64,000 nucleotides of DNA, from contig OY821772.1 in NCBI GenBank assembly GCA_963682175.1, positions 55,202,925 through 55,266,924 of the forward strand. Reading direction: 5' to 3'. Shown here piece after piece: positions 1 through 64,000 of this stretch. Source of the stretch: Triglochin maritima. Taxonomy: Eukaryota > Streptophyta > Magnoliopsida > Alismatales > Juncaginaceae. The notes below the pieces were generated by a model. The model did no database searches, was not told the origin of the DNA, and saw only the letters and a program-made list of their open reading frames with translations. The first letter of the stretch is position 1, and each line of letters starts with the position of its first letter. The translations under genes were made by a program, and so were the position numbers.

Positions 1-218
1 TTGATGTTCAGATAAATCATAAATTCATTGAACAAATTTTCTTCTTCTTTTATTTTCTTCTTCTTTCCTTCCATTTCTAGTTTTTACTTCTTATAATTAG
101 TTTATGATTGAACATCGTCTTGTTGCTGGATTGTTGTTGAAATTTGTATGCTTTATCTAAACCGTTGAAGTTTTTAGCATCATCACCTAATTTTTTTTTA
201 TCTTTAACCTTTCATTAC

Positions 219-3200
219 ATGCATAGGTTGAATTCATCTGATACATCAGCTGTTAAGCTTGAAGTTTTTGGTCATCACTTGCACTTGGCTCAAGTAAGAT
301 TTGCTATACCTATAATGTACTGCATATCATACACATTTGCTTGGTGGCAACATCAGCAAATCGTTCATCATTAGAACAAAAGAATCTCAAAAGTTCCAAT
401 CAAGTCAAAATCGTACAGTCTACTACAACTACAATGACAGTAATGACAATGCATATCAAAGTCCTTTTAAACACAAGTTTCCTTTTTTTTAATTAACGTA
501 GACAAACTGCTAAAGTTATTTCAAATAGATTAATAGATATCGCTAAATATTCCTAATCAAAAGACTTTTGTTTTGTGGAGTTAACCATTTCTTTTTCTAT
601 AAAGTTATTCTATTCAAGAAAGCAAATGCAATAGGAATATCAATGTAGAAGCACATTCATCACATATTCTTTAAGGAATATTTTGGTTGTAACCAGCAAG
701 AGCAAGGTGAGTAGAGATCTAAAATATCTAATGAAACAATATCTAGACAATAAATTTCTTACAAGCTTCAATGAAGTGTGGTCTCCGTATAGGTTTCGTC
801 ATTAAAGAGTAAGTAGGCTACTAATTGATTTTACATTTATATATGTTCTATAATTTAGAAATTAAAAGCCAAAATAAAAGAAAACCATATATATTGTGTT
901 GGTTGACCTCCTTGGGAACTTGAGCAACACTTTTGCTGATCAAACAAAAAGTAAGGAACTCATTTCTTGTTGCATGTATGAGTACAAGTTTTAGTGGTTG
1001 TCCATTTCATTTTTGCAAATTGTTGAGGAGATATTTGCGTTGATTTATCTCTTGGAAGTTGGACCGCTGTGTTTGTAGGTATTAATTATGGTTTTGATTC
1101 ATGGCTCAAGTTTTATGTACTTTTGAGTTGCTACCAGAACCAGGTGAATGATGTGCTTTATGAGATATTTCTTCAATTCCTAATGTTGCTTGTATTACTA
1201 GTAATCTAAGGATGTGGCTTGCTTTTTCCTAAAACCTTGGAACTCGATAATACATCTTAGAGTTGCATACTTCAGAAACCATTACTATGAAATGTTCTTG
1301 TTGTACTAGAAATATTTGACATATTGTTTACTTATACTGTGTTCCATAGAACCAAGAAACCAGTTGTATTATTGATGATATCATGATAATGAATTTCTAC
1401 TTATGCACCAAAACTATTTTTTTTTAACTTGCCGTAGGATCCAAACTCCAATCATCATGGAACAACGGTGTGGGATGCTTCCATTGTCTTTGTGAAGTAT
1501 TTGGTATTTCCCTAAAATTTCTTTATGATCATTTTCGTATACTTGCATTCAAACAGTTTGTGTCCTTTTACATTTTCACTATTTTGAAATTACTTTGTCA
1601 TGTTTTCAGTTATTTGCCAATCATATTAAATTATATTTTTTTATCAAATCCCTTCCTCAAATGAGTTTTTGTCCTCTTGTATTGTCACCCTTATCAGATT
1701 ACTTTGTCATACTATTACCTAATTGTGCAGTTGTAGTAAGCAATATAATGAACTTTAGTTTTTCGTTTCATTGTTTTTCGAAATGCTTTTTTTTGCTTGC
1801 TATGTTTCTCAATAGCTTGTATTTGTGGGTTCTATTTAGAAATTAGAATATAGATTGCTGAATATTGAGGCATCAACTATTTTATCTTTTATATTCTTAT
1901 TTCTAGAAATGGCAATAAATTCATTGCCTTTTTGCCCACTTTGCTTGGTGGAGGAAGAGCATAATAACCACCTTTTCAGAAATTGTGAGATTACTAGAGC
2001 TATGTTGGGAAATGTTGCTTCTAAGCTTGCCAAGGGTATGGTTGTTGTGGGTGCAGATTTTAGAGAATTTTTGGGTAAGTGGATCTCGGACATTCTTAAT
2101 GGTCCCGTCAAGGAAGCTGGAACTCTTGAACCTCTTGTTTTATGGTAGAATATTTGAGTGACATGTAATAGATTACGGTTTGATAACAAGAGAATTGTAC
2201 TTGGGGAGATTTGACAAAAGACTGTCCGGGATGTCTATTTATGGTTGCAAACTTCGGGGATTGCAGCAGACTTTCTGTTTAAAATCGTGTTTTATTGGGG
2301 TGATTGCGAGTTTTTGTCCTGATATTCCCCACATCTTGTAGGTATATCTTGGACATTTCGCTTTTGTTTGGTTGTGACGGAGTCCTTTTCCGTCTTTTTG
2401 TTCTTGTATCCCTTTTTACTTTATCAATGATACAAAAAAATCTATTGTCTTTAGTTTTCCTGGCATTAGAAAAACACTCAGTGTTAGCTCTTGAAATAGA
2501 GTATGCATCAACAAAATGTACCAGTTTAAGCTTTAATTCACATTAGCGCTTAAAATATTATCACAACGACTTTGTTTTTTCCAAAGTCTATTTATTTATT
2601 TTGGGTGTAGAGTGAAGGCATAACTTAATTGAAGTTCCAGCACAACCTATCATTAGAGAAATTGAAAATGCATTTGCAGCTTACTATTTTTGTTGTAAGA
2701 GTAAAGATTTATGAATCACCTTTAAAAGAAACAAGTGAATGTTATTATCACTTGGACAGATAAAAAATAATGTTATATCACATGGTTTCTCCTGATATAC
2801 TCTTCATAAACAACTTGTCGACCCTTGTCTGTGTGGGTTAACTGTTCTCAGACAAGCTTCGTATATTTCTATATGCTCAATTTCTATGACAATCTTTTAT
2901 ATATTTCTACGTGAGCTTTTAATAAACTCTAACCACTTTGTAAGATTTTTTCTATATTTGTCTGTGTGGGCCCTTTCTAGATTTCTATATATTTCTCAGA
3001 CATGCTTCATGTCTTCGTGCACTGCTCGTCAGTTTTTTCATTGTTTGTTAGCAGATACTTCAATCTAAAATATTTTGATAATCTGAGGTTCCCTTTTTGA
3101 TGAATCTATCTTGAGATATTTAGTCTGATTATATGAGTTTGTCATGATTTATTAAAATAGAACGACACTGTCCTGAAGCTATTTTCCACTGATCCGAAAA

Positions 3201-6200
3201 TGGTATGATGGCTCAGGAAAAAAATTGCAGACGGGGGCGCTTTTGCCCTTCTAAACTAAAAGGAAAACGTGCTATTGAACTTGGAGCTGGATGTGGCCTG
3301 GCAGGAATTGGTGATTCTTTACTCCTGTCTTTATTTTCTGTACTCCATTTTATTTTAGTACTGCATTTCTATTGTTTTTAACGAATATAAGACACCTATT
3401 AGATGTTGCTAGTACATTTGTTGCAAGCTTTTTACCATCTGGAGCCCATGGAGGGTCCCTATGTATATGGTCAACCTAAAACAATCATAAAAGAAAGTAT
3501 GCAACGTTACCTGCCCCATAGTGAGGAGAGGCATTTTTGTTGTTTATTTCTAATATTATATAGGAATCATGAACTGTAGAATGAAAAGATTCAAGTACAT
3601 GGTCACAACTTCTTGTTTTGGGTATCCTGTAGGAATGGCAATGCTGGGATGCGATGTGGTGTCTACTGACCAGGTTGAGGTTTTGCCGCTTCTGATACGA
3701 AACATTGAGCGCAACGTTTCTAGAATCACTCAAGGGACTTCTGATTCCAGTATGTCTCGTAGTTTTGTGACTATTTACTTTAAGTTATTATATAATGCCT
3801 ATTAGCACTCAATGTCACTCCTTTTATGTTTGAACAATCTATGATCTTCATATTGATGCTGGAGTGATTTCCATGTTGCCCTTAATCACACATTAATTGC
3901 TTCAATAAAATGACAAAGATCTTAACACAAACAATAGGAAAAGTTAATGTCATCGTCTAAGATTGTGTCACAACTTGGAAAAACATTTCCACATCATTTT
4001 ACCAGTGTAGAAACAAGAGTAATGCCAAAAGGCAAAATAAAGACAGGGTCACATGATTTTGAACAAAAAAACTGTTCATCTGCTATACTGCTGCCACTTC
4101 ATATAGGGGTTGTGAAATAGGTCCTTTCCTAAAGAAACTTGAACCTCAGAAACCACAATAGTGGAATTGTTTTCAAGTGTGTTACAGAAACATACGTGTT
4201 TGTCTAATATCTAAGTTCAGTTAATGTCTAGATTCTGTAATCACTACTTGTTTGAGATGTTATTTTAATGTAGACTGCTATGTATAGTCATCAAGCCTTG
4301 GTAAGAATCTGTTCTTACCTTTTTATGAAGAATCTAGTGTTCATGAGAGCACACAACAATATGGAAGCCTAGACAATGTTTGTTTAAAATTTTATTTTTT
4401 GATTTTGTAGCATCAGTTGGCTCAATCTCGGTGGCAGAATTAGATTGGGGAAATGAGGATCATATCAAGGCTGTTGGACCCCCATTTGATTTTGTTATTG
4501 GCACAGATGTTGTAAGTAATATAAATTGCAGAAAATGTTTGTCTTTTGCAAAATTAAGATTCATATCAACAAAACCTTAGGATATCATGTGCGAAGTCAA
4601 GCTTGGTTTTTCTGTAGTTGCATATATAGTGTCATTTAATGTTTCATAGGTATAAATTATCTTGTTGAAATACAAGCAGTTTTCTGTTAGGTTCTGTATC
4701 AACTTTCAACAAGTTTCAAACAATGACGTTTTTGTGGATAGTGATAATTCGATTTTTAAATTACAAGATTTGTCTAAGAATTGAATTGAGCATTTTATTT
4801 CTATGTAAGACTGTAAGACTTTGTTTTGGTTGAATTGGTTTTCTCGATTATATTTGTCAAAATTGTCTCTATTTAATGCTAAAGAATCTAAGGTAGTGGT
4901 GGAAGAGTTAGTCATGGATTGGGGAGAAAATCAAGAAGTTGGTTGTGGTGAAAGTTATATCCTCGGACAAAAGATTTTAGATGTAGTTGACGTTTACTAA
5001 ATTTATGAAGCTTTTGTGGGGTATATAATAAAGTTCCGATTTAGAGAAAAGTTCATAGTATGATTGACATTTGCATTTCCTAAACCTTTTAAATATTTTT
5101 TTATGCAAAATTAAAATTTCTATACTTGTCGCTCTTTCTTGATTGTTATGTGGTATCCTCCAAGGCCCTAACGGTGACCTTTCCCCTGAGATTTTTTAAG
5201 GACCTCCTGGTCTTTCCTCAGATAATGTGTGAGCTTTGATGGAAGTTGATGTTGGATTCTCCAGGGAGCAAAGGAAGGAGATAAAGTCAAGTGATAGATT
5301 TGGGCAAGTAGTTAGACTGGGTCGAGTGTTTCACTCACAGAAAATAGGAAACATATTTTATCTTTTATTTTCTTATGTTGCTATTTATGGGGATATTATT
5401 CATGAATTTAGGACACTTTTCTCATGGTTTAGAGGCACGTTTTGATTTGAAAATAGAGAAAATTCTTGGGATTACTATACGTCTCTTGGGAAGTTTGGGT
5501 TTTCTTGGCCACGAAGTTGAGAGATTTTAAAAGATATTTTTGATTCTAAAAGCATGGTAAGTTTCGGAGAACCAATTGTCTTTAAGACCGTTAACCTAGC
5601 TTTTCTTTTCTATTTGGAGGAGAAAATGAAAGGAAGAAGATCCGAGATCTTCCAGAGTAGGTATGTTGAACCTTGATAGAATCTTGTGTTTTGATTTTTT
5701 TTATTGTTATTTCTTGTTCTCTATATTGCATGGTGTAGAGTGTAGACTGTGGAATCTTCTTTTCATGGTTAATTCGGGTTTGAGTTTTGTTTTGGGCTGT
5801 TCTTAGTTTATGATATCTACACATTGATTTTGTGGATCCATATTATTTCGCTGTGTCCAACAGTTGTCAAGGAGTATCTGCAGGATGTTCGTCTCGATGC
5901 CGTAACTTGCCCTTCCAACTTCTCCACATGTATTTTTTATTCTTTCAAAGCCTAGCCAATCTCATTAGTAAACCCACCTCCGAGAACTATCCTAAACTAT
6001 CGTTAAAATTGTTTTTATGGTTACCTATCAATTGTCAAATATCTTGTAGGGAAATTGGTGGTGGTCTAGTGTTAATATTTGCTTGGATTAATCTTAACTA
6101 TTATTTATCTCATCATTATTTTTCTTTTATTTCTATATCGCCATTCAGAACTCAGAAGCATTTTCATTTATGCAGATTTGATGAAGATAAACAAATTCCA

Positions 6201-6939
6201 GGATGACTGTATGTTACTGATCTTTCCCCCCTTCTTTCCCCCCCTTTTTCTGCAATCTAGGTTTACGCCGAGCATCTTTTGGATCCTCTTTTGCAGACGA
6301 TTTCTGCATTGTCAGGACCAAGAACAACAATTTTGGTAATCCTTGAGTTGACATTACTCGTGTTCATGACTTTCCTTTTTCGATGACTTAACTAACATTT
6401 CTTCACAGATAGGATACGAAATCCGCTCCACATCGGTCCATGAGAAAATGATTCATATCATAAAGGCCAATTATTTCAAAAAGAAGGCTATCGCCAGATC
6501 AAAGGTGATTGCACTACCGGTCCCACGGTTTCACTAATTTAGCACATTCATTGTCAAGCCTGAATTGATAATTTATGACATTTTCCTTGAAATGCAGATG
6601 CATCCAACATTCCAACATCCCAGCATTACACTCTTCGAGTTGGAGCAGCTGGCCGCGGAAAACAAAGATAAGAAAAGCCTTGAAAAATCCGAAGAAAACT
6701 GTAGTGTTTCTGTAACAGAAGAGTCCAGAAGTGGAAAGGGCCAGGAGGACGAAAGAATGATGGATTGCGAAGAAAACCAGGTCAATGATGGCAAGGAAGT
6801 GGAAGAAAAAAGTTCAAAACTTGATGAGGTCACTGATGGCATAGAAGTGGGGGGAAGAAGTGGAGAACTTGATGACTGGGAGGCTAGAAGATATGGGTCT
6901 ATGGCTGCAAGGCTTCTCAAAGATGTCAAGGTAGTGTAA
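219..6939 (+). CDS. METTL21-type protein-lysine methyltransferase, 8 exons
   Basis: Predicted SAM-dependent methyltransferase of the METTL21/FAM86 class, a soluble enzyme class that trimethylates lysines of other proteins. Exons read as 219-293, 1438-1503, 3217-3310, 3633-3749, 4411-4511, 6261-6335, 6409-6504 and 6598-6939; all introns are GT-AG and the frame stays open (about 321 aa). Seen: an N-terminal stretch containing TTVWDAS, then the SAM motif I ELGAGCGLAGIG (exon 3), the post-motif Asp in VVSTDQVEVLPLL (exon 4), AELDWGNED and FDFVIGTDVV (exon 5), and YEIRSTSVHEKM (exon 7). The last exon adds an acidic Glu/Asp/Lys-rich tail of roughly 90 residues ending in a WEARRYGSMAARLLKDVK block, as I recall it for plant homologues. 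Introns are long; intron 2 holds a LINE fragment. The start at 219 is uncertain: the bases before 227 also form an acceptor, so a short upstream exon could supply the true start. The natural substrate cannot be told from sequence. Confidence 0.85.
1880..2450 (+). mobile_element. LINE 3' fragment in methyltransferase intron 2
   Basis: The translation from about 1906 gives a CPLC...E...HLFRNC zinc-binding block typical of the C-terminal zf-RVT region of plant non-LTR retrotransposon ORF2. It is followed by a decayed stretch resembling the usual NRLRF..KR end of these proteins, then T-rich 3' sequence ending in a short A run near 2440. Only the 3' end is present, as expected from 5'-truncated LINE insertion. 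It lies sense to the host gene, wholly within an intron. Exact ends and a TSD were not found. Confidence 0.6.
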
Positions 6940-7528
6940 TGGCGCAGGTTAATTTGTAATTAAGTATGAAATGATTTTGTAGGAGAATTATCTAATATTC
7001 ATCAAAGTTTATTTAAAATGGAGTGGGGGTGATAGAGTAGATAAAATAAAATAAAAAGTTTAAGGTATATCAGAATGATAACATACTATCCGTGAGCCTT
7101 GTTTTTAATTTTTTATTATTTGAAGGCCCGTTTTTTTTCATTCATATAAAAGAATACTATCTAGATGTATTATATTTTGAAGCAAACGGAGTTAGACTTT
7201 TTACGAACGTATGCATCTTCAAATTGCAGTGTGGCTGATGAGATCGATGATTTCTTGATTGAAAAAATATTAACTTATGAAAAATTGAATGAGTAATATT
7301 CCTTTAATGTCTTTCTGGATTTAGTCTTGCATAATTCTAAACGGCTATTTGTAGTTTGGTGTTTGGGTTTCAAGGCAATTTGCTTATTGAATTTAACTTC
7401 GTCAAAACAAAAAACAAAATAAATTTAAGAAAAATCACAAAGCAACAGAATAAGTGGATCAACTTAATGAGATTTATTCGAATTTCAACCACAGCCTGAA
7501 AAGCGAACGTGGAAGACAAAAATGTTGG
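6940..7528. other. 3' flank between methyltransferase gene and M1
   Basis: AT-rich sequence holding the probable 3' UTR of the upstream gene and then unremarkable spacer. No coding potential or recognisable repeat was seen before the TSD of M1 at 7529. Confidence 0.5.
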
Positions 7529-7691
7529 AGTTAAAAAGGGAAATACTATTTGTCGTTGGAAAACTACTTAAATCACTCCAAAAATGATATTTTTGTCCTT
7601 AACAAATCAATTAATACTCATTTCGTCATGTGTCTTTAAATAAAGTGTTAGACTCAGTTTTTCTCACATTCTTATTACCAACACCACGAAA

Positions 7692-9670
7692 ATGTCTAGC
7701 AAAGCACCTGGATCCGGCGAGGTAACGACGGTGGATTTTTTTTCCTCACTCGGGCGTGTTAGCCAGACGCCTCCACCAATGTGTAGGTGTGTTAGCCAGA
7801 CGCCCGTTTTTTTTTAATTTTCTGTTAAATTAAATTTTTTCAGGTTCCGTTGCAAATTTTCAGGGGTGATGAAGTAGATTACAATGAGCTTTTTGACAGT
7901 AAAGAAATATTTACAACAATCGAGGAAACTTGTAAATGGCGAAACAAGTTGCAATAGGAGTCCGATTTTTTTTGGTTATATCATCATACAAAACAAAAGC
8001 AGATAACCAGATGGATTGTTACCTGAGATGTGATCGCAGACGTGAAATGAGTTCTCGTGATACGAGTATTGCACTGCGAAAGAATACAAAAAGAAAAAGG
8101 TTGCAGTTGTCGGTTTTTAGTAAAAGTGGTGGAGCGACGGGATCGTGATGGATGGGTCATTGTTTCTAGTAGCACCTATGTGCAGCACAACCATGCACTC
8201 GCAGTTTATTCAGAGAGTCACCGACATGTCAGCAGACTTAGTGCTGGGGCAAAGCAAATTGTTCGTGATATGACAGATGCACAAGCAAGACTACGTAACA
8301 TTTTGTTGGCGGTAAAGGAGAAATTCCCGGACGATAATCATAATCAAAGACACGTATAAAACTTCAGAGAGTACATGAGGAGGACGAAATCTGAATACAG
8401 GAATCCCGCGCAACAATATCTCAGGGAGGCAGTGCAGCATAACTATTTGCATTTGATTGTGGCAGATGAAGAAACTAATGTCCTCACTCACGCATTTTTG
8501 GCACATCCGACTTCAGTTCAGTTGTTGCGTACATACTCATTCGTAATCTGCATGGATTCGACGTATAAGACGAACAAGTACAAGATGCCTTTGTTTGAGA
8601 TGGTTGGGGTTACTCCAACAAACATGAATTTCCTCGTCGGATATGCGATTTTGCAGGATGAAACCGAGTCAAGTTACCGGTGGGTGTTGGAGAGGTTGCG
8701 AGATCTGTTATTAGATATTGTTAGCCCGACTGCAATAATAACGGGCCGGGAGATGGGTCTGATGCGACCAGTGGTAGAGATTTTTCCTGAGTCTGCTCAT
8801 TTACTATGCACCTGGTATATAAACAAAGATGTGCACAACTATGCATACCACGTTTTCGGCAATGACAAGCAGTCTGCAGAGATTTTCAGGCGTGGAAAGT
8901 GGGGAAAGTCATGCTTTCTGATTCACAGACAGAAAGCATGACGCCGCTCTCGAAATAAAGTTCTTCATTTCGGCAACACTACGAATTGCAGGGTGGAATG
9001 TGCACATTCGGCACTGAAAGAGTGGATCACTATTGAAATGTAGCTGACGAATATTCGGAACTTTCTTGAAGATTCGAGACGTCGAATTGTGACAAACTAC
9101 ATAGGTCCTTTGTTTCAGCATATAAATGGCCGAGTTTCGCATCGCTGCTTGTCGTTATTGAATCAGGAGTTGAAGAGAATGCAGAACTTAAGTGATGAAG
9201 TTGAATATCGTTGCGAGTGTGCTTTTCCGACATCACATGAGATTCCTTGTGCCTGTACCATGTACGAGTGTTTTGCGTCAGATGATAGAATTTATTTAGA
9301 GCAGATTCATATATTCTGGAAAACACTTGTCATTGGAGAAGGAGTCCAGATGTCAAAGTTTCTGGATCAGTCAACACAAGACGTCAAGCATTTTCAGAAG
9401 CTCGTTGATGAGATTTCGGAGAGCGACCCTGCAGTAATTCGTAGTGCCTCTCGTATTTTATACGAACAATTACACCCGGATCAGTCAAACTATGGAGAAC
9501 CCGCAGAAAATACTAAGGTACGAGGTCTACCTAGGGGAAAGTCGACACGTCGGGACCCGAGTGCCTTCGAGTATGCTGAGCGAGGTCATGGTCGGTCTAA
9601 CAGTAGTGGTAGCAGGGGTCGTGGTCGGTCTTCGAATTCGTCTCGATCGTCCGTGAACACGGGCACATGA
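7692..9670 (+). pseudogene. M1 transposase relic (FAR1/MULE type)
   Basis: A probable 10-codon first exon starts at the ATG at 7692 (MSSKAPGSGE) and ends in a GT donor. Downstream pieces in shifting frames show a FAR1-like DNA-binding region ending in THVQHNHAL-like sequence (about 7930-8200; the readable block is YVQHNHAL), and the MULE DDE core around 8375-8940 with CMDSTYKTNKYKMPLFEMVG and the variant IITGREMG where an Asp-containing ITDRE block is expected. From 9089 there is a C-terminal part with CECAFPTSHEIPCAC, a SWIM-like pattern, and a Gly/Ser/Arg-rich tail. Stops at about 7957, 8357 and 8940 and frame changes split it, and the second catalytic Asp appears replaced by Gly, so it is inactive. 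It converges with the PMD relic at 9849-11459. Confidence 0.8.
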
Positions 9671-9848
9671 TCTTCTGGTATTACGATAGCTTTGTTGTTA
9701 TTTAATATATATCAGTAATCTAGATGGGGTTGAATATATTATCTCTTAATTTTGTTGTTTTAATGAATTGTTATTTACCTATCTTACAGTGTCTGAACGG
9801 ATTGACGTGGACAACTTCCCATATGTTGATAGACTGTGAGGAATCATT

Positions 9849-11459
9849 TTACCATTTCTGGAAAGGTGGAATGACGTATGTGCTGATGACAACTGTGGAT
9901 TTCGATGTGTTGCCGATGTGGTCGCCCCCGTCTAGAACACTCGTCCACAACATCGATACTAACACCACCGCCACTCCAAAATGAGCTATCCCGTGATCCC
10001 CTCCAAGACCCTCCAGGCTGACACCCAGCAACTCAGATACATATAACTTCAGCTCAGATGTCGGCGCCTGCACACTGACCATAGGACCATCAACAGGAAT
10101 GTGCAAAATCTGAAAGACGTCATGCAACATGATCGTCATCTCTCCGAACGACAAGTGGAAAGTGTTGGTGTCAGGCTGCCACCGCTCTACGAAAGCCAAA
10201 ATCAATGGCATGTCGATGCAGGAAAACATGTTGTACGACAAGTGACCCAATCCACTGTCACTGACGGTCGCCGTCATATCATCAGTCATCACCGAATGCC
10301 ATGCCTGCAATGTCGTACAGGCTCTGTGCCGATTATGGCACTTCAAGACCTTCCGATCCTCGTCATCCCAGATGCGTCTCGCGATGAGGCATCCGAAACT
10401 AGGAATGACGCTGCCATCTAGAGGACCACCGGGCATAATATCCGTGACGATCCAAGAGTCGTCTTCACCCCTCTTCTTCTTCTGAGCTCGGGCGTCTGCA
10501 GTGCACGAACTTGAATCACCGGTTACATACCGGCCACCTCGATCCTTCCTAATGACCCACTCAGCCGAAGGACCACAATGTCGCCCCCGTCCTCGACCAG
10601 GCTGATGTATCGCTTCCTCCTGTGGCCCCAAGTCATATCGGCCCCCATCGTCACTCCCGTCGTGACTCCTCAACTTATCTGAATCATCATCGTCGTCGAA
10701 AGAATCCTCAGCTGTCTGACGACGACGTAACAAATCTCTCTCTCTCCTAACTGAAGCAGAAATACCACGTGTACATGGATAACGAGGACCTGACTCGTCT
10801 GCTACACTACGTACCGCGCAAGGGAATTGATTTCCCTTTTCCTCCACGGTAACCCGATGACTATTAATTCAATTTTAAAAATAAAATTTTATTAATGGAT
10901 TTACTAAAATAATTAAACTAATTATTAACTTAATAATCGATTTATTTAGCAATTATCATAATTAATCAAAAATCCTTTACTAAACTCGTACACAACTAAT
11001 TATTAACATAATAATCAATTTATTTAGTGATTATCACAACTTTTAATCAATAATTCATTACTAAAATAATTAAACTAATTATTAACTTAATAATCGATTT
11101 ATTTATTAATTATCACAATTTATAATCAACAAAGGATTTACTAAACTAATTTAATTCATTATTAACATAATATTCAATTTATTTTAAATTTATCACAATT
11201 TATAATCAATTTGATTTTTTTTAAAAATTTCCTGAGCGTCTGCGGGATACGCTTGCCCTACGTGGGAGGCGTCTGACGGAGACGCCTGACCTAGGTGGGA
11301 GGCGTCTCCCGCAGACGCATATACCAATGGTTGGGCGTCTCCCGCGGAACCCCCTCCCAAAAAAAATTATTTTAAAATTTAATTAAAATAAACAGGGCAA
11401 TTTACCAGATGTGAGTAGTCCGGGGCGTCCGCTGGTTCTTTTCCTTGCCTCCTAGACAT
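9849..11459 (-). pseudogene. M1 plant-mobile-domain (PMD) gene relic
   Basis: On the minus strand a first exon 11459-11406 (MSRRQGKEPADAP..., 18 codons, GT donor) lies just inside the right end. The main part, about 10856-9849, has an acidic, low-complexity Asp/Arg-rich N-terminal half and then a PMD (aminotransferase-like plant mobile domain) signature: DGSVIPSFGCLIARRIW, SGLGHLSYN, FVERWQPDTNTFHLSFGEM and LHIPVDG. The domain stops early, about 90 residues after this block, and lacks the usual second half, so the copy is truncated. PMD proteins such as MAIN/MAIL1 act in plant transposon silencing and genome stability, and PMD genes are also carried by MULEs. The AT-rich 10857-11220 stretch is the putative intron. 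Confidence 0.75.
11228..11355. repeat. M1 subterminal GGCGTCT/AGACGCC palindromes
   Basis: A GC-rich island in otherwise AT-rich DNA, made of repeated inverted words, e.g. GGCGTCTGACGGAGACGCC with 7-bp perfect arms, and GGCGTCTCCCGCAGACGC. The AGACGCC word also occurs twice near the left end (7753-7806), each time after GTTAGCC. Such subterminal clusters are typical transposase or regulator binding sites in class II elements. Confidence 0.65.
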
Positions 11460-11679
11460 TATATCTGGTGAATAGAAGAGTTATATGAAGAGAAAGTTGT
11501 GTTAAAAGAGTGAAATGAAGAGTTATATAAGTAGAAAGGGTAGAAGGGCAAATTGGTAATCTGTTAGGACGATTTAAGTAGTTTTACGGCGACGAATAAC
11601 AGTTCAGTTAAAAAAGAATCATTTAGTCACAACATTATAATCAGATTTTTATCAAAGTTAATATTATTCGAACTTTAGA

Positions 11680-11930
11680 CCATCCTTACTTGTCGGGTGC
11701 ACAAAGCAACCGCCCGACACATCAGAAATAAAAATGCGACATCCACCGATTGGGTGAGAATGTATGGGCGTTTGGGTTGTTTCTGGGTGTGGTTAAGGAA
11801 AATTGGAGGGGGGGAAGTTGGTTTGTGCTGACGTGACAGAGAGAAAAGCTGATGTGAGTGAGAGAGAAAACAAGACGTCCGAGAAGTGCTCGGAGGCGGT
11901 TAACGGGGTGGTCTTAGTGGAGAAAACAGG
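11680..11930. mobile_element. MITE-like element, GACCATCC ends
   Basis: The segment opens with TAGACCATCC and closes with GGGTGGTCTTAG, forming a short imperfect terminal inverted repeat around non-coding, G-rich DNA. The same terminal word occurs as a tight hairpin at 46394-46416. No clear TSD was resolved, so the superfamily is not assigned. Confidence 0.45.
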
Positions 11931-12163
11931 AGAAGTGTGCTAATTGAGATCAAACCGCATTGCTTATTCAAAAACAAAAAACCGTTTGTTCAATTCTATT
12001 TTTGATATAAATAGATTTTTACCAAATGTTTCCCAATATTTAACATAATTATCTTACATAGTCCAATAAAATAATAATACTTCATAATAATATAATTAAT
12101 GAAGATGTTTTTTCTGAAAATTGGTAAAATAATTAATGAAGATGTTTTTTAGAAGGGTAATAT

Positions 12164-12586
12164 TAGGAGTGTAAACGGGGCGGGTAATACTCATATACCC
12201 GGTCACCCGCCCCGGTCGGGTACGAGTATGGGCACAAAAACTCATACCCGTTTAAAATTCAAACCCGTATATCCGTATTCGTTTACCCGGTTAATAAACG
12301 TGTCGGGTACATGTATACACATTACTCGTACTCGTATACCCGTTAAGATATATTATATATTTTTATATATTTTATATGTTATATATTATATATTTATATA
12401 TATAATATATATTTTATATACTATATATTATATTTTTATATATTATACCCATTTACCCGGCCCGTACCCGCTAACTTAACGGGTACGGGTATACATGTTT
12501 TTTGCCGGGTATATACCCATACCCGCTAATTTAGTCGGGTACGGGTAGGAGCATACCCGACCCGTACCGACCCGTTTACACCCCTA
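12164..12586. mobile_element. Non-autonomous hAT element with 8-bp TSD
   Basis: A 423-bp element flanked by a perfect 8-bp repeat GGTAATAT (12156-12163 and 12587-12594), the hAT hallmark. Terminal inverted repeats are TAGGAGTGTAAACGGG at the left and, as reverse complement of the right end, TAGGGGTGTAAACGGG, differing at one base. The interior is built of ACCCG/CGGGT words (both orientations) around a central TA-rich block at about 12345-12450. No coding capacity. Confidence 0.9.
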
Positions 12587-12649
12587 GGTAATATACTAGA
12601 TAAAAAATATTAAAACTATGATCTACAAGACTACAACCCTAACATTCAT

Positions 12650-13210
12650 TTAAATTAAGACTGTCAATTTTACACGAAACACGATTATACGACACGAAAA
12701 CGATACGAACTTAGCGGATATGGATTGAGAATTTGAACACGATTATTAAATGGATTGGATATGACAACACAATTATTAAATGAGTTGGATATGAATTTCT
12801 GCTGCAAAAATGATTAACACGATTAAGACACGAGAAAACACGATAAACAATCAGGTAATTAGGTACACGATTACGAATACTACATGATTAATACACGACT
12901 AATACCGACAAATCTACAAGTAATATATAAGTTATAAATTATAATGAACGGGTGATGTGCAATCATGCAATCCAGTATTCGTGTAACAAACAGAACTAAT
13001 TATGTATGAATTATTGTTTAATGGTGTAAACGCTAGTCGTGTTAATGTGTACACGAAGTAATCTGTTTAATAATCGTGTATAAAAAGGTTGGATATGACA
13101 ATACGATTATAAACGGGTTGGATACGACAGAAGTCTAATAACACGATTATTAAATAGGTCGGATACAGTACAACAACTAGAGCTTATATAAACGACTTGA
13201 CACGACACGA
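12650..13210. repeat. Degenerate CACGA-rich repeat, possible MITE
   Basis: The region repeats words such as ACACGATTA, GACACGA, TTATTAAAT and GGTTGGATA(T/C)GACA in both orientations and carries no ORF. It begins near CTGTCAATTTTACACGA and ends near CACGACACGAATATTTT...GGCTGACA, which may be degenerate inverted ends. I could not define a TSD. Confidence 0.35.
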
Positions 13211-13690
13211 ATATTTTAGTGAAAGGCTGACATAGAAGATAAAACTACAGAAGATTAGTTTTTTTGTTTTGATGAAAGTACGTGCACCAAATGTTGAATG
13301 TAGAGGTAGTTGTATCGCGTCATTCAAATGGCACATGTTCCAACGCCACATCACAGCCGTCCATTGCAGATCAACCCACGCCATCCGTCCGATAACAAGC
13401 CCCCTGTTGGAGCGCACCGCACCAAACCTCAGGTTCGGAGTCAGCCTCGGGAAGCCGTTGAGTACAACACCGATTCCCGAACCTACTTCAAACCCCAAAC
13501 CTTCCATCTCCCCCAAAAATCCCAAATCGAGAACGACGAATCCAAAATCGCGATTAGGGTTCACTCCTCTCCAAAACCTTTCCACGTTTCCGCGTCCCGC
13601 CTTCGTTCGTGTTCCCGACGAGGTTTTCGGGACCATCTCGCGCTCGTTTCGGGTTAGGGTTTATGTGTTTGGAAGCTTCCCCCGTCCACG

Positions 13691-16600
13691 ATGGCGACGC
13701 TTGCCCCGATCGAGGAAGGAATCGTTAAGGTGGAGAGAACTCGCAAGATTTCGGTTGTGAGGAAAAGTCTGGCGGACATCTCGAACGTGAGTCGGATAGG
13801 GAAAGGGCGGAAATCGATGGTGGAGGCCAAAAGATCCACTTCTGGTCCTTCTCATGCCCAGGATTACGATCGGCTACTAAAGGTGAAAATTTAAAAATAA
13901 AATAAAATTCCTTTCCTTTTTTATTTTCTTGGATTATGTTATTGTTTGTTTTGCTGAAGGTGGTAATTTTTTTGTTTGAATGTAGGAGTACGCGGCGGTG
14001 GTGGCGCTTCTACAGCAGAAAGAGTAAGTCTTTTAGCGACGTCGAGCGGGATGAAAATGTGTGTTTCCACTTGGAATGTTATCACGCTGTTTGTGTTTGC
14101 TGAAATTTGTTTGTCGTGGTGGATTCTGCAGGAAGGTCATAGAGTATAGCAATAGGGGGTTTCAGAAGCTGCAAGTGGCATTTCACCAATTGAAGCAGCA
14201 GAATTGCCAGCTTGCTCGTGCTAATACTCAGATGCTAGGGGTTTGTTCTTTCTCTGCTTTGTGCATGATAATGATCTTTATGCCATGTGAAATTTGAGTT
14301 GATTAGAAACTGTTATTGGTTTTTCATTTTTGCATTCGTTCTTGTCTAATTGTGAATGTCGTGGACAATTGTCAGTAAATGGTATTCATGTATACTGTGT
14401 AAACTTGAATCAGAAAAAGAGCAGTGAAGAAGTATCTACAACATCATTGTAAAACATAAAATCTAGAGGGCAGGTTCCCTTTCCTTCGTATTCTAGATAG
14501 ATTCTAAAATGTAAGTCAGTGGTATATAGTCAAAAGCCACACCATTTTTGATATATGATTGCTGAAATTAGATGAAAGAGATTTTACTTTGGTGGTATCA
14601 AACATGTAGGCATCGATTCTAGTGGTATTCCATGTAAATCTTTCCCCGTTAGTTAAAGAGTGTATATGTTTTTTTTTTACTTCAAATGATAGTCTCTATT
14701 TGCATCTCAAGTCGAAGAACAATATAAACATGCATGATGGTTATGTATATATGTTATAAAGTGTATTGATTCAACTTTTTAAAATTTTCAGGAGTTGAAC
14801 TTGACCAGAGACAGAGTAAGTTACATGTTCTTCTGGAATTGTTAGATTGAAAGCAATTGTTCAAACATGCAACTGTATTATCACATCTTCGTTCAATGTG
14901 CTATTCGTGCTTGACAGATTAAAATAGTCGAGCATGCACTAAAATGTCAAGGAGCAGTTCAGAGAAAAGCATGTTTAAACTTGCGGGTTTGTATAAATAT
15001 CTTAGATGAATTCCCAGTTTATAGATTAAAGCCGGGTTGCTGACATTGCATTCACACTGCAGATGAAAGACCAGCTGAACAATATACTCTCGGATAAGAT
15101 AAGCCATGCCGTAATTCAGCAAACTCTTTCTTTTTTCATAATTTATCCGTTATGACAGAGGATGAATAAATCTGTTCTATTTATTCTACTTAATATCAGG
15201 CGGCAGATCTAACTAACTCTATTGGGGAAGAAGGGGGTGAATGCCCGCTACCTAGTCACAAAACGGATTGTACATTCAATGGAAAGTGTCCCTCGAGAAA
15301 TATTTGTAAGAATGCGTGCCACATATTCACTATACTTGTTCCATGTTGTGTACCATTTGATTTTTATTTTTTCTTATAGTAAGGTCTATCATTTATTTAT
15401 GGTAAGTTTCTCTGATGTTCCGAATGGGTGTTTGCAGCCTCCCATTGTTCTGTTATGGCAAGAAATGAAAAGGCTGAGAAGGGAAAGGATGATAGGTAAG
15501 TACTGAGTGGGCAAAACACAGTAATTGTATTCTAAGCTTGTGATCCAAATATTATAAGATCATTTATTAAATAAACACAGAAACAACCTTTTTGCTTAAA
15601 AAGGCAAGGGAAAAGTGGCATACGAATATACCTTCCCCCAACCTTCGCATAGTAGGGAACCTTGTGTCATGCACCGGGGTTGCCTTAAGCATATTCATGT
15701 CTAAAATTCTGAACAGCAACTTCGAAGACAAAAAATAACCGCTGAAGCCGTCTAAATTAGTCATATGCAAAATGGGTGAGGATCTAAATATTTATGCAAC
15801 TGTTAAGCCTTTTTGTTTCCTAAATGGATTTCTATCTTGCAACTTATCTATTTTAAGTTTTAACTATCACTTGTGAAACCAATTTTTTTTCTTTCTTTCT
15901 GTGCAGAGGATCCAAGCTTAGGTGCTCCAGTAACATCAACACTCAAGCTGAAACCTCTACTTCGATCATCGAATTAAAAGGCGAAACAGATGAAACTCAA
16001 CACAATGTCCCTGATTGTATTACCAGGAAAAAGACTCTACCAGCTGAGTTGGATACTGCTATTAAAGTTCATCAAGCAGAAGAAAACAACAATAATAAAC
16101 GGTAAGTACATCATGTGGTCCAATCAACAACCCTCATACCGTGCTTGTTCCAGATAACTATGTAGATCGAATCAAGTTAATCAACAATCACATAGGGTCA
16201 TTGGGCACTATATGTTTACATCTCCCAATTTTCTGTTCCTTTACTACAAATCAGGCTTTTAATGAATTTGAATTTTGATGTTCCTTGTGCAGAAGGTCTA
16301 AACGGAGGCAATCAAGTAGCTTTAGCTCCATTAAACTCAAAGATGAAACAGATGAGACTCAACGAAATGTGTCTGATGGTTTCACGAAGAACAAGATTCT
16401 ACTAGTTGAGTTGGAGCCTGCGATAGCAGTTCATCAAACTGAAGAAAACAACATCAATAGTAGACGGTAAATGCGCCACGTGGGCCAATTAGCAACTCAT
16501 ATTTGCTTGTTCCAGATAACTGTGCAGATCCAAACAAATGAATCAACTATTATATGGGGTCATTTGGCACAGAATTTTTGTATTTTCCGATTATCAACTG

Positions 16601-17028
16601 TTGCATTCTTTTCTTGTCATCTTATCATTCTCTTTAGGTCAGACTATTAATTAATGTCATGTTACCTGCACAGGACTAAACGGAGGCAATCAAGTAGCTT
16701 TAACGCCATCACATCTATGCATATCTCCGACATTAACTCCAGAGATGGAACCATCATGGAGGAATTCAGTCAGCAGGACCATGCTGCAGCATTGATTCCA
16801 AAAATCATTAGCAAGAATGACAAGAATCTAGATAGCAAGACCAAAGCTTCAACGCCCCGGACAGGAAAAGTAGAACATCAGATCAGAAAAGATTCATCAT
16901 CTCGAAGCCTAGGCCAAGAGCAAGAGCTACCGGAAACATCGTCAACTCAAAGACCTTCTCGCAGGGCTACTATTGGTGTATCTTACAGGGAAAAACCCTT
17001 GAATGTGAAGATGCGTAGGGATGAATAA
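13691..17028 (+). CDS. SGO1: Shugoshin (centromeric cohesion protector), 11 exons
   Basis: Shugoshin recruits PP2A to protect centromeric cohesin, chiefly in meiosis I. Exons: 13691-13882, 13986-14023, 14132-14240, 14792-14815, 14918-14986, 15063-15110, 15200-15305, 15438-15495, 15907-16101, 16293-16466 and 16674-17028; the frame is open throughout (455 aa). Seen: an N-terminal RKSLADISN segment, a coiled coil with YAAVVALLQQKE, GFQKLQVAFHQLKQQNCQLA and RANTQMLGELN (about residues 60-125), the C-terminal KRRQSSSF repeats, and the basic shugoshin C-box RPSRRATIGVSYREKPLNVK before the stop. Exons 9 and 10, with their downstream introns, are a tandem duplication, so KRRQSSSF occurs twice (exons 10 and 11). 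Exon 4 is only 24 nt. Exons 5-8 are the least conserved; their borders rest on splice sites and phase. The start is the first ATG in frame with the conserved N-terminus. It is convergent with the ITPase gene. Confidence 0.87.
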
Positions 17029-17674
17029 ACCTCAGAGGCTCTGAATACAGTAGAACTAGGAATGTGATGGTTATGTGAGAAGCATAAACCTGTAGGATTT
17101 CTTAAATTTTGTGTTCTATGATGTAACATTTCTTCCTTCTGTCATTGCGTTGTGATGAAGGAAAGTTAACTTCCTTAATGTTGTTAATCAGTTGTTACAC
17201 GATTCCGCAATCGTTGATGGTACCGTATTTTTTGTGTTCACTTTTTTTCTTGGCAAGCATTTTAAATAATGTCGTTCCTCAATGTCCAGGCTATAGTTTC
17301 TCTTGACATGGCCTGCAGAATATTTTGTCCGCATTGTTACATCGGATTTGAGCAGAAACTCCGAGAAAAGCACAAATCATAACTGAAACAGAAGATGAAC
17401 TGAGCTTTGCTTTCGGATTCATCGACCACAGGTGACTCCTACAGAATGTAGTCAGAACTCACGAGGTTATTTTTACCTCAGCCACACAAAATCAGGTAAA
17501 TCTCAAGCTTGCAGAACAATTCTAGATGCATAGGCGCAGTAATAGTAAAAATCAAAAGACTAGCTGAACTCTATGATGTTTAAAGTATGAACTATCATTC
17601 TTTGTTTACAACCATGCCGAAAGGAATTTGTTGGATAGGATGCCTCCAACTCTCAAATCGTGAATAGCAGTTCG
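17029..17674. other. Convergent 3' ends of SGO1 and ITPase genes
   Basis: About 650 bp holding both 3' UTRs. No coding potential beyond chance ORFs and no recognised repeat were seen. Confidence 0.5.
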
Positions 17675-20337
<2,663 letters not shown>

Positions 20338-21460
20338 CGTACTACTCCCCTCCGACCAAGTCTGATGGAGTTATAGCTGGCGGAAAGGGTTCGAGGTTTC
20401 CACTTGGGGAAGTAGATGTGTTTGGGATTTTTATGTTAGGCCCCCTACCTGTTTTAGGATATGTGACAAACGTGTTGACTTCTTTGCTGTTGAGATGAGT
20501 GAAATTTTATATTCTTGTGGGTTTAAACTTTAAACGATCTAATTATATATATTTTAAAGGTTTCGTAATTACTAGTATAACTTTTAATGAAATTTTATTT
20601 GTTTGTGACATCTTACGATAAGATTTCACTAGAGACCGTCTTAGAAGTACCATGAATTTTGAGGGAAACAACATTATTCGAAAATATATGTTAATCAATC
20701 TTACGAGGTGTTTGGAAGTTGGAACAACCATGAATAATGCATTACAAATCTACATTTTAGCTGAAAATACTTTTTCCAAAGAAAAGTTGTAGTCTCAAAT
20801 ACGTTGTGTCATTCCTTTTATGTTTCTTATGAAACATTTGATTTTACAAAAAAAAAAATCATTTTTTAGCCAAACACGTAATTGTTACGAAAATACATTA
20901 TTTGAATTTGATGTCAATTTGGAGAATATATTTTTGAAATCAAAATTTGAAAACTTTAGTTATCCAAACATCACTCAAAGTTATTTTTGTAATTTTACGA
21001 ATTAAACATTGATTCCAAAACGTTGAAACAAACAAAAAGACTTCAGCCAGTGAAGCCAAAAAAGCCACAACTAGTTTTTGCTCCAGCATTCTAAATTAAA
21101 ATTTAGTCCGTGATGACGATTTTTATCATCGTTCCAACCAATACGGTAATATAAAAAACATATATGTTAAAACGTATTACTGAGCACTAACAACGTGTTA
21201 AGGTGCGATTGATTTGGAGGAAATCGAATAACTTTTGAAACTATATTTTCATGACTTTCCTTTACTTTACAGTGGAAGTGGAGGAGTCATCCCAAGTATA
21301 AAATTATAAAGTTGATTTATAAAACTTTTGGAACTGAACTTCACTTAGTTTTTTTACGAATCAAACTTCATAATTCGTTTTAGAAGTTCAATTTTTCTAC
21401 TTCACGTTATTATCCCAAAAACTAAATCACACCCACATGTTAAGTTAATTATTTCAAAGG
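20338..21460. other. ITPase upstream region
   Basis: AT-rich spacer between the ITPase start and the left end of M2. It should contain the ITPase promoter, but no specific element could be supported. No gene seen. Confidence 0.4.
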
Positions 21461-21599
21461 TATTAATTAATGGCAAAAAAATTAAAATAAATTTTTTAAT
21501 TTTTTTGCCAAAATAAACCTCAATAAAAAGTATTTGTCAAACTAGACTTGCTGCCACCACGTGGTGACACGTGGCGGCGACGGGTTTGTTTTTTAGTAC

Positions 21600-21790
21600 A
21601 TATAGAACTCGGCATCACCAGTGTCGAATTCTCTTTGTTTTTTATTACCCAACACTTGTCATATTCCACTCGACGTGAGTTGCCAGGAGAACAGTGATTC
21701 AAATAGAACTCGACACTGGGTATGCCGAGTTCTATTTGAACTGTTCTCCTGACACTCAGATCGTAACGCCGAGTTCCGTGGGGCTACAAA
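21600..21790. repeat. M2 left subterminal GAACTCGGCA palindromes
   Basis: Copies of an imperfect 27-bp palindrome with arms GAACTCGGCA and TGCCGAGTTC and a 7-bp spacer. Two copies lie here, at about 21607 and 21709, plus a half-site GCCGAGTTCC near 21770. The same motif recurs at the right end of M2. Confidence 0.7.
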
Positions 21791-22699
21791 AGCAGCCCGA
21801 CGCCTCCCCTCTCCCCCTCCGCCGAGTTCTCGCGATTTTAAGGTTAGGGTTTCGATTTTTTTTCGTTTTCCACTGTTTTCTTGTTTTTTTATGTATTAGG
21901 ATGATATACGTTGTTGTTTTAGGTATGATTGTAGTGTTTTTGTTGGTTTAGGAACCCGTTTTGGTGCAAACTCGATTTCGATTTTTGTTTTTTAGGCCAA
22001 ACTTTTTATTTCTTGTTTGTTAGTTGATTATTGATTTTAGTTTTGTTGATTGTAGGTCTACGGTAGTAATCTTAAAAATAGTTGAATTTAAGTTTGGTTA
22101 TTGTGATTGAAATTAGATTTGTTGTTGTTATTTTGGTTTGAATGTATGTTAGTTTGGATGAATGTAAACTTAAAAATGATTTATTTGAGTTTAAATGTAT
22201 GTGAGTTTGAATGTGTGTGTGAGAATTGAAGTTTGATTTTTTAGTCTTAAAAATAGAGTAATAATGTATGTGGGTTTTAATGGAAAAAAATATTTTGAAG
22301 TTGAGAAATATGTTCGTTAAATATATTGTGATTTGCATGTTGAGAGATACGTCGTTACTTAGATGTTTAGAATGTGAAGATGTTATTTGTAGTATTGTTA
22401 GTTTGTTCTACCGTGCAGGTTTAAATTTACGAATTTGAAAAATATATGGGAGGTTCTGTCAAAATTTTTTTAAAAAAATCTGACATGATTAGTAACGATG
22501 TTTATTGGAGTTGATTTTATTAGAGAGATTGCTCGACGTTTACAGTCGTTTGCTACTACACTCGATTGAGGTAATTCCTAAAACATTTGAGTATTTTCAA
22601 CTTTTTAAGTAGTTAGTAATGAAGAACAACCATCTCACTTGAACACATTTTCAAATTTAATTAATATATGTTAGGTAAGGATAAAGATGATGAATGATC

Positions 22700-25430
22700 T
22701 TTGTTGGTCATTTATAATGAGAAATTAGAATGTAACGGAGATGTGGCAGAATATACAGGATTTGACCGCAAATTGGTAGTTATTCCGTTGAACATAAAAT
22801 ATGAGGATTTAATGGATGTTATAAGATTTGAATGTTGTTATTCACACAGTATGTTTGATGTCAAGTTGACGGCGAAATTGACATTAAACAATGATTGGAC
22901 ATACGTTCCATTAACCAATGATAGGTCGGTTTATGGATTGATGCGTTTGTTTAAACGGATGTCTGTGGTTGGAGTGTATGTGGAAGTTGAACCTAAAGTG
23001 CCCGACCCTACGCTGACAACCAACACTCATTCGCCGGAGTATGGTCCAGTAAGGTCGACCGGTTGGGACTGTGGAATAGATTTGAATATAAGTCTAAATC
23101 CTACAACCGAAGTTCCGATATACCACCAAATTCCGTTTTTCCAATCGCATAACTTCCAAACAAGCAACGAATGGTCAGAAAATGCGTGTGACATTCCTTC
23201 CATCAGTGCAAATCGTTATCCTGGTTTGTCGCAATTTGAACACATGCATTACAGTCATGATGAGTTTGCTCGAGGGGCTGAACCATCTACCTCATATCCC
23301 TCCCTTGGGCTTGGTTTGTCAGCTGTTGACCCAATTCATTTTAGTCGACCAGAAGTCCTGGAAGAGATGCATAGCGTTCAAGATGATGACACTGAGGAAT
23401 TAGGGGATTACAACACACCTTTCGATGTAGAAGATGAACCTGAAGGTGTTTCTGCTAATGAAGTCGTTCCGGAGACGCAAGATGTCATATATGCGATGGA
23501 CAATCCATAAACCGTGAAGACGACGACGTTGTTGATAATGTAGTTGCTAACAACGACATGATTCCAACTTTTAATGAACTTCCCGATATCTTCGAGGACG
23601 ACAACTGGATAGAGAATTCTGTAATTGAACACTCATTCTTCGATGTTGTGAACAATTTGGAACGGAGCGATTGGCGTACGGAAGATGATCGTTCTTTCTG
23701 GGATAAACGATTTTTCCCAACGAAAGATGATTTGGTTCATGTTATGCAATCGTGGCACATTAAAAAGTTTGTTCAGTATTCAGTTGTGGTTTCTTCAACG
23801 AAACGGTATACAGTTCATTGTATTCGTCATGATGAAGATAACTGTAAATAGCGTCTACATGCGTCTGTCCTAAAAGGCTGCAAATATTTTCAAGTTAAAA
23901 CATACGACGCCGAGCACACTTGTTCCAATCTGATATTGCTAAAACGACAACAAACAATGCAATGCTAATTTTGTATGTGACTTGATAATGTCATCTGTTA
24001 GAACTAAGTTCACAATTACTCCTGCTGAAATAATGGAAATGGTGAAGACCAAATACTCACTTGAAATCGGTTACGATAAAGCATGACATGCTAGGCAAAA
24101 AGCGTTGAACCGAATTTATGGTGCCGAAGAAGACTGTTTTAAAGATCTGCGAAGGTTCCTCATAGTTCTCTGTCAGAATAATGAAGGATCTGTTGTCGAA
24201 ATAGAGTCTGTACAGGTAAATTCAGATGATGAGATGTTTTAGCGTGTGTTTTGGGCGTTCGTGCCTTCAATTAGTGAGTTTCAATATTGTAGACCTATTG
24301 TCAGTGTTGATGGAACACACCTTTATAGCAAATATAGAGGTTTATTGCAATTGTTGTGGGCTCGGATGCAAACAACGGAATTTTTCCTTTGACATTTGCT
24401 GTTGTAGAGAGCGAGAAGACAGGGTCGTGGACGTGGTTCATTCAATTGTTGGGAAGTAGAGTTACGAGGCGACCCGATTCGTGTATTATCACCGACAGAT
24501 TTTCGGGAATAAACGCTTGTGTGCGAGCCGCATTTCCACTTTCGGATGTGCATGTACATCGATTCTGTCTTCGAGACATGAAAGCAAATCTTGCTAAACA
24601 TCGAAATTGCAAGGAAAGATTGAGACAAATCAAGTTTTACGAAGCGGGTAAAACTCATTCCTTTATGAAATTTGAAGAGTTAACGAAGGCTATTGCAGAG
24701 TAACATAAACCGGTATACGAGTGGATTCAACATCAAGGTCCTTTGGAAAGATGGACTTGTTGTCACGACGGGGGTCGACGTTTCGGATGTATGTCAACAA
24801 ACATGTCAGAAAGCTTCAACAATGTCTTACGATGGGCACGCGGTATGCTAATTACAACCATGATTTTGATGATCTTTCTCCGTTTGAACAAATTCTTTGT
24901 TAAAAGAATGGACGTCGTCGAGTCGTGGAATGAAACATATGTACCGACAGTCCACACCGTGGTGACGACAAACAACAATCTGACCAGAACACATAAAATA
25001 ACTCGGTACTACCAGCTGATGTACCAGGTTGAAGTCAATGACCAGAAAAAATATCTTGTGAAATTTGAAGAAGGAGTTATTACTTGCACTTGTGGATACA
25101 TAATTGCAATGCACGTCCCATGTTCACATGTACTAGCAGTTTGCAGTGACAGACATGCAAATGTCAACACTTCACATTTGGTGTCCTCGTATTATGAGGT
25201 TCAAATGTACAGGGAGGCGTACAAACCGATATTTATCCCAATTCCTGATGCGAGGTATTGACCAGATCGAGGTAACATCACAATGAAGCCTCCCCAAACC
25301 AAAAGACCTCCCGGTCGGCCTAAATAAACGTGAATCCGAAACGAGATGGACGAACACTTTAGAAGAAGGGTAAGGTGTAAGAGATGCGGCGGTATAATAC
25401 ATAAAAGAAAGCGATGCAAGGAACCTATAT
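22700..25430 (+). pseudogene. M2 mudrA-type transposase relic
   Basis: Decayed MULE transposase. The first open part (22701-23510) has the PB1-like N-terminal pattern of plant MuDR transposases (IYNEKLECNGDVAEYTG, VIPLNIKYEDL, DVIRFECCYS) followed by an acidic linker. A second part (23558-23850) carries SWRKRFFPTKDDL-like sequence, seen as DKRFFPTKDDLVHVM, of the MuDR DNA-binding domain. The catalytic part has SWTWFIQLL, DSCIITDRFSGI and LPLSDVHVHRFCLRDMKAN-like blocks (24356-24703). The C-terminal part has the SWIM finger CTCGYIIAMHVPCSH (about 25088-25132) and, after a stop near 25260, a CxxCG..HxxxxC knuckle (about 25375-25425). Stops and frame changes at about 23510, 23850-24350 and 24702 disable it. 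The 22701 frame has no ATG. Confidence 0.82.
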
Positions 25431-28019
25431 AGCGAAATATTTTGTATGTAACTATTTAGTGAGACTTGAATGAATGTAAGAGTTGATTAATTGTAAGACT
25501 TGAATTAATGTAATGTATTTTGTTATGACTTGAATGAATGTACGCCTTTCATTTTTAAGAGTTGATTAATTATAAGACTTGAATTAATGTAATGTATTTT
25601 TTAGGACTGCAATTTTTTATGAGTTTGATGATTTGCAACACTTTCATATTTTTTTAATAACTCACATGGTGTAGTGGATAAATTAGACTCCAATTTTTAT
25701 GACTCCATTTTTTCCTAACTGTAATTAATATTACGTTGAGTTTAATATTTGCAACAATTCAATGTTTTCTAATATTTAACGTGTTATGTACAGATGGAGT
25801 TTGGTGGTTCCAGTACTGGTTCGGTTAGAAGTAGCTACGCTTCACAGGGTCCGGTAGACAGATTAGTGTTGATTTTGCAGGTCAACCACAAGTCTGACTT
25901 GTTCAAAGATTTTGTAAGCATTTTACGTCTTCAAGTTAAATATTTGCACATGGGTTTCAATATTCTGACATTTCTCTAAATTTATGCAGAAGGATGTTGA
26001 TGGTGTAAAATGCGTTGAGCATGGATCGAAGCTCAACGAATGACATATCACTGATGAGAGGATGTTGTTTCTGCTAGATATGACAGGGTTTGACACAGTC
26101 ACTCGGTTGGGCCGAGTCCAGTTGGATCATACCTTGCTGGGGGCGATGGTCGAGCGTTGGAGTCCGGAGACTCACTCATTTCACCTGCGACATGGTGAGA
26201 TCACGTGCACCTTGCGTGACATCTCTATGATTACCGGCTTGCGCGTAGATGGTTTGCCGGTGTGTAAGTCTCAGGAGTACGTTTGGTCAGAGGTTTGCAT
26301 GGATTTATTGGGTCTGGTCCCCGATGACTTGTGTCGTAAGGGGTCCGTAACTCTGGGTTGGTTGCAAGCTCAGTTTCAACAGTTGTCTTTTGATGCTGAC
26401 GAGGAGACAATTACACGACACATCAGAGCATTTATTCTGTTCCAGCTGGGATGCAATATTTTGGCAGATAAGAGTGACATGATGGTTCACTTGAAGTACC
26501 TGTCTTTGCTCGGAGATTTGGCCATCGCATCGGAGTACAGTTGGGGTAGTGCGATTCTGGCCCACTTATATCACATGTTAGACGAAGCTTCACTGATTCC
26601 GACCAAACATCTGTGTGGTTTTCTTACGTTCCTGCAGTTGTGGTGCTGGGAACATCTACACATTGGGAGACCTTTGAAGAGCAGACCATTACTATACCCG
26701 GAAGACGAGAGGGCACCATTAGGTGCCCGTTGGAGACGACCAAGAACATTCAAGGGTAGTGCGAAGACGACGACACTTGATTTTTATCAGAATGAGCTGG
26801 ACGTGCAGGAATTCGATCAAGTGATCTGGGACCTTTATGAAAGGAATGTGTTCTAAAAGTTTTACTTTTATATGTCAATTATTATGAATTGGATGTGCAA
26901 ACATTTTGTTCATTGATTATGATATTCGTCTTTTGGAAGTGTTAAGGAAGATGCGTTTGGTCCTTAACCGTAGAGCTCTAAAAGATAATGGTTTACATAA
27001 ATCAAAAATTATTCACAATCATGGTAATTAACATGGAACATTAATCACCGAGATAAGATTGTCGTGTTGGTCATCGATTGTTGTAGCTCTACAAATAATT
27101 GACGACACGAGTATATAAAAGAGGAAAAGATTACTTTTATATATTGAATAGACATAACAAGTAAAACATCATTGTAATTGTGTTTCGTGTCATTAATGCT
27201 TTACTGTGTCTTGGATCCTAAGATATGAGACTTATATCTTTTCACTCAAGAAATGCTTAATTTGATTATTGTCAAAAGTTATCAATGAGTATAGTGCTAA
27301 AGACAATAGTTGGTTGAACATGACTTGTGCTGGAAAAGATAGCTAGTCAAACGATTATCGTTCCCCCTCTTAATTGAGTGATGATATTAGTGAGCCATTT
27401 GATAAAGCAAAATTATAATGTGCACAATGTAACTTGAGTTAAGTTACATAGTTATAATTAGCTTAAAGAGATCAAGAAATGAATAAAATACAAAGGTGAC
27501 ACATTTCTACTTTGTATATATTCTTAATATCATGAGACAAGGGACAGACACAAGTGGTGCACTTAGATCACTAAATGGATCGTGTTTTAGTTCGAGTGGA
27601 ACAAAAACATCTATGTTAATTGGGTAACTATAATATGTAGCTAGAAACTGCTTATAGTTTGAGATATTAATTGTTTAATATCGCTGCCAATGTAGCTTAG
27701 ATCCTTCTATATGTCACACCACAAAACTAGGAACACAATAAGCTTGATTTTGAGTTCATATGATGTGTCGGGTTTCATGTGAAAAATGGACACATGTGGT
27801 AAACGAATAAAATCAACATGTCATGAGAATTGACATAATTCGAATCATAATAAATTCATATGATGTGTGTATATTATGGGGTGTAATAATTTAATATTAC
27901 ATAAGATAATATATTACATAAGATATGAATTTGCTAAAACCCCAAAAGATTAAATTTTGTTGGAAATAAATCCAAAATTTGACAAAGTCAAAATCAGGGT
28001 CAAACACGGTGAACCGTTC

Positions 28020-28385
28020 AGGGTTTGGTCGACCGGGGTATCTTCGGATCGGTTAACCGAATGGGGAACGGGTAAACACAATTGGTTGACCAAAATTGTC
28101 TAGAGTCCCTGGACAATCGGTTCGGTTCACCGAGTGTGAACGGTCAACCGAGAAAAAATATTTTCGGTAGACCGAATGTGACACGGTTATCCGATGACTA
28201 TGCTCTAGGAGAAATTTTGGTGAGTCAATGGTAGACCGAAGAGAAGACGTGGTTCGTCCGAATTTTTCCAGAGAATTTTTCTCATGAGGAATCGGTCGAC
28301 CATCGAGCTCACGGTTCACCGAACACATGTTATAACCGAACAGTTCGGTTGACCGAATAATGCGCGGTCGACCGAACAATGCGAT
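28020..28385. repeat. CGGTCGACCGAA-like motif cluster in LTR
   Basis: About a dozen degenerate copies of CGGT(T/C)(G/A)ACCGAA, for instance CGGTTAACCGAA, CGGTTGACCGAA and CGGTCGACCGAA, spaced irregularly at about 20-40 bp, some 170-530 bp upstream of the LTR TATA box. The core is palindromic. Confidence 0.75.
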
Positions 28386-28553
28386 TTCTACCTGAATTAT
28401 TAAGAGATTAATTAGATCATGGATGGATTAATTCCAGAATTAATTAAAACGTTTTTGAGGATGCTTATGTGGAAATTTGAGATTAATTTTAGGAGAGAAT
28501 AAGCAAGGGATCATGACTAAAGAATAATTATTGATAATGATGTTTTGGGAGCC

Positions 28554-28560
28554 TATAAAA
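28554..28560 (+). promoter_or_regulatory. LTR TATA box
   Basis: TATAAAA in the 3' third of the 26838-29010 LTR, after the motif cluster and before a pyrimidine-rich leader. Position and sequence fit the U3/R border of a plant LTR. Confidence 0.6.
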
Positions 28561-30054
28561 GGACCCCTCCTCCTACTTGTTTAGGTTAATGCAAAAATTC
28601 TTTCTCTCATTAATTTTTCCTATAATCACCACGAAAATCTCTTATTAATTTTGAGTGTAGGAGATAGAAATCTGAGGAGCTCAAAGAGGGGTTATTAGCT
28701 AGATTCTAAGTCTCATTAGAGATTGATTAGCTAGCTCCTTTCTCTTTAATCTTGTTTAGAGTTTGGTGAACACTCGGAGGCAAATCGGTGGACGATTCTA
28801 CGGGCAACGCGACTCCGGATCTTCGAAAGGTTTTAGAGAACCTTTGGGTATGATTCTCTCTTTGTGATTTATTTTAATATTGTAGGATTGCATGATATTA
28901 GAATAAACACAAAGTAATGTACATAAAATTGTTGAAAGTATGAAATCGATCTTGTATGTTGTATTAATTTTTTTAAAATATATACATATATGGGGACACG
29001 AAATCCTACACCTTATGCACATTTGGATCTTAGCCAGTTACCACCACTATGTACGGAATGTTCAGAGATCTGGACAAGCTGTACTTGACTTATAAATTTT
29101 GGTGATGTGGTTATGCATTGTCCAGACCGAGTGATGAGACAATTCGGTCTACAACAGCACATTCCAGAGCCGATGGAAAGACATGTAGTGAAATCGGCTC
29201 AGGGGAGGTCAGATGTTAATTGGTTGGCGGAAAATCACAAATTCATTCAGCATTGGTCGCACAGAAGATATCATCTTCAGTTTGAGCGACCGCTCCTAGG
29301 TGTCACTCCTGAAGAGAGCACACGACTGTATATGGAATGGTACTGGAGCATCACCGTACGTTGGATAGTTCATCACACCTTGGCTCCGACTAATACCTTA
29401 TACAGACCTCGAGCGGGTAGAGAGCGAGAGATGGTAAGATTTAAACATTTATTTAAACAATTACCACGTTTTAAATATTGTGTTTAGTGTTTGATGAACT
29501 GTTAATTATCTGTAGGTGCACGGAGTTTATGAGTTCCACGAAGAACTCCATCAAATTCACGAGGCGATCAAAGATCACAAGCCATGCTCTTCGATGGTTG
29601 AAAAATTGAAGGAAAAAATGAAGGCTTGGCTCATGTCTTTTGGTGCTGAAGAACCCACATTACATTTGAGTCAGGATCGCGTCATTGAAGAAGATCCACA
29701 CACTCAAGAAGACACTGACGGTCTGACTCAGGATACTGAGAATGCGACACGAGGAGGGGACGCAACAGGGGGAGAGGACGTGCTCAAGCACGTCCTAAAA
29801 GGAAGAAAAGATTGAGATGTCACTTAGGATAGATATTTAGTTGTGTTAAACTTATTTGATTGTTATTACCTACTTTTGGTTTTATGTTAAAATGTTAAAC
29901 TCGTTATTGTGGTTGTTTGTGTTTTGTGGTTGAATTGTGTTTTAGTAATTGAAATGAGTGTCTTTGTTGTGAAACAGGAAATGAAATTGTCTTTGTTGTG
30001 TTTGTTGTCAAAGAGGAGAAAAAAATTGTCGAGTTCTTAAATTAATGAACTCTT

Positions 30055-30265
30055 TCAAGAGAACTCGGCACTGAGGATGTCGAGTTCTCTTGATGTGAAC
30101 TCGGCATCACAAGTGCCGAGTTCACACCAATAGAACTTGGCATCCCCAGTGCCGAGTTCTTTTTGAATCACTGTTCTCCTGACCGTCCAACCGTCTCATG
30201 CACGATCTGAGTGTCAAGAGAACAATTCAAATTGAACTCGACATCCCCAGTGTTGAGTTCTATTT
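30055..30265. repeat. M2 right subterminal GAACTCGGCA palindromes (inner)
   Basis: Four copies of the M2 palindrome (at about 30061, 30099, 30134 and 30237), each with arms close to GAACTCGGCA and TGCCGAGTTC. Two more copies at about 31703 and 31737 lie beyond the solo LTR, so the cluster was split by that insertion. Confidence 0.75.
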
Positions 30266-30335
30266 GAATCACTGTTCTCTTGGCAACTCACGTCGAGTGA
30301 AATATGACAGTGTTGAGCAATAAAAAATCAAATAG

Positions 30336-31696
30336 TGTTGGCTTTTTGGCTAATGATTGCTTATCCGTTTTGATGATTAATCAACATATAACTTAAACAC
30401 ATGTAATTCATTCATATCACTCTTGCACAATACACATATATCGTTTTTTACTAACATTTCAGGTGACAAGTTTAACGAGGAATGAAGTTGAAGAGTAGAT
30501 AGGTTTACATTATTGTCATTAGGATTTAAATGTAACTTGAGCACTTAAATCTTGATGCATTGCATATCATGACTCTTTAGGATTCCATAGAAGTAAAACT
30601 AGACCTTCAAATTCCATACAAAACTTCTTTAGAAATCAATCAAACCATATCCTGGAATTCTGCACTCAACCGGTCGACCGGTCGACCATCTGGTTCAACC
30701 GTTTCATTAGAGTAACTTGAGGTGTTTTGGTCGACCGATCAACTGTTCATACGTGCTGGAAGACACGTGCCTTAGTGCAAACCGGTCGACCGAAAGTCCT
30801 TTTCAGTTCGACCGGTTGATTTCTATTTTTGTCTTCTTTTGTGACCGTTATACTTGTCGTATTATACAACGGTCGTATACACATACTTTCACTATACCCC
30901 CAAATACATAGCTTAACCGGTCGAACAAATCTTATTCATCGGTCGACCGTTTCATTGTTTCGTTCGACCAGTACACTTAAGTTCCATCCCAGTCAGTTCG
31001 ACCGTTCCTAGTTTGTCTGACCGTTTGACTACTATTCACGTAACCGGTCGACCGTTTCATTCTTACCGGTCGACCGAACTATGACAGAATTGCTTCTTGA
31101 ATCTCTGATTTGTGTATCTTGCACAAAACCCAATCAAATCTTTCTCAAACGGCTAGAAAACTTAAGAGGCTTATATATAGAGCTTAGATCATCTTTACAA
31201 GGTCACCAATCCATTCTCTAAGCTCTCATTGTGCTAAAAACTTCCAAGTGCTCTTACTCTCTTTATTGCTCTCAACCACTCTCTTGATCAATCATTCAAT
31301 TGCATTCATCATCAATTCAAGTGCTCAAGAGTAGGTTACACAAAGTCTACTACAAAGGAGTTGTACAAGCTTCCGGAGTGAAGCTCTTCTCGGGTTGTGA
31401 GAAGGAGGTCCAAGCTTGACGAGGGTGTTCGCAAGCTTGAATTGTAAATGCTCGATCTTTGCCCGGAAAGAAGATCAAATTAGTGAAGATCGCGAAGTTG
31501 CTCAAGGAAGAGCAATTCGTAAGAGAGGACTAGGATCCGGTGGTTGGATCCAAACCTCTATACATCCGGTGTTTGGTTTGCCTTTTCATCTCACTATTTT
31601 CATTGGTTATCTTGTTATTGCTCAAATAGTTGGTAGTGAGAAATTAGTCTATAAACCCCCCCTTAAGACTAATATTTAGGGCAATTAGATCCTACA
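30336..31696 (+). mobile_element. Solo LTR (1.36 kb) in M2 right TIR
   Basis: Begins TGTTGGCTTTTTGG, ends GATCCTACA, and is flanked by a perfect 5-bp TSD AATAG (30331-30335 and 31697-31701). No internal retrotransposon genes. It carries a TATATATA box at 31172 and a cluster of CGGTCGACCG-like motifs at 30668-31080. Related LTRs start at 61919 and 63616. It separates the inner and outer halves of the right inverted repeat of M2, so it is younger than M2. Confidence 0.92.
30668..31080. repeat. CGGTCGACCG-like motif cluster in LTR
   Basis: About a dozen exact or near copies of the palindrome ACCGGTCGACCG, half-sites such as GTTCGACCG, and variants. The cluster is directly upstream of the LTR TATA box at 31172. 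Confidence 0.8.
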
Positions 31697-31990
31697 AATA
31701 GAACTCGGCACTGGCGATGCCGAGTTCTACTAAAGAAAACTCGATACTGGTGATGTCGAGTTCTATATGCACTAAAAAACAAACCCGTCGCCGCCACGTG
31801 TCACAACGTGTACAACGAGTCTAGTTTGACAAATTCTTTTTATTGAAGTCTATTTTCGCAATTTAAAAAAAATTAATTTGAATTTTTTTCCTTAATATCA
31901 CCTCAAAAGCGGGAAGCACCTCAATGATCCATCCAATCCAAAACACCAGCACCCCATTCTCGTTATCACTTAACCCCACGCAACGTGGAC

Positions 31991-31991
<1 letters not shown>

Positions 31992-32023
<32 letters not shown>
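31992..32023. repeat. 32-bp poly-C tract upstream of CYP97A
   Basis: An uninterrupted run of 32 cytosines between the right end of M2 and the CYP97A TATA-like box. Its true length is uncertain because such runs are error-prone in sequencing. It makes the upstream Pro-rich ORF (31924 onward) unreliable. Confidence 0.7.
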
Positions 32024-32025
<2 letters not shown>

Positions 32026-32039
32026 ATTCGAACTCCACC

Positions 32040-32047
32040 TATAAATA
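32040..32047 (+). promoter_or_regulatory. TATA-like box of the CYP97A gene
   Basis: TATAAATA, 36 bp upstream of the GTG that occupies the expected start position. If it is used, transcription would begin at or just before the coding region, leaving almost no 5' UTR; a more distal start is therefore also possible. Confidence 0.4.
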
Positions 32048-32075
32048 CCCCTCAAATCCGCCACTTCTTATCCCC

Positions 32076-35000
32076 GTGGCGGCCCCCGCAACTGCCTTCT
32101 CCACTCTCCCTCTCTTCCGTCCAAACCCCTCCCGCCGCCGATCCCCGTCGATACGCTCCTCCTCCTCCGATCCCGACGCCGGAAAGTCCAAAAAACGCGC
32201 CGAGCTCTCCTCCCGCATCGCATCCGGGGAGTTCACCGTGCAGCAGTCGGGGTAGATTCAAACTTTTTTTGATCTTCTTCGTTGGGTTTTGCCAAGGGAT
32301 TGCGGTTTTCGGTGGATTTTCGTAGGTTTGGACCTGTGCTAGGGAGAGGACTACTGAGACTGGGCCCGATGGGGAGGGTTTTGGTTGACACGTTGGGGTT
32401 GCCGGATGGAGTTGCGGGTGGTGAGGACGGCTTGCTGGAGATTCCCAAGGCCAAAGGGTCGATCGCCGCCGTGGGGGGAGAGGCGTTCTTTGTTCCGCTT
32501 TACGAACTTTTTCTTACGTACGGTCAGATCTTCCGGCTCGTGTTTGGCCCCAAGGTATCTGGAATAAGTTGTGTTCTTGTTCGTCTGTGTTTGTGGTTGT
32601 CCAGTTTAGATGAGTAGAATCGAGTGCTTATAGTGCAAACAGTGGGAACATATTTGATACAATATACTGTTTTTCTTTTCTTTTTCTTTCAGTTGCATGA
32701 ACTTGCATTGTAGCAGTAGGACAAGAGTAACTCTCAAATTCTAGTTTCTTATTGACAAGTAATTCTACTTGAAAGTTGAAAATGTTGGGACTCTGAAACA
32801 AGTAAGCAACTGCTTGTGAGGTAATTCATATTTGGCAGTTGGCTCGAAGGTATGTGGAATAGGTTGCGTTCTGAATCTTGTGTTTTGGATGCTTAATTTA
32901 ACGAGCTGCATGTGTTTCTAGAATCCAATATAGAGAAGTGAAAATGTGGAACTCAAGTGTTTAATGATCCGTATAAAAAAACTATTTTTGCTTGGGTCTC
33001 CCTCAGGTTTAATGTGCAAATAATGGAAAATCATATTTAACATAATATACAGGTTATGCTCAGTCTCGTAAACCTCATTTAAATTAGTGACGCAAAAGAT
33101 AACTTCAAACTCTAGTTTCCCACTTTGAAGTTTTTTACTTGATGGTTGAATCAGTTGGACTCTGAAACAAATTGCGCTGCTTTTGAGGTAATTTGTGTGT
33201 TTTGTTGCTTGGTGACAGTCATTTATTATAGTCTCGGATCCTGATATAGCAAAGCATATACTGAAGGATAATTCCAAGGCTTACTCGAAGGTTAGAATTT
33301 CCTCTGCATTTGTCTCATAATTGTAAGATGGGTGTAAATCTCTGACATTGTTTTGTCAGTACAGGGCATTTTGGCAGAAATTCTAGAGTTTGTTATGGGT
33401 AAGGGTTTGATACCCGCGGATGGGGAGTTCTGGCGAATGAGGAGGCGGACCGTTGTTCCTTCATTGCATCAAAAGGTACATGACTTCATTTTGTCCTATC
33501 AATTCTTGTTATTAGAGAAGAGAGTAATTTTTCCCTTCATTTGCAACTGAAATCTAGATTTTCTTGGCGATAGTTTGTGTCTTCCATGGTTGGCCTGTTT
33601 GGAGAAGCCTCACATAGACTCTGTGAGAAGTTGGATGTTGCTGCTTCAGATGGAGAGGATGTGGAAATGGAGTCACTTTTTTCACGGCTTACACTGGATA
33701 TTATTGGCAGGGCACTATTTAATTACGATTTTGATTCTTTGACAAATGACACTGGAATAGTTGAGGTATCGATAATTCCATCATCAAGTTGCATTCATAC
33801 TGACAAGTTTGCAAAATACCAAAACACATGTGTTAATCTGTTTTTAGTGTGATTTTTGCAGGCTGTTTACACTGTCCTACGAGAAGCAGAACAAAGAAGT
33901 ACTTCGCCAATACCAACTTGGGATATCCCCATATGGAAAGATATTTCACCCAGGCAAAGGAATGTCAATGCTGCTCTTAAATTGATAAATATTACCCTCG
34001 ATGACTTGATCGCTATTTGCAAGGTATAAAGTAATGTGACTTTGGGTTGTGTATTTCTGAACCATGTCAAATTACGTGAGCTGTGCCGAACTATGTGATA
34101 ATTGTGAGACTGCTTGTGCTGTATATGTTATTCCAGTTTGTTTGGTGGTTGCATATGCCAAACATAATTATGGTCTGTGAGGCGTACACATTCCTAAACA
34201 CTGGTTGCAATCAAAATGTGTGACATCTCAACTGAGCAAACTCAAGAAAATGTGATGCTGAATTTATCAAGTTTTTTCATTTGAGAAATATATTTATAGC
34301 CATAGCTTTTGGAATAGATTGCATTTAATGGTAAAGACGTTCCCAGGCGTCTTGATAGTTTACTTATTGTCATCAAATAAAACAAACAAATAAATAATAC
34401 AAAGATACTAAAATTGGGAGATTGGAATATGATCAAATCTGTCAGATCCCTTAATGATCTGAATTTATAAGGGAACACATCATACTTTTCATCTTTTCCC
34501 ACCAAAAATATTTCCTCTACTATATTTCATGGTATCAATGCCTCTACAGTCTACCCCTGTGTTTGATTTCTCACGTTTGACAGTTCATTAAACCTTTTTG
34601 TGTAATTTTCTACTTAAGAATAAATATTAGAATTCTCAGTTTTTGCACCACATTCACTATCCACATTTACCAACTAGAGGAGGTAAAGGGTGGTGTAGTT
34701 GATCTCTCTCAGTACCTTTAATGGTTTTATTCTTTGCTCGGTAAAATCGTTGTTATTAAATCTAAGTTTCCGCTCCAGAGGATGGTGGATGAGGAGGAAT
34801 TGCAGTTCCACGAGGAATATATGAACGAGAAAGATCCTAGCATCCTCCACTTTCTGTTGGCTTCTGGAGATGATGTACCCAACCTTTTGAATCTTTTTCC
34901 AGCATCTTTTCTGTTGATAATGACCACATTTTCAACGATACGGTGTTTCTTGACTTAGGTATCTAGCAAGCAACTACGTGATGATTTGATGACAATGCTC

Positions 35001-38000
35001 ATAGCAGGGCATGAAACATCTGCCGCTGTGTTAACATGGACCTTTCATCTTCTTTCGAAGGTACATGAGAATCAGATTTTAGTCTGAAATCTCTGATCAA
35101 TAGTACTGTTACTGTGTTGTGATGAAAATAAGTATTATCTGTTGCATTCTTTCTTTTCTTGCGGTCATAGATGCACCGTTTTGGATTTTACTTCCTAGAA
35201 GATGGGGCATCTTAGGTGTTTGATTGAAAAAAAGGTTTGTGCACCATTGTACTTTCTGGTTTCCTCTTCCCTCTATGGATTTGAATTTTAGATTTAGACA
35301 TTTTGCTCGGGGTAAATCATTACTCATGACATTTTTTGCATGAAATTGTTCACTAGCAGATCGTGTTCGAATTTCTTGGCATGCTACATGCATAACCATT
35401 TCCATGTTCTTTAAGCTATACTTGTGTAGGTTTTGTTAAAGCACCTCGGCGACTTTATTTCTGTTGTATTGATTCTGGAAATCACCAATAAGATACGTCA
35501 TCTTGACACATTAAAGAAGGATGGTGTGCAACCATGTGGTCTAGTATAACAAATTTAAAAGATTATTGTGTTTGAAGTTGTTTTGACTATGTTCTCTTAG
35601 TTTTCACAATCTCATAAGTTGTAGTTGTTTTGCAACATGGAATGTATGTCCTGTCTTTGCAGGATCCCGGTGTCACGTCTAAACTTCAAGATGAGGTATG
35701 CTCTTTATTTTCTACAAACCAGTAAAAATTACAAAACTTAATAAATCTTTATTGATAGATTCTCTTTAACACAATTAGGTTGATGCCGTCTTGGGGGACC
35801 GTTTTCCTACCATTGATGATATGAAGAACCTTAAATACACTACAAGAGTAATAAATGAAGTAAGTGCTACTTTGTTGCCCTGCCCTCATAGTCTGTTAAT
35901 TTTTCTTGAACACATATTTAGATGTCCATGTTCTAGTTTCACTTATTTTCTTTTCAACATTTTCATGCAGTCATTGAGACTCTACCCACAGCCACCAGTC
36001 TTGATCCGACGTTCAATTGATGATGATGTGCTTGGGAGGTATCCTATAAAAAAGTGAGGCGTCCTTTAACTGTAAATGTTTCTCAGGGTTTTGTCTTATA
36101 TAGAAGCATAAATTTAGTTGTGTATTACTACTGTATATTTCTTTAAATTTATTCTAAAGCTAACCATCACGTAGTTTGAATGAGTTTGGCTTGAAGTAGT
36201 ACTGTAGTAGTGTCTCTATAATGAATGGTGATTCAAATTCAGTTCATATTTATTCTCGTATAGTGCCCTATGGTGTATCATGATCATAATCTATAAATGT
36301 TTTTTGTCATGTAGAAAAGGCCATTTGGCTTAAGTTTTTTGAACTTTTGTTTTGGCTTGTGATCTGCTTGGAGTAAGTCATCTTTTTCATTTGAGTTCTA
36401 GTTCTAGGAACCTACTTGGGAGTTAAAACATAGAAGAGGGTTAGTGAATAGTTCCAGTAGAAGCATGGGAAGCTATAAGCTTTTAATCAATTTCAGAACT
36501 TGACTTGTTTTTCCTTGGTTTTACAGAGTACGTGGTAGAAGCGATATTCCTCAAGTCCCACAACTTCTTTAAGATCAATAACCTAGAAATCGTATTGTAA
36601 CTGTAGTTCTTTACCTTTATGCTGTTTTCATAAAACTATGCACCTATAATGGAAGTTTGATAGCTTTCTTTTCAGTTTCTCACTTTTTTGCACCCTTGCG
36701 TCGTATGGTCATATTCATCAGATAATTACTGTTGTTTATCATACCTTTGATGTGCTTCAACTTATGTTTATAGGGGTGAAGACATTTTCATATCAGTGTG
36801 GAATTTGCATCACTGCCCCAATCATTGGGATGATCCAGAGTCTTTCAATCCTGAGAGATGGCCTCTTGATGGTCCTAATCCAAACGAAACCAATCAAAAC
36901 TTCAGGTTAGTTTTGCCCCCTTTGTGGTTATGTTGTAGAAGTATGATAATCTAGAAATCTAGTCACCCTTCTTAGGTGATAAAAACATTTTCTGTGAATG
37001 CATAAAGCATAAGTTTGACAATGATAACTTCTTATTCACCATCTCGTATAGTTCTTGAGGAATTTGTACTCCGTCTATCATTTCACAGATTTGGTTTAGT
37101 GGGTGGTAATGGCATTTGATGTGCTAGTAAGCATCATTGTGCTGTTAGGAGAAGATGTTATAATCCACATAAACAATTAAGTTTTAGATGGATTAAAACG
37201 CACTATGGCCACACTGTTCCAATTAGACACCGTCTACAAGATACCAGATAACCAGATTAACTTTCCAACTTCAGTGGTGATGACTGGGATTAGCTTCCGA
37301 ATTTCTCTATGACGCCTGAACAATTGCTAACTTGAATATGGAACTTAGGACCTCATCTTGGTTATCTGTAGTTATCTTTCATTTTTGAAAGAGGATATTG
37401 AATGAGGTCTATAAATGATATTGTCAGACGTGACCCTACTAAATTTCCTTGTTTGCGAAACATGGCTACCATACTAAATTATCGCACAGTGGCTCCTACC
37501 CTTGTGCAGTTGGAATGGCTTCATAAGATGGCTGTGTGCCGCACAACCAGCTTATGCGGTCTGTTGGACACATTTTTTCACTGTTTTTGCCTTCCTGTCT
37601 TTATCTAAAGCCCCCAAACTTCCTCATTCTCCTCACACTCAACTCTCCTCACTTGTTTATTTTTTCTTCCTTTCACTTTATTTTTTCTACCTTTCACTTT
37701 ATTTTTCCTGAATTTTCCCAGATTTCTTTTTGTGATTTTCTCTTAGTTTTCAGTTTTTTAGCAAGCAAAAAAAACTATTCGAATTTACGGTTGTGCAGTT
37801 GCTTATGTGACCTGTACGTCGCACATGCATTTTTGGCCAAGTTGGTCGCATATGGCTGCACAACTTTAACCTGAAATTGCTAAATTTGGATCAGACAATA
37901 TTGATTTATTGAACCCACCAAGAAATGGTGATTAGTCTACTTGATTAATTAATCAATGTGTTTGCAAGCTTTGTTTTTCTGCTGTTGATTTGGACATCAT

Positions 38001-38978
38001 TGCAGCATAACCTCAGTATGTAGATAGAATTGCTGAACCGGAAAATACTGTATTCGTGATGTAGAGTCACAGTCACCTTGTCCTCAAACACGAATATCTG
38101 ATGTTTCTAACTTATTTTCCAGTTCAGATCAGTGAGAAAGGCAGTTCTTTGAAATTTTCTTTGGGAAAATAAACAGTGGTGCTACATTGGTAGTTCGTTG
38201 GCACTAGGGACATCCTCTTGTTTAACCAAATTTCAATATATTTTTATGCTTTTAAATGTGCTTTAGTGATATTATGACACTAATAATATAGTTATTTTCC
38301 CTTAGTTTTTCCTTATCTTATGTGGAAGTGGGGTAAATAAATTTACAGTTACTTACCTTTTGGAGGAGGACCACGGAAATGTATTGGAGACATGTTTGCT
38401 ACTTTTGAGGTACAAATGCTCAACCTTCTTAAGGATTTGATGTAGTGGTGATGATACTCCATGAGTATGATTATACTCTTAGAGCGTTAGTTACTCGCTG
38501 GTTTTACGTGAACATCAGAAATTCTTAAAGTGGCTGTTTTGGTAGCACTGACACATGCAATCTTCATACAGATTCTCTGAAGCTCAATTTTCTAGTTGCT
38601 TGGCCAAAAACTGATATTTTGTTCGGGATATTTGTGCATTTGCAGACTGTTGTTGCACTAGCAATGCTGGTTAGACGGTTCAACTTTCAAATGGCTCCTG
38701 GAGCCCCTCCAGTAAGACTTGAGTGCTTTTGGTTTCTTGCATTAATCAACTAGACTTGGCTTTTAGCCTGAAGTTATATGCTTTTCTGAATGTAAATGTA
38801 GGTAGGGTTGACAACAGGAGCAACAATTCATACAACTCAGGGTTTGCACATGTCAGTCACTCGCAGGGCAAGCCCTCCCATCATACCCAAGTTGGATAAA
38901 AAGATTTTGACTGGCGATGGTGCCAACCCTGCAATCTCTGATTCTGCTACAGAGGCATCAGTTGCTGGGAGTATTTGA
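32076..38978 (+). CDS. CYP97A3: CYP97A (LUT5-type) carotenoid beta-ring hydroxylase, 15 exons
   Basis: Plastid cytochrome P450 that hydroxylates beta-rings of carotenes on the route to lutein. Exons: 32076-32251, 32326-32554, 33219-33290, 33365-33475, 33574-33765, 33862-34023, 34779-34874, 34959-35060, 35663-35695, 35779-35859, 35971-36053, 36774-36905, 38349-38409, 38646-38711 and 38802-38978; 591 codons with stop, in line with LUT5. Seen: Ser/Arg-rich transit-peptide-like N-terminus, [30 protein letters not shown], the I-helix AGHETS (about residue 362), the ExxR motif ESLR (418-421), [19 protein letters not shown], and [10 protein letters not shown] with the haem Cys at about 501. The N-terminus is odd: no in-frame ATG lies between a TAA at 31971 and the conserved block, and GTG (GTGGCGGCC) sits where the start would be expected. 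A lost start, a non-AUG start, an upstream exon or a base error are all possible. The next in-frame ATG (32370) would remove the transit peptide. Confidence 0.88.
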
Positions 38979-41900
38979 AGAAAGTCCTGGAGGTGAGGTC
39001 TACACACGTTCATCATGATATAGTGGGATATCCCTCTTTCTTCGGGTCTGGGACAAGATCTAGGCGTGGATGGGCTTAGGCATGGATGTAGAATGTCAAT
39101 ACTGCACAATTGATATATTTTAGTGAAATGCAATAGCAACATGATAGATTGATAGTTATATTTGAATTTGTAGCATGCAATTGTAAATGCCCATTGGCAA
39201 TTAGTCAAGTATAACACTTGGTTTCCATCCAAATTAAACAGTTTATGGAAGACAAATAAGAAGTTGAGTACATCATTCTCACCAAATTTTAGTCACGATC
39301 TTTAGTGGTCAACCTGATGATCTTACTTCTGTTTTAAATTGAAAAAAAAACTACAAACATGCGGCAACAGGCTCTGTAGCCTTCTCTCATCTCTCTAACC
39401 TTTCCGTCTTTGGCAAGTTGTCCCTGTCTACACAACTTGACCACGTATAGCATTATCTAAAAAAAATTGTTACCTTTTGACGAGATGGACTACCATTCAC
39501 CTCTACAACATCACTCCGTGTGTATGTTACATTTCTTAATTAATATTTCTAAAATATTTTCAACCAAATTAAACAACTATTTCAAAATGCATTTACGTAC
39601 ATGCATTCACTTTCCATCGTATTATTCCATATTGCATATCCATTTATAGAATATTTATTGGTATCCATATGTACTTTTCAAGGATGAGGTTATGCATTCT
39701 TCATATGCATAACTGATCTGTATTTGTATCTGCATGTTATATAGATATGGATATTCAATTACCTATATTTGAACGGTATCCTCGTTGCTTGCATCCTCTA
39801 AGGAAACAATACTCGTGAGAAAACTACATATCAATTTCAAAAAGAAAAACAACTATGAATATGGAGCCAATATTTTACTATACAATGCTGGCATGTCTGT
39901 ATTTCAGTATTTGTACCCCAAACTTTAAAGTTTGAATTGTTAAATTTTATGTTGATAATTAAGATATTTATAGAAAATGTAGTATGTACAATAGTCACAT
40001 TCAAGTACAAATTCAGGGCTCAAATTCAAATCCTACATATAAGTTTAATTATGTTATGTCCTTATGTTTTACCACTTACCAAAGGTGGGTGCAAATCAAT
40101 AGCTCCAAATACTGAAGTACATATGCTGATCCCAAGCAATCGTGGAAATTACTATTTTTAGCCTAACATATACAAAGACATAGGGAGTGTAAAATAATTA
40201 ATATTTTTCAACTTCCTCTGAAAAATAATACTATTTCAGCAGTGAACAAGACGGTGAAAACGACCATATATCTGCATTTTCCCTGTTCTATATAATTGGT
40301 TCACAGAATCATAACAGAGGACCCGAGAAAAGACCTTAAATTGTCTCTACTTTATGAATTGTAGATCCCTAAGCATAATGGTGTTGTTGAGGTTACCGAA
40401 GGTAATAGTTAATAAGAATGTAAAAACTGTAGTTGTTTGATTTACTTCGTTAAACATTTTATTATTCAACTTGTAATTTTTTTAGTAGCTTAACGAAGCA
40501 TCTGTTTTGTGTTTTAAGTATCACTCTTAAGACCTTCACTCTTTTAACCTAGGATGCTTTGATCTCGTGCCCTCCACCCTTGGATACCATACAAGCCCTT
40601 TCTTTTTTATCCTCTCACTGTACTTCATGTGTAGAAGTAGGTTTTACTTGTGAATGACTGCATGTGAAACTACTCCATCTCCTCTGCCATGAATTATATT
40701 TTAATCATTTCACATGATGCCATCAGTTGGGAGTTATAACTTGCCTAGTTGTGAGTGATTATCTCTGTTAATAACTAGAGACCTTCAGTAGAAAATACTT
40801 TGCTAATTTTGAAATCTCTGACCTTTACAATGTGACCTGAAGCTGCCATTTGAAAAGTCAGTCAAGCTGCTTTGGTGGAAGAGTGGCTGCAGCAACGGCG
40901 TTCGGCAATATTCGCATAGACCTTAAGAGGAAAGTTTTGCTGCTTAGTGTAACTCTAGAAATGAAGCCCAAGCAAACTAAATTATTCAGAACAGATTTCT
41001 CAAAAATCTGGTTGCAAACTCTTAAGAAAAGTTTCAATATATTCAATGAAGTGAGGAATGTAAACATATTTGTCATCAGGAATTCATAATATTTGCAGTT
41101 AATATCTACACAAGACGAACCTCACTTACTGGGAGGGGACGATAAAATTGTGTTAAATTTGATTTATTCACTACCTTAATAAAACTTAAGCACTTAGGTG
41201 AAGGGTAATTGATCCAACTCTATTATAGAGTGTTTAACAATGTGAGACTATTTTCTCAACACTTCCCTGCACGCGTGACCGGGATAATTTTTTTCGTGGC
41301 TACGCGTGGATAATATAGGTTGGAGTGGGCCCCCACAGTCAATCGTCCCGCTTTGATATCATGTTAAAATTTTTGGTTGGCCAACCACATCAACAAAATC
41401 TAAGCACTTACGTGAAGGGTAATTGATCCAATTTTATTATAGAGTATTGCACACAATTTGTGTTTAGCAATGCGAGACTATTTTCTTAACAGATTGTATT
41501 TCTACATCTTTCGCTATTAACTGAAATAGAGATCAAATATCACATTCCAGTTTTCTCTTGCTTGGCCACACAAAAATTGAGTTAAAGGACCTGTTAGAAT
41601 CTAGAAATTGATATCCACAACTAATTATAGGACTGTGCTTCAGTAAATTGTCGTAAAGTATTTAGTTACAAATATACTTTTTGTGGAAATTGTTTTAATT
41701 GGGTTCAATGGATTATTTTTCAGGATTTTTTGTTGTTGTTGCGCATCTCGCCGTTCTTATAAAATCTAAAAAATTCTTGAGTATGGATTCTATAATGAGG
41801 CTATATTAGAGAAGATAAAATATCTGAATATTAGAGTTTGAATGACAGCACTGACCTTTGCTGCTATTGCTGCTTTTTTTAAAGATTGCTTCATTTGATC

Positions 41901-42730
41901 AGCATTCATCAGATTCTTCAATTTTAAGTTCTATAAATGAAAGCCACATGCTTGAATTTGAGAATCATCGGGATTTTAACTAAACCTAAATGCATTGACT
42001 TATACCTCAATAAGAATATCATGTGATAGAGTTCTTGAAGTAGCACTTTGATGTGCAACTAACAGAAATAATCTCAACGCATTCCCATAAAAATCATGTT
42101 TGTGGTTGTGTTCTTTAGGGTTCAAGAATAATATTGATCTAAAGATCGATCTAGATTTGAGTAAAAAAGAGCAAACAATTACACATGGACATCATATGTT
42201 TTAAAGGAGGTGTGGACTGTGGAGAGGAGAGCTAAGATGGAGTAGATAGAGTTGGGATTGAGACGGGGGGCGTGGAGAGATTCCTTCTGTGGAGGGTCCC
42301 GAGGCCACGACCCTCAAAATAAGGGATTCCATTTACCATTTTCCTCTTCTTTAGATGTGTTTACCTTTGTTGATTGAAACCACTGCATTGTCTATAGCTC
42401 TATTATCCAATAAGGTTATCACCTTATGTTGGACTCTTCGTAGTAGACGTTAAGGCTAACCTATTATTTAATTTCTTACAGACCACTTTAATAAAATGAC
42501 ATAGTAAACCAACATGTATTAAATTACAAAGTGGTACGTAAATAATGAGGGTGAAGGTGGGAGTTAGTAGGAGGAATCAACCACCATGTGGTGTCGGCCT
42601 CGGTAAATGGAAACAAATGGGTTGTAAAGTTTGAAAGCATGTTGAGGTGGGGAGGGTGACACATCCTACAGCTCAGCTGGTGAGTTTAAATAAACTCCAT
42701 CATCAACGCTGTTCTGTTCTGTTCTGGGGA
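38979..42730. other. Intergenic region downstream of CYP97A
   Basis: About 3.75 kb of AT-rich DNA with the CYP97A 3' UTR at its start. Only short chance ORFs are present (for example 40850-41089), none recognisable. A direct repeat occurs at 41185-41455. A GC-richer stretch at 42190-42330 shows no coding signal. Confidence 0.4.
41185..41455. repeat. Direct repeat pair in intergenic DNA
   Basis: A block of roughly 50 bp, containing AAGCACTTA, GTGAAGGGTAATTGATCCAA and TATTATAGAGT, occurs at 41187 and again at 41402. The intervening DNA includes TTTGATATCATGTTAAAATT. Both copies are followed by a similar GTTTAGCAATG/GAGACTATTTTC sequence. This looks like part of a dispersed repeat, but its class is not identified. 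Confidence 0.5.
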
Positions 42731-44500
42731 GGGAAATGTTTTATGAACGCAGCGCGTCACGGACGCGTTTTACGTGGATATCCATGTCAGCCCTTACGTG
42801 GTCAAAGCATGAATATTTTTTTGTTTTTTCTTCCTGATGTCCACTCAAATCACATTAAATGCGTTTCAACTCAGCACGTTCTCTCTCTCCACCCAAATAC
42901 AAATATGATGACACTCTTTTTTTCTTCTTCATTCTTTCTCTCCAGAATAAATCACCATTTCTAGCAAGATATTATGTCGAAGAAGCGTCTGATGCCGACT
43001 CCCAGGATTCTTCACAACGTAAGCAGCGTGAATGGGACGGTGCGAAGACTTCCCGATGTTCTTGTCAGCGTTAGCATCGTGAATGTTCTTCCCTATTTTT
43101 TTCCTAAACGTAATTCTTGTGGGGTAAAATATACAGTGGGAGGTTTGTTGAGTTTGTGCGGGGGTGGCAGGGGGCGGCAGCCCCTGCGGGGGGCGTTTTT
43201 TTGTTTTGACATCATATTATTGCATTCCATATATTGATTCGTTTATTCCGACAATAATGAAGCCATATATTATTCCGGACTGCAAATACACTTATTCCGG
43301 ACTGCAAATACACTTATTCCGATTCCGGACAGCAAATACACTTATTCCGGACAGCAAATCCACTTATTCCGGGCAAACTTTATGTTCTGTTTCTGGACAC
43401 ACTTTATTCTTAAACCGGACAACAAATACACTTATTCCGGACAAACTTTTTGTTCCGTTTCTGGACACACTTTCTTCTTATTCTGGACAACTACACTTAT
43501 TCCGGACTGCAAATACACTTATTCCGGACATCAAATACACTTATTCCGGACAACAAATCAACTTATTCCGGACAAACTTTATGTTCCGTTTCTGGACACA
43601 CTTTATTCTTAAACCGGACAACAAATACACTTATTCCGGACAGCAAATACACTTATTCCGGACAAACTTTCTGTTCCGTTTCTGGACACACTTTCTTCTT
43701 ATTCTGGACAACTACACTTATTCCGGACTGCAAATACACTTATTCCGGACAACAAATACACTTATTCCGGACAACAAATCAACTTATTCCGGGCAAACTT
43801 TATGTTCCGTTTCTGGACACACTTTATTCTTAAATCGGACAACAAATACACTTATTCCGGACAACAAATACACTTATTCCGGACAGCAAATACACTTATT
43901 CCGGACAAACTTTCTGTTTCGTTTCTGGACACACTTTCTTCTTATTTTGGAGAACTACACTTATTTCGTACTGCAAATACACTTATTCCGGACATCAAAT
44001 ACACTTATTCCGGACAACAAATCAACTTATTCCGGACAAACTTTATGTTCCGTTTCTGGACACACTTTATTCTTAAACCGGACAACAAATACACTTAGTC
44101 CGGACAACAAATACACTTATTCCGGACAGCAATATACACTTATTCCGGACATACACATAACGTAAACAGGACAAACACATAATGTAAACTGCACACACAC
44201 ATAAAGTAAGCTAGACAAATTAAGTTGATCCAACGTAAAACTTAAAAACAAATATTTTATTATGATAAGTGTGGGCTCTGCACGAATAATGAGACTGCAC
44301 GATGTCCTAGGGTCTGCACACTGTCTTATCTGTGTATTGGGAAATGAATCGTTCAACTTAAAGAACCGGCGTTTTTTAAAAAGACCAAAACGCGCGAAGA
44401 GAAATTTCGCTGACTGGACGCTGACTCAAAGAAAAATATCTGAGCTGTACAGATCTACGTAAGGCGCGTCCGTGACGCGCGCGTCCGTCTATCACGGCTT
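42731..44500. mobile_element. M3: non-autonomous relative of M4
   Basis: The left end GGGAAATGTTTTATGAACGC, followed by CGCGTCACGGACGC, matches the left end of M4 at 46568. The right end, with GACTGGACGCTGACT and GCGCGTCCGTGACGCGCGCG, matches the right end of M4 in the same inverted sense. No transposase is present. A short reading frame from the ATG at 42974 ends at a GTAAGC donor, like a stray first exon. About half of the element is a TCCGGACA array (43265-44155). No matching TSD could be found, so one end may be rearranged; the right border is placed by analogy with M4. Confidence 0.75.
43265..44155. repeat. TTCCGGACA array of M3 with higher-order units
   Basis: A dense tandem array of CACTTATTCCGGACA units about 20 bp apart, all with CCGGACA on the plus strand. 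A longer pattern is superimposed: a segment with CCGTTTCTGGACACACTTT recurs at about 43381, 43570, 43801 and 44042, marking higher-order units of about 190-240 bp. It is open in several frames only because stops are rare in the unit. Confidence 0.9.
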
Positions 44501-46558
44501 TTTTACTTATGGTACCGTCTGGATTGGGATTCCTGATAAATATTTTGGAAAATATATTAGATTAGCCAAACACCGGAATTGAGAAATCGATTATCAACCT
44601 AAAATTAAATTTTGGTCCGTAAAACATGCATTCACGTGTTCTCTCTTCCTGGAATAGGAAAATAAATTGATTCTAGATTAGTGTTCATGGATTTTGGAAG
44701 AAAATACATTTTTACCTTCACAACATTCCACCAAACAATGCCTTTTGACTATTTCTTCTATTCTTCCTACATTTTTTCAAATTTCTTGCTGCTTCTTCCA
44801 CACAACCCATCCAACACTATAACCTTTTTTCTATTTTTCTGGTTTATTTTCGGATATATTAGGTGGCAAAGATGTGACAAGTTTCTTGTTCCTTTTATAA
44901 AATGGATCCACATGCAAGGTTCTTTTGTCCAATTTCCTCCGCGTACTCCATTTTCTCATTTCTTTTGGCTTTGTTTTTTGTCTAGCCACTTCACATGCAA
45001 CACCATTTTTTTTGTCTTTTTTGTTTTTGTTTCTATGTATGCAACAGGAAATTGTGGTGAAATTGGTTGGTTTGTTTTTCTTGTTTGATATGTTGAGGAA
45101 AATAGTAGTGAAATAGATTAGATTTTTTTTGTAGAGATTGGAATTTGACACGAAGAATTTGGTCCACGAAACGACGGGGAGAAGATGAAGCAGAGCATGG
45201 AGTATTCTAGTAAATTAGTCTATTTTAGAATCTTTCCTATCCAAACACCCCATTTGTTGAAATCAATTCTAACTAGGAATTTGATTCTTGAAAATCAAAT
45301 TTTACCTCAAAATCGATTTCCTAGAATTGTCTCCAAATGGATCCTTAGTTTAACTAATAAGTTTTTTTGCTATTGTTCCGCTACATCGAGAATGTTGCAA
45401 AAACTAACCAAGTCTGGAAGCTTCTAATCCAATCGAAGGTCAGCTTCTTAAAACCTCTCATTTCTGAACATCATATGATTATTCCCATAGGAGATGAATT
45501 TCTTAGATAATGCAAGGAAAAATTAGATTATTGTCACCGATAAATGTTAGGGGCAGAACTATATAAAATCAGCTCTGGTCTAGCAAAAGGCTTAAGTTCT
45601 TATTTGGTAAAAAAAAGATACAACAGGGGAGGAGGGGTGGTGGCGCCGAAGGTTAGTGGACGCCACATATGTTAACGACAAAAGACGAACTGTTTGTTTT
45701 GGAATAATGTATAGGACCACGCGTTGAATTAAAAAAATTGGTTTTGACCACAACATCAAGAACATTATTAATCCCAACTCAAAATCCCCTATCCAATTTA
45801 ATTTCTTTTTTTGCTACATCAGCAAAAAAAACACTATACATCACACCACCCAATCCAACTTATTTTTCACTCGTTAACCTCAATCTCACTTTCAACTCTC
45901 TCTCTCATCCACATCATTTTTATTACCTCATTTTCTATTCTATCACAAAAATACACAAACTACTAAATAAATTATTTATACAGCAACTTAATCTAATTAA
46001 ATTATGCTAATTGCCAAATAATTTCGAAAAATTAGATTTAGTAATTCTCTACCGATTTTTTGGGATTACTAATCCGTTTTTTGGTAAATTCATGTGTTCT
46101 ACTTTGCTAGATAATTTTTTCTTTAATTATATACATTTACAATTATCTTACTATTTTTCTTTAATTACTTACATTTATTTTTACTAATTTTTATTAATTA
46201 TTTACATTTATTTTACTAATTTTCATTAATTATTTTCGTTTATTTTAATTTTCAGAAATTAATTCTAATTATATAAAACATATACATATCAATTAAATAT
46301 TATTTAACAAATAAAAAAACTAATTTTTAATCTTTATTTAAAAAAACAAAAAAAATTAGACCAACCCATGTCGCAACCCGACCCGACCTCAAAAGACCAT
46401 CCGTCAAGGATGGTCTAAGGAGAAACCAAATCAAAACGAAATTAAACTGAAATTAAGGTGATTCAGACGTCTGCATGACCCTTTAGTGAAGTTGCGAGTT
46501 GCGACCATGTGACACTCGGCTAAATGGCACCGGATTATGTTGTATAATGTTGTAACAT
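44501..46558. other. Spacer between M3 and M4
   Basis: AT-rich DNA with pyrimidine-rich tracts and no recognised gene; the ORFs at 44681-45088 and 45738-46010 are low-complexity and unconvincing. A hairpin (AGACCATCC / GGATGGTCT) sits at 46394-46416. Confidence 0.4.
46394..46416. repeat. Hairpin of MITE-like terminal words
   Basis: AGACCATCC, a 5-base loop and GGATGGTCT form a perfect 9-bp stem. The stem word equals the terminal word of the 11680-11930 element, so this may be an end-to-end junction of MITE ends. Confidence 0.5.
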
Positions 46559-46845
46559 ATAGAGAACGGGAAATGTTTGTTGAACGCTTCGCGTCACGGA
46601 CGCTGCTAATCCAGTCAGCAGAATGGCTGATGTGGGCAAGCCAGTCAGCAGACGCGGCTGAGTTCGCTCTCTCCCCAGAAACAATTTCTTTGTTTAGTTT
46701 ATTCCTCGTTTCGTACAAATTTCTCCTCCCTCGCCATCCCTCATTAATGCGTCTCAAATCACTCCATTCTTTCATCATGTTGGCGCTCCTACACTCAACA
46801 TTCGTCCTCCTATTTCTTCCCTTCTCTTTATTAAATTCATTTTTT

Positions 46846-47200
46846 TCCGGACACACACATCAGTCATTTTTTTTAGTTTCTGGACAAGCACGTAACTTAT
46901 TCCGGACAGTTGGAATACTTATTCCGGACAGACGGAACACTTATTCCGGACAGACGAACTACTTACTCCTGATTTTTTGTTGTTGTTTTATTTTCCCGAT
47001 GCGTCCACCATCGCATTTAATGCTTTTCAAATCAGCACGTCCTCCGTCTTCTTTCTTATTCTTTGGCGCGTCAGTTGGAATACTTATTCCGGACACAGTT
47101 ACTATTTATTCCGGACAGTTGGAATACTTATTCCGGACAGTTGGAATACTTATTCCGGACAGACGGAACACTTATTCCGGACAGACGAACTACTTACTCC
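46846..47200. repeat. TCCGGACA array A, upstream of M4 transposase
   Basis: About nine ATTCCGGACA words, all CCGGACA on the plus strand, in the leader region of the transposase. A segment of roughly 150 bp with GGAACACTTATTCCGGACA, CGATGCGTCCACCATCGC and GGCGCGTCA is duplicated about 232 bp apart (46928 and 47160), in the same orientation. Confidence 0.85.
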
Positions 47201-47393
47201 TGATTTTTTGTTGCTGTTGTTTTATTTTCCCGATGCGTCCACCATCGCATTTAATGCTTTTCAAATCAGCACGTCCTCCGTCTGCTTTCTTATTCTTTGG
47301 CGCGTCACGGAGATACAAATATGAGTGTCTAGGTTATTCCGATCCTACGAACCATTCCTTCTTCTCTCCTTCCTCCATTTTTGTTGTACTGTA

Positions 47394-50113
47394 ATGGCAC
47401 TCGTAAATGTGTCCTCACAGCCGGCTCATGCCTCCAACGTCCCTCAAGTGATGATGAATTTTCCTTCCTTCGAAGAAGCCAAAGCATTTTACGTTTCATA
47501 CGCCGATTCCTGTGGTTTTGGTGTGAAGATAAGGCAATCTCATTACGGTCATGGTGTTGTAATACGGGCCACTCTTACTTGCTCAAAGGAAGGTAATGCT
47601 CCCGGAAACCAAGGTGAAGGTAGACCGAAACATAGGTTATCCGGTAGGGTCGAATGCACTGCTCGGATTAGGGTCTCCGGTAATCCATCCAGAGGCTACG
47701 TAATTAACTACGTAGATCTCAAACATAATCACGCCATGCTGTCGGAAGACCAGATGCGCTTCCTCCGACAAAAACGATCCGTCCCGGAGTCCGCCAGAGC
47801 ACGCATTTCGTGCAATGATGCTGCCGGTATATCTGCCGCCAAGACCATGCAATCTTTTGTGGTCGAAGCTGGAGGTCACGATAAATTGTCTTTCAACGAG
47901 CGGGACCTAAGGTTATTTATTCTCCATTTAACCTGGTTGAAGTTACGCATTTAGCTTTGTCATAAAAATTATGTTTCGCAGGAATGTTGTGAACGAGGTT
48001 AGAAACCTCAAAATGGGACCAGGAGATGCGCAAGCTATCCAAGATTATTTCATCAGGATGCAGAAGAATGATTCCCGCTTCTTTTACGTAATGGATATGG
48101 ACGACGAAGGCAGACTACGAAATGTGTTCTGGGCCGACAATCGTTCTCGAGCTGCTTACTCTTACTTTGGAGATGCAATATGTTTCGACACAACATACAT
48201 AACAAACAAGTATGACATGCCTTTTGCCCCATTTGTGGGGGTAAATCACCACTACCAGTCCGTCCTACTCGGTTGCGCACTCCTCTCTTCCGAGACGACA
48301 CAAAATTACATTTGGTTGTTCCAAACATGGTTGACATGCATGAACGGTACGTGTTTTATTTTGTCCGGCTTTGTCCATTTTACGTTGTGTGCCTGTCCGG
48401 TTACTCTTTACGTCTGTCCGGTTTACGTCTTTTGCTCGTCCGGTTTATCCTTTACGTCTGTCCGGTTTACGTCTTTTGCTCGTCCGGTTTATCCTTTACG
48501 TCTGTCCGGTTTACGTATTTTGCTCGTCCGGTTTATCCTTTACGTCTGTCCGGTTTACGTCTTTTGCTCGTCCGGTTTATCCTTTACGTCTGTCCGGTTT
48601 ACGTATTTTGCTCGTCCGGTTTATCCCTTACGTCTGTCCGGTTTATGTTTTTTGCGCGTCCGGTTTATCCCTTACGTCTGTCCGGTTTACGTATTTTGCT
48701 CGTCCGGTTTATCCCTTACGTCTGTCCGGTTTACGTTTTTTGCGCGTCCGTTTTATCCCTTACGTATTTTGCTCGTCCGGTTTACCCTTGACGTCTGTCC
48801 GGTTTACGTTATTTCTGTCCGGATTAACATATGTTTTTATCTTGATCGCGTTGTGTGCATATACAAGCCCCCCGGCGATCATAACTGACCAATGTGGCGC
48901 CATAGCTTCGGCTGTGAGGACTGTGTTCCCTGAAGCGCGGCACAGATTTTGTATATGGCACATAATGAATAAGGCCCCTGTGAAGCTGCCCAAGAAGTAC
49001 CGGGAGCATACGTTGTTTGACCTCAACAACTGTGTATTCGATTCCAAGACTCCGGCAGAATTCGAGCGGAATTGGCAGGGATTTCTAGATGATTTCGAGT
49101 TGCACGACAATAATTGGCTCCGATCCATTTATGCAATTCGAGAGCACTGGGTACCTGCATTTTCGCGGGATTGTTTTTCCGCCGGAATGACATCAACCCA
49201 GAGAAGTGAGGGTATGAACGCCTTCTTCGATAAGTACCTCACATCAAGGACGACACTTAAGCAGTTCGTTCAACAATACGAACTCGCACTACGCCACAAG
49301 TATGAGAAGGAAGCTCAGTCTGATTTCGATTGTCAGCATAAGGCTCCGCAATTGATTTCGAAATATCCATTCGAGAGGCAATTGAGCGAGTTGTATACGG
49401 TGGGTGTCTTCAATAAGGTGCAGTTAGAAATTGGGAAGATGATGTACTGCGACATCAAGGATGAGTTCAACGAGGACGACACATTGCACTTCAACGTGAC
49501 CGAACATGTATTGACACATATCCTCCCATTGTCGAAACGGTTCACAGTGCAAATTAGAGATGAGAAGTGGGTATGCGATTGCAGGATGTTTTATCACGTC
49601 GGTATCCTATGTTGTCACGTTTATGTTGTTATTGCCCGAATACGTCCAAACGCGTTGCTCCCCGAGTCTTACATCGTCCACCGATGGAGGAAGGATATCC
49701 GAAGGAGCTATGGAGTCAAGTTTCCTCTTCAAAGCGGCATAACGGGGAACGATGCGCTTCGTCGCCACGACGACATAATGGGTCGTGCGCTTTGGATCGC
49801 CGAGGCCGCTTTCGACTCAAACGACAGATATCTTCAGGCGGTAGAGGCACTTGAGTTGCTTAAGGAATGTATGCAACGACCTGATCCTGTGTTCGCTGGT
49901 ACATCCGTTCTCAATCCGGATAAGACAATACGGAAAGGCAGACCGCCGAGCAAACGACGGATTTCTTTGTCTGAGAAAATAATTAAAAGTAACGTTAAAA
50001 AAATCAACAGGAAGAAGGCTCTACCCCCGTTACACCCTGCAGCACCCAAACCGGGGGATCACGATTTCGATGACTGGGACATGAATTTGCATTACGAGGG
50101 AGTTCCTCCTTGA
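47394..50113 (+). CDS. M4 FAR1-type MULE transposase, 3 exons, intact
   Basis: Predicted cut-and-paste transposase (710 aa), exons 47394-47911, 47982-48350 and 48868-50113, with phases that join without stops. Seen: FAR1/FHY3-type zinc-binding DNA-binding domain (about residues 25-120: FEEAKAFYVSYADSCGFGVK, TCSKEG, VECTARIRV, KHNHAML). The MULE DDE core follows with first Asp in CFDTTYITNKYDMPFAPFVG, second Asp in IITDQCGAI, a HRFCIWHIM block and the Glu candidate in TQRSEGMNAFF. A SWIM finger CDCRMFYHVGILCCH is near residue 540, and the C-terminus is basic. Intron 2 is entirely a TGTCCGG array; its donor GTGTTT is chosen because it gives NGTPPAIITDQ in frame. The ATG at 47394 is in good context (ATGG) and precedes the conserved domain. 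Host FAR1/FHY3 factors derive from such transposases, but the TIRs, TSD and partner gene mark this as the element's own. Confidence 0.9.
48360..48835. repeat. TGTCCGG array B, inside M4 transposase intron 2
   Basis: Roughly nine tandem copies of a 44-bp unit, each with two sites (CTGTCCGGTTTACG and CTCGTCCGGTTTATCC), all reading GTCCGG on the sense strand. The array fills nearly the whole 517-bp intron 48351-48867. Confidence 0.9.
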
Positions 50114-50133
50114 TTATTGTATTTGTCCTTGGT

Positions 50134-50245
50134 TGGAATTATTCCTATGTAATTTTGTTGAAAGTCATTGTAATTTTGTTGAAAGTCATTGTATGTAATT
50201 TTGTTGAAAGTCATTGTATGTAATTTTGTTGAAAGTCATTGTATT
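50134..50245 (+). repeat. Four short tandem repeats after the transposase
   Basis: The word TAATTTTGTTGAAAGTCATT is repeated four times with a 22- to 26-bp period, just downstream of the transposase stop, in its probable 3' UTR. Confidence 0.85.
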
Positions 50246-50334
50246 ATTGCATAAGATTCAACCCTTTCTTTGCTTGATCGTTTGTGAATTAATTTCTCAT
50301 GGCGACAAATATATTAAGTAATTTTGGTTTGTTG

Positions 50335-51360
50335 TATGTCTGTCCTGATTACGTTATATGTCTGTCCGGTTTATGTTTTAATTAAGTCCGGATTAAGTGA
50401 CCAGTATGTCCGGAATACGTAATTAGGCCGTCCGGATTACATTGTTTGTCTGTCCGGATTACGTTATATATCCGTCCGGAATAAGTTTTATTTATGTCCG
50501 GATTACGTTATATGTCTGTCCGGTTTATGTTTTATTTATGTCCGGATTAAGTGACCAGTATGTCCGGAAGACGTACTTAGGCTGTACGAATTACATTGTT
50601 TGTCTGTCCGGATTACGTTAATATCTGTCCGGAATAAGTTGTATTTATGTCCGGATTAAGTTACCAGTATGTCCGGATTACGTTATATGTCCGTCCGGAT
50701 TACGTAACATCAATGTCCGGATTAAGTGACCAGTATGTCCGGAATACGTAATTAGGCAGTCCGGATTACATTGTTGTCTGTCCGGATTACGTTATATGTC
50801 CGTCCGGAATAAGTTTTATTTATGTCCGGATTAAGTTACCAGTATGTCCTGTTTATGTTTTATTTATGTCCTGATTAAGTTACCAGTATGTCCGGAATAC
50901 GTAATTAGGCTGTCCGGATTACATTGTTTGTCTGTCCGGATTACGTTAACAGTATGTCCGGAATACGTAATTAGGCAGTCCGGATTACATTGTTGTCTGT
51001 CCGGATTACGTTATATGTCCGTCCGGAATAAGTTTTATTTATGTCCGGATTAAGTTACCAGTATGTCCTGTTTATGTTTTATTTATGTCCTGATTAAGTT
51101 ACCAGTATGTCCGGAATACGTAATTAGGCTGTCCGGATTACATTGTTTGTCTGTCCGGATTACGTTAACAGTATGTCCGGAATACGTAATTAGGCAGTCC
51201 GGATTACATTGTTGTCTGTCCGGATTACGTTATATGTCCGTCCGGAATAAGTTTTATTTATGTCCGGAATAAGTTTTATTTATGTCCGGATTACATTGTT
51301 TGTCTGTCCGGATTACGTTATATGTCCGTCCGGATTACGTATCATGTATGTCCGGAAAAA
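50335..51360. repeat. TGTCCGGA array C, between the convergent M4 genes
   Basis: About 1 kb of TGTCCGGATTACG, TGTCCGGAATACG and TGTCCGGATTAAG units, all reading TGTCCGG on the plus strand. A 219-bp higher-order unit is repeated almost identically (50844-51062 and 51063-51281), pointing to recent unequal exchange or slippage. It lies between the 3' ends of the two genes. Confidence 0.9.
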
Positions 51361-51493
51361 AGAAAATCATTTATATATAAAAACCCAACACCAAATGTCC
51401 TTGTATTGATAAATCATTCAAATAGTCTATGTAATTTTAACATGTATACATGTATAACTTTGGGGAAAAAAAATTGAAACATTTTCAGGGCGT

Positions 51494-54400
51494 TTATTGT
51501 TGATCGCACATCCCAGAGTCTTCGAGTAAGAAATTGGCCAAATCGCCTCTAAAACGGTGAAGAACCTTGCTCTGCTTCGGCTTCGTCGGATCAGCATTCT
51601 CCATCAAACGCTTGATCCAGTACAAAACGTATGGCCCGCAGTCGTTACTCCCCGCTAGCTGTCGTTGGCTACCCTTCCTGTCAACTCTCAGTGGCCAGTC
51701 GACCGCCAAAAACCCTCGCCAGAATCCCGCTATCTTAGACGCGGTGCATTCATGAGTTCCGACTAAACGGTTAGGATTTTCACCTCTTTTAAGCGTGCGG
51801 GAGATGCTGTTGTACTGAATGAACTCTGATCGAGGTCCGTGGGCAACGAACAGAGTCCAGTGGCCGGACAAACAGCATGGCTGTGCGATGACGACTTCCT
51901 CCACATTAAGTCCTTCAATTTTTGGGAGTAAATAATCTTTCTTTATATCTTCTCCCTGTCCCTGCACAATCATTTCCGATTCGAAGGATGATAAGCAGAC
52001 CACCTTTTGTTGCCCTCCTCTTCTGACGAGTACCTCAATTAGGCCGTCAAGAGTTTCGTTGGTGATTTCTGTGCCTCGCGAAATTATTTCCTTGAGATCA
52101 CCCCTGCTGATAATGCTGAGAACCCCCCTCCAGATAATATCTTTTGCTTCTCGCTCGGGAGCCGTTGCATTCAATAAACGATGTACCTCATCATTGGTCA
52201 GCGTTCTCAAGGCGGTCTCATCCACATCTGGCCTCGTGGACGAAACATGGGCGGCCAGTGAATCTTTCGCTGTTTCTTCACTGGCTTCTTCGGGCCCTTT
52301 TGTTTTTGTGGTGGCTTCTTCGGCCTCCTTTATTTCTTCTTGTTTTTCTGCGGCAATCTTCTGTGCCTCATCTTGGCCAGATTTGCTTTGCGCTTCGTCT
52401 ATGTGTTCTGTGCGCAAGCGTGGTTTAATGGTCCGCATTTTTTGAGGGTGCAAAAGCGGAAGCGCAACCCCAGCCTTCCTCTTTCTTTCCTCCTGTCTCC
52501 TCATAACTTCCTCCTTCCTTTCTTCCTCCTTCCTCTTCTCTCCCTCTTCCTCCCTCTGCTTTTTTCTCTCTTCCTCCTTCCTCTTCTCTCCCTCTTCCTC
52601 CTTCCTCTTCTTCCTGTCTTCCTCCTCCCTCTTCTTCCTCTCTTCCTCCCTCCGCCTTTTTCTCTCTTCCTCCTTCCTCTTATTCTTCTCATCCTCCTCC
52701 TCCCTCCTCTTTTTTCTCTCTTCCTCCTTCCTCTTCCTCCTCTCTTCCTCCTCCCTCTTATTCCTCTCATCCTCCTCCCTCCTCTTCTTCTCATCCTCCT
52801 CCTCCCTCTTCTTCCTCTCTTCCTCCTCCCTCTTATGCTTCTCATCCTCCTCCCTCTTCTTCTTCTCATCCTCCTCCCTCTTCTTCTTCTCATCCTCCTC
52901 CCTCTTATTCCTCTCATTCTCCTCCCTCTTCTTCTTCTCTTCCTCCCTCTTCTCCCTCTCTTCCTCGTTCCTCTTTTTTCTCTCTTCCTCCTCCCTCCTC
53001 ATCCTCCTCTTCTTCTCATCCTCCTCCCTCATCTTCCTCGCATCCTCCTCCCTCTTATTCCTCTCATCCTCCTCCCTTCTCTTCTTCTCATCCTCCTCCC
53101 TCTTATTCCTCTCATCCTCCTCCCTCATCTTCTTCTCATCATCCTCCCTCTTCTTCTTCTCTTGCTCCTCCCTCTTCTTCCTTTCTTCCTCCTCTCTCTT
53201 CTCCCTCTCTTTCTCCTCTCTCTTCTCCCTCTCTTCCTCCTCTCTCTTCTCCCTCTCCTCCGCCTCCCTCTTACTTCTCTCTTCCTCCTCCCTCTTTTCC
53301 CTCTCCTCCGCCTCCCTCTTATTTCTCTCTTCCTCCTCCCTCTCTTCCCTCTCCTCCGCCTCCCTCTTATTTCTCTCTTCCTCCTCCCTCTTTTCCCTCT
53401 CTTCCTCCTCCTCACGGACTCTCAGCTCACGACACTCTTCTTGAGAGATCCGGAGTTCTTCCTCCAGGTTGTTAATTTTAACGGTCGCCTCCCTAAGTGC
53501 TGCTTCGGCTCGCAGCCATTTCGACTTCACCTCACTAAGTTCCAACTCTTGTAGCAGTGGGTCACATGGAATGCTGCATTCACTGAGTTGTATCCTTGGT
53601 AGAGTGGATGTTGAAGGTGTTTCCTTCGAGGCGACCGTTGCTTCTGCAGGAGTTGAAGGTGTTTCCTTCGCTGCGGGAGTTGCTGTTGCAGGAGGAAATT
53701 GATCCTCTGACAACAGTGAATGCTCCCGTGCACTGAGTTTTGGGGTGCCCTTCAACTCAAATTGGCCCGAGTATATCCGGGACAAGTTGATGCCTCGATC
53801 TTCCCATTTTCTAAGGATTTGGCGTCTGCTAAACATTTCGGTCCAACACTTGAACCGTGGAAATGCTGACCGGGGATCCCCCAATTTGAACTTCTCGCAA
53901 AGCCACACCTGAAAACAGGAATGAGTTAAAAAACAGAAACATAACTTCCCCAGAAAGACCAAACACTAATTCCGGACAGACACAACTCTTATTCCGGACA
54001 GACACAACTCTTATTCCGGACAGACGCAGACGTATTCCGGACATACAAATTACTTATTCCGGACAGACACAAGACGTATTCCGGACAGACAAGACAATCA
54101 TTCCGGACACATACAGGACTATTCCGGACTGGCAACACACTTATTCCGGACAGGCAACACACTTATTCCGGACAGAGACAACACTCATTCCGGACAACCT
54201 CAAGACACTTATTCCGGACAGAGACAACACTATTGAGGACAGACACAAAACTTATCCCGGACAGACACAAGACTTATTCCGGACAGAGACAACACTATTC
54301 AGGACAGACACAAGACTTATCCCGGACAGACACAAGACGTATTCCGGACAGACAAGACAATCATTCCGGACACATACAGGACTATTCCGGACAGGCAACA

Positions 54401-55503
54401 CACTTATTCCGGACATAAACCAACACTACTCCGGACTGACACAACACTCATTCCGGACAACCACAAGAGACTTATTCCGGACAACCTCAAGACACTTATT
54501 CCCGACAGAGACAACACTATTCCGGACAGGCAAGACAATCATTCCGGACACATACAGGACTATTCCGGACAGGCAAGACAATCATTCCGGACACATACAG
54601 GACTATTCCGGACAGGCAAGACAATCATTCCGGACACATACAGGACTATTCCGGACAGGCAACACACTTATTCCGGACATAAACCAACACTACTCCGGAC
54701 TGACACAACACTCATTCCGGACCAAGATGCTTACTTGTAATACGGCAACGCAACCAGACACGTAGCCCTGCTTCATAGAGAAGTTCGCTGACGATCTCCT
54801 CCTCGAGAGGTCCCGTTGGGCTTCCTCCAGGCCTTCAACCAAGAAAGTGTGAACCGCATTTGCCCACACATATCTCTTGAGGCGCTTGAGGTTCTTAAGG
54901 TGTTTCGTGTACCACGCTTTAGTTCGCAGTGATCCATCGAAGAACAAAAAATGATTGAAAATCATAGAAATAAGGAGTCGGACGTGCTCCTCCTCCTCGC
55001 CCATCTTGCTCGTGGCGGTAAGATGACCCAGTAGCTGGGTGTTGTCGAGGTTAACCCCGTCACGTTTCTCTACGTACATGGCATCCATATCCACTCTCTG
55101 CCCATGTACTCTTAGTCCAAGTAGAAGGGCGACGTCTTCTACCGTAAATGGGACCACCCCAGTGGCTATTCTCAGACCGACTTCATTGGCGTCGAAGTGT
55201 TCGACGAACCAACCCAGTATCTCGTTGTCAGTTGTGACGTGAGGAAAGCTGAGGAAGTGACCGAAAGGCGTCCGTTGGAAGACATTTTTCTCCTCCTCCT
55301 TCATCCGGTCGAACTGCTTGTGAAGGGCCGCGAAACCGCACTTGGTTTCGCGGAAGTAGTACGTGCTTCCCTTAAACCACACAAAAAAATTGTTAGAGGC
55401 CAATAATGAACCTTAAAATGAACCAGAAAGAACATGGTTGACAAAACACCTGCGCAGCTACAATTTCAGGAGCAATGGAGGTTTCAGGTAGAGAAGGATC
55501 CAT
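51494..55503 (-). CDS. M4 PMD/DUF1985-like + coiled coil + Ulp1 protease protein
   Basis: Minus-strand exons 55503-55450, 55370-54735 and 53908-51494 give a 1034-aa frame without stops. Residues 19-260 resemble the PMD/DUF1985-type region of MULE-borne proteins (RTPFGHFLSF, ATGVVPFTVEDVALLLGLRV). About residues 395-700 are almost pure Glu/Arg/Lys (EEERKKREE-type repeats), a long charged coiled coil or single helix. The C-terminus is an Ulp1 (C48) cysteine protease fold: GHWTLFV with the catalytic His (about 913), QLAGSNDCGPYVLYW with Gln and Cys (about 987). Where the family usually has YDS the sequence is QYNSI, so the catalytic Asp appears to be Asn. Ulp1 proteases remove SUMO. Similar proteins ride in plant Ulp1-bearing MULEs. 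Array D fills intron 2. No tail-to-tail overlap with the transposase: 1.38 kb separates the stops. A role in de-silencing or SUMO control is inference. Confidence 0.85.
53965..54725. repeat. ATTCCGGACA array D, inside intron 2 of the Ulp1 gene
   Basis: About forty CCGGACA words (plus strand), i.e. TGTCCGG on the sense strand of the gene. Near 54527-54660 a 43-bp unit (two sites) is repeated several times. The array fills nearly all of the 826-bp intron 53909-54734. Confidence 0.9.
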
Positions 55504-55838
55504 TTTCGCCTTGTCTTGGTTTTCGGAACTGGAATGGAAAGGTTTTGGAGCAATGAAGGTTTTGGATGAGCGTATGGAAAGGAACTCCGGGTGAAATGGG
55601 GAAAGTTACTCGAATGCTGTACCGCAGCTAATGATGTACGTGAAGTCGAACCGTCTAATCGTGATTTAGGGAAATGAACCGTCGCACGGAAATGAACCGT
55701 CGCACCCAACAATTCGTAATTTACATTTCCCCACGCAGAAGTTTTGGCTGACTGGACGCTGAACTGGCAGCTGACGTGTTATTCCACGTAGGACGCGTCA
55801 CGGACGCTCGCGTCCGTATATAACTACTCATAGAGAAC

Positions 55839-56651
55839 AGGGCACTCGTTTCCCACTGTAACAAGTAAAAGACAACCAGAAAAACAGTGTCTCTGCTGTT
55901 CGGTTAGAAAATCATATTTAAGTGCAAAACATTCAATCAATTTGTTTGAGAGATCCTTAGTATTGTGATAACCAAAAGTAAATAAACGAATCTTGACTGT
56001 TTCATTCACATATTCAGGATATTTGGAATATAAAATGCAATGAAATAGAGTACATAAAATTTCCAAAAAAATATCTCCAGAGTCAAGAGGAACATAACAT
56101 CACTCTAAGCTAACCAGAACTCCCCAGTTCCGCTCAAATTATTTTCAAAACCAATTTAAAGTGAGTGCGAGACAGAATGTGGTTCGTGTCATTCAAACGC
56201 AGTGGCTCATCAATTTCATGGAAAACTGACATAAAATAATGCTCATCCCATCAGAAAAACATGAGGAAGGGAAACAAACCAAAGTTTGGATATGATTTAA
56301 AACCTCCACTTCTCCGTGCTGCATGCAAGCGTCCAAACTAATCCTACCCAAATCCAGGAAAAGCATACATATTTGTATATACACACACACCAAGCAACCA
56401 CATTACCGATTTAAAAACACAGAACCCAAAGTGTTACTTCCAACACCAGCAAAAACCCTCTAAAACTAAAACCCCTTCTAGTTCTACGGTTCTACCCCTC
56501 TCCTCCACAAACAAAGAAGAAAGCAGAAAGACAAACGTTTATTTTTTTCGAGGCAAACACCACAAAAAAGAAAAGCCCAACGCAGATAAGAGTCGAGGGT
56601 GGTGGTAGAAATTAGAGAGAGGTGAGGAGGTTGGGATTTGGGGCAAGGTTG
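55839..56651. other. Receptor kinase upstream region
   Basis: About 0.8 kb between the M4 TSD and the kinase ATG, presumably its promoter and 5' UTR. It shows an ACACAC tract near 56383 and no gene. No single promoter element could be assigned with confidence. Confidence 0.45.
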
Positions 56652-59600
56652 ATGATGCCGAGGTCGAGGCGCCACTTCCACTTCCACCACCTCCTCCTCC
56701 TTCACAACTCTTTTCCCTGTCTCTTTCTCCACACTATCCTTTTCCTCCTCCTATCAATCCTATCACGGTCAATCACTACATCCGTTGCTGCAAATACCGA
56801 AGCAACTGCTTTGCTTAAGTGGGTTGCAACGAGCAACATTAGCGATAATAATCAACACTTCTCCAACTGGAATCCGACGGACCCAACCCCATGCAAATGG
56901 GAACACGTAACCTGCAACAAAGAAGGAGTGATAACGGAAATCAGCATTGAGTCGGTCCAAATCGGGATCAATCTCCCACCATGGCTCCCCACTTCCCTCC
57001 CTTCCCTAACCAAACTTACAATCTCCCAATCCAATCTCACCGGCTCAATCCCCACCACCATCTCCACTCTTACTTCTCTTACCATCCTCGACCTCAGCTC
57101 CAACTCCCTCACCGGTCCGATCCCCTCCGATCTCCCTCTCTCCCTCCGCCAACTCCATCTCTTCGACAACCAACTCTCCGGCCAACTACCGCTCTCTCTT
57201 GCCAATCTCTCTTCTCTCGAAATCATCCGACTCGGCGGAAACAAAGACCTTGCCGGGACAATCCCAACTGAGATCGGGAATTGCGGTAATCTCACCATCC
57301 TCGGCCTCGCCGACACGAAGATCTCCGGTTCGATCCCCGCCTCGGTTGGTGTGCTTACTAAGCTACAAACCATCTCCATCTACACCGCAATGATCTCCGG
57401 CGAGATTCCGCCGGAAATCGGGAACTGCTCCGACCTTGTTAACGTCTTTCTTTACGAGAACTCCCTCTCCGGCTCCCTCCCGAGAGAGCTCGGAAAGCTG
57501 AAGAAACTCGAGAAGCTTCTACTTTGGCAGAACGAACTCGTCGGGGCGATTCCGGAGGAAATCGGGAACTGCACGGGTCTCACCATGATCGACCTCTCCA
57601 TCAACTCCATATCGGGTATCATTCCTGATTCCTTCGGGCAGCTCGTGCTGTTGGAAGAGCTCATGCTTAGTGACAACAACGTTTCCGGTTCGATACCGGC
57701 GACGATGTTGTCGAATCTCACGGGACTGTCCCAGCTCCAGCTCGACAACAATCAGATCTCCGGTCTCATTCCGCCGGAGATCGGGTTGCTGAAGAACCTG
57801 GTGGTGTTCCTCGCGTGGCAGAATCAATTGGAAGGGAGCATTCCAGCGACGTTGGGTTTGTGTTCTCAACTCCAAAATTTAGATTTGTCGCATAACCATC
57901 TAACCGGGAGCATTCCACCGGGGATTTTCTTGCTGGACAACTTGACTAAACTTCTGCTTCTCAACAATGACATCTCTGGCACCATTCCACCGGAGATCGG
58001 GCAATGCCGGTCTCTCGTCCGTCTTCGACTCGGGCGTAACAGCATCAATGGCGAGATCCCGAGTGAGATTGGTTCCCTTGAGAATCTCAACTTCCTCGAC
58101 TTGGCGAGCAATCGGCTTATCGGAAAATTACCGGTGGAAATCGGAAACTGCTCGCGGCTGCAGTTGTTGGATGTGAGTAACAACTCTCTAACCGGCGATC
58201 TTCCGGTTTCCTTGGCGTCCATTGTGGGAATGCAGAACCTCGATGGGTCCAACAACAAGTTAAGCGGATCCATACCGGAGGAATTCGGGAAACTTGTTTC
58301 GTTGAACAAGCTTATGCTCGCCAGAAACGAACTATCTGGTCCAATTCCGACTTCGATTGGACAATGCTACAGCCTTCAGTTGCTCGATGTAAGCAGCAAT
58401 TCTCTTTCCGGTGGGATCCCGACGGAGATTTGCAAGATCGAAGGGTTGGACATCGCTCTCAACATGAGCCGGAACGATCTTAGCGGTTCAATCCCAGATA
58501 AGATATCTTTGTTAAATAAGCTCTCGGTTCTCGATTTGTCCTACAACAAACTCGATGGAAACCTCACACCTCTTGCAAAGCTCGAAAACCTCGTCACTCT
58601 CAATGTCTCCTACAACAATTTCACTGGCCTTCTGCCTGACACTAAGCTTTTCCGGCAACTGTCCACCTCTGACCTTGCTGGGAACAAAGGTCTCTGCACT
58701 TCACAAGGTGATCTCTGTTTTGTCAACGTCGATGGCGATGCACGCCCAGCAGCAGCAGCAGCAGAGGAGACACGTCGACTCAACCGCCTTAAACTTGCAA
58801 TCGTGCTTCTGATCACCGTAACCGTGGCAATGGTCTTAGGTTTACTAGGGCTGATTAGAGTGAGAAGGGCTGGTGGCAAGAAAGGCACTTGCGGTGGCGA
58901 TTCCGATATCGGTGGGGACCTATCGTGGCCATGGCAATTCACACCGTTCCAGAAGTTGAATTTCTCGGTGGAGCAAGTGGTAAAAAGCCTCGTCGATGCA
59001 AATGTTATCGGGAAAGGTTGCTCCGGTGTGGTATACCGTGTTGAGATGGACAACGGAGAGGCTATTGCTGTGAAGAAGTTGTGGCCAAGCACCGCCGCTG
59101 CCGTTGGGAACAAGGAGAGTGGTGTAAGAGATTCCTTTTCCGCAGAGGTGAGAACTTTGGGATCAATTCGCCACAAGAATATTGTGAGATTTCTCGGGTG
59201 TTGTTGGAATAAGAACACACGCTTGCTTATGTACGATTACATGGCCAATGGTAGCCTTGGGTCGTTGCTGCACGAGAGTAATACAGGGTTGGCTTTGCAG
59301 TGGAACTTGAGGTACCACATTATACTCGGGGCAGCACAGGGACTAGCTTACCTTCACCACGATTGTGTTCCACCTATTGTACATAGAGATATTAAAGCAA
59401 ATAACATTCTTATTGGACTACATTTCGAAGCTTATATTGCTGATTTTGGTCTCGCAAAGCTTGTTGAGGATGGAGATTTTGGTCGATCTTCTAACACCGT
59501 TGCCGGTTCCTATGGGTACATTGCTCCAGGTTAGTTCAAATTTTGTACATCGAATTCACTAGTAGTCTTTCACTCTTTTCTTTTTAGATTATGGAGTAAT

Positions 59601-60140
59601 AAATAGTATCAAATCGTTTTCGAATGGGTAGAATATGGCTACATGATGAAGATCACCGAGAAGAGCGATGTCTACAGCTATGGAGTGGTGATGTTGGAGG
59701 TTTTGACAGGAAAACAACCCATCGACCCAACAATACCGGATGGGATGCCATTGGTAGACTGGGTAAGGTGGAGGAAAGGAAGCTCAGAAGTGCTTGACCC
59801 ATGCCTTCGTGCCCATCCCGAAGCAGAAATTGAGGAGATATTGCAAACACTTGGGATAGCTCTTTTATGTGTTAATTCGTTGCCAGAAGAACGACCAACA
59901 ATGAAAGATGTTGCCGCGATGCTCAAGGAGATAAGACACGAAAGGGCGGAGTATGCTAAGGTTGACGTTCTCATTAAAGGATCTCCAAAGAGCTCGCAGG
60001 AAGCCGCAAGTGTGCTCGCCACCTCTAGTTGTACGCTAGTCTCAAAGAACCAAAGCAGCAACTGTAGCGGTAATTTTGGTAACTCTACAAACCTTGTGGT
60101 TTCTACTTCCTCCTCCAAGGCTAAGTCATCTTCCGAGTGA
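56652..60140 (+). CDS. LRR receptor-like kinase of the RGI/RGFR type
   Basis: Plasma-membrane LRR-XI receptor kinase, closest in my recall to Arabidopsis RGF1 INSENSITIVE/RGFR proteins, which bind root meristem growth factor peptides. Exons 56652-59529 and 59632-60140 give 1128 aa; the intron splits the codon of the Glu in APEYGY. Seen: signal peptide (about 1-47), LRR N-cap with CKWEHVTC, about 22-24 LRRs (LxxLxLxxNxLSGxIPxxI), a paired C-terminal cap, transmembrane helix near 714-738, then a Ser/Thr kinase with GKGCSGVVY, IAVKKLW, HRDIKANN and IADFGLA, all catalytic residues present (RD kinase). VRDSFSAEVRTLGSIRHKN and FLGCCWNKNTRLLMYDYM are strongly RGI-like. The tail is Ser/Asn-rich. ATG 56652 is the first in frame and gives the signal peptide. 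M4 sits 0.8 kb upstream. The ligand is inferred from family only. Confidence 0.92.
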
Positions 60141-61918
60141 TTGATGTTTAGTTGTTTAAGTATGTTTTCCAGCTATGCGTATGTACAAAAGAAAGTTGTT
60201 TTGTATTCGTTTTGTTGTAATTTAGTTTGGGAAATTTGAGGCTCTACGTTTAAAGTGACTCAATAATCATAAAAAAAATTCTTACATTGATATCATTGTA
60301 AAATTATACTTATGTTTTCTGTTCTATCCAAAATATCATTCGTATGGTTCTTGATGGTGCTTGATTTCACTCGATTGAGCATACTATCGAGCAGTAATAA
60401 ATATTCCAGTAGACAACAACAACAAACCATAATTATCGAGTTCATATTGAGCCTCTATCGAACCCATCGAACAATAATAGATATTCTAGCAAACAACAAC
60501 AAACCAAAACTATGGAGTACATGATTGGTAGCATATCATACATTGTATTCATGTTATATATTATTTATTTTACCTTAATTGTGTGTTACTCGAGTGTTTG
60601 TTTAAAGTGTTTCGGGTTTTAAGCAATAAAAATGAAAAATGAAAAGAAAATGACATAAATGTTACAAAAAAGACTGATTTGGAAGTATTTTGTACATGTT
60701 TGTAATGTTTAAGGGTTGTACTGAAAATTAGGAGAGACCAAAGTGAAAACCCGGAAGAACCTAAGTGTAAAGAAAAAAATGTTAGGTACAAAATACCATA
60801 ATGTCATGAGCCTGATAAGTAATTCAACAATTAAAATCAAACGGGTTTGAACCAACGATTATGGGTGCACCCCAAATGTTAAAATTGTACATTTAAGCTA
60901 TTGGTGAAATTAAAGGTTGATTCGACTCAAATGATCTGCTACTGGCGGATCTGGTTGGTCGGTTCGACCCTAAATTTCTCTGGTGGGTCGGGTTGTCCAG
61001 TCAGAGCAATGCGCAACATCCAGATCTGATTTACAGCTGTTGGATTGCTCCCAGATCGATCTACACATCTCTTCCTTTTATAAATAGCAATGTTTCTCCT
61101 ACTTTTCTTCTTCCTCTCAACTTCCACCATTAGAATAACTTAAGTTTTACCCATTTGGGATGCAAGAATAAAGAGGTGGTTGGAATTTGTAAACTAGTAC
61201 TTTCTTAAATCTAATGATAGAATCTTTTTCCTCTTGTCTATAACTTTCTTTCTATCTACTTAGTTTTGTGTTTTGTTGGCTAGTTTAGTAGTTAGTGATT
61301 CTTACCATGTGTTGTCTTGATTTCTTGTTTTCCATGCTTGTAGTGATGAGTAGAGAGTAGATCCAGCCCATTTGGGGTGAATGTGATGTAGATTATGTGA
61401 TGTGTTGGTGATCGTTCTTCTTATTTGTGTCATTTCATGCATTTAATGTAGATCTATGCATACAACTTGCTTAAACTTGTATAAGATGAGAAAATGGTCA
61501 TGTTGGGTGCTTCTCTTATGCTACATTAAGAGTTCATGTTGTTACTTATAATGGTTTATCTTGTTACGGAAATTAGTTTGTCATGTATAAATGCTTGATT
61601 AGTAGAGAATGGATGAATGTATTGAGTTGTATGAAGGGGTTAATTGATGCTCTAATGGTCACACTAGGTACTTAGTGCATTCTTGAGACGTTGTTAATAT
61701 TAAGTAGACTTTACACTAGCTTTTAGTTGATATCACATACTTTACACACTTGTACTTAATGAAATGAAGACTTTCTCTCTCACACACACCTACACACCCA
61801 CACACCCACACTCCATGGGGGTTTAGTTATAATTGTCATTATTCATAGTCTAGTTTAGTTAGTGTAGTTTAATCATCTCATTCTCCTCTTCTACCCACTC
61901 GAATATGGTTGTCACGAT
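60141..61918. other. Intergenic region downstream of the receptor kinase
   Basis: The 3' UTR lies at the start, then 1.7 kb of AT-rich DNA with no recognisable gene. A TATAAATA word occurs at 61078 with no supported gene after it. A CA/CCCACA-rich microsatellite lies at about 61770-61815. Confidence 0.4.
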
Positions 61919-63416
61919 TGTTGGCCTTTTGGTCTTAATCTATATTAATTTTGATGATTAATCGAACTAATCTTAATCAATCAATCAAAGTGAGCAAACA
62001 CGATTACATGCATTGCATACATACTTGTATATTTGCAATCATCTTAATATGGTGATCAAGACAATCAAGGAAAGAAGCATTGAGACAAAGACATCAAGAC
62101 TTGTAATAAAAACTTTGGACCAAGACATGTAATTTTGTATTTATTGAGTCCATAATGTTTAATGTAAACTAGAGCATTAGGATTCTGTCACGTCAAGATT
62201 CGGTAAACCGAACTCCTCAAGGTCCACCGAAACCCTTCTAGTTTGGTCCACCGAACACATATCGGTTATCTGAATGCTTCCCACCAGTAAATATAAGTCT
62301 CTTTGGAATTGCCCTGTCGGAAGACCGAACCACCTTCGGTTGACTTTGCTCCAACGGTCGCATTTGAATCAACTCCCTAGAGCCCAATTGAGTTGTCATA
62401 ATTTGGACGACTGAATGTGTATCGGTCAACCGAGTCCTTATTGGCTTTAGGCGCCCAACGACTATTTACATGTGGCACTTGACTGTTGTATCCAACGACT
62501 ATTTGAGCCTTAACTTTCAGCGCAAAAATCGCACTAACTTCGGTTTACCAAAGTATACACGGTCAACCGAACTTGAGTAGATCAGAGTCCAGCCAATCCT
62601 ACTGTCCACCTTGGAATGGTGAACCGAATGGAATTTGGTTAACCGAACTTAATTAAAGCTAAATTAATAAGAGTTACTGGAAGTTGATGAACGGTGATCC
62701 GAACCATATTCGGTCAACCATAAGCTTAGTTCAGACCAATCAAACCATTGTGTCTCGGACTACCGTTACTTAAACGGTTGACCGAACCTAGTCTAAAATC
62801 TGCCCGAGCTTAAGTCACATCTTGCTTTTCATTGGTCAATTTCCCCACTAACTCCCAAACGGCTAGTAGAGCTTGAAAGCTCATAAATAGGACCACATTT
62901 GTTGATTTTGAGACTCTTGAACACTCCTTATCTATCTCATACTCAAAGTCAAATCTTCTTCATCTTCAAACTCTCAATCCCCAACACTCAAGCCAAAACT
63001 TTACCACTTGTATATCCAATTCCATATCAATATCCAAGTGTGCTTCAGTATAGAGTGTTAGTTAGATTGTGATTCCTCCATATTCAAGAATCACCAAAGA
63101 GTTGTAAAGCTTCGAGAAAGCTCCCTCTTGGGTTGTGAGAGGAGACACGAGCGAGACGAAATTATTTGCAAGACTCGGTGGTTGTAAACGGCGTTGATCT
63201 CGGCCCGGAATGGAGATCGGTTAGTGGAACCGTAAGCGAGGCTCGGAGGATCGAGCGAGGCTTGCGAGAAGGACTAGGACCGGGTGCGGTGCCGAACCTC
63301 TCTAAACTCCGGTGTCGACAAATTTGTGGTTTGCAATTGTCTCTTCCCTTAATCCTTCAATTAATATTTTTACTTCCGTAATTATCCAGTGATTAGAGGA
63401 TCATAGATCCAAACAA
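61919..63416 (+). mobile_element. LTR of the CGGTCGACCG family
   Basis: Begins TGTTGGCCTTTTGG, like the LTR at 30336. It has the same order of parts: a CGGTT(A/G)ACCGAA-like cluster (62200-62800), CAAACGGCTAG before a TATA-like ATAAATAGG (62884), a C/T-rich leader, then GGTTGTGAGAGGAG and a CTAGGACC(G)GG block that also occurs near 31380-31540. The 3' limit is set at the ATAGATCCAAACA similarity to the other LTR end. The 5-bp sequence before it (ACGAT) has no partner found, so solo or truncated status is open. Confidence 0.7.
62200..62800. repeat. CGGTTGACCGAA-like motif cluster in LTR
   Basis: Many degenerate copies of CGGT(T/C)(A/G/C)ACCGAA, such as CGGTAAACCGAA, GGTCCACCGAA and CGGTCAACCGA, upstream of the TATA-like sequence of this LTR. 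They are more diverged than those at 30668-31080. Confidence 0.7.
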
Positions 63417-63615
63417 CAAAAACCGCACAACTCTTTGAGTTTCGACCCGTATTTCACGTCTTCACTGACGTCGTGCACTTACGGTAATTAAAATGATGAA
63501 ACTGTACGCATCGAGCACGTATCGAATCTATCGAGCAAACAAAAATATTTCATAATATTCCTGAACTTGTGGTTCCCATGAGTACCAGAATTGAGGTAGT
63601 TGTTCTTGAAGTTGT

Positions 63616-64000
63616 TGTTGGCTTTTTGGCATTAATCCGTGTTTTGATAATTTAATCAACCTAATCTTAATCACAATCAAATGTAGTGTAGCACACACAA
63701 TGCATGAAAGATATATTGTATTGTGCTAACATCTACAGGTGATCAATACTCAAGGAAGAATGAAATTGAAGTCAAGACATGTAATCAAGCTTTCGAAGAC
63801 ATGTAATTTGCCATTTATCTTGAGTCTGAGGAATTTATGTAAACGTGAGCATACAAGAGATAAAACTTACTCACATATACACTAGGTTCTTTGTAAATGT
63901 CACACACAAAAATTCACATCATTTGGACTTCAATAGATCACCCAAACATTAACCATAAAATCACTAAATAAAATCTAATATGCTTGTGCTAAACGGTCGA
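63616..64000 (+). mobile_element. LTR start of the same family, cut by window end
   Basis: Starts TGTTGGCTTTTTGGCATTAA and aligns by eye with the first 380 bp of the LTRs at 30336 and 61919 (shared TAATCAA, AGACATGTAAT and GAGTC blocks). The rest lies outside the window. A GGTCGA word, possibly the start of the motif cluster, appears at its last bases. Confidence 0.7.

What the first reader, a model, noticed from the sequence alone, without database searches (positions are those of the whole stretch)
43265..54725. A private TGTCCGG motif array system in M3 and M4, reminiscent of VANDAL anti-silencing targets
Seen: well over one hundred copies by eye (not a computed count) of TGTCCGG, mostly TGTCCGGA/TTCCGGACA, in five arrays and only inside M3 and M4. 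Known: Arabidopsis VANDAL MULEs encode VANC proteins, some with DUF1985-like regions, that bind short motifs accumulated in their own non-coding DNA and remove methylation there. Inference: the M4 PMD/DUF1985-like protein or its FAR1-type transposase may read TGTCCGG, giving an independently evolved self-recognition system.
Basis: partly seen in the sequence, partly recalled or inferred. Interest (0 to 1): 0.87.

Follow-up and report, generated by a model that had tools for sequence, protein, structure and literature searches.

The report
Jumping gene's repeated private DNA address
A plant jumping gene and a small relative carry five blocks of the same short DNA word, mostly 22 letters apart and kept out of the protein-coding parts, which looks like a landing pad for one of the element's own proteins and may help it escape silencing by the plant.

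Summary
101 exact TGTCCGG sites lie in five arrays; 3 lie in the other 60,435 bp. Each array is one-directional, with 22 bp the commonest spacing.

M4 is one 9,262-bp element (46,568-55,829) flanked by an exact 9-bp duplication. It has two convergent genes: a FAR1-MULE-SWIM transposase, and a PMD / charged repeat / Ulp1-like protein. Array C lies in a transposase intron and array E in an accessory-gene intron; splicing them out improves the MULE and PMD matches. Array B lies upstream of the transposase and array D between the gene ends. Array A is in M3, a short relative in which no M4 coding match was found.

The layout matches published VANC target arrays of Arabidopsis VANDALs. But the transposase is FAR1-type, the word differs, and the accessory protein matches PMD, not DUF1985.

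Best reading (0.5): a VANC-like self-recognition and anti-silencing system on another MULE lineage. That the arrays are protein-binding sites is well supported by inference; which protein binds, and any loss of methylation, is untested. The host genome could not be searched (11 requests unanswered).

The parts
46568..55829 (.). Element M4, 9,262 bp, imperfect terminal inverted repeats sharing GCGTCACGGACGC
   Evidence: identical 9-mers ATAGAGAAC at 46,559-46,567 and 55,830-55,838; end alignment
42731..44505 (.). Element M3, short relative of M4 without recognised genes; right end approximate, no target-site duplication seen
   Evidence: left end 88.9% over 36 bp to M4 left end, right end 78.6% over 42 bp to M4 right end, 65-68-bp stretch like the M4 5' region, no match to the M4 exon parts queried (the charged-repeat part 52,441-53,908 was not queried)
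43265..44165 (-). Array A in M3, 22 exact TGTCCGG
46840..47205 (-). Array B, 9 exact TGTCCGG, upstream of the transposase ATG, in a partly duplicated module
48355..48850 (+). Array C, 12 exact TGTCCGG, inside transposase intron 48,351-48,867
   Evidence: MULE domain becomes one full-length match when the intron is removed
50330..51360 (+). Array D, 30 exact TGTCCGG, between the 3' ends of the two convergent genes
53960..54730 (-). Array E, 28 exact TGTCCGG, inside accessory-gene intron 53,909-54,734
   Evidence: PMD score rises from 28.9 to 49.9 bits when spliced
47394..50113 (+). Transposase gene (exons 47,394-47,911, 47,982-48,350, 48,868-50,113), 710 aa, FAR1-MULE-SWIM
   Evidence: MULE 1.9e-32, FAR1 6.2e-15, SWIM 4.9e-5
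51494..55503 (-). Accessory gene (exons 55,503-55,450 tentative, 55,370-54,735, 53,908-51,494), 1,034 aa: PMD, charged coiled-coil-like repeat, Ulp1-like C-terminus
   Evidence: PMD 3.4e-13 above cut-off; C48 9.4e-4, 19.5 bits, below cut-off 20.7; open frame

Best explanation
M4 is an intact-looking FAR1-type Mutator-like element whose non-coding DNA holds dense, one-directional TGTCCGG sites at a 22-bp pitch (about two helical turns). The sites act as a landing pad for a protein encoded by the element, most likely the PMD / coiled-coil / Ulp1-like accessory protein. Bound side by side it marks the element's own 5' region, introns and intergenic DNA, and short relatives such as M3, and counters DNA methylation there, as VANC proteins do for VANDAL elements. 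Shown: arrays, privacy within the window, orientation, pitch, non-coding and intron location, gene structure, and that the core word is what all five arrays share. Inferred, with falling certainty: that a protein binds the word, that it is the accessory protein, that binding removes silencing.
For: Enrichment and one orientation. 79 of 80 M4 sites in 4,037 bp non-coding, 1 in 5,225 bp coding. TGTCCGG ranks first of all 7-mers by lowest density over the five arrays (23.3 exact per kb; best spacer 7-mer 6.5 per kb even with one mismatch); the longest word common to all five is the 9-mer CTGTCCGGA, while spacers differ between arrays. Splicing tests place arrays C and E in introns. Two metagenome relatives of the transposase (P0002, P0003) are unspliced and read back into the same intron; P0002 has five more residues there than the window, which elsewhere in the window intron are spelled with TGTCCGG. 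Published VANC sites share this layout: co-oriented, dense, tandem, in introns, intergenic and terminal DNA, variable in number (PMC5735166 Results). Ulp1-bearing VANDALs are reported to do the same (review PMC13317346 section 11).
Against: No binding or methylation data. No DUF1985 hit. The accessory protein has one detectable relative only, so its fold and role rest on one above-cut-off Pfam match, and both structure models failed (mean pLDDT 37.6 and 40.4). C48 is below its cut-off. No array lies in the 1.15 kb between array E and the right end, i.e. in the presumed accessory-gene promoter. Arrays A, B and E share flanking letters, so they are not five independent origins. Two other PMD-bearing MULE regions here lack arrays, so PMD alone does not imply them.
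Confidence: 0.5

Rival explanations
1. The FAR1-type transposase itself reads the arrays, as an enhancer of transposition or of its own promoter, and any effect on silencing is indirect.
For: It carries FAR1 and SWIM domains, and other transposon proteins that bind DNA (TnpA, MURA) lower methylation (PMC10398659 Discussion).
Against: A transposase must recognise the element ends, and no exact TGTCCGG lies within 279 bp of the left or 1,150 bp of the right end of M4; the ends share another word, GCGTCACGGACGC. Most sites are deep inside introns and between genes.
Confidence: 0.18
2. The arrays are tandem repeats without function that spread in tolerant non-coding DNA of one element lineage.
For: Tandem repeats expand readily; arrays A, B and E share flanking letters; one module in array B is plainly duplicated (97.8% over 182 bp).
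Against: Five places in two elements hold the same core with different spacers, always one direction per array; of 37 positions chosen by spacing alone, 29 keep 5 or 6 of 7 core bases, although 8 do not, 7 of them in array A. Coding tandem repeats of M4 (charged repeat, 52,521-53,411) have another word.
Confidence: 0.15
3. A host factor reads the arrays: a host regulator exploited by the element, or small-RNA-directed methylation for which the repeats are a target.
For: Tandem repeats can be siRNA sources and RdDM targets, and RdDM targets overlap VANC1/VANC6 targets (PMC10398659 Discussion). Each core holds a CCGG methylation site.
Against: Sites harmful to the element should not be amplified in four places of it; the accessory gene is open over its whole length. 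CpG is not depleted in the arrays (0.92-2.05 observed/expected against 0.77-0.78 in four bulk stretches), though M4 exons are also near 1.
Confidence: 0.13

Closest known systems
VANDAL21 / VANDAL6 with VANC21 / VANC6 (Arabidopsis; PMC5735166, PMC10398659)
   Same: Short co-oriented words in dense tandem arrays in introns, intergenic and upstream non-coding DNA; MULE with a separate accessory gene; 9-bp duplication listed for VANDAL in PMC6446971 Table 1. VANC6's word AGTTGTCC shares TGTCC with TGTCCGG (array A holds GTTGTCC 12 times, AGTTGTCC twice).
   Different: FAR1-type transposase; other word (no YAGTATTAY in the arrays); PMD rather than DUF1985; Ulp1-like tail; two recognised genes against three (VANA, VANB, VANC); no functional data.
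KI-MULEs / KIU genes (Ulp1-bearing VANDALs; PMC13317346 section 11 and passages, PMC2528002 passages)
   Same: Ulp1-like domain in a gene antisense to the transposase; reported motif-directed hypomethylation of relatives.
   Different: mudrA-type transposase there; the Ulp1 part here is below the Pfam cut-off and no named KIU relative was found.
Jittery-like MULEs with Ulp1 genes (grapevine, melon; PMC2528002 passages)
   Same: FAR1/Jittery-like transposase followed by a Ulp1 coding region: the gene pairing itself is already known.
   Different: The passages seen mention no motif arrays and no anti-silencing; the word 'tandem' does not occur in that text.
Spm/En TnpA and MuDR MURA (PMC10398659 Discussion)
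   Same: Element-encoded DNA-binding protein lowers methylation of its own element.
   Different: Other superfamily (Spm), or acts on terminal repeats (MURA); the TnpA 12-mer as I recall it is absent from the window (exact match only).

Membership tests
VANDAL with VANC anti-silencing | Dense co-oriented short words in tandem arrays in non-coding parts of the element | tested here: met
VANDAL with VANC anti-silencing | DUF1985 domain in the accessory protein | tested here: not met
   no DUF1985 hit at E up to 1 or up to 10; PMD instead
VANDAL with VANC anti-silencing | VANDAL-group transposase (SWIM and CCHC, no FAR1 listed, PMC6446971 Table 1) | tested here: not met
   FAR1 6.2e-15 in the transposase; by domain content only, no tree with VANDAL sequences was built
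VANDAL with VANC anti-silencing | Accessory protein binds the word and removes methylation | not testable with these tools
   needs binding and bisulfite data
VANDAL with VANC anti-silencing | Word enriched in the family and rare elsewhere in the genome | tested here: inconclusive
   true in this window; host genome search unanswered (11 of 11)
Ulp1-bearing MULE | Peptidase C48 domain in the accessory gene | tested here: inconclusive
   9.4e-4, 19.5 bits against cut-off 20.7; no PDB sequence hit; fold model unusable
FAR1/Jittery-type MULE | N-terminal FAR1, MULE core and C-terminal SWIM in the transposase | tested here: met
   PMC6446971 Table 1 group 36; the Hop group also has FAR1 in half its members
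FAR1/Jittery-type MULE | Phylogenetic placement in the Jittery clade | not tested
   no reference Jittery or VANDAL transposases were at hand; the table gives an 8-bp or unstated duplication for plant members, M4 has 9 bp
MULE | 8-11 bp target-site duplication with terminal inverted repeats | tested here: met
   9-bp ATAGAGAAC on both sides, imperfect terminal repeats

The most novel reading that the evidence does not exclude
A FAR1/Jittery-lineage MULE has evolved, separately from Arabidopsis VANDALs, its own sequence-specific anti-silencing pair: a PMD-Ulp1 protein and a private TGTCCGG address, whose CCGG core could make the address itself a methylation-sensitive switch, with M3-like non-coding copies as free riders.
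Probability: 0.3. Interest if true: 0.82.

Novelty: new variant of a known kind. Interest (0 to 1): 0.62.

Why it matters
In the papers I could read, sequence-specific anti-silencing with a private repeated word is described for VANDAL-type elements. The same architecture on a FAR1-type transposase, with a PMD-type protein and another word, would suggest that self-addressed escape from methylation arises repeatedly, and would give PMD proteins, listed in many plant MULE groups (PMC6446971 Table 1), a testable role as address readers. A new protein-word pair would also be a candidate tool for locus-specific demethylation.

Tried and rejected
Rejected: generic satellite. In 1-kb scans (low-complexity words left out) the top one-strand 7-mer count outside M3/M4 is 8 (TCGACCG near 30-31 kb), against up to 34 in M4. 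Among 129 viral-contig loci, all pre-selected for holding the word or a longer form of it, the largest one-strand TGTCCGG count in 1 kb is 9; array D has 30 in 1,031 bp.

Rejected: the DUF1985 label and VANDAL membership.

Led nowhere: CpG content as a sign of low methylation (youth and low methylation cannot be separated). In 150 units picked by core similarity the CG step shows C to T once and G to A 10 times, 9 of those in one repeated sub-unit of array A. FHY3/FAR1 site CACGCGC (PMC7181604, passages): absent from the window; GACGCGC occurs at the M3 ends, in the M4 5' region and in array C, not at the M4 ends, so it does not settle what the transposase reads. Structure models too poor for fold search, so none was run. 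PDB sequence searches: two chance-level hits at E 0.6, none. Viral scans: 75 stretches with one match each and 54 stretches, taken as chance. Paper search for the word: one unrelated paper (listing only). The 2022 EMBO J study of eudicot antisilencing is not held, so whether it covers FAR1-type MULEs is unknown to me.
Full report
WHAT IS THERE. The window is plant DNA, judged from its FAR1/MULE and PMD domains and an LRR-kinase-like ORF from 56,616 (my reading). Exact TGTCCGG or its complement occurs 104 times: 101 in five arrays, 3 single in the other 60,435 bp. A Markov-1 model expects 4.0 in the window; shuffles of 42,731-55,829 give mean 1.38, maximum 6, against 102. In each array every exact copy has one orientation, and 22 bp is the commonest spacing of GTCCGG in all five. 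The perfect palindrome TGTCCGGACA does not occur in the arrays, so the site reads as directional.

ELEMENTS. M4 spans 46,568-55,829 (9,262 bp), bracketed by the identical 9-mer ATAGAGAAC. Its ends are imperfect inverted repeats sharing GCGTCACGGACGC. M3 (about 42,731-44,505) shares both ends and a 65-68-bp stretch of the M4 5' region and has no match to the M4 exon parts queried; the charged-repeat part was not queried. I saw no target-site duplication for M3. About 2.05 kb of other DNA lies between the two.

GENES AND INTRONS. The + strand gene splices to an uninterrupted 710-aa transposase. Its second intron, 48,351-48,867, holds array C. The MULE domain is split by it (4.8e-17 and 8.5e-10) and becomes one full-length match, 1.9e-32, when it is removed. 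The in-frame donor (AC|GTGTTT) is less canonical than a neighbouring out-of-frame GTACGTG. The - strand gene has a GTAAGC donor and a TTTTCAG acceptor around array E; removing that intron raises the PMD score from 28.9 bits, below the 34.9 cut-off, to 49.9 bits. Its 18-residue first exon is tentative. The C-terminal part is weakly Ulp1-like (C48 9.4e-4, 19.5 bits, cut-off 20.7). Array B lies upstream of the transposase ATG in a partly duplicated module. Array D lies between the gene 3' ends. With coding parts as defined, 79 of 80 M4 sites lie in 4,037 bp of non-coding DNA and 1 in 5,225 bp of coding DNA.

WHAT IS CONSERVED. Ranking all 7-mers by their lowest density over the five arrays puts TGTCCGG first (23.3 exact per kb); the best spacer 7-mer reaches 6.5 per kb even with one mismatch allowed. 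The longest word in all five is CTGTCCGGA. In 150 units picked by core similarity, agreement between arrays is 0.71-1.00 per core position and 0.23-0.79 elsewhere; that choice favours the core. A choice by spacing alone gave 37 positions between exact sites: 27 match 6 of 7 core bases, 2 match 5, and 8 match 4 or fewer, 7 of these in array A and 1 in array E. Arrays A, B and E also share flanking letters, so some arrays have a common origin.

RELATIVES. Of 1,548 transposase hits at E up to 1e-10 (120 listed), two are close: P0002 (96% over 60% of the query) and P0003 (90% over 59%), from unnamed metagenome sources. Both are unspliced ORFs that run back into the same intron, 54 and 27 residues, and spell the same words; P0002 has five more residues there than the window, and those letters (CPV) are spelled TGTCCGGTT elsewhere in the window intron. 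This is read from protein letters, not DNA. The other listed hits are 35-46% identical. The accessory protein has one relative, P0001 (93% over 336 residues), the single hit of both searches (among 3,526 and 1,243 candidates).

INTERNAL CONTROLS. Two other MULE-type regions, near 8-11 kb and 22-27 kb, have MULE or SWIM matches and PMD ORFs but no comparably dense word. So arrays are not a feature of every PMD-bearing MULE here. The PMD ORF at 26,044 also gives a sub-threshold DUF1985 match (18.8 bits, cut-off 35.1) and is 25% identical to the M4 PMD over 158 aligned positions, a weak link between PMD and the DUF1985 of VANC.

MECHANISM. VANC21 sites are short, co-oriented, dense and tandem, in introns, intergenic and terminal non-coding DNA; VANC6 uses AGTTGTCC or AGTTGTAC (PMC5735166, Results read). 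RdDM acts on the same non-coding regions (PMC10398659, Introduction and Discussion read). M4 matches that anatomy closely, so I favour a VANC-like role for the accessory protein (0.5). That a protein binds the word, that it is the accessory protein, and that binding removes methylation are inferences of falling certainty. The transposase is the main rival reader; against it, no exact site lies within 279 bp of the left or 1,150 bp of the right end of M4. The same fact cuts the other way too: the presumed accessory-gene promoter, at the right end, has no array.

MEMBERSHIP. M4 is filed as a MULE with a FAR1-type transposase, not as a VANDAL: DUF1985 was tested and not met, and FAR1 is not listed for the VANDAL group (PMC6446971, section 6 with Table 1 read). 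Jittery-like MULEs with Ulp1 regions are known in grapevine and melon (PMC2528002, passages), and Ulp1-bearing VANDALs are reported to have motif-directed anti-silencing (PMC13317346, section 11). In the searches I found no TGTCCGG array and no motif array in a FAR1-type MULE; only listings were seen for most of those papers, three later searches failed, and the key 2022 paper is not held.

LIMITS. The host genome could not be searched (11 of 11 requests unanswered). The species is not identified. No usable structure of either accessory domain was obtained.

Noticed in passing
26044-26856 (+): A PMD ORF (2.2e-58) that also gives a sub-threshold DUF1985 match over the same stretch (1.7e-3): a hint that PMD and DUF1985 are related domains.
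   Followed up: partly
8360-10868: Another MULE remnant: MULE-domain ORF on + (1.3e-24) with an antisense PMD ORF (9.8e-17); no TGTCCGG array.
   Followed up: partly
51797-52000 (-) region of the accessory gene: Where Ulp1 proteases usually have the catalytic Asp (recalled), both the window and P0001 read Asn (QYNSI), next to intact GHW and NDCG; the protease may be altered or inactive.
   Followed up: no
52521-53411: The accessory gene has a long charged coding repeat (24/48/72-bp periods) whose length differs from P0001; VANC variable regions are also reported to be tandem peptide repeats (PMC5735166).
   Followed up: no
28027-31075: Palindromic CGGTCGACCG occurs 6 times and GGTCGACC 11 times in the window, mostly at 28-31 kb, the next most repeated word outside M3/M4.
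   Followed up: no
L095:6315-6462: A viral contig carries a tandem repeat of about 20-22 bp with inverted TGTCCGGAAACCGGACA sites, an apparent look-alike of unknown meaning.
   Followed up: partly
55829-56650: M4 sits about 0.8 kb upstream of the start of an LRR-kinase-like gene (ORF from 56,616), so its chromatin state could affect that gene.
   Followed up: no
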